From Thermaerobacter subterraneus DSM 13965 (GTDB taxonomy: Bacteria > Bacillota > Sulfobacillia > Thermaerobacterales > Thermaerobacteraceae): a stretch of 64,000 nucleotides of DNA. The notes beneath the pieces are model-generated. The model ran no database searches. It had not been told where the DNA came from and saw nothing but the letters and a program-made list of their open reading frames with translations. Where the stretch lies: the NCBI RefSeq assembly GCF_000183545.2, contig NZ_JH976535.1:1737837-1801836 (forward strand). Direction: 5' to 3'. The position numbers and the translations under genes were made by a program. Positions 1 to 64,000 of this stretch are shown here, in pieces; within the stretch, counting starts at the first letter, position 1; the number at the start of each line of letters is the position of its first letter.

Positions 1-1534
1 GTGACGGGTCCTGCTGGGCCAGGGCCGCCGCGGTCGACCGGAACACCAGGGGCATCAGGCGCACGAAGTAGGCCAGGGGCAGGATCCAGAAGGTCCCCAC
101 CAGGACCCGGCCCAGGGTGAGGGGCCCCGGCTGGTTGAAGGCCGCGATCAGGTTGATGGCCACCACCGTGCCCGGTAGGGCCCACGGCAGCATGATGGCC
201 GCGTCCAGCAGCCCGCGCCCGCGGATGGGCAGGCGCAGGACCACGTAAGCCGCCGCCACGCTGAACAGGGCCGCCGCCACCGTCGCCAGAAAGCTGGTCT
301 CCAGGCTCGTCCGCACCGGTTCCCAGAAACGCGGGTCGCTGAATATGGCCGCGTAATTCTCCAGCGTGTACTCCGGCGGCAGCACCTGCACCGTCCACCG
401 GGCATTGACCGAAAAGGAGACCAGCACCAGGACGAACACCGGCAACAGCACCAGCACCGTGCCCAGCACCGACAGCACCATGGCCGCCCACCGCAGCAGC
501 GGGCTGCGCACTTCGGCCCGGTGGTAGGCGACCCCCTTGGAGAGGCTCCGGTACACCCGCCGGTCCTGGTACCAGCGCATGAAAAACAGGAAGGCGATGG
601 ACACCATGGACAGCACCGACGAGAAGGCCGACGCCATGGCCAGGTCGCCGTTGGTCCGTGCCACGTAGATCTGCATGGTCAGGGTGCGGTCGACGCCAAA
701 GAGCAGCGGCGCGGTGTACGACGCCATGGACTGCATGAACACCAGCAGCGACCCCGCCACCAGGGCCGGCGTCAGCATGGGCATGGTGACCCGCCGCCAC
801 ACCTGCCAGCCCGTGGCCCCCAGGCTGCGCGCCGCCTCCTCCAGGGACGGGTCCAGCCCCTGCAGCGCCGTGGCGGTGGTCATGTAGAAAAAGGGATACA
901 TCGTAAAGGTGTGCACGGCCAGCACGCCCGCGATCCCCCGCAGGGCGAAGGGCACCTGCTCCAGGCCCAGAAGATGCTGCAGCGCCCGCGGCACGATCCC
1001 GCTTTCGCCGTAGAGGAACATGAAGGAGAGGACGCCCACCAGCGGCGGCAGGGAGATGGGAACCAGCACCAGGGTCTGCAGCAGCCGCCGCCCCGGAAAC
1101 TCAAGGCGGTTGAGCAGGAAAGCCAGGCTGACCCCGACGAACCCGGCCAGCAGCACGCTGAGCAGGGAGATCCCCAGGCTGGTGACCAGGGCCTCCATGG
1201 GTGCCGTGTACTGGCGGTCGAAGAAGGCCCGGTAGTGGTCCAGGCTGAACCGGCCGCCGGCCTGGAGGCTGGTGACGAAGGTCGCCCACAAAGGATAGAT
1301 CACGTAACCGCCCAGGATGAGCGCCAGCGGCAGCACCGCCAGGTACGGCACCAGCCGCCGCAAGCGGCGGTGTGGGACCGCCGCACCGGCCGTGGCCGGC
1401 CCCGGCGATCCTGCCCAGGCCCCTGCGCTCCCTGCACGGTGCCCGCCGCCCGGGGCGGCCTTGGCCTCCTGCCTTGACCTGATAGCCGGCGCTCCATGAG
1501 CGCCCGGCCCCCCGCTGCGCCCTCCGTTGCCCAC
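1..1534 (-). CDS. ABC transporter permease, iron/polyamine type, double-domain (cut by window edge)
   Basis: Integral membrane permease of an ABC importer in the Fe(III)/thiamine/phosphonate/polyamine group. The frame runs off the left edge, so about 511 codons are visible of a family that is usually near 550. It starts at GTG 1534 behind a GGGGGAG ribosome binding site, 27 bp after the ATPase stop. After a hydrophilic N-terminal segment of about 55 residues comes a first set of membrane segments, an EAA loop (EEAARSLGATGWQVW) that contacts the ATPase, then a second permease half with a long hydrophobic stretch (VLSVLGTVLVLLPVFVLVLV). The two halves in one chain are typical of FbpB-like permeases. 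It is third in the operon after the binding protein and ATPase. The substrate cannot be read from sequence. Confidence 0.9.
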   Translation of the reverse strand, partial: MGNGGRSGGPGAHGAPAIRSRQEAKAAPGGGHRAGSAGAWAGSPGPATAGAAVPHRRLRRLVPYLAVLPLALILGGYVIYPLWATFVTSLQAGGRFSLDHYRAFFDRQYTAPMEALVTSLGISLLSVLLAGFVGVSLAFLLNRLEFPGRRLLQTLVLVPISLPPLVGVLSFMFLYGESGIVPRALQHLLGLEQVPFALRGIAGVLAVHTFTMYPFFYMTTATALQGLDPSLEEAARSLGATGWQVWRRVTMPMLTPALVAGSLLVFMQSMASYTAPLLFGVDRTLTMQIYVARTNGDLAMASAFSSVLSMVSIAFLFFMRWYQDRRVYRSLSKGVAYHRAEVRSPLLRWAAMVLSVLGTVLVLLPVFVLVLVSFSVNARWTVQVLPPEYTLENYAAIFSDPRFWEPVRTSLETSFLATVAAALFSVAAAYVVLRLPIRGRGLLDAAIMLPWALPGTVVAINLIAAFNQPGPLTLGRVLVGTFWILPLAYFVRLMPLVFRSTAAALAQQDPS

Positions 1535-1561
1535 CGGTCTCCCCCCTTTCCCCGGGCCTGC

Positions 1562-2671
1562 TCAAGCGGCCGGCGCACCGCCCGCCTGGGCGCCAGCCGC
1601 TTCGACGATGAAAATCTGCGCCGGCGCCACGGCCACCTCCAGTTCCCCGCCCGGCCGCACCGCGGCACCGCTTCCCGCCGGGAGGTCGACCAGCCATTCT
1701 AGACCCCCGGCCTCCAGGCGGTAACGGGTGTGCGACCCTGCATACTCCGCCACCAGGACCCGGCCGCGCAGCACGTTCGCCGCCCCGGCCGCCGCCGGCT
1801 GGAAAGCCTCCGGGCGGATGCAGAGGGTGACGATTCGTCCCTCATCGACGGGCACGCCCGGATTGCTGCGCCCCGCCTCGCACCAGAGCAGCACGTCCCC
1901 GGCTCGCACTTGGACCGCACCGTCCGCCCGCCGCTGCACCACCGTGGCGTCCACCAGGTTGCTCTTGCCGATGAACCCGGCCACAAAGCGGCTGGCCGGG
2001 CGGTGGTAGATGGCTTCCGGCGTGCCCACCTGCAGGACCCGCCCCTGGTTCAACACGGCGATGCGGTCCGACATGGCCATGGCCTCGGCCTGGTCGTGGG
2101 TCACGTAGAGGGTGGTGATCCCCGCCGAGAGCTGCAGCCGCCGGATCTCGGAGCGGGTGTCCTCCCGCAGCTTGGCGTCCAGGTTCGAGAGGGGCTCGTC
2201 CAGCAGGAGAAGGTCGGGCTGGATCACCAGGGCCCGGGCCAGGGCCACCCGCTGCTGCTGGCCGCCCGAGAGCTGGTCGATCCGGCGGCCCTCGTAGCCC
2301 TCCAGCTGGACCTGCGCCAGCGCCCGGCGCACCCGCCGGGCCAGCTCGTCCCGCGGCACCCGCCGCAGCCGCAGACCGAAGGCCACGTTCTCGAACACCG
2401 TCATGTGGGGGAACAGCGCGTAATTCTGGAAGACCATCCCGACCCCGCGCCGGTGGGGCGGGACCGTGGTCAGGTCGCGGTCGCCGAAGAGGATCCGGCC
2501 CCGGGTGGGGTAGTAGAACCCGGCCACCATGCGCAGCAGGGTGGTCTTGCCGCAGCCGGACGGCCCCAGCAGGGTGAAGAGCTCCCCCGGCTCCACCCGC
2601 AGGCTCACGTCCTGGACCACCAAGTTGTCGCCAAAGGCCTTGGACACGCGGTCCAGCGTCAGCGCCTTCAC
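1562..2671 (-). CDS. ABC transporter ATP-binding protein, Fe/polyamine importer type
   Basis: Cytoplasmic ATPase (369 aa) that powers the importer formed with the neighbouring permease and binding protein. Walker A is GPSGCGKTT, the Q-loop lies in VFQNYALFPHMTV, the signature is LSGGQQQR, Walker B is LLLDEPLSNLD and the H-loop is YVTHDQ. A C-terminal extension of about 110 residues fits the TOBE-type regulatory domain of PotA/FbpC-like proteins. I chose GTG 2671 (protein begins MKALTLDRVSKAFGD) because GGGGAGGGGAAC lies just upstream and family homology begins there; the frame stays open for 31 more codons to 2764. The gene sits between the binding protein and the permease on the same strand. 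Confidence 0.93.
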   Translation of the reverse strand: MKALTLDRVSKAFGDNLVVQDVSLRVEPGELFTLLGPSGCGKTTLLRMVAGFYYPTRGRILFGDRDLTTVPPHRRGVGMVFQNYALFPHMTVFENVAFGLRLRRVPRDELARRVRRALAQVQLEGYEGRRIDQLSGGQQQRVALARALVIQPDLLLLDEPLSNLDAKLREDTRSEIRRLQLSAGITTLYVTHDQAEAMAMSDRIAVLNQGRVLQVGTPEAIYHRPASRFVAGFIGKSNLVDATVVQRRADGAVQVRAGDVLLWCEAGRSNPGVPVDEGRIVTLCIRPEAFQPAAAGAANVLRGRVLVAEYAGSHTRYRLEAGGLEWLVDLPAGSGAAVRPGGELEVAVAPAQIFIVEAAGAQAGGAPAA

Positions 2672-2779
2672 CGTTCCCCTCCCCCCGGCGGGGTGGGGGC
2701 GCCGGGCGGGCGGTCCCGCACCCGGCGCCCCGGCCCTCACACCACCGGCCGGCCCGCTCGTCACCGGCCGGTCTTCACG

Positions 2780-3874
2780 TCACTGGCCGCCCTTGCCCTT
2801 GATGTTCTGATCCCAGTACTGGATCCACTCCTGCTCCTTCTCGGCCAGCATGGCCCAGTCCAGATCCATGGGCTTGAGCTCCAGGCCGGCCAGCCACTCC
2901 GGCATCTGGGCGGGATCCAGGTCCTCCAGGGTCGGGATCTGGAACAGGTTGGACGCCAGCTCCAGGCGCAGGCTCTCGTCGAAGAGGAACTCCATGAACT
3001 TGCGCGCCGCCTCGGGGTGCCGGGCGCCCTTGACGATGGCCACACCGTCCACCAGGATGGGGGCGCCGCTCTTTGGCATGACGTAGCCGAAGGGCATGTC
3101 CTTGGTCTCGGCCTGGATCAGGATGTCCTGCAGGTTCCAGAGGCTGACCAGGCCTTCCTGGCGGGCCAGCTTCAGGTACAGGGTGGTCGGGTCGGCGGCG
3201 TACTCCTTGGTATTGGCATCCAGCTGCCGCAGCCAGTCGTAGCCGGCTTCGACCGACCCCGTCTCCTTGTACTGGCGGTAGATCATGGCCGAGTAGATGG
3301 TCCGCATGGTCCCCGACGCCGGCACCGCGCGGATGATGATCTTGTCCTTCCACTCGGGCTTCAGCAGGTCGTCCCAGTCCTGGGGCGCCTGATCCGGCGA
3401 GAGGGCGTCGGTGTTGTACATGATCACCTCGGGCAGCAGGATCTCGCCGACCCACAGACCCTCGGGGTGCCGGTACTGGGCGGGCACCTTGGCCGTCACC
3501 GACTCGGGCGCCGGAGCCAGCAGACCCTCCTGGGCCGCCAGGTCCAGGGCCTGCTGGGTGCCGCCCCACCAGAAGTCGGCCTGCGGGTTGCTCTTCTCCG
3601 CCCGCACCCGCTCCAGGATCTCCTGGGCGCCCATGTTGACGACCTGCACGTTGCCCTTGTACTCGGGGTACTTCTCTTCGAACTTGGGAATCACGTACTC
3701 GAAGACCGCCTTGTCGCGGGCGGTGTAGATCACCAGCTTGTTCTCCTCGCCGCCGCCGCTGCCGGCGCCGCCCTGCTCCCCAGCCGGCGCCGGGCCGCCG
3801 CCACCGCAGGCGGTCAAGGCCAGGGTCCCGGCCACGACCAGCGCGGCCGCGGCCTTCTTGCCCCAAAGACGCAT
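2780..3874 (-). CDS. ABC transporter substrate-binding lipoprotein, family 1/8 type
   Basis: Extracytoplasmic solute-binding lipoprotein of 364 aa. The N-terminus carries a lipoprotein signal: KK charges, a hydrophobic core (AAAALVVAGTLAL) and the lipobox LTAC, followed by a Gly/Glu linker. The mature part begins with LVIYTARDKAVFEYVIPKFE, as in Fe(III)-, 2-aminoethylphosphonate- and polyamine-type binding proteins, and contains DFWWGG. Start ATG 3874 follows AGGAGGG with 7-nt spacing. Its first base is also the last base of the upstream ROK stop codon (TGATG), so the two are probably translationally coupled. It is the first transporter gene of the cassette. The ligand is unknown; iron is plausible, but a ROK partner would also fit a carbon source. 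Confidence 0.92.
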   Translation of the reverse strand: MRLWGKKAAAALVVAGTLALTACGGGGPAPAGEQGGAGSGGGEENKLVIYTARDKAVFEYVIPKFEEKYPEYKGNVQVVNMGAQEILERVRAEKSNPQADFWWGGTQQALDLAAQEGLLAPAPESVTAKVPAQYRHPEGLWVGEILLPEVIMYNTDALSPDQAPQDWDDLLKPEWKDKIIIRAVPASGTMRTIYSAMIYRQYKETGSVEAGYDWLRQLDANTKEYAADPTTLYLKLARQEGLVSLWNLQDILIQAETKDMPFGYVMPKSGAPILVDGVAIVKGARHPEAARKFMEFLFDESLRLELASNLFQIPTLEDLDPAQMPEWLAGLELKPMDLDWAMLAEKEQEWIQYWDQNIKGKGGQ

Positions 3875-5235
3875 CACGGCGTCCCTCCTGTTCCCGTACT
3901 GGCAGCTCCCGTACTGGTAGGGCGGGCCCCATGCCCCATCCCGGGGCCCGCGCTGTTCAACACCTGGTACACCGCGCCCTCGAGGCCTGCCCGGGCCCCC
4001 AGGGCCGCAAAGGCGATGGGCGGGAGGTCCGGCACGTACCGGGCCGCCACGCGGCGCAGCTCGGCCAGCCCTTCCGGGCCGATGGCCTGGGCCTCTCCGC
4101 CCAGAAGCACCCGGTCGGGGTCGATCACAGCCACCAGGCTCGCCACCGCCAGCCCCCAGTGGGCGATGAGCCGGCGGAAGAACCGGCGCGCTTCCGCGTC
4201 CCGCTGCGCCAGCTCGGCCAGGACCGCCACCGGCCTGCCATCCGGGGCGATCCCCCGGCCTTCCAGGAACCGGGCGACCGCCCGGGCCGAGTAGCGCGCT
4301 TCGAAGCAACCGAAGCCAGGCTGGACCGAACCTTCCCCGGCATCCCCGGCATCCCGGGCGTCCCCGGCGTCCCCGGCGCCAACGGCCCTCTCGGCGTCAA
4401 CGGCCTCCTTGGCGTCAACGGCCTCCCCGGCCTCCACGGCATCGGGCACAAGGCCCACCGGGAGATAGCCGATCTCGCCCGCCGCGCTGGTGGCGCCGCG
4501 GAACAGGCGCCCGCCAGCCACCACCGCGGCGCCGATGCCCGTGCCCACGTACATCAGCACCAGGCACCGGGCGCCCTGCCCCGCGCCGCGGGCATACTCG
4601 CCCAAGGCCATCAAGTTCACGTCGTTCTCCACCAGCACCGGCCCGGGCAGCCGGCTCTCCAGTCCTTCCCGGACGGCGGCATCCTGCCACCATCCAACCC
4701 CCGGCGCCCGGCGCACCCTGCCCGTGTCCGGGTCCACGATGCCCGGCACCCCGACGGCGGTTCCCAGCCAGCGGTCGGGGGGCAGGCCGGCGCGCTTGAC
4801 CACCCCCTTCAGCGCTTCAGCCAGCCGGTCGAGGGCCTCCTGGCCGTTGCCGGGCCGCCCGGCCGCCAGCTGCAGGTCCACCGTCTCGACCCGCACCAGG
4901 CGGCCGCTGAGGTCGGCCATGGCCACGTCGCAGCGATCCGCCTCCACCATGGCCGCCAGCACCCAGTAGGCCGCCGGGTTGAGGTCCAGCAGGACGGGAC
5001 GCCGCCCGCCCGACGACCGGCCCGTCCCCACCTCCTGGACCAGATGCTCGTCCAGCAATTCCCGGACCAGGGCCGACACCCGGGGCTGGCTTAGCCCCGT
5101 GCGGCGGGCCAGATCCTTGCGGGACAGGGGTCCATGCTGGCGCAGCAGGTGAAGGATGGCCCAGCGATGCCCGGAAGGAGACGATGGGAACCGTTGGGCG
5201 GGAAACCGCCCGGCCGCACCTGCCACCCGACGCAC
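3874..5235 (-). CDS. ROK-family transcriptional regulator with winged HTH
   Basis: DNA-binding repressor of the NagC/XylR (ROK) type, about 453 aa. Residues 25-75 form a winged helix-turn-helix (RKDLARRTGLSQPRVSALV). The rest is a ROK sugar-kinase-like fold with GVPGIVDPDTG and the glycine-rich GTGIGAAVVAGG motif. A low-complexity insertion of about 40 residues made of A, G, D, V and E repeats (DAGDARDAGDAGE and similar) interrupts the ROK domain at plus-strand 4335-4445. It lies exactly where a CxCGxxGC zinc motif would be expected; only GFGCFEARYS remains. The start is uncertain: GTG 5235 or GTG 5226, the latter better spaced from GGAAGAGG. The stop overlaps the binding-protein ATG by one base. 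A TAAC-TTTT-GTTA palindrome upstream may be its operator. Confidence 0.88.
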   Translation of the reverse strand: MRRVAGAAGRFPAQRFPSSPSGHRWAILHLLRQHGPLSRKDLARRTGLSQPRVSALVRELLDEHLVQEVGTGRSSGGRRPVLLDLNPAAYWVLAAMVEADRCDVAMADLSGRLVRVETVDLQLAAGRPGNGQEALDRLAEALKGVVKRAGLPPDRWLGTAVGVPGIVDPDTGRVRRAPGVGWWQDAAVREGLESRLPGPVLVENDVNLMALGEYARGAGQGARCLVLMYVGTGIGAAVVAGGRLFRGATSAAGEIGYLPVGLVPDAVEAGEAVDAKEAVDAERAVGAGDAGDARDAGDAGEGSVQPGFGCFEARYSARAVARFLEGRGIAPDGRPVAVLAELAQRDAEARRFFRRLIAHWGLAVASLVAVIDPDRVLLGGEAQAIGPEGLAELRRVAARYVPDLPPIAFAALGARAGLEGAVYQVLNSAGPGMGHGARPTSTGAASTGTGGTP

Positions 5236-5265
5236 CCTCTTCCAGCCAGCGAACCAACCGGCGAG

Positions 5266-5283
5266 AACTAACTTTTGTTAATG
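5266..5283. promoter_or_regulatory. Putative ROK operator palindrome
   Basis: AACTAACTTTTGTTAATG contains TAAC (5269-5272), a TTTT spacer and GTTA (5277-5280). It lies about 35 bp upstream of the ROK start and is AT-rich in an otherwise GC-rich region. XylR/NagC-type ROK operators are AT-rich palindromes of similar flavour. Assignment is by position and symmetry only. Confidence 0.35.
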
Positions 5284-5475
5284 ACGAAACGAACTTCGCC
5301 AGGGCGTGGTTTCGTCCTCGGGCGGGCGAATCCTTCCGGAACGAAAATCCAACGGTCCAGGGGGCAGCCCGGACCCCGGCCCCCGGACCGAAACGGCGGC
5401 GCCCCGCGGTTCCAACCCCCGGGAAGCGCCGCCTGAACCACGCGTTTCAACCCCTGCTCCGGTCCCCTACGCCGC

Positions 5476-7182
5476 CTACTCCGGGATCACCGGCAGGATC
5501 AGGTGCGACGGCCACGCCGGCGTGTGCCAGACCCGGTTCTCCGCCACCACCATGCGCGTCGAGGTGGCCAGGGGCTCGCCGGTGTTCAGGTTGCGGTCGT
5601 ACTTGGGGAAGGCACTGGAGGCGATCTCCAGGCGGATCCGGTGCCCGCGCTTGAACACCTGGGCCGTGTTCCAGAGGTCGATCTCGAAGCGATACACCTT
5701 GCCCGGCTCCATCAGGACCTCCTTGTGCATGCCCTCCCGGAAGCGGGCCCGGACCATGCCGTCGCAGAGCCGCTGGCAGAAGCCGTTGGGGTGCACGTCC
5801 ACCAGCTTGGCCATGAAGTCGGTGTCCACCGCCGATGACGAGGCGTACAGCACCAGCTTCACCGGCCCCGTGACCTCCACGTCCCGCTCCAGGGGCGGCG
5901 TCGAGTAGACCAGCACGTCGCCGCGGGTCTCGATGGCGGAGTAGTCGTCGGGACCGCCGATCTGGCTGGAGAGCGGGTCGGTGATGAAGGGTACCGGCCG
6001 CGCCGGATCATAGCGGTAGACGTCCGGCGGCTCGTCCGTCGCCGGCGGTTCGGTGGAGAGCACGCCGTCGCCGAAGCGGCTGTTGGCGCGGCCGCCGCTG
6101 TGAAGGTAGAACTTGGTCCACTGGGTGCGGGCCAGGGGCCACTCGTGCTCGTCCCGCCAGTAGTTGGCGCCCATGATGAACAGGCTCACCGGCGGCTCGT
6201 CGCCGATGCCGTTGTCGATGCCCTTGAGCCAGTAGTCCAGCCAGCGCACCTCGTAACCGTCCAGGTCGATGACGGCCTCGGGGCCGAAGTCCACCTCCCC
6301 CAGCTTGCGACTCTCGTTGACCCGGTGCCCCCACGGCCCCATGATCAGCTTCTGTCCGCGCCGGGCCCGCTCGCTGGGCGCGTGGCGCACCATGCCGGCG
6401 AAGTTCAGGGGCGTGCCGATCTGTTTGTCGTCGTACCATCCCGAGACGTGCAACACCGGCAGGTCGATCTCGTGGAAGCGGTGCTGGTAGCGCAGGGGCT
6501 CCCACCAGTCGTCCAGCGTGGGATGGGCGCAGTCTTCCCGCCAGTGCCGGCTGACGAACCCCGCCGCCTCGTCCATGGTAAGAAGCGGCAGGTGCTCGTA
6601 GACCTTCATCCAGTCGATCTTGTCCACGTACTGAAGAACCCGGCCGTCGGTCATGCGGTTCCAGCACACGTGCATGGGCCCGGGCGTGCCTGTGGGCCAC
6701 TCCACGTAGGGGTCGGACGGCGTGACATGGACGATCATCGCCTTGAGGTGCGGCGGCTTCTCCAGGGCGGTGAGCCACTGGATGCGGCCAAGGTAGGAGC
6801 CACCCCATGTGGCCACGTCGCCGCTGGACCAGGGCTGGCGGGCCAGCCACTCGATGGCGTCGTAGCCGTCCCGGGCGTCGTTTCGGTAGGGGACGAACTC
6901 CCCTTCCGAGTCCCCCCGCCCCCGCACGTCCATCCAGACGAAGACGTAGCCGTGCCGGGCGAAGAAGTGGCCGTACCGCCACGCCCGCTCGGTGTTCTTG
7001 TTGTAGGGCGTCCGGGCCAGCACCACGGGGAAGCGACCCGGGGCATCGGGACGGTAGATGTCCGCCGAGAGCGTGATCCCGTCCCGCATGGGCACCCGCA
7101 CGTTGAACTCGCAGCGGACGGTGTAAACCCCGCCCGCCGCCGCCCGATCACTGGGTCTGGGCATGTCGCCAAGCCGGGCCAA
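5476..7182 (-). CDS. CocE/NonD-family serine hydrolase (X-Pro dipeptidyl-peptidase-like)
   Basis: Full-length 568-aa alpha/beta hydrolase of the CocE/NonD (S15-like) group, which cleaves acyl esters or X-Pro peptides. The Ser nucleophile is in WGGSYLG, the Asp in SGWYDD and the His in MGPWGH. The N-terminal strand RVPMRDGITLSADIYRP and oxyanion-side motif MDVRGRGDSEG are typical. The C-terminal jelly-roll domain covers about residues 370-568. The start is TTG 7182, supported by AAGGAGG seven bases upstream. No signal peptide is seen. It is divergent from a 63-residue membrane protein gene and is the complete copy of a tandem duplication; the second copy at 8562-9899 is truncated. Natural substrate unknown. 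Confidence 0.93.
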   Translation of the reverse strand: MARLGDMPRPSDRAAAGGVYTVRCEFNVRVPMRDGITLSADIYRPDAPGRFPVVLARTPYNKNTERAWRYGHFFARHGYVFVWMDVRGRGDSEGEFVPYRNDARDGYDAIEWLARQPWSSGDVATWGGSYLGRIQWLTALEKPPHLKAMIVHVTPSDPYVEWPTGTPGPMHVCWNRMTDGRVLQYVDKIDWMKVYEHLPLLTMDEAAGFVSRHWREDCAHPTLDDWWEPLRYQHRFHEIDLPVLHVSGWYDDKQIGTPLNFAGMVRHAPSERARRGQKLIMGPWGHRVNESRKLGEVDFGPEAVIDLDGYEVRWLDYWLKGIDNGIGDEPPVSLFIMGANYWRDEHEWPLARTQWTKFYLHSGGRANSRFGDGVLSTEPPATDEPPDVYRYDPARPVPFITDPLSSQIGGPDDYSAIETRGDVLVYSTPPLERDVEVTGPVKLVLYASSSAVDTDFMAKLVDVHPNGFCQRLCDGMVRARFREGMHKEVLMEPGKVYRFEIDLWNTAQVFKRGHRIRLEIASSAFPKYDRNLNTGEPLATSTRMVVAENRVWHTPAWPSHLILPVIPE

Positions 7183-7204
7183 AGGGGAACCTCCTTCTGG
7201 CTAC

Positions 7205-7272
7205 AGGAACCGGGCCTGCCAGCGCGAACAGACCTTTGCGTGGAGCGACGCGGTTCGACAGGCCGGGTTCCT
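7205..7272. promoter_or_regulatory. 14-bp inverted repeat in divergent intergenic region
   Basis: Arm AGGAACCGGGCCTG (7205-7218) pairs with CAGGCCGGGTTCCT (7259-7272) with one mismatch across a 40-nt spacer. It fills the 121-bp gap between the divergent CocE hydrolase and the 63-aa membrane protein. It could be a shared operator or an mRNA stem-loop. No matching repeat was seen in the paralogous gap at 9900-10096. Confidence 0.3.
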
Positions 7273-7303
7273 TCCACAATCCGGATGGCAGGAGGAAGGC
7301 AAG

Positions 7304-7495
7304 TTGATCCGATTCTGCCGTGTCCTTATCAAGGCTTTGCGACAGTACCGGATCAACCGTCCCACGCCGGAAGACGTTCTCTCCAACGCGGAGAAAGCCC
7401 TGCTGCGGGAGACGCTGCTGGTGGCCGCAGGGATCCTGATGGTGGGTCTGGTGCTCGGCCTGTGGTGGCTCATCGACGGGAGCGTCCGGCCGTAG
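7304..7495 (+). CDS. Small single-pass membrane protein, copy 1 (63 aa)
   Basis: Unrecognised small protein. TTG 7304 follows AGGAGG (7290-7295) with good spacing and gives exactly 63 residues, the same length as its paralogue at 10097-10288. A cytoplasmic-looking basic N-terminus (RFCRVLIKALRQYRINR) leads into the shared motif RPTPEDVLS.AEKALL, then one membrane segment (LVAAGILMVGLVLGLWWLI) and a short tail. Conserved between the copies are the KALR box, NRPTPE/DRPTPE, VLS, ALL and the WW pair in the membrane segment. It lies between the divergent CocE gene and the convergent BY-kinase gene in both repeats, so a role as a membrane partner of one of them is possible but unproven. Confidence 0.75.
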   Translation: MIRFCRVLIKALRQYRINRPTPEDVLSNAEKALLRETLLVAAGILMVGLVLGLWWLIDGSVRP

Positions 7496-7501
7496 TTGCG
7501 G

Positions 7502-7545
7502 TTATGCACACTTGTGATGCACACCTGTCATGTGATGCACACCTG
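7502..7545 (+). repeat. Three short direct repeats (TGATGCACACCTG)
   Basis: GTGATGCACACCTG occurs at 7514-7527 and 7532-7545, with a degenerate copy TTATGCACACTTG at 7502-7514. They begin 7 bp after the stop of the 63-aa membrane protein gene. They are not seen after the paralogous gene, which has a normal terminator instead. Function unknown. Confidence 0.6.
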
Positions 7546-7686
7546 CCAGGACCATTAAGCGTCATTATTTATCCCCGATCCCAATTATGACCAGGCCTCT
7601 TATCTACCACCATCCATTACCCCGTATCGGCGATTGGCCACCTGTCGCCCATCGCCCACTGGTTCTCGGCCTGGCGGCGGGGTATC

Positions 7687-8460
7687 TCATCGCCGGCGGT
7701 AGTAGCGGGCGTAATAACCCAGCTGCTTGAGCGGTACATCATTGAGCACGACGCCTAGAATCCATGCCCCCACCCTCTCAAGAGCTTCCTTCGCCTTCTG
7801 CGACTGCACGTAATCGGAGTTCTGGGCGCTGACCACCAGGATCACCCCGTCCACGTGGGGCGCCAGCACCAGAGGATCGGCCACCATCACCGGGGGCGGG
7901 GTGTCGTAGATCACGATGTCATAGTCCCCCGCCAGGGAGGCAAAGAGCTCCTGGGCCCGCCGCGACCCCAAAAGTTCCGCCGGGTTGGGGGGCGTGGGCC
8001 CGGCGGGAAGAACCCAGAGGTTCCGGGCGCGGGGAACCGATTGCAGCGCCTCATCCAGCGTGCACGAGCCCGCCAGTACGGCCGACAGCCCATAGACATT
8101 GGGAAGCCCGAACATCGCCGCCTGCACCGGCCGGCGCAGGTCGGCATCGACCAGTACGGTCGCTTTGCCGGCGTTGGCGAAACTCAAGGCCAGGTTGGCT
8201 GAGGTCAACGACTTCCCCTCGCTCGGCAGGCCACTCGTGACCAGGATGCTCCGCAACGGCTTGTCCACGGCCAAGTACTGGAGGTTGGTGCGAATCATCC
8301 GGTACGCCTCGATGGCAGGGGAATGAGCCTGAATCCCTCCGATCATCCCCGCCTCTGCGCCTGCCGCCGGCTCCCCCCTTCGCTGGCGCCGGAACCCCTC
8401 CAGCCTTCCCCGCCGTGGCCCGCCGGATTCGCGTGCCGGTACAGCATGCCCTTCAGCCAA
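7687..8460 (-). CDS. BY-type tyrosine kinase (CpsD/CapB-like), copy 1
   Basis: Cytoplasmic autophosphorylating tyrosine kinase (257 aa) of the Wzc/CpsD kind, which controls exopolysaccharide polymerisation and export. Walker A is SGLPSEGKS, Walker A' is VLVDADLRRP, Walker B is IVIYDTPPP, and the C-terminal tyrosine cluster is YYARYYRRR. The first about 40 residues are Arg/Gly/Glu-rich and poorly conserved. TTG 8460 is preceded by GGGGAGG with an 8-nt gap. Unlike copy 2 it has no Wzz-like gene directly upstream, so it may borrow the activator at 11186-11863 or another membrane partner. About 85 percent of residues match copy 2 by eye from residue 40 on. Confidence 0.92.
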   Translation of the reverse strand: MAEGHAVPARESGGPRRGRLEGFRRQRRGEPAAGAEAGMIGGIQAHSPAIEAYRMIRTNLQYLAVDKPLRSILVTSGLPSEGKSLTSANLALSFANAGKATVLVDADLRRPVQAAMFGLPNVYGLSAVLAGSCTLDEALQSVPRARNLWVLPAGPTPPNPAELLGSRRAQELFASLAGDYDIVIYDTPPPVMVADPLVLAPHVDGVILVVSAQNSDYVQSQKAKEALERVGAWILGVVLNDVPLKQLGYYARYYRRR

Positions 8461-8561
8461 AAGCTTTGCCTCCCCTCGATCGTCTACAAGGTCAATATGT
8501 CGAATCCCGCCAAGACAGGCAAGTCTAGGCGGAGCCTACGGCAGCCTTATCCCAAAAAGAT

Positions 8562-9899
8562 TCAGCATTCAGCGGTCGCCATACCAGGACGCCCGGCATG
8601 AGCCGTAGCGAGGGTACTCCAAAGGGGGATCTCGAACCGGCACAGCGGGTCGGTGATGAAGGGCACCGGCCGGGCCGGGTCATAGAGGTAGACGTCCGGC
8701 GGCTCGTCCGTCGCTGGCGGCTCGATGGAGAGCACGCCGTCGCCGAAGCGGCTGTTGGCCCGGCCGCCGCTGCGCAGGTAGAACTTGGTCCACTGGGTGC
8801 GGGCCAGGGGCCACTCGTACTCGTCCCGCCAGTAGTTGGCGCCCATGATGAACAGGCTGACCGGCGGCTCGTCGCCGATGCCGTTGTCGATGCCCTTGAG
8901 CCAGTAATCCAGCCAGCGCAGCTCGTAGCCGTCCAGGTCGATCACGGCGTCAGGGCCGAAGTCCACCTCGCCCAGCTTGCGGCTGGCATTCACCTGGTGC
9001 CCCCAGGGCCCCATGATCAGCTTCTGTCCGCGCCGGGCCCGCTCGCTGGGGGCCTGCCGCACCATGCCGGCAAAGTTCAGGGGCGTGCCGATCTGCTCGT
9101 CGTCGTACCAGCCCGAGACGTGCAGCACCGGCAGGTCGATCTCGTGGAAGCGGTGCTGGTAGCGCAGGGGCTCCCACCACTCGTCCAGCGTGGGGTGGGC
9201 GCAGTCCTCCCGCCAGTGCCGGCTGACGAACCCCGCCGCCTCGTCCATGGTCAAGAGCGGCATGTGCTCGTAGACCTTCATCCAGTCGATCTTGTCCACG
9301 TACTGAAGAACCCGGCCATCGGTCATGCGGTTCCAGCACACGTGCATAGGCCCGGGCGTGCCCGTGGGCCACTCCACGTAGGGGTCCGACGGCGTCACGT
9401 GGACGATCATCGCCTTCAGGTGCGGCGGCTTCTCCAGGGCAGTGAGCCACTGGATGCGGCCAAGATAGGAGCCACCCCAGGTGGCCACGTCACCCGTGGA
9501 CCAGGGCTGGCTAGCCAGCCATTCGATGGCGTCGTAACCGTCCCGGGCGTCGTTACGGTAAGGGACGAACTCCCCCTCCGAGTCCCCCCGCCCGCGCACG
9601 TCCATCCAGACGAAAACATAGCCGTGCTTGGCAAAGAAGTTCCCGTAATGCCAGGCCCGCTGCGAATTCTTGTTGTACGGCGTCCGGGCCAGGACCACGG
9701 GGAAGCGGCCCGGGGCATCGGGGCGATAGATGTCCGCGGAGAGGGTGATTCCGTCCCGCATGGGAACGCGGACGTTGAACTCGTGGCGAACGGGGTAAAC
9801 AGGACGGGATGGATCCCGATTACTGAAGAGGGACGACCGGGACGACGGCGACCCGTTGGAAGCCACGGAGGGTTGGGGCGTATCACCAAGCCAGGCCAA
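8562..9899 (-). pseudogene. CocE/NonD hydrolase, second copy, C-terminally truncated
   Basis: Tandem duplicate of the 5476-7182 hydrolase. From the shared TTG start (9899, behind AAAGGAGG) through PVPFITDPL it is nearly identical to copy 1, including WGGSYLG, SGWYDD and MGPWGH. The next residues, CRFEIPLW, correspond to RFEIDLW about 95 residues further on in copy 1, so most of the jelly-roll domain was deleted at one joint near 8640. The last 15 or so residues then diverge to a new stop. The catalytic triad remains but the product is 445 aa instead of 568. The frame is open 45 codons further upstream to 10034, but homology and the ribosome binding site support 9899. It may be inactive or may be a short form. 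Confidence 0.85.
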
Positions 9900-10096
9900 G
9901 GCGAGTCCTCCTTTCTGCCTTCCGGTGGTAGGACCGGCATCCCACCCGCAGAGCCACGTTTCCGGACCTCCAGCATTGGGGAGGTAGCCAATCTGGCAAC
10001 AGGGCACCACCGTGGAAATCTGTATAGACACCAATCAACAGCTTTCGAGAACATCAATCATTCTTGACAAGTTTTAGATTCACGGAGGAATAGGCG

Positions 10097-10288
10097 TTGG
10101 GTAAGTTGTTCCGCGTTGTCGTCAAGGCCCTGCGCGAAAGCCGTAACGACCGTCCAACCCCGGAAGAGGTTCTTTCCGGTTCCGAGCGAGCCCTCCTAAC
10201 GGAAGCTATGCTGGTGCTCGCGGGAATCACCGCTGTGGGCGGATTGCTGGCCATCTGGTGGATGGTGGAGTCGCTCGGGTTCCGTTGA
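10097..10288 (+). CDS. Small single-pass membrane protein, copy 2 (63 aa)
   Basis: Paralogue of 7304-7495, again 63 aa and again starting at TTG, with GGAGGAA (10084-10090) six bases upstream. The sequence runs MGKLFRVVVKALRES, RPTPEEVLSGSERALL, then a membrane segment (AMLVLAGITAVGGLLAIWWMV). About half of the residues match copy 1, with the KALR, RPTPE and WW elements kept, while the adjacent CocE copies are almost identical. The gene is followed 23 bp later by a strong bidirectional terminator. Function unknown; conserved length and motifs argue that it is translated. Confidence 0.75.
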   Translation: MGKLFRVVVKALRESRNDRPTPEEVLSGSERALLTEAMLVLAGITAVGGLLAIWWMVESLGFR

Positions 10289-10311
10289 AGGCACCTAGAC
10301 CCTAGAAAAAG

Positions 10312-10335
10312 TGCCGGTCAAACTCAGGACCGGCA
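10312..10335. terminator. Bidirectional rho-independent terminator
   Basis: Stem TGCCGGTC (10312-10319) and GACCGGCA (10328-10335) with loop AAACTCAG. TTTCTTT follows on the plus strand and, read from the minus strand, TTTTTC follows the other side. It lies between the convergent 63-aa membrane protein gene and BY-kinase copy 2 and can end transcription from both. Confidence 0.85.
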
Positions 10336-10408
10336 TTTCTTTATCTCTATCTCTACCGTGTTCTCCTTTTGGCCAGCGGCTCGCTTGGCTACCCCCCGAC
10401 CTCCGACC

Positions 10409-11170
10409 TCAGCGCCGCCGGTAATAACGGGCGTAATAACCCATCCGCTTGAGTGGCACGTCGTTCAGGATGACCCCCAGAATGCGGGCGCCGACCTTCT
10501 CCAGAGCCTCCTTAGCCTTCTGAGACTGCACGTAGTCAGAGTTCTCGGCACTGACCACCAGAATCACGCCATCCACCTGCGGTGCCAGTACCAGGGGATC
10601 CGCCACCATACCTGGCGGCGGAGTATCATAGATCACGACCTCATAATCATTGATCAGCCCGGTGAATAGCTCCTGGGCGCGACGTGACCCCAGCAGCTCT
10701 GCCGGGTTGGGCGGTGTCGGACCGGCGGGCAGGACCCACAGGTTCTTGGCACGGGGCACAGGCTGCAGCGCCTCTTCCAGGGTGCAGGAACCAGCAAGGA
10801 CCGCGGAGAGGCCATACACGTTCGGCAGCCCGAACAGTGCCGACTGCACCGGCCGCCGCATGTCTGCATCGACGAGAACGGTTGCTTTCCCGGCGTTGGC
10901 GAAGCTCAAAGCCAGGTTCGCGGCAGTCAGAGACTTACCTTCCCCCGGCAGTCCGCTGGTGATCATGATACTACGAAGCGGCTTGTCTACTGCTAGGTAC
11001 TGCAGATTCGTACGGACGAGCCGGTAGGCCTCCACGGCCGGGGAATGCGACTGTAGCCCGCCCAAAAAGCCGGCTTCGTGACCTTCATCCGCAGCACGGA
11101 ACCGCTCCGAGCCGCTCGACCGGTACCGTAAAGCCAGGTTTTGGTGCTCAGCTCCGAAAGCTTCCGCCAA
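10409..11170 (-). CDS. BY-type tyrosine kinase (CpsD/CapB-like), copy 2
   Basis: Autophosphorylating tyrosine kinase (253 aa) for exopolysaccharide control. Walker A is SGLPGEGKS, Walker A' is VLVDADMRRP, Walker B is VVIYDTPPP and the Tyr-rich tail is YYARYYRRR. Start TTG 11170 lies behind AAGGGAGG, 15 bp after the stop of the Wzz-like gene. The Wzz C-terminal cytoplasmic tail normally activates such split kinases, so this is the copy with an obvious partner. It differs from copy 1 mainly in the first 40 residues and a dozen substitutions. Confidence 0.93.
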   Translation of the reverse strand: MAEAFGAEHQNLALRYRSSGSERFRAADEGHEAGFLGGLQSHSPAVEAYRLVRTNLQYLAVDKPLRSIMITSGLPGEGKSLTAANLALSFANAGKATVLVDADMRRPVQSALFGLPNVYGLSAVLAGSCTLEEALQPVPRAKNLWVLPAGPTPPNPAELLGSRRAQELFTGLINDYEVVIYDTPPPGMVADPLVLAPQVDGVILVVSAENSDYVQSQKAKEALEKVGARILGVILNDVPLKRMGYYARYYRRR

Positions 11171-11185
11171 GGCGGCGCCTCCCTT

Positions 11186-11863
11186 CTACAGGTCAATATG
11201 CGGGATCACGCCGAGGACGGGCAAGCCAAGTCGCCTTTCGACGGCAACCTCGTCCCTGATGCGGCGGTCGAACATCTCCAACGCAAAGATAACTCCGGTC
11301 CCCACCATGAGGCCTAACACCGACGCCAGCACAAGCTCTAGCACTGGCCGCGGAGTCACGGGCTTCTCCGGCGGTGCCGCGGGATCGAGCAGGACGAGCC
11401 GCTCTTCCTGCATAACGTCCGCCGCCACACGCGTCATAACCTGTGCCGCGGCGGTGGCGATCCAGGCCGATTCTGCGGGCGACCCTGCCCGAACCACGAC
11501 ATCCAACGTTTGTGATTCCTCGTGTGCTTCAATCCGAACCCTCCTTCGGTACTCACTCGGGGACCAATCTAGCTTGAGCTCTTGTAGAACAGCAACCATA
11601 ACCCTCCGACTGGACAGGATTTCCTGATAGGCCGGGACCAAGTTGCGGTACAGTTGCAACGTTTGCAAATCCGTGACCGCCTCGTTAGGAGCCAGGACGA
11701 TGAGCCGGGCCTTGGCTTCGAACTCGGGCGTAACAATTATGATTCGCACCACCGCCACCAGAATAGAGAAGACTACCAATAGCGCCACGGTTCGCCAGCG
11801 CCGGAATATGGGCGACATCAAGTCGCCAACCGAAACACTGGCATCCCCAACTTCCCAACTCAA
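11186..11863 (-). CDS. Wzz/CapA-type chain-length regulator and kinase activator
   Basis: Membrane protein of 225 aa with two transmembrane segments (about 24-44, VALLVVFSILVAVVRIIIV; and about 178-198, LELVLASVLGLMVGTGVIFA) flanking an extracytoplasmic domain. A proline-rich PAAPPEKPVTPRP motif precedes the second segment, as in Wzz proteins, and a short cytoplasmic tail could contact the BY-kinase. It controls polysaccharide chain length with the kinase and polymerase. TTG 11863 is the likely start, with GAGGTGG upstream. It is first in a two-gene unit with kinase copy 2. Upstream the GC content falls sharply. Confidence 0.88.
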   Translation of the reverse strand: MSWEVGDASVSVGDLMSPIFRRWRTVALLVVFSILVAVVRIIIVTPEFEAKARLIVLAPNEAVTDLQTLQLYRNLVPAYQEILSSRRVMVAVLQELKLDWSPSEYRRRVRIEAHEESQTLDVVVRAGSPAESAWIATAAAQVMTRVAADVMQEERLVLLDPAAPPEKPVTPRPVLELVLASVLGLMVGTGVIFALEMFDRRIRDEVAVERRLGLPVLGVIPHIDL

Positions 11864-12109
11864 CTAGACCACCTCGCATCACAATAAAGCCTACATACCT
11901 AAAGGACTCACCTGCAACATTCATTCACAATAATACCGGTACCCGGCCCCTTCCTTTGAACCTAGAACCCTTTTTCTCTCGCCTTCGGTCCTTCCCAAAC
12001 TCCAACATCCTGTCGCGTGCAAGTTCTCAATCTCACAGCACCCGCGAAGGGACCGTAAACCTTGCATTCAGAACCACTTCCACCACAACGCCACTAATTA
12101 GTCGTCATG

Positions 12110-13015
12110 TTACCACCATAGCCTTCCATAATGCTGCCTTAAGTATTTCATTGCCCTTCTAGACAGAATACGCCTGGGTTGCGGGGCACCAATCCCCTCT
12201 TTAATTGCTACCCAAACCATGTCTGGTCGTCGGTACCGAACCATCAATTCGGAACCCATATAGACTATCCATGACACCAGGTACACTACTCTATAAGGAA
12301 GCGGTAGGTACCTTCTACCAACCCACAGATGATTGCGCAAGCCATAGAATGCTTTCCATTCTCTTGAATAACTGCTCGTGGCCACGCAATGCCGAACCTT
12401 AATTCTGGGATTATAAAGGATAGTCCATCCGGTTTCGATTAGCCGAAATGCTAAGTCCAACTCTTCGCATCCATACTTCATGTCCGCACCATACAATCCC
12501 ACAGCATTCAAAACGGCACGCCGAACGGCATAACCTCCACCGTTGAAATAGGAAACATACCCTTCCTGACTGACGATATTCGGATCCCGCCGTATCGCTA
12601 GCCTCGAAAACGGCACGTGTAACGTGCCACCTGGATCGTCGTAAATGTAGAATGCAATAAGACCAATAGAGCTGTCGCGGTCAAGCGCATTAACAACCTG
12701 CACCAGCGCATCATCATCGACAAATGCTGCGTCATCGTCTAGTACGACTAATACAGAGCCCTTTGCTTCCTCAGCCAGACGATTACGTGCTCCAGAAACC
12801 CCCAACCGAGCGTCGGTACGTACATATCGTATAGGTAAACTCTCCGAAAAACTTTCAGCGACCTCGCGAGCACTAATTTCTGGCGCATCATCTAGCACCA
12901 CTACCTCTACATTCCAACCTGGCGGACGTGCCTGCCGAGCAACACTAGAAAGACAGTACCTTAGCGCATCAGGACGATTCCTCGTAGCGATTAACACCGA
13001 CAAAGCCCTTACCAT
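12110..13015 (-). CDS. Glycosyltransferase family 2
   Basis: GT-A fold glycosyltransferase, 301 aa, probably adding a sugar to a lipid-linked polysaccharide repeat at the inner membrane face. Residues 5-110 show the GT2 pattern: SVLIATRNRPDALRYCL, VVVLDDAP, ARLGVSGARNRL and the metal-binding LDDDAAF. The acceptor side has NGGGYAVRR and CEELDLAFRL (ExDL). A hydrophobic patch near residue 245 (YRVVYLVSWIVYMGSE) may associate with the membrane. ATG 13015 follows GGGAG with 7-nt spacing. It overlaps the upstream membrane protein gene by 47 bp. GC content is near half, far below the flanks, suggesting transfer. Confidence 0.9.
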   Translation of the reverse strand: MVRALSVLIATRNRPDALRYCLSSVARQARPPGWNVEVVVLDDAPEISAREVAESFSESLPIRYVRTDARLGVSGARNRLAEEAKGSVLVVLDDDAAFVDDDALVQVVNALDRDSSIGLIAFYIYDDPGGTLHVPFSRLAIRRDPNIVSQEGYVSYFNGGGYAVRRAVLNAVGLYGADMKYGCEELDLAFRLIETGWTILYNPRIKVRHCVATSSYSREWKAFYGLRNHLWVGRRYLPLPYRVVYLVSWIVYMGSELMVRYRRPDMVWVAIKEGIGAPQPRRILSRRAMKYLRQHYGRLWW

Positions 13016-14150
13016 TCGACCACTCCCTTCTCACGCTTTCTCCGCCCAATCTCGACTTCCGGATAATGTTACGAATGCCATGCTCAATGCCGCTCGCAGC
13101 TGGAGGTAGAAGCATCAAGATAACAGGCATTCTGTGTCGTACCGCGCCCACTACATGGTACTCCACGATCGCCATTGAGATAGCCACCATCGCCACGCAC
13201 GCCATCCACACCGTCTCCCTACGTTGCTTTTGAGTGACAAAAGAACAAAGACCGGCCAAAATCACCAAGCTCGAAAAGACGGCATCCAAGGCCGCTACCA
13301 CCATTTGAAACGGTCTATCACTAGTACCGAACGGCGACAGCAAGAACCAAAGCAACAGCTTTGGAGCATCTTTGACTACGTCCACCCACGATGTCCATTG
13401 GACTTGGCCATATACCTTGTCCTCACCGTACCGGATGACTGCATAGTTCCTTTCCCAGGCAATCCTCTCAGGGGAGAGAAGATGATCGAGGTTCAACAAG
13501 CCCATTACCCACCGCCCGGCCCACACCATTGCTACGCTACCGAAGACCAACATTGGAATTCGCCACTGAGACTTTATTCTTGCAACCACAAAAACCAGAT
13601 GAACTAACAGGACTACAGGTAAAAACTCGGGCCGCAACAGTACGACGCACAATCCGCCCATAACCGCCATAAACAGATGCATACCTGTGCCACGCGACGC
13701 TCCGTAGATAAATAGAGACCACGTCATCAAGAACATCGACTCCCGAACAGGCGCACTGCTGTATCGTGCGAGCGCTGGCCACAATAAAAACAGCATACCG
13801 AAAATAAACAATACTCTAACGTTAGCCCTCAAAGCCAACTCGCGATATGCCAGCCACGAAACACCGGCGGTTAACGCATTAAAAACTCCGTTAAGCATGA
13901 CAGAGACTATGGGATCCGGCCCAAACGCCAATTGCAAAGGAGCATAGACTACATAATAGAATCGGACGGCCAAATTGTCAGTTCTCAGCCCATCTACGAA
14001 TTGGCTCATGTACAGCTTACTATCCGGGATATCTGGTGCCATTGCCATAGCATTTTGCACGATATAGAGCAACACTGGTGCCAGAGAGATGAGAATGAAT
14101 AACATCACACACGCGTTTTGAGTCGACTGTCCCCCAATCGTTCGTTCCAT
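12969..14150 (-). CDS. Multi-pass membrane protein in polysaccharide cluster
   Basis: Hydrophobic protein of about 393 aa with roughly 9-10 membrane segments (for example VMLFILISLAPVLLYIV, VLFIFGMLFLLWPALA, LCVVLLRPEFLPVVLLVHLVFVV). A charged loop between central segments contains RYGEDKVYGQ. The overall design and the place between GT2 and GT4 genes fit a Wzy-like polymerase or an ArnT/GT39-like membrane glycosyltransferase, but I do not recognise a decisive motif. ATG 14150 has GAGG five bases upstream; a GTG at 14192 in the same frame lacks one. The 3' end overlaps the following GT2 gene by 47 bp. Low GC like its neighbours. Confidence 0.75.
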   Translation of the reverse strand: MERTIGGQSTQNACVMLFILISLAPVLLYIVQNAMAMAPDIPDSKLYMSQFVDGLRTDNLAVRFYYVVYAPLQLAFGPDPIVSVMLNGVFNALTAGVSWLAYRELALRANVRVLFIFGMLFLLWPALARYSSAPVRESMFLMTWSLFIYGASRGTGMHLFMAVMGGLCVVLLRPEFLPVVLLVHLVFVVARIKSQWRIPMLVFGSVAMVWAGRWVMGLLNLDHLLSPERIAWERNYAVIRYGEDKVYGQVQWTSWVDVVKDAPKLLLWFLLSPFGTSDRPFQMVVAALDAVFSSLVILAGLCSFVTQKQRRETVWMACVAMVAISMAIVEYHVVGAVRHRMPVILMLLPPAASGIEHGIRNIIRKSRLGGESVRREWSNGKGFVGVNRYEESS

Positions 14151-14184
14151 ATTGACCTCACCGAACGCCCTCATCTGCAGCGTG

Positions 14185-15294
14185 TCATTCACCGACTAGC
14201 ATTTGAATCAGTTCAAGGTACCTCGTCACTGCCGCTTGATACGAAAACTCCTGAGCACGCTCAATCAACACAGACCTATTATGATCTTCACTCAAGGCAC
14301 TGAGCATCGCATCACTCAGAGCTTCGGCGTCTCCAACAGGCACAAGCCTACCATAGACGCCCCCAGCTAAAATCTCGCGTGGACCGTGAGGACAATCTGT
14401 TGACACAACGGGGAGACCGGCCGCCAACGCCTCTACCAGCACCATGGCGAATCCTTCCCATCTGGAAGACAACACGAACAAATCTGCACGTGCAAAATAT
14501 TTATATGGGTTCGAAACAAAGCCAGCCAACCATACAGATGACTCGAGCCGCAACTCGTGAACAAGGGCCTCAAGTTGCGGGCGTTCCTCACCTTCACCGA
14601 GAATCACTAGTCTCATAGGCGTTTTCCGACAACTCTTTGCAAATGCTCTAATCAGGTTCGGAAAGTCCTTCGCTTTCGTAAGGCGGCCGGCCCCTATTAC
14701 CACCGGGATGTCCTGGTCGTCCTGAAACCATGGGTGATCTACGGATTCCCTCATTAATAACTCCATCTCGGGAGTTACGACGGGATTGTAAATCACATAC
14801 GTCTTATCCTCAGGCAACCCATGAGCCAATAAATCCCTCTTCACCCCCTCCGATACCGCCACAATAGCATCCGCTTCGGCATAGAATCGCCGAACAAGCA
14901 TTGGCATGACACGTCCCTGCAAATTTCTCGCATTTTTCGAATGAATTGAGAGCGTGCTATGCTCGGTCACGACCACCTTACACTCACTCTTCGCCATACG
15001 ACGCGCCAACAAAGCCACGATGTTGGCGTGGTCCAACGCCGAAATCAATATGCTTGGCCTGACTTCGTTAAGGTATCGTACCAGCGGCCTTATTGCCAAT
15101 AAGGTTCGCCGGACATTCAACTCGATCAGCCGTACACCCGGGGCCAGATATTCGCGCATTGGACCATTTCCATCAAGGACAACTAAATCTACCGTTACAC
15201 CGCTCTCCGTGAAGCCGCGGGCCAAGTGTACAAATACTCGTTCCGCACCAGCTCCTCCAAGGTTCGGTATGAACAGAGCTATGCGCTCCACCAT
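14185..15294 (-). CDS. Glycosyltransferase family 4
   Basis: GT-B glycosyltransferase (369 aa). The N-terminal half starts IALFIPNLGGAGAERVFVHL, the usual acceptor-side GT4 opening. The C-terminal half binds the nucleotide sugar: VIGAGRLTKAKDFPNLI, LVILGEGEERPQLE and the E-x7-E motif in SSRWEGFAMVLVEALAAG. It likely transfers a hexose onto the growing lipid-linked unit. ATG 15294 follows GGAGG with 5-nt spacing; an in-frame start 11 codons upstream lacks such a site. It ends 34 bp before the membrane protein gene. Low GC and AT-rich codons set it apart from the genome. Confidence 0.92.
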   Translation of the reverse strand: MVERIALFIPNLGGAGAERVFVHLARGFTESGVTVDLVVLDGNGPMREYLAPGVRLIELNVRRTLLAIRPLVRYLNEVRPSILISALDHANIVALLARRMAKSECKVVVTEHSTLSIHSKNARNLQGRVMPMLVRRFYAEADAIVAVSEGVKRDLLAHGLPEDKTYVIYNPVVTPEMELLMRESVDHPWFQDDQDIPVVIGAGRLTKAKDFPNLIRAFAKSCRKTPMRLVILGEGEERPQLEALVHELRLESSVWLAGFVSNPYKYFARADLFVLSSRWEGFAMVLVEALAAGLPVVSTDCPHGPREILAGGVYGRLVPVGDAEALSDAMLSALSEDHNRSVLIERAQEFSYQAAVTRYLELIQMLVGE

Positions 15295-15627
15295 CGCCGC
15301 CTCCAATTGCGTCTTCAATTCTAGCAACCTGAGTAATGCCGCGCCGTGTACGCCGTTGTCCTATGACTTAACGTTTTCCTTGCAGCCCCTTCCCAGCAAC
15401 ATTACGGTACACCAAGCTATAAATTCTCCTCTCCTTACGGAACTTGAGCTTTACTACGTCGTCTAACGTCATGATTTCCCCGTTCTACAGAAACATGAGC
15501 AAAAACCAATACCTGTCAAACGTTTTATCGTGCGACGATCCCGTGGCCGGGGTCAACGCCGCTGTGGATAACCCACAGTCATATACTGCCATGAAAACCT
15601 GGATAACCATCACGCTAACACTTTCTT
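15295..15627. other. AT-rich intergenic stretch without recognisable gene
   Basis: About 330 bp between the GT4 start and the next gene's stop. All frames are broken and no family motif or terminator with a T-tract is visible. It probably holds the promoter and leader of the GT4 gene. Confidence 0.5.
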
Positions 15628-16464
15628 CTAACCGGCGTGCCGTCCGTGTACCATGCGTGTATGAATGCATTGAGCAACGCGCATGAACGGAGAACTTAAA
15701 GGTGCGAAGGCCCCAATATATATCATGATGGACAACGGCACCATCCATGTCGCATGATTCCACGCAATTCGAACAGCAGTCTTGGCTGCTGTTCGAAAAC
15801 GCATTTGTGCAGCAATACTGCCGCGGAAGTATTGACCCTTGTGGCGACGGTGCCGCGCTACGATTACAGGTAAGCACGACACTGGCCCGTATCGCATACA
15901 CCGCTCGATGGCATCGTAATCAATTGCACAGCTTAACGTCTCATCAAAACCACCAATCAATGACAATATCTCCCGTCGATACATTACTGTGGAGTGAACA
16001 ATAGGATTTCCCAAAGAAAGCAGGCTCTTAATGCGCCAACCACCTTCGGGCGGGCACCGCCTTCCAAGGATACGACCATTTTCGTCAATCAGTTCAGCCC
16101 ATCCGCCTACCAATACAACATTGGGATTGCTACGCAAAAATTCCACCTGAACTTCGAGGCGATTGTTCACAGATATATCATCCGCGTCGTTGACGGCAAC
16201 AAAAATCCCACGACAGTGTCGCAGCCCCAGATTCAACGCAGCGGCCCGCCCCACGCGCTGAGCGCATATCATCCTGAAACGTTTGTCTCTTTCGATATAG
16301 GATTGGATGATTTCTCTGGACCGGTCCGTCGATCCATCGTCGACGATTACTACTTCAAAGTCACGAAAGGTCTGATTCCTCAACGACTCAAGGGCATCTG
16401 GTAAATACCTTTCACCATTATAAACAGTCATGAGCACACTCACAGTGGGCATCTTGTGCATCAT
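15628..16464 (-). CDS. Glycosyltransferase family 2
   Basis: GT2 glycosyltransferase of 278 aa. The catalytic fold is clear: PTVSVLMTVYNGERYLPDAL, FEVVIVDDGSTDRS, GRAAALNLGL and NDADDIS as the DxD-type metal site, then GGFDETLSCAIDYD. The C-terminus has one hydrophobic stretch (WMVPLSIMIYIGAFAPL) that may anchor it. ATG 16464 has GGAGATGAGAG upstream. It is the first recognisable gene of the low-GC sub-cluster in the direction of transcription. Confidence 0.92.
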   Translation of the reverse strand: MMHKMPTVSVLMTVYNGERYLPDALESLRNQTFRDFEVVIVDDGSTDRSREIIQSYIERDKRFRMICAQRVGRAAALNLGLRHCRGIFVAVNDADDISVNNRLEVQVEFLRSNPNVVLVGGWAELIDENGRILGRRCPPEGGWRIKSLLSLGNPIVHSTVMYRREILSLIGGFDETLSCAIDYDAIERCMRYGPVSCLPVIVARHRRHKGQYFRGSIAAQMRFRTAAKTAVRIAWNHATWMVPLSIMIYIGAFAPLSSPFMRVAQCIHTRMVHGRHAG

Positions 16465-16529
16465 CTCTCATCTCCATGGCCTCGATCGAGTGCAAACCAA
16501 AGTCCTTAAAGGGTACGCGATCCGTGCTG

Positions 16530-16670
16530 TCAGGTCTCTCGTCCGCGGATCAGCCGCAAAATCTGAAGTGAGAGGCCATGCTCGACTCTCCAACGGTAAC
16601 GCCTCCAAAGTCTCCGTGCCCCTATATTTGCACCCATAGAATGATCCATTCGCCCTGAAAGCCAATACAT
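16530..16670 (-). other. Possible small ORF or remnant (46 aa)
   Basis: ATG 16670 to TGA 16530 encodes a basic peptide beginning MYWLSGRMDHSMGANIGA, followed by an Arg/Trp-rich stretch and QILRLIRGRET. It is in a different frame from the longer open frame at the same place. No ribosome binding site is obvious and the frame is closed by a stop shortly upstream. It may be the tail of a lost polysaccharide gene or a chance ORF. The rest of the gap, 16671-16995, shows nothing else. Confidence 0.25.
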
Positions 16671-16995
16671 CACATACCGAATCGAGTAACCGCCTTCCCG
16701 CCCCTACTCGGTTTCTATGGCGGGGTAGTGCTACGGTGTGCCAAGTCTCTCTAGGATCTAGACTCGTCATGCACATTCCATATCTGGTTAATCAATTCCG
16801 GATATCGACGCTGAACAACCGCCTTGTTAATGCGTAGTTACCGTTCGAGTCAAAAGCAGAACACCTAGCCCAAGTCCCCATCTAATTTAGAGCAAGTCCC
16901 ACCCTAAATCCTGCCCGTCATCAGTGCACGCCCCGTACGTTAACCCCCGTGTGCGTATACGAGAGTAACACACTCGCCACATAGTGGGGAGAGAC

Positions 16996-18517
16996 CTACC
17001 TACGGCCAGATATGCCGGCTGAGGACCATACCTCCAGACGTAATCGTCGTGTGATCCGCTCGGCTGCCTTGCTGACGCTCTGCGGGAATAACATTACGGG
17101 AATCGTCCAGAACATGATCAGCAGGTCGAGACCGAGTCCCCACCGTGTGATGTAGAGCAGATCAAACCGGAGCTTTGAATCGGGGTCGGTATCGTATCGT
17201 CCCAGTACCTGGGCCAGTCCCGTGATCCCGGGCTTGACGGCCTCCCGGGCCCGGAACATCGCATTACGCCCTGCAAACTCCATCACCAGTTCGGGACGCT
17301 CCGGCCGCGGGCCCACCAAGCTCATTTCTCCCCGCAACACATTGAGGACCTGAGGCAATTCGTCGAGCCGAGTCGCTCGCAACCACTTTCCGACGCGAGT
17401 CACCCGCGGGTCGTCTTCTTGGGCCCAGACGGCACCCGTGAGCTTTTCGGCGTCCGGTACCATGGTACGGAATTTGATCAGTTCGAAAATCTTCCCGTCA
17501 CGGCCCACCCGCCGCTGGCGGTAGAACACAGGTCCCCGGTCCTCCAGCCAGATTAGGAGCGGCACGATCAGGAGGACGGGAAGGAACGCGACTAACTAAA
17601 AGCAACAGCGCTCCAGCCAGATCCAGGGTCCGCTTAACCGCTCTGAGTTCAATCGGCAATGCCAAACGATACACGGTCATCAACGGTATGTCACCGACGT
17701 GAGTCAGCCGCCCAGAAGCCATCAAGATCTCATACGTATTGGGCACGACATAGAGGTCCACCTGATGCCGTAGCGCCCAACTCACGATGCGTTCCCGGTA
17801 CTCCATTGGGACATCAGGGGCAAGGACCACACGGTCAGTCGCCGGTGGCGCCTCGAGGAAGTCAGCCGGCGTCAGCGCATGGCGAATCGAAACGTAGTCG
17901 GGTAGTCGTGCCTGCCACCCAAGGGGGTCGGCGGACACAAGGGTGACGTGGTGTTGGTAATACGCGTGCTTTGCACGGCGTACGAACGGAATCCGCCATA
18001 CAGAAAGGGAGATCGCGGTGAGGGTACCCGCGGTCACCTCCACTGCTCTCGAAACCCCACGATCAGGCACATAGAAATAAAGGGCGGCCATGGTGATAAG
18101 GACCGACCACAGAGTCGCCGTGGTGACATCCCGAGCTAACTCCATGAAGGGCCGGTGCAGGTCGCGATAACCCCTGTAGAGAGCAAGGAGAACAATGGTA
18201 GAAACCGTAGCAACGGCCGCCGCGAAACCGTCCGGTGAGACTGGCCCGCGGAAAAGCAGTGCCCGGAGTTCCTCCATGTCGCCGGCTAGCAAATGCCCCC
18301 CCACCTGGGCCGCTACGGCAATGATCATGTCGCCTGCCAGGAGCAGGACCCGGCGTGACCGTCGGCCGAATACCCGTCGTAATATGACGGGCTCGTTACG
18401 GGTAAAGGCTCCTAGTTCGGGTACAACCGCGCCCTTGACGGACCTGTGGGGTTGGGTGATCAATCCTGACAGTGAGTCGCCGGTTGGCCGTTCCCCGGCC
18501 TCCCCGGTGCTGCGCAT
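16996..18517 (-). pseudogene. Exopolysaccharide glycosyl-1-phosphate transferase, frameshifted
   Basis: Initiating sugar-1-phosphate transferase (WbaP/CpsE type) that loads the first sugar phosphate onto undecaprenyl phosphate. ATG 18517 lies behind GGGGGGG. The N-terminal half has four membrane segments and a CoA-binding-like region ending ILMASGRLTHVGDIPL. The C-terminal catalytic part, in another frame, has KFRTM, RLDELPQ and SLVGPRPERPE. The frames meet at a tandem CTAACTAA (17592-17599). Removing one 4-bp unit restores DLAGALLLLVAFLPVLLIVP with exactly the length of the homologous segment in the 20617-25359 protein. As written, the first reading frame ends at 17498 after a garbled tail. 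The separate catalytic frame (from 17565) has no clear start. Confidence 0.85.
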
Positions 18518-18562
18518 GACACACTTTCCCCCCCAACTTGTCCGCCGGTCCCCTTTATACAA

Positions 18563-18892
18563 ACGTAACGTCCGTGAGGAACCCCAGCCGTCTCACCAGA
18601 ATATGCCACGTCGCTGCCACTTTCAAGGAAGATCAGCCTGTGCGGACAATGGCAGGCTCATTGAGGCAAATCCATCCAGAACCAGCGGCTCCTCCCCTAG
18701 TAAACCCAGATTAAGGATACTGTATCAAGCCATCCCTTGCATGAACATTCCATTCAGTTCGTGCGAATTGTCGATTTTCCTCCTACGTACCAATCCTGAT
18801 GAAAGATTTACTTTTTCGCACGTTCCTCACTCCTGCCTCCTCCCCTCCTGCGGCTCCCGGCCGTTGTCCGGGACATCGGCTGGCAACCCGCA
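18563..18892. other. Intergenic stretch without recognisable gene
   Basis: About 330 bp of mixed composition between two minus-strand polysaccharide genes. No coding frame with family motifs was seen. It may contain the promoter of the broken sugar-phosphate transferase gene. Confidence 0.5.
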
Positions 18893-20743
18893 TTACGGGG
18901 AACTTGTCGGGGGCGCGATTGACGTGAGCATGTCATCATACAAGCCTAGCAAACGCTGTGACATGATCCTCCACGAGAAATGCTCGTCGTAAATCCGGCG
19001 CGCTCGGACCGCGAAGGCCCGCCTCTCCTCTCCCGTCCACCCAGCGGCATCCTGCAGGGCGGTCTCCAGGCTGTCCGTGTCACCGTAGGGCACCACGTAC
19101 CCCAACTCCCAGGCTTTGACCCGCCGGTCGATCCCGGTGCCTTCTGCCACCACGATGGGCTTCCCCAGCCGCATAGCCTCAAACAGCTTGTTGGGGCTGG
19201 AGTACCGGTAATTGGGGACGGACGGGTCGTAGGTAGCCAGCAACACGTCGGCCCGGACGTAGACCTCCATGCAGCGGTGATGGGGCACGCGCCCACGGAA
19301 ACGAACGTTGGGCAAGGCCGCAGCCGCCTTCCGGATCAGGTATTCCTCCGCCCCGAACCCGCCCAGGTCCAGTTCCCACTCCGGGTGCCGGCGCATGACC
19401 TCAAGGAGTTCCAGCAGTCCCCGATCGGCCTGCAGCAGGCCGATGTATGCCAGGCGGAGCCCCCGCCAGGGCGGCAGCCCCCGAATCACATCCTTCGGAT
19501 CCCAATCCGGGCTGTTATAGACGATCTCCAGCCGGCGAGGGCGGGCCTTCCCCAGCTGGGGGAGGCGGTTGTCGTCCGCCAGGATCACGGCGTCAGCCCA
19601 CCCCAGGAGCCAGCGATCCACCCGGGCCAGGCAACGGCGCAGGAATCCAGGCAGTCCCCGCACCGTGTCGGCGCACCAGTCGAAGATGTCGTAGACCACC
19701 CGCTTCCCCAGGAGGAGCTTCACCAGCAGGGCGGGCACCAGCGTATCGAAATCGCAGGCGTGGATCATCGAATAGTACCGGCGGTGGAACAGGAGCCAGT
19801 ACACGAGATGCAACTGCCAGCGCAGCAGGGCCGGCAAGTTGCGCGTTCCCCCACCGTAGCGGCCTGGCGTGCGCAGGCGCACCAGTATGCCAAAGGGGGT
19901 CCCCTCTAGTTCCGGGAAGGCGCCCTCCCGGTCCCACCCCACCACCGTAACCTTAAAACCCCCGCGGGCCAGGGTCCGGGCGACCCGCTCCACCCGGGGG
20001 TCGGGTGCCACGGGATTGGACCTCAGGATCACCACTCCCTTCGTTCGGGGAGCGGCCGCCCGTGTCACGGCCCGGGCGGCGAGGTCCACCGCCCCGCCCA
20101 GGAAGAGGTATGCTAGGGTCCACTGCAGCGTCGCCCCGGGCTCCTTGACGAAGCCGCCCGCGGCGAAGAGGGCGCAGACCGCGTAGACCCAGCCGGGTCC
20201 ACCAGGCAACACAGGCGGGATGCCGGGGTGCAGGCGCCTCGCACTGGCCACCGTCAGGCGGGCGCCTGTCCTGAAGCCTTGGGAAGCCCCTCCTTCGCTC
20301 CGGCTGGTCGCAGGGGGCCGGGCTACGCCGGGCATGCCGCGGACCCAGTGCTGATGTCGGTGCTGTCCCGGCGGCCCGCCGGAGGGACAACTTCTCCTGG
20401 CCCCGCGGCGCCAGAGCCACCGGTCGCCCCCGGCCGCCAGCAGCCCCGCCAGGACCCCCGCCGCGGGCAACGGCCAGGGCCCGAAGTTCAGGTAGCCCTC
20501 CTGGGGCAGGGTCACGTTGAAACCGAAGCGGGTCTGCCCGTAGAAGCGCTTCCACCGGTGCTCGTTGAGCAGGTCGGCGGCCGTCCGCCAGCGGGTAGCC
20601 TGCCGGGCGGGAGGAGTCAGGAACCGGGCCGGGATGGCGGCCAGGGTCGACCCGCGGCGGAACCCGTGCTCGGCCGCATAGCCCCGGGCCAGGCCCCACC
20701 CGTTAGCGTGGTCCAAACTGAAGCCCTGGAGGAGGGGACCCAT
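18893..20743 (-). CDS. Truncated Wzy-like domain fused to GT4 glycosyltransferase
   Basis: About 616 aa if started at ATG 20743. The first about 260 residues match the second half of the polymerase domain of the upstream 1580-aa protein (EHGFRRGSTLAAIPARFLTP, then TRFGFNVTLPQEGYLNFGP) but lack its N-terminal membrane segments. From about residue 240 a GT4 domain follows: ILRSNPVAPDPRVERVARTL, HACDFDTLVPALL, YDIFDWCADTV, RLAYIGLLQADRGLLELL and NKLFEAMRLGKPIVV. No sugar-1-phosphate transferase domain follows. The 5' end overlaps the tail of the upstream gene by 127 bp and no good ribosome binding site is present, so translation may rely on coupling. A 5' deletion after duplication is the simplest history; the GT4 half looks intact. 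Confidence 0.75.
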   Translation of the reverse strand: MGPLLQGFSLDHANGWGLARGYAAEHGFRRGSTLAAIPARFLTPPARQATRWRTAADLLNEHRWKRFYGQTRFGFNVTLPQEGYLNFGPWPLPAAGVLAGLLAAGGDRWLWRRGARRSCPSGGPPGQHRHQHWVRGMPGVARPPATSRSEGGASQGFRTGARLTVASARRLHPGIPPVLPGGPGWVYAVCALFAAGGFVKEPGATLQWTLAYLFLGGAVDLAARAVTRAAAPRTKGVVILRSNPVAPDPRVERVARTLARGGFKVTVVGWDREGAFPELEGTPFGILVRLRTPGRYGGGTRNLPALLRWQLHLVYWLLFHRRYYSMIHACDFDTLVPALLVKLLLGKRVVYDIFDWCADTVRGLPGFLRRCLARVDRWLLGWADAVILADDNRLPQLGKARPRRLEIVYNSPDWDPKDVIRGLPPWRGLRLAYIGLLQADRGLLELLEVMRRHPEWELDLGGFGAEEYLIRKAAAALPNVRFRGRVPHHRCMEVYVRADVLLATYDPSVPNYRYSSPNKLFEAMRLGKPIVVAEGTGIDRRVKAWELGYVVPYGDTDSLETALQDAAGWTGEERRAFAVRARRIYDEHFSWRIMSQRLLGLYDDMLTSIAPPTSSP

Positions 20744-23700
20744 ACCCGGAATAGGCGCCTCACCACCGTGCGTAGCAGAACCCTGATGTCCCGAACCAGT
20801 CGCCATCCGGCCATATACCGGAGATCCCAAAGAACCTTCGCGGCAGGCGAAGTTTCGTACAGCCCTTCGACCTGCGCCAGGCCTGTCAGCCCTGGCTTGA
20901 CGGCCTCGCGGAGCCGGAAGGCCGGTTCGTCCAGGGAGAACCGCGCCGCCAGCTCCGGGCGCTCGGGCCGGGGGCCCACCAGGCTCATCTCGCCCCGCAG
21001 CACATTGACCAGTTGGGGCAATTCGTCGAGATGCGTGGCCCGCAATAGTCGTCCAATTCGCGTCACCCTTGGATCGTCCTGCCGGGCCCAGACGGGTCCG
21101 GTGCGGCGTTCGGCTCCAACCACCATGGTCCGGAACTTCAGGATGGTGAAGGGGCGGCCGTGAAGGCCCAGGCGCGTTTGGCGGTAGAGGACGGGGCCGC
21201 GGTCGTCCAGCCAGATCAGCAGGGGGATCAGGGCGAAGGCCCAGGCGAAGAGGACCAGCAGCGCCAGGCTCCCCACCACATCGAGAAGGCGCTTGGCCAG
21301 GCGGGCCAGCGGGGGCGGCTTGAGGGGGCCAATGCGCAGGAGGGGTGCGTCCCCCAGGCGGCTCCACCGGGCGCTAGCGACCAGCACCTCGTAGGGGTCG
21401 GGGATGAGGTCGACGGCCATGCCGTTGCCCAGCGCCCACAGGAGGATCTGGCGGCGGGCGGCCGGGGGGACGTGGCGGCCGATGAGGACCCGGGGAACGC
21501 GGGTGGAGGTCCGGAGAGCCGGAAGACGGCGCTCGGGCGACCGGGAGACCGGCGGCGGGGATTTTGGTGGCGGGGAGTCCGGTGGCGGGTTGCTGGTCCC
21601 CTTGGGTCGGGCGCTTTGCTTCGGGGCAACGTGGACGGACGGGTGGCCTAGGCCGGCGTTGGACCTGGACACGGAGCCCGGGGGTTCGCAGCCGCCGGGT
21701 TCCGCGGGTTCGTAGGCCCAAGGGTTCGCGGGTTCGCAGCCCCCGGGTTCGGTGCAATCCAGTCCACTGGTACAACCCCATGCATTGGATTTGAAGGGTT
21801 CGGGCTGCCGATGCCCTTCTTCCTCGTGGACCGTCACCACGTCCCGATACAGCCGAAGAAGGCGCCGCTCCATCCGAGGCCAGCCCCAGCGACGGCGGTA
21901 CAGCCGCCGGGCTCGGCGCGAGAAGGCCCGGCGCCGGGCCGGGGTCCACCCCGCCGCCTCGGTCAGGGCGGCCTCCAGCGCCTCGACGCTCCCGTACGGC
22001 ACCACCCACCCCAGCCGGTGGCGCCGGACGCGGCGGTCGATGCCCGTCCCCCGGGCCACGATCACCGGCTTCCCCAGGGCCATGGCCTCGAAGACCTTGC
22101 TGGGGCTGGCGTAGCGGTGGTTGGGGATGGCGGGATCGTAGAGGGCGGGGATCACGTCGGCCCGGGCGTCAAGCTCCCGGCAGCCGGCGTGGGAGACCCG
22201 GCCGTGAAACCGCACGTTGGGTAGGCCCGCCGCCAGCCGGCGGAGGACCGGTTCTTCCGGACCGAAGCCGGCCAGGTCCAGGTGCCATTCGGGGTGACGG
22301 GCCAGGACGGCCAGCAGTTTCTGCAGGCCCCGGCCGGGCTGGAGGGTTCCCACGTAGGCGAGGCGCAGGGCAGGCCTTCCCGCCGCGGCCCGGTGCAGAA
22401 TTTGCCTTGTCCTCTGTTCCCGACCCTCGGTCCAATCCCGGCACCCCGTCCCTGCCTCGTCCCGTGGCCCTGGCGCTTCGCCCTCGCCCTGCCGCGGGGC
22501 CCGTCCGGCCCTTTCGCGCTCGCTCTCCCCCTGCCGCTCCCCCTCCGGCTTCTTCCCTTGATGGGCTCCGTGGGATGGTGCCCTGGCCGTGGATGGCGTG
22601 GTCCCCTGCCTCTTCCCCTCCGGCTGGTCCCGGCGCTCCGGCTGCCCCTCGCCCTCCCGCTTCGCCTGCTGCTCCCCCTCCCAGTCCGGGCTGTTGTAGA
22701 TCACCGCCAGGCGGCGGGGGCGGGCGGCGCCCAGTTGGGGCAGGCGGCGTTCGTCCGCCAGGATCACGGCGTCGGCCCGGGTGAGGAGGCGCCGGTCCAG
22801 GACGGCCAGGAGGCGGCGGGCGGGGCCGGGCAGGCCGGCCACGGTGTCGGCATACCAGTCGAAAATGTCGTAGATCACGGCGATGGCACCGGGCGGGCGG
22901 CAGGTGGGGTGGCCACCCGGGTGGGGGGACCGGCTCCGGGTCCAGATCCGGGACGCGAGGCCGGGCCACCGCGGCCGGTACGAGGCGGCCTTGGTCAGCA
23001 AGGCCGGAACCAGGGTGTCGAAGTCGCAGGCGTGGATCACGTCGATCTGGCGGCGGTGGCGGAGGAGCCAGCCCAGGAGGCGGGCCTGCCAGCCCAGCCA
23101 GGCGGGAAGGTGGCGCAGGCCGCGGCCGTAGACGGCTCGGTTCCACCCCACCACCTGGACCTCATAGCCCGCCCGGGCCAGGCTGCGGGCCACCCGCTCC
23201 ACCCGGGGGTCGGGGTCGACGGGGTTGGAGCGGCAGATCACCACCCGCACGGGGCGGCAGGAAGCGGGGGTGGCAAGCTGGCGGGCCTGCCCCGGCGCCG
23301 GCATCCGGGCTGGGGCAACCGGCGGGTGGGCGGACTGTGGAGCTTGCCTCGGGGTCGAAGCGGGCCGGAGGAGGGTCGGTGGAGCCCCCGTCCGGCGGGG
23401 GGCGGTGGCACCGGCCGGATCGGCCGTCACGGGGCGGACCACGAGGCGAGGCCCGGCGTCGGCGATCCGGCGGCTGGTGCCGCCCCCATCGCCAGGATCC
23501 CCGCCGAAGAATCGGGAGCCAAGCCCGACCACGAGCCGGGCGCCGGCCTCGATGGCGGCCCCCACCAGCAGGTAGGCCGCGGTCCACTGCAGGGTGGCGG
23601 CGGGTTCCTTGGTGAAGGCCGCGGCGGCCAGCACCGCGCAGGCGGTGTAGATCTGGAAGGGCGCGCCAACGAGCCGAAGCCGGCGCCAGCCTCTGCATCG

Positions 23701-25359
23701 AGGGTCCCAGCGGGGGCAAGGGCGCCTGCGGGTGATATAGCGGTCCCCCGCGGCGGCCAGCAGGCCGGCCAGGGCGCCCGCCGCGGGCAGCGCCTCCGGC
23801 CCGAAGTTCAGGTAGACCTCCTGGGCCAGGGAGACGTTGAAGCCGAAGCCGGTCTGCCAGTAGAACTGGCGCCAGCGGTAGGTGTTGAGCACATCGGCCG
23901 CCGTCAGCAGGCAACGCTCGCCGCGGGCGGCGGGGGTGAGGATGCGGGCCGGGACGGCGGCCAGGGTCCGGCCCCCTAGGAACCCGTGCTGCGTGGTGAG
24001 GCCCTGGGCCAGCACCCAGACGTCGGGCCCGTCGAAGTTGGGGGTGCGGGCAAAGAAGTGAAGGGCGGCCGGGACGGGGCGCGGCGCCGGCTGCGGTTCG
24101 GAGTGCGAGGCGTTGGCCGCGGACGCCGGCCGTACAGCCTGGGCAGGGGGTGCCATCCAGGGCTGGGCACAGGCGGGTACGGCCGCGGCCGTCCTTGGGA
24201 TTGCGGCGTCACCTGCAGCTGCGACTGGGACGGGAACCCCACCCGGCGCCTGCCCGGAAGGGGGTTGGATCGTGGGTCCGTCGGATCGGGCCGTCGCGGC
24301 CGCTGTAGGGCGCCCCCCTTCTACCACCCCGGCCACCGCCGTCGCCAGGGGCCGGGCACCGGCCAGGACGACGAGGAGCCCGGCGACCAGGACGGCCAGG
24401 CGGCGGAAGGTCCAGGGGCGGAGGCGCTCGTCCACGAAGGCCGTGGTCACCAGGGCGGTTAAGAGGTAGCCACGTTGGTAAAGGAGCAGCAGCAAGACGA
24501 CCGCCCAGAGGCTTCCCGCCACCAGGGCCGCCGGGGCTACCGAGCCTGCCGAGACTGCCGGCCCCCAAAGGAAGCCCCTCCGGTGGCGATCACGGTCACC
24601 ACCCCCGCCAGCGCTGCCACCACCATCCTCACCACCGTCACCGGTACGATGCCCGAGGGTTTCGCGAATGGTGCATACAGCGGCAGCTATCCGCGCCAGG
24701 GGCAAGCTGGCGGCCAGCGGGATCACGGCCAGGGGGAAGAGGATCTTCCCATAGGGGACGGCGGCGGTCAGCGTGGTTCCGGCCCGGTGACCCGGGAGCC
24801 AGGCGCCGCCGGAGAGGACGTGCATCGCGACGACGGCCGCCGTGCCGAGCAACAGGGACACGAGCCAAGCAACGGCCAGCGAGGGTGAGGCCGGGGTGGC
24901 CGGCATGGCCAGAATGGCCGGCAGTGTATCCTGGTTTACACTCTCCCCGCCTTCCCGGCGCCCGGGGGCATCCTTCGTCCTGCGTTTCGCCGGCATCCGG
25001 GCGGGCAACCCATAGGCGGTCAACCCATAGGCGGCCATCAGGATGGCGGCAAAGACCAATTGCATGGCCAGGCCGCGGTTGTAGGCCGCCCAGGCGGCCG
25101 GTTCGACCGGCGCCGGGGGCAGGAAGGACACCGGGGCGCCGCCGGGGATGAGGATGGCGGGGGTGCCGTAGAGCAGGTAGCGGCCGGTCAGCAGGTTGAG
25201 CAGCGGGCGGGCGCCATAGGCCACCGCCTCGAGTCCCAAGAACACGTGAAAGCCGGTGAACAGCGGGCGGCGGGTGCGCCAGAAGGCGAAAGCAACTAGG
25301 GCGAAATGCGCCAGGGCCAGGACAGCCGTGGCGCCGGGTGTGGTGAGGAATCCGTCCAC
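20617..25359 (-). CDS. Triple fusion: Wzy-like polymerase, GT4 and sugar-1-phosphate transferase (1580 aa)
   Basis: One uninterrupted frame from GTG 25359 (AAGGAGG seven bases upstream). Residues about 1-640 are a multi-pass membrane domain like O-antigen/oligosaccharide-repeat polymerases, with GFGFNVSLAQEVYLNFGP near 500. Residues about 700-1180 are a GT4 domain (CRSNPVDPDPRVERVARSL, YDIFDWYADTV, SPSKVFEAMALGKPVIV) carrying an inserted Arg/Glu/Gln/Gly-rich segment of about 100 residues after YNSPDW. After a Pro-rich linker with EPGGCEP repeats (about 1185-1290) comes a bacterial sugar transferase (ILKFRTM, DELPQL, SLVGPRPERPE, GLTGLAQVEG) to about 1525. The last about 45 residues overlap the next gene. 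Such a protein could start, extend and polymerise a repeat unit. Each domain is known separately; the fusion is unusual. Whether the polypeptide is processed is unknown. Confidence 0.85.
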   Translation of the reverse strand: MDGFLTTPGATAVLALAHFALVAFAFWRTRRPLFTGFHVFLGLEAVAYGARPLLNLLTGRYLLYGTPAILIPGGAPVSFLPPAPVEPAAWAAYNRGLAMQLVFAAILMAAYGLTAYGLPARMPAKRRTKDAPGRREGGESVNQDTLPAILAMPATPASPSLAVAWLVSLLLGTAAVVAMHVLSGGAWLPGHRAGTTLTAAVPYGKILFPLAVIPLAASLPLARIAAAVCTIRETLGHRTGDGGEDGGGSAGGGGDRDRHRRGFLWGPAVSAGSVAPAALVAGSLWAVVLLLLLYQRGYLLTALVTTAFVDERLRPWTFRRLAVLVAGLLVVLAGARPLATAVAGVVEGGRPTAAATARSDGPTIQPPSGQAPGGVPVPVAAAGDAAIPRTAAAVPACAQPWMAPPAQAVRPASAANASHSEPQPAPRPVPAALHFFARTPNFDGPDVWVLAQGLTTQHGFLGGRTLAAVPARILTPAARGERCLLTAADVLNTYRWRQFYWQTGFGFNVSLAQEVYLNFGPEALPAAGALAGLLAAAGDRYITRRRPCPRWDPRCRGWRRLRLVGAPFQIYTACAVLAAAAFTKEPAATLQWTAAYLLVGAAIEAGARLVVGLGSRFFGGDPGDGGGTSRRIADAGPRLVVRPVTADPAGATAPRRTGAPPTLLRPASTPRQAPQSAHPPVAPARMPAPGQARQLATPASCRPVRVVICRSNPVDPDPRVERVARSLARAGYEVQVVGWNRAVYGRGLRHLPAWLGWQARLLGWLLRHRRQIDVIHACDFDTLVPALLTKAASYRPRWPGLASRIWTRSRSPHPGGHPTCRPPGAIAVIYDIFDWYADTVAGLPGPARRLLAVLDRRLLTRADAVILADERRLPQLGAARPRRLAVIYNSPDWEGEQQAKREGEGQPERRDQPEGKRQGTTPSTARAPSHGAHQGKKPEGERQGESERERAGRAPRQGEGEAPGPRDEAGTGCRDWTEGREQRTRQILHRAAAGRPALRLAYVGTLQPGRGLQKLLAVLARHPEWHLDLAGFGPEEPVLRRLAAGLPNVRFHGRVSHAGCRELDARADVIPALYDPAIPNHRYASPSKVFEAMALGKPVIVARGTGIDRRVRRHRLGWVVPYGSVEALEAALTEAAGWTPARRRAFSRRARRLYRRRWGWPRMERRLLRLYRDVVTVHEEEGHRQPEPFKSNAWGCTSGLDCTEPGGCEPANPWAYEPAEPGGCEPPGSVSRSNAGLGHPSVHVAPKQSARPKGTSNPPPDSPPPKSPPPVSRSPERRLPALRTSTRVPRVLIGRHVPPAARRQILLWALGNGMAVDLIPDPYEVLVASARWSRLGDAPLLRIGPLKPPPLARLAKRLLDVVGSLALLVLFAWAFALIPLLIWLDDRGPVLYRQTRLGLHGRPFTILKFRTMVVGAERRTGPVWARQDDPRVTRIGRLLRATHLDELPQLVNVLRGEMSLVGPRPERPELAARFSLDEPAFRLREAVKPGLTGLAQVEGLYETSPAAKVLWDLRYMAGWRLVRDIRVLLRTVVRRLFRVWVPSSRASVWTTLTGGAWPGAMRPSTGSAAGRPWPPSRPGS

Positions 25360-25478
25360 CCCGCGTCCTCCTTCCGTGGATCGCCGCGCGGCCGTCGATC
25401 TCTGAGCGGCCGACCGGCCGTGGAATCCGTCCCGGCGGTGGTCCGTGCGGGGAAGGCCGGACTCGGGCGGGACGGGTC

Positions 25479-25509
25479 CCAGGATGTCCCTTGATTCGGG
25501 ATATCCTGG
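25479..25509. promoter_or_regulatory. 12-bp inverted repeat upstream of the polysaccharide fusion gene
   Basis: CCAGGATGTCCC (25479-25490) faces GGGATATCCTGG (25498-25509) across TTGATTC. One position is a G-T pair in RNA. It lies about 120 bp upstream of the GTG start at 25359. No T-tract follows, so an operator or a leader stem-loop is more likely than a terminator. Confidence 0.4.
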
Positions 25510-25755
25510 AGATCGGGAATTGGCGGGGAGGTGTAACAGATCGAGGCGGACGCCAAATTGTGCCGGTTGTGGCGGTCGCGTGGATTGGGCTTACGGGACC
25601 GGGCCGCAGTGAACCGGCTGTGGGGGCGCCAAGACCGGAGAGCAACTGGCGGGCCGGCTCCGGTAACTAGACGCGGGGCTCGGCAATGGGATGTGGGACG
25701 GGGCGGCCCGCACCGGGAAACCTGCACCGGAGAACCTGCGCTGAAGGGCCGGCCG

Positions 25756-25777
25756 GATGAGAACCTGATGAGAACCT
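25756..25777 (+). repeat. Perfect 11-bp tandem repeat upstream of HTH-ImmA gene
   Basis: GATGAGAACCT occurs twice without spacer (25756-25766 and 25767-25777), ending 13 bp before a candidate -35 box. An 11-bp period places two sites on the same face of the helix, as for a repressor such as the HTH protein encoded downstream. Confidence 0.5.
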
Positions 25778-25789
25778 TCATCGCGCATC

Positions 25790-25819
25790 TTTACGTCCAG
25801 GTAAATCTTGGTGTATGCT
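25790..25819 (+). promoter_or_regulatory. Candidate sigma-A-type promoter for HTH-ImmA/PIN operon
   Basis: TTTACG (25790-25795), an 18-bp spacer and TATGCT (25814-25819) each match four of six consensus positions. It is 58 bp upstream of the ATG at 25877, in a locally AT-rich patch. The rest of 25360-25876 holds no recognisable gene. Confidence 0.45.
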
Positions 25820-25876
25820 GCGGTATGACGCGAACCCGTTACTGCGGGCGGTTTGGCAAAGGAAAGGGGCCAGGCC

Positions 25877-27022
25877 ATGGCCCAGAGGATTGAGGTTCCG
25901 GTTCACCCAGCGACTTTGCGCTGGGCGGTACAGCGGGCCCAGGTCGGGCCGGAGGGGTTGGCGCGGGCGGTCGGCGTGACGCCCGAACGAGCCTTGGCGT
26001 GGCTGGAGGGAAGGGCACGGCCCACGTACAGGCAGGCGCGCCAGATTGCCCGGCGGCTTGACGTTTCCCTTGGGCAGTTGCTCCTCCCCCCACCTGAACG
26101 GGTCACCTTGCCCGTCGCCGATTTCCGCCGTGGTCGCCTGGCCATGGACGAACCTAGCCCCGCGTTGTTGACCATCCTCTATGACGCCCTGCGCAAGCAG
26201 GACTGGTGGCATGAGGTACACCGGGGAAGGCACTTGGATTTCGTCGGCAGTTTCAACTGGAGGCAAGCCCGACCTACCGACGTGGCGGAAGCCATCCGAA
26301 AGGTCATTCCAGTCCAGCAGGAGCAGCGCCAGGCCCGCGATTGGGGCGACTTTCTGAGCCGGCTTGCTGCCGCTGCGGAAAAGGCCGGCATTCTGGTCTT
26401 GCGCCGTGGAATCCTCGGTTACAACACCCACCGCCCCCTCGACCCGGAGGACTTCGCAGGATTCGCCCTGGCCGATCTGACGGCACCGCTGATCTTCATC
26501 AACACGCGGGATTACGTCGCGCGACGTAACTTCACCTTTGCCCATGAATTGGTGCACATATGGCTCGGCCAGAGCGGCGTGGACGACAATTTGGAGCTCG
26601 AGACGCCCACCGACGTTGAGAAATTTTGCGACCGTGCAGCAGCCGAGTTGCTGGTTCCGGAAGAGGACTTCCGGCACGTCTGGGCGAGTGCATCCGGCGA
26701 TCCGCACAAGGTTGCCGAACACTGCAGCCGGGTGTTCTGTGTCAGCCTCTGGGTCGTAGCACGCCGGGCGTTAGAACTTGGCCTCATTGCCAGGGATGAA
26801 TATCGGGATTTAATGGAACGTTACCAAACCGCGCTCCGCCGGCGGAGAAGCGAAAACCGCGGCGGCAATCCCTTCCGAAACATCGAGGTGTATAACAGTC
26901 CCACGTTCACTAGCGAAGTGATTGATGCCACCCTGCGGGGTGAGCTGGGATACGGCCAGGCGGCGTCCCTATTGGGGCTTAAGATCTCTACATTCGTCGC
27001 TTATTTGGAGCGTCGGATATAA
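25877..27022 (+). CDS. XRE-type HTH plus ImmA/IrrE-type zinc metallopeptidase
   Basis: Protein of 381 aa joining an N-terminal helix-turn-helix (about residues 8-62, EGLARAVGVTPERALAWLEG and ARQIARRLDVSLGQLL) to an ImmA/IrrE peptidase domain. The zinc site is HELVHIWLG near residue 222, with a downstream EKFCDRAAAELLVP helix supplying the third ligand. In such proteins the peptidase cleaves or releases a repressor or partner. ATG 25877 follows GGAAAGGGG; a TTG at 25853 is an alternative. Its TAA is directly adjacent to the ATG of the PIN-like gene. Pairs of HTH-ImmA and DUF4411/PIN genes are known as a toxin-antitoxin-like arrangement, which is the likely role here. Confidence 0.88.
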   Translation: MAQRIEVPVHPATLRWAVQRAQVGPEGLARAVGVTPERALAWLEGRARPTYRQARQIARRLDVSLGQLLLPPPERVTLPVADFRRGRLAMDEPSPALLTILYDALRKQDWWHEVHRGRHLDFVGSFNWRQARPTDVAEAIRKVIPVQQEQRQARDWGDFLSRLAAAAEKAGILVLRRGILGYNTHRPLDPEDFAGFALADLTAPLIFINTRDYVARRNFTFAHELVHIWLGQSGVDDNLELETPTDVEKFCDRAAAELLVPEEDFRHVWASASGDPHKVAEHCSRVFCVSLWVVARRALELGLIARDEYRDLMERYQTALRRRRSENRGGNPFRNIEVYNSPTFTSEVIDATLRGELGYGQAASLLGLKISTFVAYLERRI

Positions 27023-27577
27023 ATGGCATACCTTGTGGATGCCAATGTGATGATCACACCGTTCGCAACGCCATCATTGCACACGCTTCGCTTGGCTTTG
27101 GGCTATTCTTCGACAGATGCCGTTGTAGAATGGCTCAAGCAATGGTTTACGAGTGCCTTCACGAGCGGGCACCTGGTTGGCTCACGTGAACTCATTGGTG
27201 AGGTCGAAAAGCGGAAAGATGTTGCTAGCCAGTTAATACAAACGCTAGCAGATAACGAACTAATTCGCCTTCTTGATCCCTTACCGGCAACATTTGATTA
27301 TCTGACGCAAATCGAAGCATTTGTTAGAGCGCATTTCCGGGAACACCAGGCGGATGACTTTAGCCGCGGATACGATGGATGGTACATTGCCCTTGCAAAG
27401 ACGTACGGCATCCCTCTTGTTACATTCGAAGGCTTATATCTACCTCAGTATCGTCAGGATTTTCGCAAAATCGACGGCAAGGTTCGGATCCCGTTCATTG
27501 CATGGGTGTTTGAAGTGGAGTGTGTTTCCTTTTATCAAGTCCTCAGTCCTCCTGGAACTTTAGGGATTACTGCTTAG
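27023..27577 (+). CDS. DUF4411-like PIN-domain protein, putative toxin
   Basis: Small protein of 184 aa starting immediately after the HTH-ImmA stop. The N-terminus YLVDANVMITPF has the first PIN acidic residue. Later come LVGSRELIGEVEKRKD, and GYDGWYIALAKTYGIPLVTFE, which supplies the C-terminal acidic site. This pattern matches the DUF4411 branch of the PIN nucleases. By family analogy it would cut RNA and be held in check by the HTH-ImmA protein. The gene is lower in GC than its surroundings, consistent with a mobile defence or addiction cassette. No terminator was seen after the stop. Confidence 0.8.
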   Translation: MAYLVDANVMITPFATPSLHTLRLALGYSSTDAVVEWLKQWFTSAFTSGHLVGSRELIGEVEKRKDVASQLIQTLADNELIRLLDPLPATFDYLTQIEAFVRAHFREHQADDFSRGYDGWYIALAKTYGIPLVTFEGLYLPQYRQDFRKIDGKVRIPFIAWVFEVECVSFYQVLSPPGTLGITA

Positions 27578-27609
27578 TTCTTATGGAGCATAAAGTGTAT
27601 CGGCTGAGT

Positions 27610-28416
27610 TCAGTCTCTCTTTGCCCTGCTCAGCCGGTCCAGCCGGAGCCGATGATACCCGTCCATGAGCGACCGGTAGGCATACGCCACGGCCCCCAGG
27701 GTCCCGAGGGCCGTGGCGGCAGCGATCATGAACATGATCACGATCTGGTAGCGGACGGCGTCGGCCGGGTCGGCGCCGGCCAGGATCTGGCCGGTCATCA
27801 TGCCGGGCAGGCTGACGATCCCGACCACGGCCATGCTGTTCAGGGTCGGCACCATGCCCGTCCGGACCGCATCCCGGATCACGTCGCGGCAGGCCTCCCA
27901 CCGCGTGGCCCCCAGGGCCAGCAGGCCCTCCACCTGGTCGCGGCGGCGGGCCAGCCCCTCCAGGAACCGGTCCAGGCCCAGGGACACGCCGTTGAGGGCG
28001 TTCCCCAGCACCATGCCCAGCAGGGGGATCACGTACTGGGGCTCGTACCAGGGCTGCGGCCGCACGATGGCGGCAACTGCCAGGCCCGTCACCAGGAAGG
28101 CCGACGCCAGCACCGAGAGGGTGCTTCCGGCGTAGATCCCCCGGAACCGGCCGCTCACCCGCCCCACCGCCGCCTGGCCCGCCAGGGTGGCCATCACCAG
28201 GGCCAGCAGGACCACCCAGAGGGGGTGCCGCAGCCCGAAGATGAACTTCAACACGTAGCCGATGAGCAAGAGCTGGACGAGGGTCCGCACCGACGCCACC
28301 AGCAGCCGCCGCTCCAGGCCGAGCCCCAGGGCCAGGGAGAGGGCGCCATTGATCAGGATCAGGCCCGCCGCCAGGGCGACTTCTCCGTAACCGAGCTGGA
28401 TGTAGCCCACATCCAC
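27610..28416 (-). CDS. fetB: FetB-like metal-export ABC permease (UPF0014)
   Basis: Membrane protein of 268 aa with about seven segments, matching the FetB/YbbM family that exports iron or related metals with FetA. Family features are RTLVQLLLIGYVL near the N-terminus, the conserved LGMVLGNALNGVSLGLDRF and RDAVRTGMVPTLNSMAVVG, and LPGMMTGQILAG. Start GTG 28416 has GGGGGAGG eight bases upstream. It overlaps the end of the ATPase gene by 58 bp. The earlier in-frame start at 28506 lacks similarity. Confidence 0.88.
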   Translation of the reverse strand: MDVGYIQLGYGEVALAAGLILINGALSLALGLGLERRLLVASVRTLVQLLLIGYVLKFIFGLRHPLWVVLLALVMATLAGQAAVGRVSGRFRGIYAGSTLSVLASAFLVTGLAVAAIVRPQPWYEPQYVIPLLGMVLGNALNGVSLGLDRFLEGLARRRDQVEGLLALGATRWEACRDVIRDAVRTGMVPTLNSMAVVGIVSLPGMMTGQILAGADPADAVRYQIVIMFMIAAATALGTLGAVAYAYRSLMDGYHRLRLDRLSRAKRD

Positions 28417-29183
28417 GGCCGTGCCTCCCCCACCGGTTTTGCCAGGGCGACCTCCCGGTCCGCCACCCGCGCCAGCTGGTCCCGGTCGTGGCTGGTCCAC
28501 AGACACGCCCGGCCGGGAGCCGCCGCCCGCCAGCGGGCGATCAGAGCCTCCGCTTCCCGGGCGGTGGCCTCGTCCAGGGAGGCGGTGGGTTCGTCCAGCA
28601 GGAGGATGGCCGGTTCCACCAGCAGCGCCCGGACCAGGGCGGTGATCTGCGCCTCGCCACCTGAGAGGGCTGCCACCGGGCGCTCGAGGAAGCTGGCGTC
28701 CCGGCCCAGGGCAGCCAGCAGATCAAGCGCCTTCTGCCGCTCGAACCCGACTGCCGCGGCGCGGCCGGGGTGCCGGGCACCGGGGTGGCCGGCACCCGTG
28801 GCGGGCCACCGCCGCCGGCCGCGGTGCGCCCGCTGCCGAACGGCCAGGGTGAAGGGACGGGCCAGGTTGTCTTCCACCGTGCCGTCGAACAGGGCCGGGC
28901 GCTGGGCGACGTAGACCACCCGGCTCCGGTACAGCGGTGCGGGCCAGTCCGCCTGGGGCCGGCCTTCAAGGAACACGGCGCCCTCGTCCACTGGATCCAG
29001 GCCGGCCAGGGCGCGGAGAAGCAGGGTCTTCCCGGTGCCCGACGGGCCCGTGACGGCCACGCTCTCGCCTTCCGCCAGGGTGAGGTTCACCCCGCGCCAC
29101 ACCCACCGGGCGGGCTGGTCACCCGTGCCCGGCAGGCGCCGGCCGAGACCGGCGGCTCGCAGCAGCAGGTTGCTCAGCGCCAT
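28359..29183 (-). CDS. fetA: FetA-like metal-export ABC ATPase
   Basis: ATP-binding subunit (274 aa) that pairs with the FetB-like permease. Walker A is GPSGTGKTL, the Q-loop is VVYVAQRPALFDG, the signature is LSGGEAQ and Walker B is LLLDEPTASLDEAT, with H-loop WTSHDRDQ. A Gly/Ala/Arg/His-rich insertion of about 25 residues (GRRRWPATGAGHPGARHPG) interrupts the helical subdomain. ATG 29183 is the family start with GGCGGAGGCG upstream. It overlaps the upstream GT4 gene by 65 bp and the permease gene by 58 bp. Confidence 0.88.
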   Translation of the reverse strand: MALSNLLLRAAGLGRRLPGTGDQPARWVWRGVNLTLAEGESVAVTGPSGTGKTLLLRALAGLDPVDEGAVFLEGRPQADWPAPLYRSRVVYVAQRPALFDGTVEDNLARPFTLAVRQRAHRGRRRWPATGAGHPGARHPGRAAAVGFERQKALDLLAALGRDASFLERPVAALSGGEAQITALVRALLVEPAILLLDEPTASLDEATAREAEALIARWRAAAPGRACLWTSHDRDQLARVADREVALAKPVGEARPWMWATSSSVTEKSPWRRA

Positions 29184-30750
29184 CGCCTCCGCCGACCATG
29201 GTATCGCGGGCTGGCGAGGGGATCCAGTCACCGCACACCTGGCGGTAGACGGCCAACGTCGCGGCGACCATCCGCTCCACGGTGAAACGGGCTTCGTACC
29301 GGGCACGGCCGGCCGCGCCCATCCGCCGCCGCAGGCTGGGATCGGCCAGCAGCCGGCCGAGGCAGCGAGCGGTGGCCACCGCGTCGCCCGGGGGGACGAG
29401 AAACCCGGTGATGCCGGGCTCGACGGCTTCGGGGATGCCGCCCGCGGCGGTGGCCACCACGGGCACCCCGGCGGCCATGGCTTCCAGGATGGCTAGCGGC
29501 AACCCCTCCCGGCGGGAGCACAGGACGGCCACGGCCGCTCCCTGGACCACGGCGGCGCCCTCGGGCTGGGCCCCCAGGAACCGCACCCGGTGGTCGATGC
29601 CCAGGCTGGCGGCCAGCTGCCTGGCGGCGGGCAGCAGCGGGCCGTCGCCGGCCAGTTCGACCACCCAGCCGGCTCTCCGGCCGGGGGCCTGGAGCCCCTG
29701 CCGCTCCAGCAGCGCCACGGCCTGCAGCAGGGTGGGGTGATCCTTGGGTGGTTCGAAGCGGGCGACCATGACGATCCGCAGCGGGGTCGCGGGGGCCGGA
29801 CCGGCAGGGTCCGTCCAGGGCGGAGCAGCAAGGCCAGTGCGGCCTGGAGCGGCAGCGGCGGCCTGGGCTGCAGCGGCAGCAGCAACGCGACCCGTTTCAG
29901 CAGCAGCCGTCCGGGTTGGACCGGGAGGGGCAACCGGGCCCGGAGCGGTAGCGGCGGTCTGGCCTCGGCCGGCAACACCGGTGGCGCCCGCATAGGCAGC
30001 GGCCACCGACCCCGAACCGGCAGGGGGAGCCGGCGCCGGATTGGCAGGGGTGGCCCGGGCCGGGTCGGCTACGCCGTTGGGGATCACCACCGCCCGCCGG
30101 GGATCCAGTAGGCCATGGCGGAGGCCCTCCTGGTAGTCGTGGTGGCAGACGGCGATGGTCGCGGCAGCCGCAGCCAGCCGGGCCAGCAGGCGCTCGCCCC
30201 ACCGGGCCAGGGCCAGGACAGCCCTTTCGCCGGGAGGCAGCCCGCCGGCACCCCCCACCCCCTTGCGCCCGCTCGCCCGGGCCCGGGGTTGGCCCGTCGC
30301 CCAGGGCCAGCCGTGGACGGTGATCACGCACGGAATCCTCAGGGTCGCGGCCGCCAGCCGGGCAAGCCAGGTTGCTTTGGTGGAGTGGGCAGCCACCAGG
30401 GCGGGGTTGGCCTGCCGGAGGGTGCGGCGCAGGGCCAGCAGGGCTCGCAGGTCGGCCACCGGCCGGATGGGACGAACCAGCTGCGGCAAGGACCGGTACG
30501 GGATGCCGGCCTGGCGCAGGGCCTCGGCGAAAGGGCCCGGTGGGCCGGTGACCACCAGGACCGGCACACCCCGGGCCTGAAGGCCCCGCGCCAGGTGGAG
30601 CACGTGCACCTGGGCGCCGCCGGTGCGGTCGGCGCGGGTGACCACCAGCACCACACCCCGGGCTCTGAGAGGGTCACCGGCGGGCGCCGCAGGCAGGATG
30701 GCGGGAACGGCCGAAGGCTGGGTCCTCCACGGCACCAGGGATCCGCGCAT
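29119..30750 (-). CDS. Glycosyltransferase family 4 with Ala/Pro-rich insertion
   Basis: GT-B glycosyltransferase of 543 aa. The donor-side motifs are VMVARFEPPKDHPTLLQAV, VELAGDGPLLPAARQLA and SRREGLPLAILEAMAAGVPV; the N-terminal half starts VVLVVTRADRTGGAQVHVLH. Between PNGVADPARA and LRIVMVARF an Ala/Pro/Gly-rich insertion of about 85 residues separates the two lobes, where only a short hinge is expected. ATG 30750 follows GGGGAGGAG. The 3' end overlaps the FetA-like gene by 65 bp, and a 30-residue Gly/Arg/Ser-rich tail lies in that overlap. Sugar and acceptor are unknown. Confidence 0.88.
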   Translation of the reverse strand: MRGSLVPWRTQPSAVPAILPAAPAGDPLRARGVVLVVTRADRTGGAQVHVLHLARGLQARGVPVLVVTGPPGPFAEALRQAGIPYRSLPQLVRPIRPVADLRALLALRRTLRQANPALVAAHSTKATWLARLAAATLRIPCVITVHGWPWATGQPRARASGRKGVGGAGGLPPGERAVLALARWGERLLARLAAAAATIAVCHHDYQEGLRHGLLDPRRAVVIPNGVADPARATPANPAPAPPAGSGSVAAAYAGATGVAGRGQTAATAPGPVAPPGPTRTAAAETGRVAAAAAAQAAAAAPGRTGLAAPPWTDPAGPAPATPLRIVMVARFEPPKDHPTLLQAVALLERQGLQAPGRRAGWVVELAGDGPLLPAARQLAASLGIDHRVRFLGAQPEGAAVVQGAAVAVLCSRREGLPLAILEAMAAGVPVVATAAGGIPEAVEPGITGFLVPPGDAVATARCLGRLLADPSLRRRMGAAGRARYEARFTVERMVAATLAVYRQVCGDWIPSPARDTMVGGGDGAEQPAAASRRSRPAPAGHG

Positions 30751-30832
30751 GGGCGGGCTCCTCCCCACCCGCCCCCGACCCGGTGGCGCGGCCGGATCCG
30801 GTGCCGCGCACCCAGCGCCGTACCAAGGGATC

Positions 30833-30863
30833 GGGGCGGGCCTCGGCAGTGAAGGCCCGCCCC
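30833..30863. other. Strong GC hairpin between protease and GT4 genes
   Basis: GGGGCGGGCC (30833-30842) and GGCCCGCCCC (30854-30863) form a perfect 10-bp stem with an 11-nt loop. A second stem, GCGAGGTCC/GGACCTCGC, lies at 30928-30958. Neither has a T-tract, so they are weak terminator candidates for the SLH protease transcript. The remaining 30751-31198 shows no gene. Confidence 0.4.
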
Positions 30864-31198
30864 GGGTTGACCGGTCTGTTCCCCGAAAGTGGGGGAGGTC
30901 CTGCCACCTCCCACCACCGCTGGTCCTGCGAGGTCCCGGCCCCGTTCGAGGACCTCGCGCAGTTCGGGTACCCCTGCCCCCAGCAGGATCAACCGATCAC
31001 GATAAGGATTCGCCCTCGGAGCAAACCTTCCTCTCCCTGGTATCGAAAATTCATGGATACGTTTTTAGAAGTTGTCTCCACAAGTCCGCTTTCTGGGTGT
31101 CGCACCAGGCGGCTGGACTGGTTCAAGTCCGCGGCGCCGTCGCGACGCCGCTTGCACCATCTCACCAGGACACCAAGACTCGGCGTTCAACACCCCCC

Positions 31199-33256
31199 TT
31201 ACGGCGCCTCCCGCACCACCGCATCGTGGGCGCGCAGGGCGACCGCCGCCGCCTCGGCCCGGGTGATGGACCGGCCGGGGAAGAAGTACACCGCGTCCCC
31301 GCCGGCCGACGGCGTGCCGACCATGATCTTCGCCCGGGCCACCGCCCCGGCGGTGCCGGCCAGGGCGCCCGAGACATCGGCAAAGGGATTGGGGGCGTCC
31401 TGGGACAGGCCGAGGGCCCGGGTCACCATGAGAGCCGCCTCGATCCGCTGGATGGGCTGTTCGGGGCGGAAGGTGCCGTCGGCATAGCCGCGGATGAACC
31501 CCGCCACCGCCGCCTTTCGCACGTAAGGCCCCAGGTTGCCGTCCTCCTCGTCGACATCGGGGAAATCGGGCGACGGGCTGCCGTCCGCCGGGCGGTCGGG
31601 CAAGGGCTCGCCCGTGGCCCGTTCCACCGCACCGACCAGCAGCTTGGCGAACTGGTGCCGGGTCACGGGCTCGTTGGGGGCAAAGCGCTCCGCCGTGTAC
31701 CCCTGGGCCAGGCCAAGCCGAGCGGCCCGCAGGATCTCGGCCGCCAGCGCCATGTTGGGGCTCACGTCGGCGAAGGGCGGCGGGGCCACGGCCTCGGCCC
31801 ACACCGCCCCGCGGGCCGAGACCATCCCGCCCGTGGCGACCCAGCCGCTCAGGCCGGGCAGGGGTTGTACGGTGGAGAGCACCTGCTGGGCCAGCTGGAC
31901 CGGGGTCAGCCAGGGATAGCGGCTGGCCACCAGGGCCGCGGTGGCCGTGACGAAGGGCGTGGCCATGGAGGTGCCGCTCAGCCAGGCGTAGCTGCCCCGG
32001 CCCAGGCCGGGCTCCAGGGGGCCGGGCCCCGGCAGGCCGGCGGCGGCCGGTTCGTCCCGCACCGGCACGGTGTTCAGGACGAACCAGCCTGGCGCCGCCA
32101 GGTCGACGGCCTGCCGCCCGTAGTTGGAGAAGACCGGCAGCTGCCCCCGGTTGTCCGCCGCGGCCACCGCGATCAGGTTGGGGGCGTCGCACGAGGCGGG
32201 GTAGAACGGGGTGGTGTCCAGATCCTGGGCCTCGTTGCCCGCGGCGGCGACGAACAGCATGGGCGATTCGGCGATGACCTGGCAAAGCCGGGAGTCCGCC
32301 GGGCCGGGCGCGCCCCAGGACATGTTGACGATCCGGGCGCCCATGCGCCGGGCGTAGCGAATGGCCTCGATCACCGTGGCGGTGTCGCTCTGCCCCTCGC
32401 CGTCGAACACCTTGAGCACCATGAGCTTGACGCCGGGGGCCAGGCCGGCCACGCCCTCGCCGTTGCCCGTGCGGGCGGCCAGGATGCCGGCCACGTGGGT
32501 GCCGTGTTCTTCCCCGTCGGCGGGGTCGAAGACGGTGGCGTCGCGGTGGACGAAATCGTAGCCGTGGACGTCGTCGACGTAACCGTTGCCGTCGTCGTCG
32601 CGGCCCGGCTGGCCGGTGGCCTCGGCCGTATTGGTCCAGAAGGCGCCCGCCAGGTCGGGATGGTCCAGCTGGACACCGGTGTCGATCACGGCCACCCGGA
32701 CCCCCTCGCCCCGGCTGAGGACCCAGGCGGCCTCGGCGCCCACGTCGGCCCCGGGGGTGCCCGTCTGGCCGCTGATGGCCTGGCCGTCGTTGCGCAGGCC
32801 CCACTGGAGGGGGAAGCCGGGGTCGTCGGGCAGGGCGGCCAGGCGGTAGGTTGCCTGGGCCGCGGTCCCGGGGTGGCTGGCGGGCTCCGGCGCGGGCCCG
32901 GTGGGGGTTGCCGGCGGCGTCGCCGCGAGCCCGGTGGGGGTTTCCAGCGGCGTCGCCGCAGGTCCGGTGGATGTGGGCTGCGTCGCCGCAGGCCCCGTGC
33001 CGGCCGCGACGACTGCGGTGGAAGCCGGGGCAGGCGTGGAGGTGGCCGTGGATCCGGGAGCGCCCATGGGCGTCGGAGCGGCTGCGGGCGCCGGAACCGG
33101 TGCGGACGTGGGAGCAGGAGCGGGCACGAGCCCGAGGACCGCCAGGGTGAGGGCGACGGCCAGCGCCGTAGTGGCCGCCCGGCGTGCGGTGCGGGAAAGG
33201 GATCCCGGTCGCGCCCGCCCGGCGTACCGGGCCGTCTCCGGTTGCAACCGGTGCAT
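31199..33256 (-). CDS. Secreted subtilisin-like serine protease (S8) with three SLH repeats
   Basis: Cell-wall-attached protease of 685 aa. The chosen ATG 33256 gives an Arg-rich n-region and hydrophobic core (ATTALAVALTLAVLGLV), then a Pro/Ala/Thr-rich spacer to about residue 150. The catalytic Asp is in AVIDTGVQLDHPD near 192, His in EEHGTHVAG near 250, the oxyanion Asn in AAAGNEA and Ser in SGTSMATP near 428. From about residue 490 to the end there are SLH-type repeats (FADVSPNMALAAEI, GYADGTFRPEQPIQR, ITRAEAAAVALRAHD) that would bind secondary wall polymer. The frame is open to 33448 and crosses two 42-bp repeats that I treat as leader. No close partner gene. Confidence 0.92.
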   Translation of the reverse strand: MHRLQPETARYAGRARPGSLSRTARRAATTALAVALTLAVLGLVPAPAPTSAPVPAPAAAPTPMGAPGSTATSTPAPASTAVVAAGTGPAATQPTSTGPAATPLETPTGLAATPPATPTGPAPEPASHPGTAAQATYRLAALPDDPGFPLQWGLRNDGQAISGQTGTPGADVGAEAAWVLSRGEGVRVAVIDTGVQLDHPDLAGAFWTNTAEATGQPGRDDDGNGYVDDVHGYDFVHRDATVFDPADGEEHGTHVAGILAARTGNGEGVAGLAPGVKLMVLKVFDGEGQSDTATVIEAIRYARRMGARIVNMSWGAPGPADSRLCQVIAESPMLFVAAAGNEAQDLDTTPFYPASCDAPNLIAVAAADNRGQLPVFSNYGRQAVDLAAPGWFVLNTVPVRDEPAAAGLPGPGPLEPGLGRGSYAWLSGTSMATPFVTATAALVASRYPWLTPVQLAQQVLSTVQPLPGLSGWVATGGMVSARGAVWAEAVAPPPFADVSPNMALAAEILRAARLGLAQGYTAERFAPNEPVTRHQFAKLLVGAVERATGEPLPDRPADGSPSPDFPDVDEEDGNLGPYVRKAAVAGFIRGYADGTFRPEQPIQRIEAALMVTRALGLSQDAPNPFADVSGALAGTAGAVARAKIMVGTPSAGGDAVYFFPGRSITRAEAAAVALRAHDAVVREAP

Positions 33257-33340
33257 CACCCGCCGCCTGCCCCCGGTTGTTTCCGAAGGCGCCCGCTGCA
33301 CCTCCCGCGTGCCCCCGGCTGTTTCCGAAGGCGCCCGCTG
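33257..33340. repeat. 42-bp tandem repeat immediately upstream of the protease start
   Basis: Two 42-bp units, 33257-33298 and 33299-33340, differ at a handful of bases and share TTTCCGAAGGCGCCCGCTG. In the protease frame they would encode QRAPSETAGGTREV and QRAPSETTGGRRRV, so the frame is kept across both. They are either a duplicated 5' leader or an N-terminal extension. The rest of 33341-33743 shows no gene. Confidence 0.7.
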
Positions 33341-33743
33341 CGCCGGCCCGGCCGCCCCGTATAGCGCCCGAGGCACCCGCCCGGCCGTCTTCGCCGCCGC
33401 ACCCCTCCAACCCCCCGCCTGGTCGTGTCCGCTGCGCCCACAACCCATCCTGCCGGTCCCTCCTGCTGCCCACCGGCTGCGCTATGGCGCCGGCGCCCCA
33501 TGTCCGGACATTTTTGCCGTCTTCCCCGGTATTCGACAGAAGGCGCCAAAGTCTTAGTGACGCTCCCTGACGGACCCGGCTTCTTAACGGGGGTGGGGCG
33601 ACGCGATCCACATCTTGAGAGCCGGGTGACGCGGCCGGCGTCTCTCCGTCGCGTTGACGCGGCCGGCTTGTTGCAGGCGGGGCCGGCTGGACGGGAACCC
33701 GGCGGGGGTTTCGAGGTTGCGGGTTGGGGGTGGCGGGTTGGGT

Positions 33744-35555
33744 TCAGGGCGGGCCCGGCCGGAGATGGACCTGCGGACCCGCGGCCTCATCCGCCCCGGC
33801 CGCCGCACCCTGCCCCGTGGCGGCCCCGCTGTGACCCGCCGGCTCCTGCGGCGCCGGCTGCGGCAGGCGGCCCCGGCTGGCGCCTCTCTCGGCCTCCCCC
33901 ACCCGCTCCCGGGCCTCCACGGCGGCCCGCCGGCGCCGCGGCCAAAGGGGGGCCAGGATCCGGCCCGCCTGGCTTGCGGCCCGGCCGGCCAGGTCCTGCA
34001 CCAGCTGCCATTCCTCCACCCCCATGGCCCTCAGGACGGCGGCGTAGACCACCCCGCCCAGGGCCGTGAGAGCAAGGACCTCCAGGGCCAGGGGGACGAA
34101 CCCCACGGGCTCGCCCGCCAGGGCGGCCCGGGCCAGGTCGCCGAAGATCAGCCGGCGTGCCAGTTCGACCGCCAGGGCCATGACGGCCGTGGCGGCCAGA
34201 GCCTGCAAGGCGCCCTTGCCGACGGCCCGGTAGCTGATCTGCCCCATGCGCCGGCGGATCCGCACCATCAGCACCAGGGCACCCCACCACATGGCCACCG
34301 ACGCCGCCAGGGCGATGCCGCCCTGGGCCAGGAACCGCACCAGGACCAGGTTGAGGGCGATGTTGAGCCCCATGGCCACGGCGGCGGTGGAGGCCGGGGT
34401 CCACGTGTCCCCCATGCTGTACATGGCCCGGCTGAGGAGCTCGCGCCAGGCGTAGCCGGCCAGCCCCAGCATATAAAACAGCAGGGCGAAGGCGGTCAGC
34501 TGGGTGTCGTGGAAGTCGAAGGCCCCCCGCTCGAAGACCAGCCGGGTGACCTCGATCCGCAGGAGGATCAGCCCCGCGCTGACGGGCGCCAGGACGAAGA
34601 TCAGCACCCGCAGGCCGCGGTTGAGGGCGGAGCCGAAGCCCTGGCGCTCACCCCGGGCGATGCGGGTGGCCAGCTCCGGATACACGACCTGAATAATCGG
34701 AAAGGTGATCAGGCCCAGGGGCAGGCCCTGCAGCCGCTGGGCGAAGGTCAGGGCGGCGGCGCTGCCGGCGGGAAGGCCCGAGGCCAGCGCCTTGTCGACG
34801 ATCTGGCTGAGCTGCACGGCCCCCGTGCCCAGCAGCACCGGCCCGGTGCGCTTCAGCACCAGCCGGAGGTCGGGGTGGCGCCAGTCCAGCACGGGCCGGT
34901 ACGTAAGCCCCAGCCGCTTGAGGCCCGGCCAGAGGACCAGCACCTGGGAGGCCATGGCCACCAGGGACGCCCAGGCCACCGCCTCGATGCCGTACCAGCT
35001 GCCGAAGAAGTAGGTCCCCGCCATCATGATGAAGTTCAGGGGAATTCCCACGGCGGCCGGCGCGGTGAAGCTGCGGGCGCTGTTGTGGACCGCCTGCAGC
35101 CAGCCGTTGATCCCCATGAACAGGATGCCGGGCAGCAGGATCAGCGCCAGCTCCCGCGCCAGCAGGAAGGTCTCGCCGGTGAAGCCGGGGGCGAAGACGC
35201 GCAGCACCACGTCGACCCCCGCCATGAGCAGGGCCAGGAACACGACCAGCAGCAGCAGAAGGGCGTGGAACAGGGTCCAGGCCACCCGCTCCAGGTCGGC
35301 CATCTGGCCCCGGGCGCGGTAGTGGGCGAGCAGAGGCAGGACCACCGTGGTGATGGCCGAGCCGAAGGCGGCGAAAACCACGAAGGGGATGGACAGGGTG
35401 ATGGTGTAGGCGTCCGTCACCGGGCTGGCCCCGAACACCGCCGCCAGCACCATCTCCCGGAAGAACCCGAGGATGCGGCTGATGACGCCGATGATGAAGA
35501 TGATGGCTACCGATTTGGCCAGCCGCGACGACGACAAGGCCTCGCCCCCCAACAC
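33744..35555 (-). CDS. murJ: MurJ-type lipid II flippase (MviN family), copy 1
   Basis: Polytopic membrane protein of about 603 aa with 13-14 segments, flipping lipid II or a related polyprenyl-linked glycan. Family marks are SRILGFFREMVLAAVFG near the N-terminus, the following ASPVTDAY, FGSAITTVVLPLL, GINGWLQAVHNSARSFTAPA and QLSQIVDKALASGL. The C-terminal about 80 residues are Arg/Gly/Ala-rich and hydrophilic, longer than usual. AAAAGGAGGTG overlaps the first possible GTG (35555), so a TTG at 35537 is also possible. The second MurJ at 45781-47463 is clearly different in sequence; this one may serve another glycan. Confidence 0.9.
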   Translation of the reverse strand: MLGGEALSSSRLAKSVAIIFIIGVISRILGFFREMVLAAVFGASPVTDAYTITLSIPFVVFAAFGSAITTVVLPLLAHYRARGQMADLERVAWTLFHALLLLLVVFLALLMAGVDVVLRVFAPGFTGETFLLARELALILLPGILFMGINGWLQAVHNSARSFTAPAAVGIPLNFIMMAGTYFFGSWYGIEAVAWASLVAMASQVLVLWPGLKRLGLTYRPVLDWRHPDLRLVLKRTGPVLLGTGAVQLSQIVDKALASGLPAGSAAALTFAQRLQGLPLGLITFPIIQVVYPELATRIARGERQGFGSALNRGLRVLIFVLAPVSAGLILLRIEVTRLVFERGAFDFHDTQLTAFALLFYMLGLAGYAWRELLSRAMYSMGDTWTPASTAAVAMGLNIALNLVLVRFLAQGGIALAASVAMWWGALVLMVRIRRRMGQISYRAVGKGALQALAATAVMALAVELARRLIFGDLARAALAGEPVGFVPLALEVLALTALGGVVYAAVLRAMGVEEWQLVQDLAGRAASQAGRILAPLWPRRRRAAVEARERVGEAERGASRGRLPQPAPQEPAGHSGAATGQGAAAGADEAAGPQVHLRPGPP

Positions 35556-35690
35556 CTCCTTTTATACCATCGGCGGGGCGCCATCGGCGGGGCGCGCTCA
35601 GCTCGTGGTGCAAGAGCCGCAGCACCCAGCGTTACCCCGGGACCCCCAGGCCAGGGTCCTCAGCAACCCACAACACCGTCCCAGGCGGTT

Positions 35691-38156
35691 TCACCCCGCG
35701 GCGCCGTGCCCCGAAACAGGATTGGCCATCGGGCTATCCGGGTAGGCCTTGGCCGCACGGCCCTGGACGGGGTTCGGTGACCGGTTCGTCCCGCTGCCCA
35801 CCCTGAGGTCGGCCCGCGGCTCGGCCAGGCGCCGCTGCCGCTCGCCCACCCGCAGCCACACGTTCTCGTGGGCGAACCCGGCGCGGATGATCCCGCCTTC
35901 CCCCACCGCCAGCACGGTGGCGGGGAGGGCTGTCGACCCGGCCTCCAGGACGTGGACCGCCCGGCCGGCTTCCACCGTCCCGCCCACCACCGGCCCCTGG
36001 ACCGACACCCGCTCCCCCGCCCACAGCCGGGCGTGATAGGTCCCCGCAGGCCCGACCCGGATCGCCCCCGTCGCCTCGACGACGCCGTTGTGCACGTACC
36101 CCACCGTGGCCGTCGCTGGAGCCGGCGTCTCGAACCACTGGAGGAACGCCGCCGCCTCCCCCAGGGCGGCGATGAGCCCGGGCAGGTCGAACCCGTCCCC
36201 GACGGTGCCGGCCAGCTCGGCCAGGGGCTGCCGCAGCGCCTCGACGGGCGGGTCCAGGGGACCGCGGTGGGCAGCCAGCAGGCGGTGGACGCTCCGCGCC
36301 TGCTCCTGCACGTCGCGGAACTTCATCTCGACCAGCAACCGGACCAGCCGCCCAGGGCCAAACCGGGCGATGTCCCGGTTTTGGAAGGAGGCCGCCCCCT
36401 CCACCAGCCGCATGGCCGCCTGGACCCGCCGGCAGACCTCTTGCAACGGCTCCAACCGCCCACGCAGCCGACCGTAGAACCGCGCCCGCGCCCCCGCGAC
36501 GACCCGCGCCTGGATCACCGCCCCCTCGACCGTCACGTCCCCTGCCGCCTCGAGCAAGCCGTGGTCGACCCCGCCGAAGACCTGGATCCGCCCGCCGGCC
36601 ACCACCGCCGCCCCCTCGCTGACGCTGCCGGTGACGATGACGTCACCGTCGAAACGTACCGAGCCCGTCGCCGCCGTCAGGTCGCCGTCGTGGACCAGCA
36701 GAGGCACCACGTCGACGTACCAGGCGAGGCGCCCCACCCGCTGCACCACCGGCCGGCCCTGGCGCAGGGCGCGAAGCTCCTGGCGCCCGCCAGGCCCCTT
36801 GACAACGACAACCCCTTGCCCGCAGCGCACCTGGGCCGGCCGCCCGTCCCTCGCCGGAAGAACCCGGCCGTCGACGCCCCGCCCGGGCTGCCCCGGCTCC
36901 GGGGGCACGATATAGCCCACCAGGCTGCCTTCGGGGATCGAAAGCACGGCCCGACCCGAACTGCGAGCACGGCCGTCCCGAACGGGCCGCGGAGATGGCT
37001 CGGTCTGACCGGCCCGGCCCGCCGGGCCCGACAGGCCGAAGGGGTCGGGGTGCGTCGGACCCCCGGGCTCCACGGAATCCGCCTTCGGTACGGCGATCGC
37101 CAGGGGATCGGCGGCGCCAGCGGACGCGCCGTCTTCGTGCATGCCACCTGCTGCTCCGTCTTCTTCGGTCCCGGCGACCCCCGTCGCGGGCCAGGGACCG
37201 GCCTCGGCTGCCGTCTTGCGGCTCGCCGAGCCCCAGGCCCCCACCACCGCGACCAGCTTCCCGTCTCGGCCGTCCCGAGGCGGCCGACCCCGGGCCACCG
37301 TCACCGGCAGCGGCGCCCCCTCCGTCGCCACCTGGACCACCGCTTCGCTGTCGATGCCCTCGGTGACGCCGGCCTCGGCCAGGGCATCCATGATCGCCTC
37401 GACCGTCAGACCGGCCGGCGGCCGCTGCAGGGTCGCCGTCTCCAGGTGGAGCACCCGGGTGGGCCCCGCCTCCTTCAGCACCCGGAGACGAACCAGGGGC
37501 ACCCGTACGCTGGCCTGCAGCCCGTCAGGGGCAAGCCGGACCTCGATGGGCGCGGCGGCGGAACCGGCGCCGGCACCGGCACCAGCACCAACACTGGCGT
37601 TGGAACCGGCACCGGTAACAGTTTCGGTAACGGAGTCTGCATGGGGGTGGGTAATGGAATCTGTAGCAGAACCGGCGGCCCAACCGGCGCCGGATGCGAC
37701 CTGGGCTTCCACCCGGTCCGCCGCCGTGACCGCCACGGCCTCGTCCACGTCCGTGCCGTTGACGTTCAGCCGCACCCCGGGGCCGGGGACGAGGATGGCG
37801 GGTTCGTCCGGGGAACCGGGCAGGATCTCGAGACGGCCGTGGCGGACCCGGGCCATGGTCGGGGTTTGGACCGGGCCGGGGGTACCCGGAGCCGGCGGAT
37901 CCTGCTCGGGCTGGGCACCCTCGGCCGGTGGAACCGGCCGAACCGCCAGGATCACCCGCATCAGCGGGGGCCGGATCCACCACCAGGCGAGCCGCCGGCC
38001 GGGCCGGACCACCTCCGCCCGGCGGGGCACGAGGCGCTCGGGGGGATAACCGGAGCGTTCTATGGCGCGGGCGAAGGCCTCGACGGCGTTGCGGGCCGGG
38101 ACCGCGAAGGCCAGTTCTTCCATGATCCGACTACTGCCGCTCGTCGTGCCCGGCAC
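35691..38156 (-). CDS. FapA/DUF342-family protein
   Basis: Large cytoplasmic protein (821 aa). The N-terminal part (MEELAFAVPARNAVEAFARA) resembles the Jag-N-like module that often begins these proteins. The C-terminal half from about residue 430 is the FapA beta-helix (IPEGSLVGYIVPPEPGQPG, GRVLPARDGRPA, GSVRFDGDVIVTGSVSEGA, VVAGGRIQVFGGV) with a helical coil inserted. Ala/Gly-rich linkers lie at about 200 and 330-400. Proteins of this family influence polar localisation, flagella or spores in some bacteria, and here it shares an operon direction with a partner-switching set. GTG 38156 is preferred because GGAGGAGG lies nine bases upstream; ATG 38123 is an alternative. Confidence 0.85.
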   Translation of the reverse strand: MPGTTSGSSRIMEELAFAVPARNAVEAFARAIERSGYPPERLVPRRAEVVRPGRRLAWWWIRPPLMRVILAVRPVPPAEGAQPEQDPPAPGTPGPVQTPTMARVRHGRLEILPGSPDEPAILVPGPGVRLNVNGTDVDEAVAVTAADRVEAQVASGAGWAAGSATDSITHPHADSVTETVTGAGSNASVGAGAGAGAGSAAAPIEVRLAPDGLQASVRVPLVRLRVLKEAGPTRVLHLETATLQRPPAGLTVEAIMDALAEAGVTEGIDSEAVVQVATEGAPLPVTVARGRPPRDGRDGKLVAVVGAWGSASRKTAAEAGPWPATGVAGTEEDGAAGGMHEDGASAGAADPLAIAVPKADSVEPGGPTHPDPFGLSGPAGRAGQTEPSPRPVRDGRARSSGRAVLSIPEGSLVGYIVPPEPGQPGRGVDGRVLPARDGRPAQVRCGQGVVVVKGPGGRQELRALRQGRPVVQRVGRLAWYVDVVPLLVHDGDLTAATGSVRFDGDVIVTGSVSEGAAVVAGGRIQVFGGVDHGLLEAAGDVTVEGAVIQARVVAGARARFYGRLRGRLEPLQEVCRRVQAAMRLVEGAASFQNRDIARFGPGRLVRLLVEMKFRDVQEQARSVHRLLAAHRGPLDPPVEALRQPLAELAGTVGDGFDLPGLIAALGEAAAFLQWFETPAPATATVGYVHNGVVEATGAIRVGPAGTYHARLWAGERVSVQGPVVGGTVEAGRAVHVLEAGSTALPATVLAVGEGGIIRAGFAHENVWLRVGERQRRLAEPRADLRVGSGTNRSPNPVQGRAAKAYPDSPMANPVSGHGAAG

Positions 38157-38270
38157 CGGATACCGCCTCCTCCCGCTACCGCCGTTGGCAACCGGCCGTC
38201 GTCAGGTGGGGTGGTCATGGAGGGTGGTGAACGACGGAGGGCGCACCCTCTAGGCGTCGTCCGCCTCCAT

Positions 38271-38603
38271 CTACGCGTCTTCCCCCTCATCGAGCACGAT
38301 CTCGAACAGGCCGCGGCCGAAGACGTCGACGGCCCCCACGATCTCTAGCACCTCGAACACCGCCGGCCGCACTCGCACCGCCGTCACCTCGATGCCGCGG
38401 GCGGCGTAGGAGCGGAGGGCATCGACGAGAACCCCGATGCCCGTCGAGTCGATGAACTGGCACCGGCTGAGGTCGAGGACCACCGGGCCGCCGGCGTAAC
38501 GCTGCAACGCGGCTGCAATCCGCTCGGCCCGCTCGAAGTCCAGGTCGCCGTTAAGGAGAAGCCGGTGACCCGAACCCGCAGGCAGTTGCAGGACGTCGTC
38601 CAT
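38271..38603 (-). CDS. STAS-domain anti-anti-sigma factor (SpoIIAA/RsbV-like)
   Basis: Single STAS domain of 110 aa. The phosphorylatable serine lies in CQFIDSTGIGVLVDAL, after GGPVVLDLSR. In partner switching the unphosphorylated STAS protein binds the HATPase anti-sigma protein and frees its target; the kinase phosphorylates it and the PP2C phosphatase reverses this. All three partners are neighbours here. ATG 38603 follows GGGGGG with 6-nt spacing, 27 bp after the HATPase gene stop. No sigma factor gene follows, so the target is elsewhere or is FapA. Confidence 0.92.
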   Translation of the reverse strand: MDDVLQLPAGSGHRLLLNGDLDFERAERIAAALQRYAGGPVVLDLSRCQFIDSTGIGVLVDALRSYAARGIEVTAVRVRPAVFEVLEIVGAVDVFGRGLFEIVLDEGEDA

Positions 38604-38629
38604 GGGATTCCCCCCGTGTCAGGATCGGC

Positions 38630-39475
38630 TTAGGTACCAACATCGAAAACCAGCTCAACGCAGGTTCTTCCGGGAGTCGACGTGACCCGGCAATGGGACG
38701 CCATACTGACCATGAGCCAGTACCCGTGACCCCGTCCCAGGTTCCACCGGTTTCGGGGCCGCAGGAGGGCCTGGGCGAGCCGGTCAAAGGCGATACCAGG
38801 GCCGGAGTCTGTGATGACGGCATGTAATCGGGAATCGGAGGAGACCACGTCAAGCTCCCCACCGCCGGCGTAGCGAACGGCGTTGATCATCGCCTCCGCT
38901 GTAGCGACGACGACCCGTTGAATGCAGGTGGATGGATAACCCAGCTCCAGCAGCCGTTGTTGCAGACGGCGTCGAGCGATCGCGACACCCGATGGCTTGC
39001 GAAACCGGGCCCGGTAGATCCGAGAGGTTATCGCCTGGGAGTGGGAGAAATTACCCCCCCCCCCCCCGTTAACAGTTTTTTCCTCAACATCGCCGTGCTC
39101 TGTTCTGCACGAGACACTTCTCACCGGACCCCAGGGGGGCGGTGCCAACGCGTCGCCGGCAACTTCGAGCCGTCCTTGGGCCAGGAGGCGAATGATCTGG
39201 CGCTGGGCTTCGGAAAGGGGGATCCCCGCCGGCCCCCAGAGCAGGCCTAACCGGTGCCGAGTACCCAAGACGATGAACTGGACATCCGCCGCATCCGCCT
39301 CGTCACAGGAAGCGGCCCCCGGCGGATCGGTGGCGGGAGGATCGTTACCGCGGGTTCCTGGCCCGCCGGATACCCCATCGTCCCGGAAAGAAATCCACGT
39401 CAGGCGGTCGCCGTCATACCAGCAACACGCCGTCAGCACAGCTTGAGACTCTTCGAGAAACACTTTGTGCGACAC
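38630..39475 (-). CDS. HATPase anti-sigma regulator with poly-glycine hinge
   Basis: Protein of 281 aa. The C-terminal about 130 residues form a GHKL ATPase/kinase of the SpoIIAB/RsbW type, with N-box ATAEAMINAVRYAGG and G1 box ITDSGPGIAFDR. The N-terminal about 135 residues (ACCWYDGDRLTWISFRDDG and so on) are not recognised. The two parts are joined by VNGGGGGN, encoded by an uninterrupted run of 14 G on the coding strand. Start GTG 39475 overlaps the PP2C gene by 62 bp and has a weak ribosome binding site, so it probably depends on coupling. A one-base change in the G run would remove the kinase domain, which makes this a candidate switchable gene. Confidence 0.85.
   Translation of the reverse strand: MSHKVFLEESQAVLTACCWYDGDRLTWISFRDDGVSGGPGTRGNDPPATDPPGAASCDEADAADVQFIVLGTRHRLGLLWGPAGIPLSEAQRQIIRLLAQGRLEVAGDALAPPPWGPVRSVSCRTEHGDVEEKTVNGGGGGNFSHSQAITSRIYRARFRKPSGVAIARRRLQQRLLELGYPSTCIQRVVVATAEAMINAVRYAGGGELDVVSSDSRLHAVITDSGPGIAFDRLAQALLRPRNRWNLGRGHGYWLMVSMASHCRVTSTPGRTCVELVFDVGT
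39054..39067 (-). repeat. 14-base homopolymer (G14 on the coding strand)
   Basis: C14 on the plus strand, the longest homopolymer noticed in the window. It is inside the anti-sigma HATPase gene, between its two domains. Runs of this length are prone to slipped-strand mutation and also to sequencing error. Confidence 0.95.
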
Positions 39476-42026
39476 TGATCATCACCACCGTCACATCGTC
39501 TTGCAACGTACGGTGGACGGCCAGCGAACGAATCTTGCCAAGCAACGCCTGCAGACGCTCTGGTTGCGGACTGAGCCCCAATCGGTTCAGAACGCCCGCC
39601 ACTTCATTGGAGCGGCCGGCGCCACGGCGCCCAAGCAGCAGTTCACCAAGGCCATCCGAGTAGAACAGCACCACGTCCCCAGGTTCAAGCCGCGTCTCGA
39701 TCTGGACTACGGACCCGATCCCCGCCTGAAGTCCCAGGGCGGTACCCCCTCCCCGGCTCAAGGGACGCCATCCTTTGTGGTGCCAGAGGATCGGGCCGTC
39801 GTGGCCGGCGAGCCAAGCCCGAAGGGTTCCATTGCCTGGGTCAAGATGGGCCATGACCAAGGTCGCCAAGGCACGTGCCCGATGGAGGTCCGGTGCGAAA
39901 CGCAGGTCAAGGCGGCGAATGACTTCCTCACCGACCACCTGGCGAGCCCACACCTCCCTGACCAGAGAGAGAAGCATGGAAGCCAACATGGCCGCCGCCA
40001 CACCTTTCCCCATGACGTCCCCCAAGACCAGCGCCCACCCTCCGCCGGGGAACCGTACATAGTCATAGAGATCACCCCCGACGAACTTGGCCGGCAAGCT
40101 CAGGCCGGCCACCTCAATCCCCTCGTGACGCAGAACCGGCGGGGGGAGGAATGCCTCCTGCAACCGCCGAGCCAACTGCATATCCCGGGTAAGGGTATCC
40201 AGTCGCTGGCTCAGGTCGTCGCGCAGGGCCGCATTTTCCAGGGCGAGACCGAACTGCCGGCTGATGAAGGTTACCAACTCCAATTCCGCCTCGGTATATT
40301 CGGGCCCGGCCAGGCGGCCTGCGGCCAGGACGGCGGAGCACGAGTCGCCACCGAAGAACACGGGGACGAGCAGAAGCGACGAGAGACCGAGGCGGCCGAG
40401 TTCTTCCCGGTCCCGGGGCCGGTGCACCGAGAGCCGGCCGGGACGGCCCGTGGTGGCCACCCGCCTAGTCACCCGGCTGCGCCACAGCTTCCGGCCGTCC
40501 AAGCCGTCATCCCAGATCCCACGGTCGCGCTCGGTGAAGAGCAGTGCCACCCCGTCGGAGCGGCTGAGCTGCTGGGTCAGGGCCAGGAGCCGTCCGATGA
40601 GTTCCGGTGTCGGCAGAGGTCCACCAAGGGCGACCGCCGCACGGTGGAACGCAGTAAGCTTGGCCAGGGCCTGGGCCTCTTCGTGGTGTTGCTGCTCCTT
40701 TTCGGTAACCTGCCGAATGTGGGCGGACAGAGTGGCGATCGCCCTGGCCATGGCGGGTTGCGGTGGCCAGACGAACACCCAGGCAGGCGGCGAATCTCCC
40801 GAGGCCCTCCGCTCCGTGCGGAACGCGGTCGGACCCCGGGTGCTGGTCCCACCACCGGCAGGAGCAACACCATCGGTGTGGTGGTCTGCTATGATCTGCG
40901 CCCAGCCCCACATCCCGTTACTCCCGGTGGATAAGTCCGCTGGGGCTTCATCAAGGGAAAGACCGGCGCCGGGCATGGCATCCATTCGACCGCCCGCATG
41001 GTACCCCTGCAGAGTGAGCTTGTGAAGAATTTCCTCGCCTCCCGCCCGGGTGAGGATCAGTCCATCGGCCGCCACCAGTAAGGCCACGACCTGCTTTTCG
41101 CGGGCCAGCTCCAACTGCTGACAGGCCGTGGCAAAGGCGGTGATCCAGGAGCGGTATGTGCGGGAATAGGCGATCAGGGTCTCGGCCGCATGTGGGGCGG
41201 CATCACAGCCCTTGTGCCGGGCCAAGGCCCGGGCGGCGGCGGTGATGTCTTCGGCGCTGAGGTCGCATACGGCTGCATCAAGGGACCGGGCTGCTAGGGC
41301 CATAGCCCGCCGTGGGTCACCGGTGCGCAAAGCGTGGTCTGCGTAGAGCCGCCAGAAGAGGCTGGCGTGCTCGGGCAGGATCGACCGCTCGAGGCGGGCA
41401 ATGCCCCTGGCGGCCCGCTCCGTCTCGCCTAGGGCGAGGCGGGCGGCGATGAGCTGGAGGGTGGCGAACTGGCGGTGGGGCGTACCGGCGTGGCGGGCCT
41501 GCCAGGCGGCGCGGGAGGCCCAGGTCAAGGCCCTGGTGGGACGGCGCAGCTCCAGATACACCGTAGCCAGGTTTCCTGCCACCTCGACCCGAAGTTCCGA
41601 AACGTAGCGGCGGTTCCTCATCAAGCGCCATGCTCGCAACAAGGCGTGGGCCGCGGGCCGGTACCGCCCGGACGCGAAATGGACGGTGCCGAGGATGTTC
41701 CAAACCATGGCCCGCTGGTCTGGGACCAGGTCGTCGCCCTGCAGGAGACGCTGCAGGACCGAAGCAGCCCCCTCAAGGTCGCCGATGAGCCGGTACGCTA
41801 GGGCCAGGTTCAGCTGCGTTCCTGCCTGTGCCTCGGCACCGAGGCGGTACTTGAACGCCATGTCGCTGGCCCGTTGAAAGCAGTTCAAGGCGGTCAGGCC
41901 GTCCCGCTCATCCATGGCCTGGAGGCCGCGCTCGACAAGCCGGCGCATGGAGGCCGCGTGAAGGGCCCTGTCGGCGTTGACGTCAGCGGTCGGGATCGTG
42001 CCTGGATGACGCCTCCCCACAATCAT
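39414..42026 (-). CDS. TPR-GAF-PP2C phosphatase (SpoIIE/RsbU-like)
   Basis: Protein of 870 aa. Residues about 25-300 are helical TPR-like repeats (LNLALAYRLIGDLEGAASVL, WNILGTVHFASGRYRPAAHALL). A GAF-like sensor covers about 455-600 (SRSDGVALLFTERD, LVTFISRQFGLALENAALRD). A linker helix (MQLARRLQEAFLPP) leads to the PP2C/SpoIIE domain at about 630-850 with FVGGDLYDY, LGDVMGKGVAA, YSDGLGELL and QDDVTVVMI. It would dephosphorylate the STAS partner when a signal is sensed. No membrane segments. ATG 42026 has GGAGGGC; a GTG two codons later is better spaced. Its end overlaps the HATPase gene by 62 bp. Confidence 0.92.
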   Translation of the reverse strand: MIVGRRHPGTIPTADVNADRALHAASMRRLVERGLQAMDERDGLTALNCFQRASDMAFKYRLGAEAQAGTQLNLALAYRLIGDLEGAASVLQRLLQGDDLVPDQRAMVWNILGTVHFASGRYRPAAHALLRAWRLMRNRRYVSELRVEVAGNLATVYLELRRPTRALTWASRAAWQARHAGTPHRQFATLQLIAARLALGETERAARGIARLERSILPEHASLFWRLYADHALRTGDPRRAMALAARSLDAAVCDLSAEDITAAARALARHKGCDAAPHAAETLIAYSRTYRSWITAFATACQQLELAREKQVVALLVAADGLILTRAGGEEILHKLTLQGYHAGGRMDAMPGAGLSLDEAPADLSTGSNGMWGWAQIIADHHTDGVAPAGGGTSTRGPTAFRTERRASGDSPPAWVFVWPPQPAMARAIATLSAHIRQVTEKEQQHHEEAQALAKLTAFHRAAVALGGPLPTPELIGRLLALTQQLSRSDGVALLFTERDRGIWDDGLDGRKLWRSRVTRRVATTGRPGRLSVHRPRDREELGRLGLSSLLLVPVFFGGDSCSAVLAAGRLAGPEYTEAELELVTFISRQFGLALENAALRDDLSQRLDTLTRDMQLARRLQEAFLPPPVLRHEGIEVAGLSLPAKFVGGDLYDYVRFPGGGWALVLGDVMGKGVAAAMLASMLLSLVREVWARQVVGEEVIRRLDLRFAPDLHRARALATLVMAHLDPGNGTLRAWLAGHDGPILWHHKGWRPLSRGGGTALGLQAGIGSVVQIETRLEPGDVVLFYSDGLGELLLGRRGAGRSNEVAGVLNRLGLSPQPERLQALLGKIRSLAVHRTLQDDVTVVMISVAQSVSRRVSSCADGVLLV

Positions 42027-42118
42027 GCCCTCCGCGACATCAGGTAACGGGCCGCGCGGGAATGGGCGGAGCGGCCGGGTTCGTGCTCCCGACCGCCCGC
42101 CCCCATGCCCCCTTGCCC

Positions 42119-42364
42119 TTACTTATTGGGGCCGGCGTTATCCGCCGCGTCAGGCCAGATCGCCTCCTGGCGATCGTGAATCGGCTTTACCACGGGCGCC
42201 GCCGGCGTACCCCAATCGACCTGAATGTCGTAGAAGTCTGCCGGGCTCGCGAAGGAAGGCCGCCAGGGGCTGGCCATCATCTTCGCCTCGCTCGTCCCGC
42301 CCGTACCGGCCAGCAGGAACGCCGCCACGCCGGCACCAACCAGCCACTTCACCAGCCGCTTCAC
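42119..42364 (-). CDS. Small exported protein of unknown function (81 aa)
   Basis: GTG 42364 follows AAGGGGGG with 7-nt spacing. The N-terminus is a signal peptide (KRLVKWLVGAGVAAFLLAGT, then GGTSEA as a likely cleavage region). The mature part of about 55 residues is acidic to neutral with WRPSFASPADFYDIQVDWG and KPIHDRQEAIWPD. No known domain was recognised. It lies between the HD-GYP gene and the PP2C gene on the same strand, so it may belong to the same signalling locus. Confidence 0.65.
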   Translation of the reverse strand: MKRLVKWLVGAGVAAFLLAGTGGTSEAKMMASPWRPSFASPADFYDIQVDWGTPAAPVVKPIHDRQEAIWPDAADNAGPNK

Positions 42365-42530
42365 CGGTATCCCCCCTTTCTCTCCCGCCGCCGAACCGCT
42401 CCGGGCGTTCACGGCGCCTCGTGCCGTCCTTCACCGGACGCCATGGGGGCGGATCGCCGGTCGCCGCGGGGCCGGTTCGCCCCCCCTTGCGGCCACCGGG
42501 CCTCCCCCCTGCCCCGTTCGGCCCGGCCCG

Positions 42531-43463
42531 CTACGGCTCGAGCCCCGCCGCGGCATCGCGGGCGGTCGCCATCATGCCGACGAACACCTCCGCCAGGTAG
42601 GGGTCGAACTGGCGCCCGGCGTTGCGCTCGATCTCCGCCACGGCCATGTCGACGGTGATCACCTGCCGGTGGTAGGGGCGCCCGCCCACCATGGCGTCGA
42701 AGGCGTCGGCCACCGCCAGGATGCGGGCGGCCGGCGGGATGGCAGGGCCTGCCAGGCCGTCGGGATAACCACCGCCGTCCCACCGCTCGTGGTGGGAACG
42801 GACCCAGGCCGCCACCGTGGGCACCCCGGCCACCCGCCGGGCCAGCTGCTCGCTGACCAGGGGGTGGCGCCGGATCAGCTCCCACTCCTCCGCATCGAGC
42901 CGGCCCGGCTTGTGGAGGATCCGCGGATCCACCGCCAGCTTGCCGGTGTCGTGGAGGATCCCGGCCAGGTTGAGGAGGCGCAGGGACTCCCCCCGCCATC
43001 CCACCCGCCGGGCCAGGCGGCAGGCCAGGGCGGCCACCCGCCGGCTATGCCGGTAGGTCAGGTCGTCGTACAGGGCCAGGACGGTGAGGAGCTGCCGGAT
43101 GGCCGCGGGCCCCGTCCGGCGCAGGCTGTCCCCGAAGGTGCGGACGGTGTAGGACTCCAGGGCGGCCGGTTCGTCCAGGAGGTCGAACCGGCCCGCCGCG
43201 GCCGCCTCGGCCAGGGTCGCCGCCGACTCGCGGACCATGAAGACCGTATCCTCGACGGCGGCGGCCTGCGCGCCGGGCGTATCCCCTTCTCCCCGGGACG
43301 AACCGGCTGGATCCCTCCGCGGGTGGGGATGCCAGGATGAACCCCGGTGCTCAGGGTGTGCCGCTTCGCCGGAACCGCCTCCTCGACGGACCACCTCGTC
43401 CCCTCCCATCCCGGCGGGGTCCGGGGAGCCGGGGGCTCGGAACGCCGCGTCCCCCAGTTCCAC
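42531..43463 (-). CDS. HD-GYP domain phosphodiesterase-like protein
   Basis: Protein of 310 aa. After a low-complexity N-terminus of about 70 residues comes a helical region and then an HD-GYP domain (about 130-300): LTYRHSRRVAALACRL, GILHDTGKLAVD, RHPLVSEQL, SHHERWDGGGYPDGLAG and ILAVADAFDAMVGGRPY. These residues bind the metal pair that hydrolyses cyclic di-GMP in characterised members. It has no receiver or sensor domain of its own. GTG 43463 follows AGGAG with 7-nt spacing. Its neighbours MotAB and PP2C fit a motility and lifestyle theme. Confidence 0.9.
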   Translation of the reverse strand: MELGDAAFRAPGSPDPAGMGGDEVVRRGGGSGEAAHPEHRGSSWHPHPRRDPAGSSRGEGDTPGAQAAAVEDTVFMVRESAATLAEAAAAGRFDLLDEPAALESYTVRTFGDSLRRTGPAAIRQLLTVLALYDDLTYRHSRRVAALACRLARRVGWRGESLRLLNLAGILHDTGKLAVDPRILHKPGRLDAEEWELIRRHPLVSEQLARRVAGVPTVAAWVRSHHERWDGGGYPDGLAGPAIPPAARILAVADAFDAMVGGRPYHRQVITVDMAVAEIERNAGRQFDPYLAEVFVGMMATARDAAAGLEP

Positions 43464-43644
43464 TGCGCCGCTCCTGACGGCATCTGGCCCCGCCTGCCGG
43501 CTGCAGACCCATCATTTGTAAACCACATTAAGGGGGTCCCCTGGGAACATCAACGGAATTGTCCTGGGACCTGGGACCTGTCTTTCGGGCGGAAGATGCG
43601 TCACGGGTCCCAGATCAGGGCGCCGGACCTGGCGCGGGCCGGGC

Positions 43645-44739
43645 TCACGGCCCGGTCCCCCCGCCTGCGCCCTCACCGATCCGCGCCGTGGGATCCAGGC
43701 TGGGACGCAGGAGCACGATCTCCACCCGCCGGTTCCGGGCGCGGTTGGCGGCGCTTGTGTTGGGGTAGCGGGGGCGCCACTCGCCGTAACCGGCGGCCGC
43801 CAGGCGCCGCGGGTCGAGCCCGGCTTGCTCGGCCAGGTAGCGCACCACCGTGGTGGCTCGCGCCGTCGACAGCTCCCAGTTGGAGGGGTAGCGGCCGCTG
43901 CGGATGGGCAGGTTGTCGGTGTGCCCTTCCACCAGGATGGTTCCCGGCACCTGGGCCAGGATCGGCGCCAGGCGGCGCAGGAGGTCCCGCCCCTCCGGTC
44001 GCAGTTCGGCCCGGCCCAGGTCGAAGAAGACCTGGTCGTCGAAGATGATGGCGACGCCCCGTTCGGTCAGCCGGGCCGACGCCCGGCCGCCCAGGCCCGC
44101 CTCCCGCAGCGCCTCGTTGACCCGTTCCACCAGCCCCTCCATCCGTTCCCGCTCCTCCGCCGACATGGGCGGCACCGCGGTACCGGCTCCCTGGCCGGGG
44201 GACGGCAGGCCGGGAAGGCCGGGCCATTCCCCGGACGGTTCACCGGAACCTTCGCCGGGTGCTTCCGGGGAGCCGGCAGGTGGAAGGGCGGGCGGGTAGG
44301 GCTGGCCCGTATCGCGGTTGAGGCCGTCCAGCACTTTGCGGGCGTCGGGCGAAATCCCCTCCGTATCGATCAGGGTCTCGCCGGCCGTGGCAAAGGCGGC
44401 CCGCAGGGAGGCGGCCAGGGCCTGGTAGCGGGCGGCGTTGACCTCGGACATGGCGTACATCACCACGAAGAAGGCCAGAAGGAGGGTGATGAGGTCGGCA
44501 TAGGTGAGCAGCCAGCGCGTGGAACCGGCCCCGTCGTGGCCGCCTCCCCCGCCGCCGTGGCCGTCCCCGGGACCGCTCCCGGCCCCGTGACCGCGGCCGC
44601 CGCCGGCGCGACCCCGGACCCGGCGGGCGCCGCCCCGGCCCTCCCGCCCGCCGGCGGGGCCGGTTCCTCCGCCGGATCCCAGGCCGCCCGACCCCAGCCC
44701 GCTGGATGCCAGACCCCCGCTGCGGACTCCCCCGCTCAT
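43645..44739 (-). CDS. motB: MotB-type flagellar stator protein
   Basis: Stator subunit of 364 aa. An unusually long Gly/Arg-rich N-terminus (about 72 residues with GHGGGGGGHDGAG) precedes the single membrane segment WLLTYADLITLLLAFFVVMY, whose Asp conducts protons. A Pro/Gly-rich linker is followed by an OmpA-like peptidoglycan-binding domain (VFFDLGRAELRPEGRDLL, VEGHTDNLPI, NRARNRRVEIVL). The ATG shares its first base with the last base of the MotA stop (TGATG), so the pair is coupled. Typical MotB has only 15-30 residues before the membrane segment. Confidence 0.93.
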   Translation of the reverse strand: MSGGVRSGGLASSGLGSGGLGSGGGTGPAGGREGRGGARRVRGRAGGGRGHGAGSGPGDGHGGGGGGHDGAGSTRWLLTYADLITLLLAFFVVMYAMSEVNAARYQALAASLRAAFATAGETLIDTEGISPDARKVLDGLNRDTGQPYPPALPPAGSPEAPGEGSGEPSGEWPGLPGLPSPGQGAGTAVPPMSAEERERMEGLVERVNEALREAGLGGRASARLTERGVAIIFDDQVFFDLGRAELRPEGRDLLRRLAPILAQVPGTILVEGHTDNLPIRSGRYPSNWELSTARATTVVRYLAEQAGLDPRRLAAAGYGEWRPRYPNTSAANRARNRRVEIVLLRPSLDPTARIGEGAGGGTGP

Positions 44740-45593
44740 CAGTCACCCACCCCGGCCATCCGGGCGCCCGCCTCGCCCCGGGTGCCGCTCCGCCCGGAGG
44801 CCCCTTCGGCGGCGGTACCGGTCCCGCCCTTGCCTTCCTTGCCCCCGGCGCCGGCGGCCAGGAAGGCCTCCAGCTTTTCGCGGACGATCATGGGGTTGTC
44901 CCCGTTCTGGATGGAGAGGATGCCTTCCACCACCATGCGCCGCAGCTCGGCCTCGGCCTGGACGTTGGCCTTGATCTTGCTGGCCAGCGGCAGCCAGAGC
45001 AGGTTGGCGCTGGCGATGCCGTAGAAGGTGGCCATGAAGGCGACGGCGATGGCGGGGCCCAGGGACGAAGTGTCTTCGAGGTTTCCCAGGACGTGGATCA
45101 GGCCCAGGACGGTGCCGATGATCCCCATGGTGGGGGCGTAGCCGCCCGCCGTCTCCAGGACCCCCGCCGCCACCAGGTAATGGCGCTGCTCGGCCTGGAG
45201 GGCGTTTTCCATGACCTCTTCCACCATCTCGGGGTCGGCCCCGTCGATGACGAACTGCAGCCCCTTGGCGAAGAAGGGGTCGTCCAGGTTCTTGCGCTCT
45301 TCTTCCAGCGAAAGCAGGCCTTCCCGGCGGGCTTGTTGGGCCAGGGAGACCAGCTTCTCGATCAGGGCGCCGGGCTGCAGCTTGGGCGCCCGCAGGGCGT
45401 AGGCGATGGCCCCGGGGACCAGCAGGACGTTGTGCAGCCCGGCGCTGGCCAGCGTGGCAGCCAGGGTGCCGCCGAAGACCAGCAGGCTGGCCGACGGGTT
45501 GAGCAACTGGTCCAGACGGCCGCCTTCCATCACGTTGGCGATGAGGACCACCGCGATGCCGGCGATGAGCCCGATGACGGTTCCCAGATCCAC
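44739..45593 (-). CDS. motA: MotA-type flagellar stator protein
   Basis: Stator partner of 284 aa with four membrane segments (VIGLIAGIAVVLIANVM, the following LLVFGGTLAATLASAG, and the pair GGYAPTMGIIGTVLGLIHVL and AIAVAFMATFYGIASANLLW). The large cytoplasmic loop carries the usual charged residues (SLEEERKNLDDPFF). PTMGIIGTVLGL is the conserved proton-channel helix. GTG 45593 has GGGAG seven bases upstream. The C-terminal tail is Gly/Ala-rich. No other flagellar genes are in the window. Confidence 0.94.
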   Translation of the reverse strand: MDLGTVIGLIAGIAVVLIANVMEGGRLDQLLNPSASLLVFGGTLAATLASAGLHNVLLVPGAIAYALRAPKLQPGALIEKLVSLAQQARREGLLSLEEERKNLDDPFFAKGLQFVIDGADPEMVEEVMENALQAEQRHYLVAAGVLETAGGYAPTMGIIGTVLGLIHVLGNLEDTSSLGPAIAVAFMATFYGIASANLLWLPLASKIKANVQAEAELRRMVVEGILSIQNGDNPMIVREKLEAFLAAGAGGKEGKGGTGTAAEGASGRSGTRGEAGARMAGVGD

Positions 45594-45780
45594 AGGCCAC
45601 TCCCCCGTTCGTCCGATCAGTCCCGGTTATCGGTAGGGAGCGGCAGGAGTTGACCGGTTGACGCGGCTGCCAGATGATAGCAGGCAGGTACCGGACAGGC
45701 CCGCGGGACCGGTCCGGGTCCAAGGGGCGGCAGGCGCCGGTCCGGCGCCCGGCGAAGTCCCATTCCGGGGAGGGCACCCG

Positions 45781-47463
45781 GTGGCCCGAAGTCACACCAC
45801 CAGCGACGACATCCTCTTCACCGGCACGCAGGCCGCCGGTAAGGCCGGCCGGCGCGGCCGGGGACTGGCCGCCCAGGGCGTGGCGGCGGCGACCCTCATC
45901 ATTGCCCTTTTGACCGCCGCCAGCCGGGTGCTGGGCTTCGTGCGGGAGGCCGTCTATGCCTCGGTTTTCGGTGCCAGCCCGGAGCTGGACGCCTTCCTGG
46001 TGGCCCAGGGCGTGCCCAACCTGATTCTTGGGCTGGTTTCCACCGCCATCGCCACCGCCGCCACGCCGGTGCTGGCCGGCCTGGTCGCCTCCGGGCAGCG
46101 GGACCAGGCCGGGCGGACCTTCAGCCGGCTGGCCACCATGGTGCTGCTGGTGGTGGTGCCCGGGCTCGTGCTTCTGGGCGTGCTGGCCGAGCCCGTGGTG
46201 CGGGTGATGGCGCCGGGGTTCGGCCCCCACCAGGTGCGCCTGGCCGCCGGGCTCACCCGCATCCTGCTCGTCGCTTCCTTATTTGTAACGGGGATGAACC
46301 TGCTGACCGGGCTTTTGCACGCCCACCGGCGGTTCACCGGGCCGGCCTTCACCGGGATCCCCTTCAACCTGGTGATGATCGCCGCCGCCGTCCTTTTCGG
46401 CGCCCGGTACGGCCCCTGGGCCCTGGCAGTGGGCTTCACCGTGGGCTCCCTGCTGCGGGTGCTGGTGCAGCTGCCCGAGGCCCGGGGAGTCGGCTTCCGC
46501 CAGCGGTGGGAAGTCCGCCTGGACGACCCCGGCCTGCGGGCCATCGCCGCGCTCCTGCCCCCCCTCTTCCTCAGTGCCGCGGTCACCGAGGTCAACGTGT
46601 TCGTCGACCGGATGGTGGGGTCGACCCTGGGCGAGGGGATCATCTCCGCCCTCAACTATGCGTTCCGGGTGGTCACCCTCCCCCACGGCCTGCTGGCCAT
46701 GGCCCTGGTGCAGGCGCTGTACCCTTCCCTGGGCGCCGTGGCGGCACCCGGGACCGGCAACGAGGCCGCCTTCCGGCGGCTGCTCCAGCAGGGCATGGGC
46801 ATGCTGATGGTGGTCCTGGCGCCCATGACCGTGGCCCTTCTGGTCCTGCGGGATCCCATCGTGGCCTTCGTGTACGGGCGCGGCAGCTTCGACGCCCGCG
46901 ACGCGGCCCTGACGGCCCTGGCCCTGGCTGCCTACGGCCTCGGCCTGGTGCCCATGGCCCTGCGGGACCTGGCCACCCGCGCCCTGTACGCCCGCCGGGA
47001 CAGCCGCACCCCCGCCCTGGTGGCGGTGGCGGCCATGGCGGTCAACGTGGCGGGCGACGTGGTGCTGGGCCGCTGGCTGGGGATCACGGGCCTGGCCCTG
47101 GCCACCACCCTGTCCTTCACCACGGGGCTGGTGCTTCTGCTGGGACATCTGCACCACCGCCAGCGGGCGCTGGACCTGGCGGACCTGCTGGCCCGGGCCG
47201 GCCGGGTGGCGGTGGCGGCGGTGGCGAGCGCTGGGGTGATGCAGGCGGCCTACCGGCTGCTGCTGGCGCGGTGGGAGGTTCCGGTGGCCGCCCTGGGGGC
47301 GGGGACGGCAGGGGCCGTGGTCGAACTGGCCCTGGTCGCCCTGCCCGGGGCCGCCGGTTGCCTGGCGTACCTGGCCGTGCTGCTGCTGCTGCGGGCGCCC
47401 GAGATCGGCGAGCTCTATGGGGCGGGGCGGCGCCTCCTGGGACGGATCAGCCTAGTACGGTGA
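45781..47463 (+). CDS. murJ: MurJ-type lipid II flippase (MviN family), copy 2
   Basis: Polytopic protein of 560 aa with about 14 segments. Marks are SRVLGFVREAVYASVFGASP, DAFLVAQGVPNLI, the loop MVGSTLGEGIISALNYAFR, GMGMLMVVLAPMTVALLVL, and FVYGRGSFDARDAALTALAL. GTG 45781 lies behind GGGGAGGG; the 41 upstream codons in the same frame have no similarity. It is the only plus-strand gene between MotAB and the Opp operon. Having two diverged MurJ proteins in one window suggests one serves peptidoglycan and the other a different lipid-linked polymer; the sequence does not say which. Confidence 0.92.
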   Translation: MARSHTTSDDILFTGTQAAGKAGRRGRGLAAQGVAAATLIIALLTAASRVLGFVREAVYASVFGASPELDAFLVAQGVPNLILGLVSTAIATAATPVLAGLVASGQRDQAGRTFSRLATMVLLVVVPGLVLLGVLAEPVVRVMAPGFGPHQVRLAAGLTRILLVASLFVTGMNLLTGLLHAHRRFTGPAFTGIPFNLVMIAAAVLFGARYGPWALAVGFTVGSLLRVLVQLPEARGVGFRQRWEVRLDDPGLRAIAALLPPLFLSAAVTEVNVFVDRMVGSTLGEGIISALNYAFRVVTLPHGLLAMALVQALYPSLGAVAAPGTGNEAAFRRLLQQGMGMLMVVLAPMTVALLVLRDPIVAFVYGRGSFDARDAALTALALAAYGLGLVPMALRDLATRALYARRDSRTPALVAVAAMAVNVAGDVVLGRWLGITGLALATTLSFTTGLVLLLGHLHHRQRALDLADLLARAGRVAVAAVASAGVMQAAYRLLLARWEVPVAALGAGTAGAVVELALVALPGAAGCLAYLAVLLLLRAPEIGELYGAGRRLLGRISLVR

Positions 47464-47598
47464 TTCTGTTGAACGCCCGCGCGCCGCGCCCTGACGCGGG
47501 GTGGTGCCCAGGGGTACGGGTCACGGGCCCTCCACCGGCACGCCCGGCCGCCAGCGGGCCGGCGCCCGGTCCCCGCTTGGTCGCCGCCGCCGGCCCCG

Positions 47599-48783
47599 TT
47601 ACACGTAATGGCAGGCCGCCCAGTGGCCCGGCGCCTGCTCGACCAGGGCCGGTTCTTCCGCCCGGCAGCGCTCGGTGGCCAGCGGGCAGCGGGTGTGGAA
47701 CCGGCAGCCCCGGGGCGGGTTCACCGGGCTGGGCAGCTCGCCCCGGAGCTCGATGCGCTCCCGCGCAGGCGCCAGCGGGTGGGGCCGCGGGATGGCGGCC
47801 AGCAGGGCCCGGGTGTACGGGTGCAGGGGCCGGCGGAAGAGCTCCCCGGCGGGCGCCACCTCCACCAGCTTGCCCAGGTACATGACCCCCACGCGGTCGC
47901 TGATGTGCCGCACCACCCCAAGGTCGTGGGAGATGAAAAGGTAGGTCAGCCCCAGCCGCTGCTGCAGCTCCAGGAGCAGGTTGAGGATCTGAGCCCGCAC
48001 CGACACGTCCAGGGCCGAGACGGCCTCGTCGCACACCAGAAACTCGGGCTCCGGCGCCAGGGCCCGGGCGATGCCGATCCGCTGCCGCTGGCCGCCGGAG
48101 AAGTGATGCGGGTAACGGGTGGCGTGCTGGGGGCTGAGGCCCACCAGCTCCAGCAGCTCGCCCACCCGCCGGCGGCGGTCCGCCTTCGACCCCAGGCCGT
48201 GGATCAACAGGGGCTCGCCGATGAGCTCCCCCACGGTCATCCGGGGGTTCAGGGAGGCGAAGGGATCCTGGAAGACGATCTGCATCCGGCGCCGCAGCCG
48301 GCGCAGCCGGGATGCCGGCAGGCGGGCCAGGTTCTCCCCCGCGAACCAGACCTCCCCCTCCGTCGGCTCCTGCAGGCGCAGGACCAGCCGGCCGGTGGTC
48401 GACTTGCCGCAGCCCGACTCGCCCACCAGGCTGAAGACCTCGCCGCGGTGGATGGAAAAACTCACCCCGTCGACGGCGCGGACGCTGAGCCGCCGGCCCA
48501 GCAGGCCCCCGGCCAGGGGGAACTCCTTGCGCAGGTTCACGGCCCTTACCAGGGGTTCACCGGCCGGGGGTGCCCCGGCCTCCGGGGCCGCGGCGGGCGC
48601 CGGGACCGCTCGGGGCACCGCCGCCCCTTCCGCAGGCCACCGGGCGGAGGCCTCGCCTGGTGCCGGGGCGGCTGCAGCTCCGGCGGGCAGCCGGGCGGGA
48701 GCCTCGCCGGGCGCCGCGGCGGCTGCAGCCTCAGAGGGCACCCGGGCGGGGTCGTGGCGGGCGACCCTTTCCCTTCGGTTCAC
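47599..48783 (-). CDS. Dipeptide/oligopeptide ABC ATPase (OppF/DppF)
   Basis: ATP-binding subunit of 394 aa. An Ala/Pro-rich N-terminus of about 75 residues contains a near-repeat ([21 protein letters not shown]). The ATPase has [40 protein letters not shown] and [13 protein letters not shown]. The C-terminus carries the peptide-transporter cysteine motif ([14 protein letters not shown]), which binds an Fe-S-like or metal site in OppD/F proteins. GTG 48783 overlaps the OppD stop as GTGA, with GGAGGTGG upstream. It is the last gene of the operon. Confidence 0.93.
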
Positions 48784-49877
48784 CGGTGACCACCTCCATC
48801 AGGCGTCGCGGCCGGTCCCCGCGGGGCGGAAGCGGAAAACCCGCCGTCCGCGCCCTCGCCGGCGGCCAGGCCGTCCCACAGGCAATCTCCTCCTGTCCCC
48901 GCGGCCGCGCCCTCGGGCACCACGCCCTCAAGGCGCAGCTCACCCGCCCGGTGGCAGGCCACGCCCCCGGCCAGCACGGGCACCTCCCGGTGGCAGCGTT
49001 CGACCGCGTAGGGGCAGCGGGGGGCGAAGGCGCAGCCGGGCGGCAGCTGGGCCGGGTGGGGCACCGCCCCCGCCATGGCCCGCAGGGGCGTCTTGGGCGC
49101 TGCCGCCAGCGGCAGGGACTGCAGCAGGCCCTCGGTGTAGGGGTGGCCCGGCCGGTCGAAGAGATCCGCCACCGTCGCCTTCTCCACGATCCGGCCGGCG
49201 TACATCACCGCCACCCGGTGGCACATCTCCGCCACCACGCCCAGGTCGTGGGTGATGAGCAGGATGGCGGTGCCCGTCTCCTCCTGCAGGGCCTTCATCA
49301 GGTCGAGGATCTGGGCCTGGACGGTGACGTCCAGCGCGGTGGTTGGCTCGTCGGCGATCAGCACCCGCGGGCGGCAGGCCATGGCCATGGCGATCATCAC
49401 CCGCTGCCGCATGCCGCCCGAGAGCTGATGGGGGTACTGGAGGGCCCGGCGCTCCGGCTCGGGGATGCCGGCCCGTTCCAGGAGCTCCACCGCGCGGCGG
49501 CGGGCGGCACCGGCCGGCGTCCCGTGGAGGATCAGGGCCTCGGCGATCTGGGCGCCCACGGTCATCACGGGGTTCAAGGAGGTCATCGGCTCCTGGAAGA
49601 TCATCGCCATCTCCTGGCCCCGAACCCGCCGCCAGTGGGACTCGGGCTGGGCGAGCAGGTTCTTCCCGTTGAGGAGGACCTCGCCCCGCACCTGGGCCCC
49701 CGGCGGCAGCAGGCCCATGAGGGCCAGGGCGGTGACGCTCTTGCCGCTGCCCGACTCCCCCACCAGCCCCAGGACCTCACCGGCGTAGAGGTCGAAGTCG
49801 ATCCCCCCGACGGCCCGGGCGGGGCCGGCCGGGGTGGGAAAGGTCACTTCCAGGCCACGTACTTCGAGAACCACCAA
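48780..49877 (-). CDS. Dipeptide/oligopeptide ABC ATPase (OppD/DppD)
   Basis: ATP-binding subunit of 365 aa partnering OppF. Walker A is GESGSGKSV, the Q-loop is [17 protein letters not shown], the signature is [15 protein letters not shown] and Walker B is [14 protein letters not shown]. The C-terminal motif [17 protein letters not shown] is typical of the family. TTG 49877 fits because GGGAGG lies ten bases upstream and homology begins at [12 protein letters not shown]. The open frame reaches 50525, but that part is shadow of the spacer and the permease gene. The roughly 305-bp spacer 49878-50182 is GC-rich and shows no gene. Confidence 0.93.
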
Positions 49878-50182
49878 GGGTCGTTCACCTCCCGTGCCGG
49901 GCCCTGGGGGTGCGGGGCCTGGCGATCCGGCCGGCCGGGACCGGCCCGCGGCGGCCCGGCCCGAAGCGCGCCACGGCCGCAACGGGCCGGACCGCATCGC
50001 GGCCGCCACGGGCAGGACGGCGCCCGGGGCGGGACGGCCGGGACCGGACGAGGGCCCCGGAGCCGCGGCGGCGGGGCCGCGGCCCGTAACCGGCGCCGGG
50101 GCGGGCAGCGGCGCCCAGGGCGGCCGGGCGCCGGACCGTACCTTCCGGCGTCTTGCGCGCCGGGCCGGCCCCCTGCCGGCGC

Positions 50183-51169
50183 CTACGCATCGCGCGGGTC
50201 CAGCACGTCGCGCAGGCCGTTGCCCAGCACGTTGAAGCAGAGCACGGTGAGCAGGATGGCGGCGCCCGGGTAGATGGCTAGCATGGGCTGGGTCCACATG
50301 TACACCTGGGCGTTCTTCAGCATGTTGCCCCACGAGGCGTCGGGCGGCTGGATGCCCAGGCCCAGGTAGCTCAGGCCGCTTTCCGCCAGCACCGCCCACC
50401 CCACCGCCAGTGACAGCAGGGCCAGCAGCGAGGGGACCACCTGGGGAAACAGGTGCCGCCAGATGATGCGGGCCGGCGAGGCGCCCAGGGCCACCTCCGC
50501 CTCGATGAACTCCCGCTCCCGCCACTTGAGGAACTCGGCGTACACCAACCGCGCCACGGGCATCCAGTAGTTCAGCCCGATCACCGCCACCACCACCGCC
50601 GGCGAATCGCCGAACACCGCCAGCTCGGCGACGATTAAGAAATACGAAGGGATCGCCATCATGGCGTCGACCAAGCGCATCAGCACCGTTTCGACCCAGC
50701 CGCGGTAGAACCCGGCCAGGGCGCCCACCAAGGTGCCAACCCCCAGGGCGATGGCGGCCGCCAAGGCGGCCACGGTCAGGGTGATGCGCCCACCCGCCAG
50801 TATGCGGGCCAGCATGTCGCGGCCCAGCTCATCGGTGCCGAGCCAGTGGCCGGGGCTGGGCGGCGCCAGGCTGGCCGCAGGATCCGTGGCGTCGGGGTCA
50901 AGCCCCAGCAGGGGCGGCAAGGCCCACACCAGGATGTAGAGCAGAAGGAGCACGGCGGCGGCGGCCAGCAGGGCGGGGCGGCGGCGGACCCGGGCGACGA
51001 ACCCCTCGGCGTCGGGCTGCAGGGCCTCGGCGGCTGCGCGGGCACCGGGCTCGCCGGGCGCCAGCCCGCCGGTGGCGCCGGCGCCCGGTGGCGGCGACCC
51101 GGCGGGACCGGCGCCGGCCCGCGGTGCGACGCGGGGGGCGGGGCGCGGCTCGGGAACCGAAACGGTCAT
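50183..51169 (-). CDS. Dipeptide/oligopeptide ABC permease (OppC/DppC)
   Basis: Membrane permease of 328 aa with an N-terminal membrane segment (ALLAAAAVLLLLYILVW), then HWLGTDELGRDMLARIL, the OppC-type signature, and the EAA loop EAEVALGASPARIIWRHLFP. Six segments in total are expected. A Pro/Ala/Gly-rich N-terminal tail of about 60 residues is longer than usual. It pairs with the OppB-like permease 12 bp upstream. Substrate specificity is set by the binding protein. Confidence 0.93.
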   Translation of the reverse strand: MTVSVPEPRPAPRVAPRAGAGPAGSPPPGAGATGGLAPGEPGARAAAEALQPDAEGFVARVRRRPALLAAAAVLLLLYILVWALPPLLGLDPDATDPAASLAPPSPGHWLGTDELGRDMLARILAGGRITLTVAALAAAIALGVGTLVGALAGFYRGWVETVLMRLVDAMMAIPSYFLIVAELAVFGDSPAVVVAVIGLNYWMPVARLVYAEFLKWREREFIEAEVALGASPARIIWRHLFPQVVPSLLALLSLAVGWAVLAESGLSYLGLGIQPPDASWGNMLKNAQVYMWTQPMLAIYPGAAILLTVLCFNVLGNGLRDVLDPRDA

Positions 51170-51181
51170 CGTCTTCCCTCC

Positions 51182-52141
51182 TTACCCGGCGGCGTGGCGG
51201 ATGCGCGGATCGACCAGGGAGTAGGCCAGGTCGACCACCAGGTTGGTGATCACCACCACCACGCCAGCCACCACCGTCACCGCCATGATCACCGGGTAGT
51301 CCCGGCCCATGGCCGCCTCCACCGCCAGCCGGCCCATGCCCGGCCAGGCGAACACGCTCTCGGCGATCACCGAGCCGCCCAGAAGGGCCGGGATCAGCAA
51401 ACCCAGCATGGTCAGCACCGGGATCAGCGCGTTGCGCAGGGCGTGGACCACCATCACCCGGACCGGCCCCGCGCCCTTGGCCCGCGCCGTGCGGATGAAG
51501 TCCTGGTGCAGGACCTCCAGCAGCGACGACCGCACGAAGCGCAGGATGTTGGGAAGGATCACCAGCATCAGGACGAAGGACGGCATGACGAGGTGCGCCA
51601 GCCGGTCGGCCAGGGAGAACTCCGCCCCCACCGTGGCCATGTTGCCGCTGGGGAGCAGGTTCCACCGCACCGACAGGGCCATGATCAGCAGGATGCCGAA
51701 CCAGAAGTCCGGCACCGATACGCCCAGGGTGGAAATCAGCGTGGCCGCGTGGTCGATCCACGACCCCCGGCGGAGGGCGGCGGCGATGCCCAGCGCCAGC
51801 CCCACGGCGAGGGAGAGCGCCAGGGTGGCGGCCGCCAGGACCGCGGTGTTGCCCAGGCGCTGCAGCACCAGGGGCATCACCGGCTCGCGGCTGTTCATGG
51901 ACTGGCCGAAGTCGCCCTGCAGGGCGTCCCCCAGCCAGCGCACGTAGCGGACCGGCAGGGGCTGGTCCAGGCCCAGCTGGCGCATCAGGGCCTCCCGCTG
52001 CTCGGCCGTGGTCTCCATGCGCATGACGGCGCCGGGCCCGCCAGGGGCCAGGTTGACCAGAAGGAAGGTCACCACGGTGATCACCCACAGGACCACGAGC
52101 CCCTGCAGCAGGCGACGGCCGGCGTAGCGCAGGGATGCCAT
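51182..52141 (-). CDS. Dipeptide/oligopeptide ABC permease (OppB/DppB)
   Basis: Membrane permease of 319 aa. The N-terminus YAGRRLLQGLVVLWVITVVTF is the standard first segment, followed by MRQLGLDQPLPVRYVRWLGD, LGVSVPDFWFGILL and the EAA-like loop RTARAKGAGPVRVMVVHALR, ending LAYSLVDPRIRHAAG. ATG 52141 follows GGGAGG at about ten bases. The product is typical in length. The spacer 52142-52366 to the binding-protein gene has no ORF of note. Confidence 0.94.
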   Translation of the reverse strand: MASLRYAGRRLLQGLVVLWVITVVTFLLVNLAPGGPGAVMRMETTAEQREALMRQLGLDQPLPVRYVRWLGDALQGDFGQSMNSREPVMPLVLQRLGNTAVLAAATLALSLAVGLALGIAAALRRGSWIDHAATLISTLGVSVPDFWFGILLIMALSVRWNLLPSGNMATVGAEFSLADRLAHLVMPSFVLMLVILPNILRFVRSSLLEVLHQDFIRTARAKGAGPVRVMVVHALRNALIPVLTMLGLLIPALLGGSVIAESVFAWPGMGRLAVEAAMGRDYPVIMAVTVVAGVVVVITNLVVDLAYSLVDPRIRHAAG

Positions 52142-52366
52142 GCTGATCGCACCTCCCCCCGCCCGGATGCGGCGGGCCACGATGGGGTTCCATGCCGTCT
52201 GGGAACCTGGGCCAGACGGAGACGGACCCGGCGAACCCGCGGAACCCGGCGGGTGCTTGGGACCCGGCCAAGGCGAAAGCCGCGTGGAACCGGCCGGGAA
52301 ACGCCCCCCCGGAGGAACCGGCCGGCGGGCCGGTTCCTCCGGATGGCGACGCGATGCGGGCCCGGC

Positions 52367-54118
52367 TCAGCGGGTCTTGTACCACTCGTCCACGTACAGG
52401 CCCTTGACGGCGTAACTGCCGGGCGGCACGTGCAGCGCCTTGTTGTAGACCACGATGCTCTCGGGCCACCACAGGTAGAGGTAGGGCAGTTCCTCGGCCA
52501 TCAGCTTCTGGGCCTCGGCGTAGATGGCCTTGCGCTCCTCCTCGCTGGTGGCGGCGCGCCCGCGGCGCAGCAGGTCGTCCAGGGCGGGGTTGCGGTAGTT
52601 GGGGATGTTGTTCCCCCGGCCCGCCGCCTCCGAGGCATAGTACGGGTAGACGTCGGGGTCCGCCGGCGTGGACCACCAGGCCAAAGTCGCCTCGTAGTCC
52701 CGGTTGACGATGGCCTTTTCGATGTAGCTGTTCCAGTCGAGGACGTCCACGTCCACCTGGATGCCCAGGTCCTTCCACCACTGCTGGACCAGCAGGGTGG
52801 CGGGCACCAGCTGGCGCATCTGGGCCGCGGTCATCGTGATGTGGAAGGGCTTGCCGTCCTTCTGCAGGATGCCGTCGGGCCCCGGCTTCCAGCCGGCCTC
52901 CGCTAGCAGGGCCTTCGCCTTCTCAGGATCGTACGGATAACGGGCCACGTCGCCGTTGTAGTACTCGGCCTGCAGGGGCGGGATGGGGCCCGTGGCCACC
53001 TGGCCGTAGCCCTTGATCAGGTTCTCGATCATCGCTTCCTTGTCGATGGCGTACGAGAGCGCCTGGCGCACCCGCTTGTCCTGGAAGCGGGGGTCGTCCT
53101 GGTTGAGGGCGACGAAATAGTAGACGTTGGTCAGCACCCGCTCCAGCTGCAGGTTGGGGTTGTTCTGGAGCTTGTCCAGCAGGGTCGGGTCGTCGATGGA
53201 CAGCATGTCCACCTCGCCCGCCAGCAGCTGGGCCACCTGGGCGTTGACGTCCGGGACGATGCGGAAGACCACGTCCTTGACCTTGGGCTTCTCACCCCAG
53301 TACTGCGGGTTGGGCACCAGGCGCACGTGGGAACCGGAGACGTACTCGGCCACCATGAAAGGCCCCGTGCCGACGGGGTTCTTCTTGTTGAACTCGTTCA
53401 GGCTCCACGGGTCCTCGACGCCCTCGAAGACGTGCTTGGGCAGGATGCCGGCGTAGTACGCCAGGTACGAGGGCAGCGAGGCGAAGGGCTCCTTGAGGTG
53501 GAACTCGACGGTGTGCGGGTCGACCGCCACCACCTTCTCCACCGCCTTGTACTCGCTGCTGTGGTTGGCGCCCAGGTCCGGGTTCAGGACGATCTCGTTG
53601 AAGGTGAAGGCCACGTCGTCGGCGGTGAAGGGCTGGCCGTCGGACCACTTCACGCCTTCCCGCAGCTTGAAGGTCCACACCAGGCCGTCGCCGGAGACGC
53701 TCCACTCGGTGGCCAGGTGGGGCACCGGCTTCATGTGCTCGTCCCACCGGGTGAGGCCGGGCAAGATCATCTCGTTGATGATGTTGGATTCCGCATAGGC
53801 GTTGGGGTGCCACGGGTTGAAGGTCGGGTCCGCCGGGGTCACCAGGGTGACCGTGGCGTTGGGATCGTAGGCCTCGCCACCTTCGCCGCCTCCGCTGCCC
53901 GCGCTGCCCCCGGCGCCGCCGCTGCCGGTTCCTCCCGCGCCGCCGCCCCCGCCGCTGCCGCAGGCCGCCAGCAGGGTGGCAGCGGCCACCAGCAGGGCCG
54001 CCGCGATCCGGGCCAGGGAACGCCGCCTGCTCCGGTATGGCCCGGCGGCGCCTCCGGATCCACGCCCCGCGGTGGACCCGGCCGGCCGGCCGCCGGCTTC
54101 ATCCCATCGAACCGCCAT
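52367..54118 (-). CDS. Peptide ABC transporter substrate-binding lipoprotein (family 5)
   Basis: Binding protein of 583 aa. An Arg-rich start (SRRRSLARIAAALLVAAATL) ends in the lipobox LLAACG, then a Gly/Ser-rich linker of about 30 residues. The family-5 pattern follows: TFNPWHPNAYAESNI, VWTFKLREGVKWSDGQPFTADDVAFTF, KNPVGTGPFMV, DDPRFQDKRVRQALSYAIDK and YYASEAAGRGNN. ATG 54118 has AAAGGGG in range. It is the first gene of the transporter after the IclR regulator; a 19-bp direct repeat lies just upstream. It likely captures di- or oligopeptides for the two peptidases encoded nearby. Confidence 0.93.
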   Translation of the reverse strand: MAVRWDEAGGRPAGSTAGRGSGGAAGPYRSRRRSLARIAAALLVAAATLLAACGSGGGGGAGGTGSGGAGGSAGSGGGEGGEAYDPNATVTLVTPADPTFNPWHPNAYAESNIINEMILPGLTRWDEHMKPVPHLATEWSVSGDGLVWTFKLREGVKWSDGQPFTADDVAFTFNEIVLNPDLGANHSSEYKAVEKVVAVDPHTVEFHLKEPFASLPSYLAYYAGILPKHVFEGVEDPWSLNEFNKKNPVGTGPFMVAEYVSGSHVRLVPNPQYWGEKPKVKDVVFRIVPDVNAQVAQLLAGEVDMLSIDDPTLLDKLQNNPNLQLERVLTNVYYFVALNQDDPRFQDKRVRQALSYAIDKEAMIENLIKGYGQVATGPIPPLQAEYYNGDVARYPYDPEKAKALLAEAGWKPGPDGILQKDGKPFHITMTAAQMRQLVPATLLVQQWWKDLGIQVDVDVLDWNSYIEKAIVNRDYEATLAWWSTPADPDVYPYYASEAAGRGNNIPNYRNPALDDLLRRGRAATSEEERKAIYAEAQKLMAEELPYLYLWWPESIVVYNKALHVPPGSYAVKGLYVDEWYKTR

Positions 54119-54137
54119 GATGCATGCCCCTTTCGTC

Positions 54138-54175
54138 TGGTGAAGAACCCGTCGTGTGGTGAAGAACCCGTCGCG
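54138..54175. repeat. 19-bp direct repeat upstream of the peptide-binding protein gene
   Basis: TGGTGAAGAACCCGTCGTG (54138-54156) and TGGTGAAGAACCCGTCGCG (54157-54175) are adjacent and differ at one base. They sit 19 bp upstream of the binding-protein ATG and about 80 bp after the IclR stop. A regulatory role for IclR is possible. Confidence 0.55.
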
Positions 54176-54258
54176 TCGAACCCATACCCCTGGATCGTCT
54201 CGTGTCAAGGCCGGGCGCCGGCCCCCGCCCCCGGGGACCTGGGCGCGCCCTGGCCCCC

Positions 54259-55200
54259 TCAGCTCCTGGACCCCGGGCCCGCCGCGCTGACCGCCCCGGC
54301 ATAGCCCAGCTGCCGGGAGATGTCCCGGGCCGCCAGCCGCACCAGCTCGCCCAGATGCTCAAGCCGCTCGGGAGGAATGCGCAGCGACGGCCCGCCGGCG
54401 CTCACCCCCGCCACCACGCGACCCCGGGCATCGAAGATGGGCGCCCCCACGCCCCGTGCCCCGGCCTCGATGTCCTCGTCGCTGATGGCGTAGCCGCGCC
54501 GCCGGATCTCGGCCAGCTCGGCCCGCAGCTGCTGGGGGTCGACCACCGTCTTGGGCGTGTACCGGGGGAGGAAGGGCAGCATGTCCAGCACCCGTGCCTG
54601 CTCGGCTTCGGGCAGGAAGGCCAGCATGGCCTTGGGCACGGCTCCCGCGTGCAGGGGGCTGCGCGCCCCCAGGGGCGTGGCCAGGCGCAGGCCCGCCGGG
54701 CCATCCCGCCGGTCGATGACCACCGCCATGCCGTCGACCAGGGCGATCAGGTGCACCGTCTCCCCCGTCTCCGCCGCCAGCCGGTCCAGGATCGGCTGGG
54801 CCAGCCGGATCAGGGAGCGCTCTTCCGCCGCCAGCACCGCCAGGCTCAGCAGCATGGGAGTCAGCACATAGCGCCCGTGCTCCCCCAGCCGGATCAGGCC
54901 ATAGGCCTCCAGCGTCTTGAGGCAGCGGAAGCACTGGTTCTTCCCCAGCCCGGTGATCCGGGCCAGCTCGGCCAGGCTGTGCTCGTGGGGCGGTTCCCGG
55001 AAGGCGAAGAGCACGTCCAGGGCCTTGATGACCGCCTGGATCACGTAGCCGTGGCCCGGCCCCGCCGGTGACTGGGGTGCCGGCCGGGCCGGCTTGGACA
55101 CCGGCTGGGGTGCCGGCCGGGGCGCGGGCTGGGGTAGCGGCTGGGATCCGGGCCGCTGCGCCGCCCGGGACACCGGCCGGGCGCCCTGCTCCCCCGCCAT
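54259..55200 (-). CDS. IclR-family transcriptional regulator
   Basis: Regulator of 313 aa. After a Pro/Ala/Gln-rich tail (about 45 residues of APRPAPQPVSKPARPAP type) comes an N-terminal winged HTH (VIQAVIKALDVLFAF, SLAELARITGLGKNQCFRCL). The effector domain has AETGETVHLIALVDGMAVVID, ATPLGARSPLHAGAVPKAML and GVGAPIFDARGRVVAGVSAG, all typical. ATG 55200 has AAAGGAGG ten bases upstream, with a GTG at 55209 as an alternative. It heads the Opp operon strand and is divergent from two peptidases, so it is the likely controller of peptide uptake and breakdown. A palindrome at 55264-55280 may be its site. Confidence 0.92.
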   Translation of the reverse strand: MAGEQGARPVSRAAQRPGSQPLPQPAPRPAPQPVSKPARPAPQSPAGPGHGYVIQAVIKALDVLFAFREPPHEHSLAELARITGLGKNQCFRCLKTLEAYGLIRLGEHGRYVLTPMLLSLAVLAAEERSLIRLAQPILDRLAAETGETVHLIALVDGMAVVIDRRDGPAGLRLATPLGARSPLHAGAVPKAMLAFLPEAEQARVLDMLPFLPRYTPKTVVDPQQLRAELAEIRRRGYAISDEDIEAGARGVGAPIFDARGRVVAGVSAGGPSLRIPPERLEHLGELVRLAARDISRQLGYAGAVSAAGPGSRS

Positions 55201-55263
55201 GGGCACCAGACCTCCTTTCCATAAGGGCTTGCCGCAAGGGCTTGCGTGAGGCTGAACCGCATC

Positions 55264-55280
55264 GGTTGATCTGTTCAACC
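55264..55280. promoter_or_regulatory. Putative IclR operator palindrome
   Basis: GGTTGA-TCTGT-TCAACC is a perfect 6-bp inverted repeat with a 5-bp centre, 64 bp upstream of the IclR start. A further TCAACC half-site follows at about 55295. IclR proteins bind short palindromes near their own promoters. No binding is shown by sequence alone. Confidence 0.45.
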
Positions 55281-55440
55281 ACCGCGGTCCAGTCAACCGC
55301 CGGATTAGTCGCTACCGATTCGCCTCACCTTCGCCGGTTCCTGCTAGCCGCCCGGAGGATTTCGAAAAATTTTTTGCCTCAGGCGACGACCAGCAGGAGG
55401 AGCCGGCATCCCCACGCCGAATCCGAGGCACATCGCTCAG

Positions 55441-55463
55441 TCAAATTGTTTGATTTAGTCAAA
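55441..55463. promoter_or_regulatory. Overlapping TCAAA/TTTGA inverted repeats before the iminopeptidase gene
   Basis: TCAAA-TTG-TTTGA-TTTAG-TCAAA contains two overlapping inverted repeats in an AT-rich patch, ending 18 bp before the ATG at 55482. It could be an operator, the AT-rich promoter core, or both. Confidence 0.4.
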
Positions 55464-55481
55464 TAAAGGAGGTGAGGCGGC

Positions 55482-56327
55482 ATGCGCGCCCGGATCAACG
55501 GGGTCGAGCTGGTCTACGAGGTGTTCGGCGAGGGGATCCCCCTGCTCACCCTGCACGGTGGTCCCGGGCTGGGCAGCCGGGCCGGCGACCGGGAGGCGTT
55601 CATGCCCTTCACGGAGCTGGGGCTCCAGCTGGTGTGCTTCGACCAGCGGGGTTCCGGCGAGTCGGAAGGAGCGCCCCCGTACAGCCACGAGCAGTGGGTG
55701 GCGGATATCGAAGGGCTCCGGCAGCACCTGGGCCTGGGCAAGATGGTCCTGGCCGGCGGCTCCTACGGCGGCCACTTGGCCCTGGAGTACGCCCTGCGCT
55801 ACCCGGAGAACCTCTACGCGCTGATCCTGCGGGACACCGCCGCCAGCAACCGCTACCAGGAGAAGGCGGTGCAGGCGGCCCTGGCCCGCAACCTGCCCGG
55901 GGTGGACCGCGCCATGCTGGCCCGGCTCTTCGCCGGCCAGGTCTACGATGACGAGGACTTCCGCGCCTGCTACGAGGCGATCATGCCCCTTTACGAGGTC
56001 AACTTCGATCCTGAGCGGGCCCGGGCCAAGCTGGAGCGGATCCGCTTCCGCCACGAGACCCACAACTGGGCCTTCTCCCGCAACCAGCCCCAATATGACC
56101 TGACGAACCGGCTGCCCGAGATCCAGGTGCCCACCCTGGTCCTCTGCGGCCGCCACGACTGGATCACGCCCCTGGAGGCCTCCGAGGAGATCGCCCGGCT
56201 CATGCCCAGGGCGCGGCTGGTGGTGTTCGACCACAGCGGCCACTCGCCCCAGGTGGAGGAACCGGAAAAGTTCCGCCGGGTGGTGCGGGAGTTCCTGCTG
56301 GAGGTCGTGCCCGGGCTCAAGGGCTAG
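55482..56327 (+). CDS. Proline iminopeptidase-like alpha/beta hydrolase (S33)
   Basis: Cytoplasmic hydrolase of 281 aa. The oxyanion region is LLTLHGGPGLG, then CFDQRGSGESEG, the nucleophile elbow GGSYGGHLALEYA, the Asp in LVLCGRHDWITP and the His in FDHSGHSPQVEEP. The HGGPG and DQRGSG pair points to prolyl aminopeptidase/tricorn-interacting factor types, which remove N-terminal proline from peptides. ATG 55482 has AAAGGAGGTGAGG upstream. It is divergent from IclR-Opp and is followed 146 bp later by an M19 dipeptidase, so it probably processes imported peptides. Confidence 0.9.
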   Translation: MRARINGVELVYEVFGEGIPLLTLHGGPGLGSRAGDREAFMPFTELGLQLVCFDQRGSGESEGAPPYSHEQWVADIEGLRQHLGLGKMVLAGGSYGGHLALEYALRYPENLYALILRDTAASNRYQEKAVQAALARNLPGVDRAMLARLFAGQVYDDEDFRACYEAIMPLYEVNFDPERARAKLERIRFRHETHNWAFSRNQPQYDLTNRLPEIQVPTLVLCGRHDWITPLEASEEIARLMPRARLVVFDHSGHSPQVEEPEKFRRVVREFLLEVVPGLKG

Positions 56328-56473
56328 CCTGGCTTCCGGGGGCGGAGGGTGGCTGCGGCGGGCGGCGGGTCCCACCCCGCTGCGGAGCAGCCGCGGCGGG
56401 CGCAAGCCCGGCGAGCGGACCGGACGCGTGGAGCTTGAAAGGCTTGACAGCGCCTGGAGAAAGGAAGTTGCCC

Positions 56474-57733
56474 GTGAGCAACAGCATGCCCGAACCCGCG
56501 GCGGGTGCCGCCGCGGCGGGTTCGACCGCCAAGAGGAAGAAGTACGACGGCTACCGTTCCTTCCAGTTCCTTGAGCCGGGGGTCGACTACCGGCCCTTCC
56601 AGCTGGCCAGGGAGATCGGCCGGGTCTCCCCCTACGTGGTGGAGGTGTCCGACGCCCAGGAGCAGCGGGTCCAGCGGCTCCTGGCGGAGAACGTGGTGAT
56701 CTCCCTCCACGAGCACCTGATGGTGATCCCCGAGGACGTGGGACAGGTCTTCGACTACATCCGCGAGGGCCGGATCTTCACGGGCTACGAGGGCCTGGCG
56801 GCTTCGGGGCTCGATGCCGTGTGCGAGAACTTCCTCAACGGCGCCGCCACCATCACCTCCAAGATGGGGTGGAAGTGGACCGACATCATCCACGACATCG
56901 GCATGCGCTTCGCCGACCTGGCCCACCAGGACTTCGTCATCCGGGCGGAGCGGGTCGACGACATCCTGCGCGCCCACGCCGAGGGCCGGGTCGCCCTGAT
57001 CCCCAGCCTGGAGGCGGCGACGCCCATCGAGAACGAGCTGGACCGGCTCGATGTGCTGTACGGCCTGGGGATCCGGATGATGGGCATCGCCTACAGCGAG
57101 GGCAATGCCCTGGGGTGCGGCCTGCGGGAGCCGCGGGACGGCGGGCTGACGGTCTTCGGCCGGCAGGCCGTGGAGCGGATGAACAAGCTGGGCATCGCCA
57201 TCGACGTGTCCCACTCGGGCGACCAGACGGCCCTGGATACGATCCGGTTCAGCAAGAAGCCGGTCTTCATCACCCACGCCGGGGCCCGCGCCCTGTGGCC
57301 CAGCCGGCGCCTCAAGCCCGACGAGGTGATCAAGGCCTGCGCCGAGCGGGGCGGCGTGATCGGCATCGAGGCGGCGCCCCACACCACCCTGACCCGCAAC
57401 CACCCCGAGCACAGCATCGAGTCGGTGATGGAGCACTTCGAGTACTGCGTCGAGCTGGTGGGCATCGACCACGTGACCTTCGGGCCCGATCTGCTCTTCG
57501 GCGACCACGTGGCCCTGCACAAGGCCTTTGCCGCCCACCTGTCCATCGGCGCCAGCAAGGCGTCGGGCGAGGACCATCCCCATGTGCCCTATGTGCGGGG
57601 CCTGGAGAACATCGCCGAGGCATGGCCCAACATCGTCCGCTGGCTCGTCAAGCACAACTACTCCGACGACGAGATCAAGAAGGTGATCGGCGGCAATACG
57701 CTGCGGGTGCTGCGGGAGGTCTGGCACGGGTAG
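56474..57733 (+). CDS. Membrane dipeptidase-like metallopeptidase (M19)
   Basis: Zinc dipeptidase of 419 aa from GTG 56474, with AAGGAAG upstream. Family features include SLHEHLMVIPED near residue 79, the bridging Glu region ALIPSLEAATPIENELDR, then MMGIAYSEGNALGCG, DVSHSGDQT and FITHAGARALWPS. A standard M19 site begins HxD; here it reads HEH (residues 79-81), so the first metal-ligand pair differs. No signal peptide was seen, so it is probably cytoplasmic. It is in line with the iminopeptidase and opposite the IclR-Opp operon, consistent with dipeptide cleavage after uptake. Confidence 0.88.
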   Translation: MSNSMPEPAAGAAAAGSTAKRKKYDGYRSFQFLEPGVDYRPFQLAREIGRVSPYVVEVSDAQEQRVQRLLAENVVISLHEHLMVIPEDVGQVFDYIREGRIFTGYEGLAASGLDAVCENFLNGAATITSKMGWKWTDIIHDIGMRFADLAHQDFVIRAERVDDILRAHAEGRVALIPSLEAATPIENELDRLDVLYGLGIRMMGIAYSEGNALGCGLREPRDGGLTVFGRQAVERMNKLGIAIDVSHSGDQTALDTIRFSKKPVFITHAGARALWPSRRLKPDEVIKACAERGGVIGIEAAPHTTLTRNHPEHSIESVMEHFEYCVELVGIDHVTFGPDLLFGDHVALHKAFAAHLSIGASKASGEDHPHVPYVRGLENIAEAWPNIVRWLVKHNYSDDEIKKVIGGNTLRVLREVWHG

Positions 57734-57788
57734 GTGTAGGGGGACGGATGGCGGCCGCGCAGCCTGCCGGTCCGAAGACGGTCTTTGA

Positions 57789-57827
57789 GGATGGCCATTG
57801 GGGATGGCCATTGGGGATGGCCTTTGA
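57789..57827. repeat. 13-bp tandem repeat (GGATGGCCATTGG)
   Basis: Two perfect units (57789-57801 and 57802-57814) and a degenerate third follow the M19 gene. They lie at the edge of the TnpB remnant, where homology to the transposon protein ends. Confidence 0.6.
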
Positions 57828-57875
57828 GGTGGCCGCCACGTGCAACTGTTCGACGACCACCACGCCACATCCTGG

Positions 57876-58330
57876 CGGACATCCCGGGCCCGCGCATGGA
57901 GCCGGGCCAGCCGGCGGCGGGCCTGTTGCCACCCCCGGCTGCCCTTTTGGCGGCGGGCCAGGGCGCGGCTGGACCGGGCGATCTTTCGGAGCGCTTTTTC
58001 AAGGGGCCGAGGATTCGGCCCCTTCTCACCTGTCGAAAGGACCGCCAGGTGCTTGACGCCCGCATCGACGCCGACGACCTTCCAGGGGAACCAAGGGCGG
58101 CCTGGCGGCCGCTCCACCTCGCAGGTGAAGCTGACGAACCACCGGCCCCCCCTCCCGTGACACCGTGGCCGCGAGGATGCGGGCCGTTCCCGCCTGAATG
58201 CGCCGAAGGAGGGCCGTGGCCGGCTCGTGGGTCTTCACCCACCCGATCCGGGGCAGCACGACGCGGCTCTTGTCGTCCACCCGGATCGCACCCGTGGTGA
58301 ACCGCACCGACTCCCGGCCACGGCCCTTAT
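57876..58330 (-). pseudogene. TnpB (IS200/IS605 OrfB) remnant, frameshifted and truncated
   Basis: Read from 58330 downward: RFTTGAIRVDDKSRVVLPRI, then KTHEPATALLRRIQAGTA, then after a frame change WFVSFTCEVERPPGRPWFPW, KVVGVDAGVKHLAVLSTG and RARDVRQD. These are the central and RuvC-start parts of TnpB, the RNA-guided nuclease of IS605-type elements; VGVDAGVKHLAVLS carries the first catalytic Asp. The frame change is at a run of seven G (58146-58152); six would restore it. Both ends and the other catalytic residues are missing. No terminal hairpins or omega-RNA were identified. Confidence 0.85.
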
Positions 58331-58487
58331 TCCGGAAACAAATGACTAAGAAGCGCGTTAGCTGTTCTAAGCCCCTCCACCTGGTACCGGGCAAAGAACT
58401 CGGCGAGAGGGCAGGAGGTCCGAATGACGGTAAAACGTCCCCGATCAGCCCTGTCCACGGTCTGGCGTCGAGCAACCACGTGCTCAC
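58327..58487 (-). pseudogene. Possible VapC/PIN toxin remnant
   Basis: GTG 58487 begins STWLLDARPWTGL, like the PIN toxin start (LLDANVW) but without the Asn and quickly out of frame. Another frame gives GRFTVIRTSCPLAEFFARYQ and more to a stop at 58327. It follows a VapB-like fragment in the same direction. The assignment rests on a short motif and position, so confidence is low. Confidence 0.3.
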
Positions 58488-58521
58488 GAGCTATTCCCTC
58501 ACCACGAGCTATTCCCTCACC
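58486..58521. repeat. 18-bp perfect tandem repeat
   Basis: ACGAGCTATTCCCTCACC at 58486-58503 is repeated exactly at 58504-58521. It lies just upstream of the possible PIN remnant, within the decayed mobile region. Confidence 0.8.
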
Positions 58522-58582
58522 CGGTCCCCGGCCGGTTCCCGGCGCGCGGCCGCCTGCGCCAGCGCCTGTGCGCCCGCCTCGT

Positions 58583-59003
58583 TCAGGCCATCTTTTCGGC
58601 CCACCGCCGAGCACGGGATGTACGGATCGCTTCCCGGGCCTCCCCCGTGTCCACGGGCCGATCGATCTTCAGCACGCTGCGCAGCTCCTTGAGACTCCGC
58701 GGCCGTGGCAGCGCCCTGTGGCGGGCCAGCGCCCACAAGCTCCGCCACACCTTTGGGACGCGGCTGCCTGAGGCGGGCGTCGACCTGCTTGTCATCAAGG
58801 ACCTGCTCGGCCACGCGACGGTGGCGACGACCCCGATTTACGCGCATGTGGCCCAGCGGCGGCCAAGGGAGTCAGTACGATCTCCCCGTTGCCGTTGACG
58901 TCAACGAGCACCTCGTCGCCTTCCGCAAGGTCCACCCGCTCCCGGATCGCCTTGGCGAGGGTCACTTGTCCTCGTTGCAGGATCGCGATGGCTACGGCCC
59001 GAT
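58583..59003 (-). pseudogene. AbrB/VapB-type antitoxin split by an integrase fragment
   Basis: The first part (about 59003-58870) reads AIAILQRGQVTLAKAIRERV and DLAEGDEVLVDVNGNGEIVL, a SpoVT/AbrB swapped-hairpin antitoxin start. The matching C-terminal part, RSLKELRSVLKIDRPVDTGE and AREAIRTSRARRWAEKMA, lies at 58702-58583 in another frame. Between them is an integrase piece on the opposite strand. The order agrees with the intact antitoxin at 59419-59733 (HPLPAPRSIEEVAGAL). The first part also has GTA where a start codon is expected after GGAAGGAG. It is therefore broken in at least two ways. Confidence 0.65.
58720..58860 (+). pseudogene. Tyrosine recombinase (phage integrase/XerD type) C-terminal fragment
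   Basis: HKLRHTFGTRLPEAGVDLLV is followed by IKDLLGHATVATTPIYAHV, the box II region with the Arg, His and Tyr catalytic residues. The N-terminal DNA-binding domain and first catalytic Arg are absent. It lies inside a VapB-like antitoxin gene on the other strand, so it marks an old insertion event. Confidence 0.85.
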
Positions 59004-59014
59004 CTCCTTCCCCC

Positions 59015-59422
59015 TCACCATTCCGCCAGCCGCGCCGCCAGGCGCCTGAGGTCGCGGTCGTTGGAGGCGACCCGGTAAGGCTCGGCCTGCGACCGGGAGG
59101 CCAAATAGCCGTCCACGAAATCAAGTTTTTTCGAGTACCGGCTGAGGGCGTAGAGAATGTGCTCGTCGTCCTCACACTCCACCCCGGGTAAGGCAAGCAC
59201 CCGCTCGACAAGGCCGGCCGCTTCGCGGGGATGCAGGCCGAAGCCTGAAAGCACAAGCAACGTTTCAAAGACCACGATGGGCGTTACCACCAGGGTCACC
59301 GCGCCCCGAGCGGCCCGCTCAAAGAGGGCCCGCACCCGGTCCCGGACGTCGTTGTCCGGAGCCTGGTCTGGCGCGAGCAAGTAGATAATCAGGTTGGTGT
59401 CCAGCAACCACCGCTCCGTCAC
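59015..59422 (-). CDS. PIN-domain toxin (VapC-like)
   Basis: Putative RNase toxin of 135 aa. Acidic residues of the PIN fold are visible in WLLDTNLIIYLLA, VVFETLLVLSGFG, FVDGYLASRS and SNDRDLRRLA. GTG 59422 overlaps the antitoxin stop as GTGA and has GAGGGA upstream. Together with the AbrB-type protein before it this is a standard VapBC module. It lies next to a decayed second module, which suggests repeated toxin-antitoxin turnover at this place. Confidence 0.9.
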   Translation of the reverse strand: MTERWLLDTNLIIYLLAPDQAPDNDVRDRVRALFERAARGAVTLVVTPIVVFETLLVLSGFGLHPREAAGLVERVLALPGVECEDDEHILYALSRYSKKLDFVDGYLASRSQAEPYRVASNDRDLRRLAARLAEW

Positions 59423-59733
59423 GATGCGTCCCTCGCCGGCGCCGCTTCCCGCCACACCGCATCCGCGTGCGGCTTGGGCTGGCTCTCGCGCCAGGCTTCG
59501 GCGTAATCGCCGGCGGCCCGCTCAAGGGCTTCGGTCAGGGACCGGCCCACCTTGCCCGTCAGCGCCCCCGCCACCTCCTCGATAGACCGGGGTGCTGGAA
59601 GCGGGTGCAGCACGATGTCGCCGCCCTCAGTCACGTAGCAGACCATCTTTCGCCCTTCGGTAATGCCAAGGGCTTCCCGGATTCCGACCGGCAGGGTGAC
59701 CTGTCCTCGGCCACCAACGCGGAGGATTGCCAT
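59419..59733 (-). CDS. AbrB/SpoVT-type antitoxin (VapB-like)
   Basis: DNA-binding antitoxin of 104 aa. Residues 1-45 (AILRVGGRGQVTLPVGIREA, then GDIVLHPLP) form the swapped-hairpin AbrB fold. The C-terminal part (RSIEEVAGALTGKVGRSLTE) would wrap the toxin. ATG 59733 has GAGGTGAGGGG upstream. It overlaps the PIN gene by four bases. A TTGACA/GACAAT promoter lies just upstream and is probably autoregulated by the AbrB domain. Confidence 0.9.
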   Translation of the reverse strand: MAILRVGGRGQVTLPVGIREALGITEGRKMVCYVTEGGDIVLHPLPAPRSIEEVAGALTGKVGRSLTEALERAAGDYAEAWRESQPKPHADAVWREAAPARDAS

Positions 59734-59755
59734 AAGCCCCTCACCTCGCGCCCTC

Positions 59756-59784
59756 ATTGTCCGTTACCTCCCCCTAGATGTCAA
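59756..59784 (-). promoter_or_regulatory. Promoter of the VapBC-like operon
   Basis: On the minus strand TTGACA (59784-59779), a 17-bp spacer and GACAAT (59761-59756) give a perfect -35 and a four-of-six -10. The antitoxin ATG is 22 bp beyond the -10. This is the clearest sigma-A-like promoter seen in the window. Confidence 0.7.
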
Positions 59785-59969
59785 TCTGACCCACTGGCTT
59801 CCGGTTTGATTACTCTTATGCGGAATGGTGGGCCTTTATGGCGCATTCTATTCAGGGAAGGCGAAAGACCATACAGGCGTGCCTACTTCCAGCATACCAC
59901 CGCGGTGGCTGCAAGCGATTGCGGCTCCCCGTTATGGCCCGTTGACGTCGTGCCGCTACGCCTGTAGCG

Positions 59970-61076
59970 TTGCAGGGGATGGGATGTGAGACCTTGCCGG
60001 ACGATGGATTCTGGAGTGCCGGGTGCTGGAGTGCCGAACTCGCCGCAGCCAGGGGGCGCGTCGCCCGGATCGCCGCCCGGACGCCCCTGATCCCCTCTCC
60101 CGCGCTGTCGGAGCGGCTGGGAACCGGCGTGTACCTGAAGCTCGAAACGCTTCAGCCCACGGGTTCCTTCAAGCTCCGGGGCGCCGCCAACAAGCTGGTC
60201 CGGCTCGCCGAATCGGCACCCAGCCTCGGATCACCGCCCGGTGTGGTCACCTTCTCCACGGGTAACCACGGGCGGGCCGTGGCCTACGTGGCCCGGCGGC
60301 TGGGACTCCGGGCCGTGGTGTGCGTCTCGGAGGGCGTGCCGCCCGTCAAGCTGGAGGCCATCCGCCGGCTAGGGGCCGAACTGGCCATGGCCCCCACCCA
60401 GGACGACGCGGAAGCCCTCTGCGCCCGCCTCGCTACCGAGCAGGGGCTGGTCGTGGTTCATCCCTTCGACGACCCCGACATCATCGCCGGCCAGGGCACC
60501 CTCGGCCTGGAAATCCTGGACGATCTGCCCGAGGTGGAGGCGGTGATCGTTCCGCTCTCCGGCGGTGGCCTGCTGTCCGGTGTGGGCCTGGCCCTGCGGC
60601 ACTTCGGACCGCCCCGCCCCGTGCAGCTCATCGGCGTTTCCATGGAACGGGGGCGGGTGATGTTCCACAGCCTCCGGGCCGGCCACCCCGTCACCCTGCC
60701 CGAGGAACCCAGCCTGGCCGACAGCCTGGTGGGCGGCATCGGCCTAGACAACCGCTGGACCTTCCGCCTGGTGGGCCGCCTGGCGACCGACGCCGTGCTG
60801 GTCTCGGAAGAAGCCATCGCCCGGGCCATGACCTTCATGCTGGAAGAACACGGCCTCCTGGTGGAAGGCGGCGCCGCCACCGCCATCGCCGCCCTGCTGG
60901 AGGCCGCCCCGCCAACCGGAACCGGCCGGCCCGACGCGGCTGCAGGCCGCAACCCCTTGACCTCCCTGAGGGGGGTCTTCCCCTGGCGGCCCGGGGGCCC
61001 CCTGCCCGTTCCCCGCCGCATCGTGGTGGTGGTCACGGGCCGCAACGTGGATCCGCGGCGGGTGCTCGGCGGCTGA
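59970..61076 (+). CDS. PLP-dependent threonine/serine dehydratase-like enzyme
   Basis: Fold-type II PLP enzyme, up to 368 aa. The Lys that holds PLP is in PTGSFKLRGAANKL, the phosphate loop neighbour is STGNHGRAVAYVARRLG, and the glycine cradle is PLSGGGLLSG. EEHGLLVEGGAATAIAALL is the serine/threonine dehydratase C-terminal motif. There is no ACT domain, so it is of the catabolic or EutB-like type rather than IlvA. Start is uncertain: TTG 59970 or ATG 59979, without a clear spacer. A Pro/Gly/Arg-rich loop lies at about 310-340. It is convergent with an LD-carboxypeptidase. Confidence 0.88.
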   Translation: MQGMGCETLPDDGFWSAGCWSAELAAARGRVARIAARTPLIPSPALSERLGTGVYLKLETLQPTGSFKLRGAANKLVRLAESAPSLGSPPGVVTFSTGNHGRAVAYVARRLGLRAVVCVSEGVPPVKLEAIRRLGAELAMAPTQDDAEALCARLATEQGLVVVHPFDDPDIIAGQGTLGLEILDDLPEVEAVIVPLSGGGLLSGVGLALRHFGPPRPVQLIGVSMERGRVMFHSLRAGHPVTLPEEPSLADSLVGGIGLDNRWTFRLVGRLATDAVLVSEEAIARAMTFMLEEHGLLVEGGAATAIAALLEAAPPTGTGRPDAAAGRNPLTSLRGVFPWRPGGPLPVPRRIVVVVTGRNVDPRRVLGG

Positions 61077-61121
61077 TGTCCCCGGCGCCCCGTGCCGGGA
61101 CGGAGCGCGGCCCTCGCCGCA

Positions 61122-61141
61122 GCCTCAAGATGCCTCAAGAT
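61122..61141. repeat. 10-bp tandem repeat (GCCTCAAGAT)
   Basis: Two perfect adjacent copies, 61122-61131 and 61132-61141, between convergent genes and just before the 22-bp-period repeat. Confidence 0.7.
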
Positions 61142-61150
61142 GCAGGGGTC

Positions 61151-61205
61151 CCCGATTGTTCAACGAGGAATCCCCGATTGTTCACTGACCGGCTCCCGAT
61201 TGTTC
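61151..61205. repeat. Three CCCGATTGTTC repeats at exact 22-bp period
   Basis: CCCGATTGTTC is found at 61151-61161, 61173-61183 and 61195-61205. The 11-bp cores are identical and the 11-bp spacers differ. It is in the 158-bp gap between the convergent dehydratase and carboxypeptidase genes. A 22-bp period is two helical turns, as for cooperative protein binding; alternatively it is a decayed repeat array. Confidence 0.85.
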
Positions 61206-61234
61206 GACGGCCCCTAATCACCCCGGCCGGCCTT

Positions 61235-62251
61235 TCAGGCTACCGCGGCCTCAAGGAGAAACAGGCGGGGCCGCTTCGGATCTGCCTCCAGCCGGGCCCG
61301 GATACCCAGCGGCAGGGTGAACATGGGGTCGGTGTGGCCAAAGTCGAAGTCGACGGCCACGGGAAAGTCGTAGCCGCGCACCGCCCGTAGAACGATCTCA
61401 TCGAGGGGGTCGTCCTCGGAAAAGCCCACCTGGGGAGGGAAGCGCCCCAGCACCAGGCCGGCGATACGGGCGAACACGCCCATGTGGCGGAGCTGCGTCA
61501 ACATGCGATCGACGGTGGCGGGTTGCTCGGCCTCGTCGTCCTCCAGGCAGAGGATCGCGCCGTCGACCTGAGGCCACCAGGGCGTCCCCGCCAGCAGAAG
61601 CAGCGTGCCGGCGTTGCCGGCCAGGATCGGGCCCTCGGCCCGGCCCGGGCGCAGGGTGCGCGGTCCCGGATTGGGTACGTAGCGCCGGGGCCGGTCGTCC
61701 TCCACGTCCCAGCGCAGGTGTTCCGGTGTCCACTCGCTTGACGGCACCAGTTCACCCGGTGGCGCGGCCTCCACGGTGACCTGGCGCAGGTGCTCCCACG
61801 TGTACGGGTGGATCCCGCCGTACTCGCCGAACTGCGGCAACAACGCGGGGCCGAGGATAGTCACCAGCCCGGTGCGGGCGTGCAAGGCCACGTGCAGGGC
61901 CGTGATGTCACTGTAGCCGATAAACAGCTTGGGATGGCGGGCGATGTACTCGTAGTCCAGGTCTTCCAGCAGGTGGTGGGAGTTGTAGCCTCCAATGGTA
62001 TTGATGATGGCCTTGACGTCGGGATCCCGCCAGAGGTCGTGCAGATCGCCCAGCCGTTGTTCGGGCGTCCCGGCGGTGTGGCCGTGGTGAGCCGTGACGT
62101 GACAAGCCGGCCGGGGACGGAAACCCCGCCGTTCGAGTTCCGTAAGGCCGCGCTGATAGCGCCGCGGGCACTCGGCGGCCACCGGGGCCGACAGGGACAC
62201 GACGCCGACGGTGTCTCCGGGACGCAACCGTGCGGGTTTACGCAGCGCCAT
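61235..62251 (-). CDS. LD-carboxypeptidase (S66 family)
   Basis: Serine peptidase of 338 aa that trims tetrapeptide stems or related microcin-like substrates. The nucleophile Ser is in FIGYSDITALHVAL, the Glu in ILCLEDDEAEQP and the His in DFDFGHTDPMFTLPLG. The N-terminus LRPGDTVGVVSLSAPVA is standard. ATG 62251 is favoured by the upstream GAGG and by homology; an ATG two codons earlier is possible. No signal peptide. It is convergent with the dehydratase. Confidence 0.9.
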   Translation of the reverse strand: MALRKPARLRPGDTVGVVSLSAPVAAECPRRYQRGLTELERRGFRPRPACHVTAHHGHTAGTPEQRLGDLHDLWRDPDVKAIINTIGGYNSHHLLEDLDYEYIARHPKLFIGYSDITALHVALHARTGLVTILGPALLPQFGEYGGIHPYTWEHLRQVTVEAAPPGELVPSSEWTPEHLRWDVEDDRPRRYVPNPGPRTLRPGRAEGPILAGNAGTLLLLAGTPWWPQVDGAILCLEDDEAEQPATVDRMLTQLRHMGVFARIAGLVLGRFPPQVGFSEDDPLDEIVLRAVRGYDFPVAVDFDFGHTDPMFTLPLGIRARLEADPKRPRLFLLEAAVA

Positions 62252-62600
62252 CCCCATCCTCTCCACCAAGCCCCCTCCGACCTCCTGCAGGCCCCTCCAA
62301 CCTCTGCGGGCCATGCGGCCAGCCCTGCTCGAGAGCCCGTGCACCGACCTGGTTGGCCGATGCGGTTCTTGCGGTAGGCGTTCTGGGTCCTGGCTCGGGT
62401 CGCCCTTCTACCGCGCTGGCCCACGGGTCCGGCGCGCAGGCCCGCGGGTGCAGGGTGCTGGCCCGTAGGTTCGGCCGTCGGGTCCGGCCGTCGGGTGCGG
62501 CCTCCGGGCCGGGCCAACGGGCCGGCCGGCGCACCCGGTCTACGGGACCAGCCTGCAGACACGTCCCTATCGGCGTTCGGGTCCGGCCGCGGCCGGCCGG
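62252..62600. other. GC-rich intergenic region with short CGGGTCCGGCCGT-like repeats
   Basis: No gene is recognised. Around 62470-62520 CGTCGGGTCCGGC-type units and other GGCCGG motifs recur imperfectly. It lies downstream of the small membrane protein gene and upstream of the LD-carboxypeptidase start, on the same strand. Confidence 0.45.
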
Positions 62601-62822
62601 CTACCGCCCCCGGCGGGCCGCCGCCCGGCCGATGGCATAGCCGCCCCAGGCTACCAGGAACAGCACCAGACCCGTGGGCAGGACCCAGCCAAAGAAGCCG
62701 GCCGCCGAACCGGCGCCGGCTGCACCAGCGGTCGCCGGCCCCTCTTCGGCCAGGTAACGGATCAGCAAAAAGGCGGCCAGCCACAAGAGGTTGACGGCGC
62801 CCACCACTTCGATGCGGTGCAT
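62601..62822 (-). CDS. Small two-pass membrane protein (73 aa)
   Basis: ATG 62822 follows AGGGGG with 7-nt spacing. Two hydrophobic helices (VVGAVNLLWLAAFLLIRYLA and GWVLPTGLVLFLVAWGGYAI) are separated by a Gly/Ala loop and end in a basic tail (GRAAARRGR). No family is recognised. It lies 139 bp after the GalU gene on the same strand. Confidence 0.65.
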   Translation of the reverse strand: MHRIEVVGAVNLLWLAAFLLIRYLAEEGPATAGAAGAGSAAGFFGWVLPTGLVLFLVAWGGYAIGRAAARRGR

Positions 62823-62961
62823 GGAACGGCCCCCTGCCTTGCTGCTGCGCCGAGCGGGATCGGGGCGAGCCCATTCGCCTGGCGATCGATGTGCGCCCCC
62901 CACTCACCGGCCTTTACGACGCGGTTAGCCCAGTCGGTCACTGCGTCGCCCGTTGCCCGCA

Positions 62962-63915
62962 TTACCGCTGCCGCTTGAGCGGCGCCGGCTGGGCCTGGCG
63001 CGTGGCCGCGGCCTGTTCGGCCCCCGGCCAGCGGCCGGTCCTGAGCTCGTCCACCAGGTTGAACAGGTAGTGGCGGAAGTCGGGGGCCAGCTCCGGCCGC
63101 ATCAGGGCAAACTCCACCGTGGCCTGCAGGAAGCCCAGCTTCTCCCCCACGTCATAGCGCCGGGACCGGGTCTGGTAGGCGTAGACCGCCTGGTCCCGGG
63201 CCAGCATCCGCAGGGCGTCGGTCAGCTGGATCTCGTCGTTCTTGCCGCGGCCCACCCGCTCCAGCAGGTCGAAGATCTCGGGCTCGATGATGTACCGGCC
63301 GACGATGGCCAGATTGGAGGGGGCCTCCGCCGGGTCGGGCTTTTCCACCATGTCCCGGACGCGGTAGAGGCCCTCCCCCACCGGCTCCCCCGCCACCACG
63401 CCATAGCGCCGCACCTGCTCCCGCGGCACCTCCCGCACGGCCACCACGCTGGCGCCCGTCTCGCGGTAGCGGGCCATCAGCTCCGCCAGGGCCGGTTCGT
63501 CCCCGATGAAGATCTCATCGCCCAGGAGCACGGCGAAGGGCTCGTCGCCCACGTGGCGGCGGGCCTGCAGCACCGCGTGGCCCAGTCCCAGCGGCTCCTT
63601 CTGCCGGACGAAGTGGACGTCGGCCAGGTCGGCGATGTAGCGCACCCACTCCAGCATCTCGTCCTTGTTGCCCCGCTCCAGGTGCCACTCCAGCTCGATG
63701 GAGCGGTCGAAGTGGTCTTCGATGGCACGCTTGCCGCGACCCGTGACGATCAGGATGTCGTCGATACCGGCCGCCACGGCCTCCTCCACCACATACTGGA
63801 TGATGGGCTTGTCGACCACGGGCAGCATTTCCTTGGGCTGGGCTTTGGTGGCCGGCAGGAAGCGCGTGCCCAGGCCGGCCGCCGGGATCACGGCCTTGCG
63901 GACGGTGCGTGGCAA
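62962..63915 (-). CDS. galU: UTP-glucose-1-phosphate uridylyltransferase
   Basis: Enzyme of 317 aa that makes UDP-glucose from UTP and glucose-1-phosphate for exopolysaccharide and wall polymers. The nucleotide-binding start KAVIPAAGLGTRFLPATKAQ and PKEMLPVVDKPIIQYVVEEA are diagnostic. Further GalU features are EPLGLGHAVLQAR, VLLGDEIF, VEKPDPAEAPSNLAIVGRYI and the C-terminal DVGEKLGFLQATVEFAL. TTG 63915 is favoured by GGAGGG eight bases upstream. It supplies precursor for the polysaccharide genes in this window. Confidence 0.94.
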   Translation of the reverse strand: MPRTVRKAVIPAAGLGTRFLPATKAQPKEMLPVVDKPIIQYVVEEAVAAGIDDILIVTGRGKRAIEDHFDRSIELEWHLERGNKDEMLEWVRYIADLADVHFVRQKEPLGLGHAVLQARRHVGDEPFAVLLGDEIFIGDEPALAELMARYRETGASVVAVREVPREQVRRYGVVAGEPVGEGLYRVRDMVEKPDPAEAPSNLAIVGRYIIEPEIFDLLERVGRGKNDEIQLTDALRMLARDQAVYAYQTRSRRYDVGEKLGFLQATVEFALMRPELAPDFRHYLFNLVDELRTGRWPGAEQAAATRQAQPAPLKRQR

Positions 63916-64000
63916 GGGACGAACCCTCCCCAACTTCCGGCGACGGTGTCGCCGGCCCACGAGGCCGGCGTATCCGTTGGTTTCCTGTCCCACATGCTTG

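Follow-up and report, generated by a model that had tools for sequence, protein, structure and literature searches.

One Thermaerobacter reading frame joins a Wzy-like block, a GT4 glycosyltransferase and a sugar-phosphate transferase

The window, a 64,000-nucleotide stretch of the Thermaerobacter subterraneus genome (G000), contains an open reading frame on the minus strand (20617..25359; ORF reading and translation) that begins with GTG and encodes 1580 aa. Seven bases 5' of this start lies a strong Shine-Dalgarno sequence, AAGGAGG (25367..25373, minus strand), which is identical upstream of the start in T. marianensis (G001) and in one (G002) of the two other Thermaerobacter genomes compared (G002 and G003). 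The domains of the encoded protein run from a polytopic Wzy-like block through a GT4 glycosyltransferase to a monotopic sugar-phosphate transferase (PGT). An earlier note on this DNA described the frame, its strong start, and the same succession of three domains joined by long linkers; all of this is borne out, the linkers being of low complexity.

The Wzy-like block (residues 1-615; 23515..25359, minus strand, as are all parts of the frame) contains four low-complexity loop insertions and was delineated by its stand-alone homologues of 494, 446, and 461 aa, by TIGR04370 matches of homologues, and by hydropathy. It is followed by a linker (residues 616-702; 23254..23514), recognized by alignment and by clean interspecies indels that are all multiples of 3, and by the GT4 glycosyltransferase (residues 703-1176; 21832..23253), whose two lobes are separated by an Arg/Glu/Gly-rich insertion (residues 897-990; 22390..22671). 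A second linker (residues 1177-1283; 21511..21831), defined by alignment, indels, and shuffling, leads to the PGT (residues 1284-1536; 20752..21510; PF02397, TIGR03025), which consists of the C-terminal half of a CoA-binding-like domain and a complete monotopic catalytic core. The last 44 residues (1537-1580; 20617..20751), in which we found no PGT homology, run out of frame into a duplicated wzy remnant and are probably functionless. A gene encoding an HTH and M78 (ImmA/IrrE-like) peptidase protein lies at 25853-27022, divergent from the fused gene.

The GT4 and PGT domains are both clearly recognized by Pfam; the Wzy-like block has no profile match of its own. GT4 profiles match residues 1000-1150 (E 6e-14), the C-domain scoring 52.8 bits with PF13692 (cut-off 27) and 45.2 bits with PF00534 (cut-off 26.4), while the start of the N-lobe was placed by homology at about residue 703. 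PF02397 matches residues 1356-1534 over positions 1-176 of 179 (E 1e-59, 201 bits versus a cut-off of 27), and the core contains LDELPQ and PRPERPE motifs; the fused PGT is a PF02397 member with a full catalytic core. The TIGR03025 match, however, begins only at position 179 of 445 and scores below the cut-off, and homology to the PGT of a second gene set downstream starts mid-domain. The fused PGT therefore resembles the large PGTs (WbaP/WcaJ; TIGR03025/TIGR03023) from the middle of the CoA-binding-like domain onward, catalytic core included, but it does not qualify as one of them: what precedes this point in a large PGT, namely a four-helix N-terminal domain and the other half of the CoA-binding-like domain, is replaced by GT4 and a linker. 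Loss of these N-terminal parts is not necessarily fatal, because small PGTs, a class described in PMC10942596, are known to function with the catalytic core alone.

As read from the translations of G000, G001, and G003, in which GT4 is in frame with the PGT core, the predicted proteins have the layout of Bi-PGTs, in which a functional domain is joined to the N- or C-terminus of a PGT core in one frame. The Bi-PGT class as introduced in eLife RP91125 (PMC10942596) likewise has a monotopic PF02397 core fused to another functional domain, whereas the fusion reported here adds two further pathway enzymes, one of them a polytopic Wzy-like protein. We found no description of a Wzy-GT-PGT fusion in the open-access literature searched, a scope outside which the primary Bi-PGT paper (PMC7848588) falls.

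For the hydrophobic residues 1-615, no polymerase match was obtained in Pfam or NCBIfam, even at E 10. Two stand-alone homologues, of 446 aa (G266) and 461 aa (G385), do match TIGR04370, the oligosaccharide repeat unit polymerase family, with E values of 2.5e-5 and 3.2e-9, respectively. These matches span most of the model, but with scores of 36.3 bits for one and 23.5 bits for the other they fall below the curated cut-off of 40, and we therefore refer to the block as Wzy-like rather than counting it as a family member. In G266, a GT4 gene directly follows the Wzy-like gene and a PGT gene lies 3.3 kb further on, three separate genes in the same order as in the fusion; in G385, the cluster includes a PF01943 flippase, a PGT, GT2 and GT4 genes, and a UDP-galactopyranose mutase. 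The hydropathy profile of a compact homologue reveals 10 clear helices, probably with an eleventh, against the 10-14 expected of such polymerases, and a 112-residue loop before the last ones; together with the pattern of positive charges, it suggests that the large loop is probably outside and the C-terminus cytoplasmic. The block resembles TIGR04370 polymerases in its distant sequence relationship through two homologues, its predicted polytopic layout with a large loop, and its occurrence in EPS clusters, but differs in scoring under the family cut-off, in its expanded low-complexity loops, and in its C-terminal fusion to GT4. An hhalign comparison of the block with Wzy_C proteins of the genus gave a probability below 1% and comparison with flippases gave nothing, a search of solved structures with the Wzy profile recovered no relative, tblastn of the Wzy-like homologues against plasmids gave no match, and an AlphaFold model from two sequences was not usable (pLDDT 40). 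The Thermaerobacter Wzy-like loops and the linkers contain fast-changing simple-sequence expansions (GGTGRN and GGACGG units; for example, 24555-24687, and 7150-7500 of L023), which lengthen the Wzy-like block by up to 280 aa relative to the sister genus.

The locus is a tandem duplication. Downstream of the fused gene lies a second set, also on the minus strand, that consists of a wzy remnant retaining only the C-terminal half (20063..20745, within an 824-aa frame at 18893-21367), an intact GT4 gene in frame with that remnant (18893..20074), and a full-length PGT gene (16996..18562) whose frame is interrupted near 17597 by a 4-nt insertion, leaving ORFs 17498-18562 and 16996-17565. The second-copy PGT is intact in G002 (505 aa) and G003 (498 aa), and the second set is absent from T. 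marianensis. The GT4s of the first set form one clade (support 100/99), as do its PGTs (100/100). A census of PF02397 matches showed that each of the four Thermaerobacter genomes has a single complete PGT, which is fused in G000 and T. marianensis and stand-alone in G002 and G003. With no other complete PGT in either genome, G000 and T. marianensis probably have a functional fused PGT; judged from the genomes, it is difficult to account for this pattern if the fused PGT is inactive where no second complete copy exists.

Further polysaccharide genes lie on the minus strand within the window. A Wzz chain-length determinant (11186..11863; PF02706) adjoins a MinD/ParA-type ATPase (10409..11170; PF10609, PF01656) that is probably its tyrosine-kinase partner (CapB-like), and these are accompanied by two GT2 genes (12110-13015 and 15628-16464), a GT4 gene (14185-15327), and a gene for a 407-aa membrane protein (12969-14192) that has no Pfam match and only a weak NCBIfam match to a putative glycosyltransferase family. 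The sole PF01943 (flippase) match in G000 is about 0.4 Mb away from this cluster. T. marianensis lacks Wzz and the neighboring cluster, and the pathway may therefore be lost there. From 12000 to 17000, where GT2 and GT4 genes lie, GC content is about 50% against 70% in the surrounding DNA, and this stretch is probably an EPS cassette that was acquired. The window also contains two similar-sized ATPases of the Wzz-associated MinD/ParA type (7687-8460 and 10409-11170), only one of which adjoins Wzz, and two S15-family peptidase genes near each other (5476-7182 and 8562-10034).

In the sister genus, represented by Bacillota MAG ZC4RG37 (G004; QGUQ01000032.1; L026/L037), the same three enzymes are encoded in the same order, with a Wzy block about 50% identical to that of the fusion; unlike the fusion, however, they are the products of three separate genes with 4-nt stop/start overlaps, the PGT is full-length, and large insertions are lacking. 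The wzy-like stop overlaps a possible GT4 start at GTGA, and the GT4 stop overlaps the PGT start at ATGA, 3' of GGGGAGGAGG. The fusion or its remains is present in all four Thermaerobacter genomes, and the frame is continuous in three of them (G000, G001, and G003). In T. marianensis, the fused protein is 1706 aa long and 68% identical; in G003, the PGT ends about 30 residues early, after GLTGLAQVER; and in G002, the fusion is broken by a 1-nt deletion in the insert between the GT4 lobes, and the PGT core is gone from KFRTMV onward. The earlier note would have abandoned the fusion had homologues in relatives always been split at the linkers, which describes the sister genus but not the genus itself, where three of four frames run through. 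Across the class, the Wzy block was detected in 5 of 154 genomes, all of one family, and in two further genomes among 398 sampled from the phylum, while a broader Wzy profile added three weak partial matches. Of the PGT matches listed for 299 genomes of the phylum and 154 of the class, none outside Thermaerobacter lies in a frame longer than 927 codons. The two longest such frames, of 883 and 927 codons elsewhere in the class, were rejected as ordinary large PGTs with a spurious N-terminal extension, their translations revealing no in-frame second domain.

Openness of the frame is weak evidence by itself, because GC content is 70-79% and shuffled linkers are often open (14-55% of trials; 15-45% for the G000 linkers). 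Beyond chance, as judged from sequence comparison, is the retention of the frame in other species across strongly diverged linkers, including that of G003, where it persists through a linker of almost unrelated sequence. Because the unalignable loops make the whole DNA alignment too noisy, the count was restricted to clean gaps within the two linkers that flank GT4. These indels among G000, G001, and G002 measure 87, 12, 12, 57, 12, 15, 15, and 15 nt, and every length is divisible by 3; for eight independent indels the chance would be (1/3)^8, or about 0.00015, an optimistic figure because these are indels of repeat units. Furthermore, the fused domains are under purifying selection: dN/dS lies mostly at 0.2-0.5 for the Wzy core, at 0.23-0.42 (about 0.3) for the GT4 C-lobe, and at 0.08-0.30 for the PGT catalytic core, whereas the linkers have values of 0.5-0.8 and the insert between the GT4 lobes one of about 1. 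Between G000 and T. marianensis, synonymous divergence drops from 0.47-0.72 in the N-terminal part of the Wzy-like block to 0.02-0.1 in its C-terminal end and GT4 (20617-25359 versus L023, L024, and L025), which suggests recombination between species inside the fused gene.

We consider it fairly probable that an overlapping wzy-GT4-PGT operon gave rise to this gene by a genus-specific fusion, and that its product is one membrane-anchored chain acting in a Wzz/Wzy-type pathway. Against this stand the damage to GT4 and PGT in G002, the shortened PGT of G003, the missing Wzz and neighboring cluster in T. marianensis, the failure of the Wzy block to reach any profile cut-off, and the presence of a canonical Wzy_C polymerase near this cluster in G002 and G003. 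The same damage, the chance openness of shuffled linkers, the out-of-frame tail, and the spurious long frames of other GC-rich relatives would also fit a decaying relic of a duplicated operon, kept open by the rarity of stops at high GC, in which the fused GT4 and PGT no longer matter. We regard this as unlikely, since dN/dS is well below 1 in all domains, linker indels are exclusively in frame, the only complete PGT of G000 and T. marianensis is the fused one, and the spurious long PGT frames elsewhere do not carry an in-frame second domain.

It is quite improbable, in our estimation, that internal translation starts or cleavage in the low-complexity linkers release separate working proteins. 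Conserved domains between diverging linkers are compatible with such a scheme, as are an ATG before GT4 kept in G000, G001, and G002 and a GTG right after GT4 in G001 and G002, the latter with a weak AGGA upstream in G002; yet that ATG is missing from G003, the GTG is GGG in G000, neither linker of G000 contains an in-frame start preceded by a Shine-Dalgarno sequence, and a linker frame that should drift freely stays in frame. We give least credence to the view that the first block is some other polytopic envelope protein (a ligase, a GT-C enzyme, or a transporter). The lack of a direct profile match or a solved relative, the negligible hhalign probability with the Wzy_C proteins, and the existence of canonical Wzy_C genes in the same genomes would agree with it, but near full-length TIGR04370 matches in two homologues and a predicted topology in which a single large loop precedes the final three helices speak against it, as does the G385 cluster, where this homologue is the sole polymerase candidate seen alongside the flippase, PGT, and GT genes.

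Under the favored reading, that of an operon fusion, the three genes would ancestrally have overlapped stop to start, as seen in the sister genus; the operon would have been duplicated in tandem and one copy would have lost its internal stops, simple loss of the overlapping stops giving the fusions. Sequence comparison shows that the fused PGT no longer has a four-helix domain at its N-terminus, that only half of the CoA-binding-like domain is left, and that low-complexity sequence has come to fill the loops and linkers. In the membrane-anchored chain predicted to result from translation as a single product, the PGT core would load sugar phosphate onto polyprenyl phosphate in the inner leaflet of the membrane, GT4, held close by its tether, would attach another sugar at the cytoplasmic face, a separate flippase would move the lipid-linked repeat unit across the membrane, and the Wzy-like part, its catalytic loop facing outward, would polymerize it at the outer face. 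The concern of the earlier note that such steps normally take place on opposite membrane faces poses no contradiction, since hydropathy places the large polymerase loop outside and the C-terminus in the cytoplasm, the side to which GT4 and PGT belong. Tethering may raise local concentration, but alone could not bring the intermediate across the membrane. To call the protein a single-chain polysaccharide synthase goes too far, as the pathway needs a flippase and other glycosyltransferases and two of the four species have a truncated or deleted fused PGT.

The enzymes of the Wzy pathway are thought to act as a complex, although direct contacts are hard to prove. Tentatively, from the sequences, the fusion might constitute a single-chain machine in which initiation, sugar addition, and polymerization are physically tied and lipid-linked intermediates are kept near one complex that spans both faces, and which would be the only monotopic initiating transferase of T. 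marianensis. A polymerase naturally joined to a glycosyltransferase and the initiating transferase would reveal which partners tolerate tethering and would pin down how the C-terminus of the Wzy-like part is oriented in the membrane, besides providing a thermostable construct for structural studies; the duplicated locus, with its reciprocal loss of fused and stand-alone PGTs, would be a small natural experiment on the fusion of operon genes.
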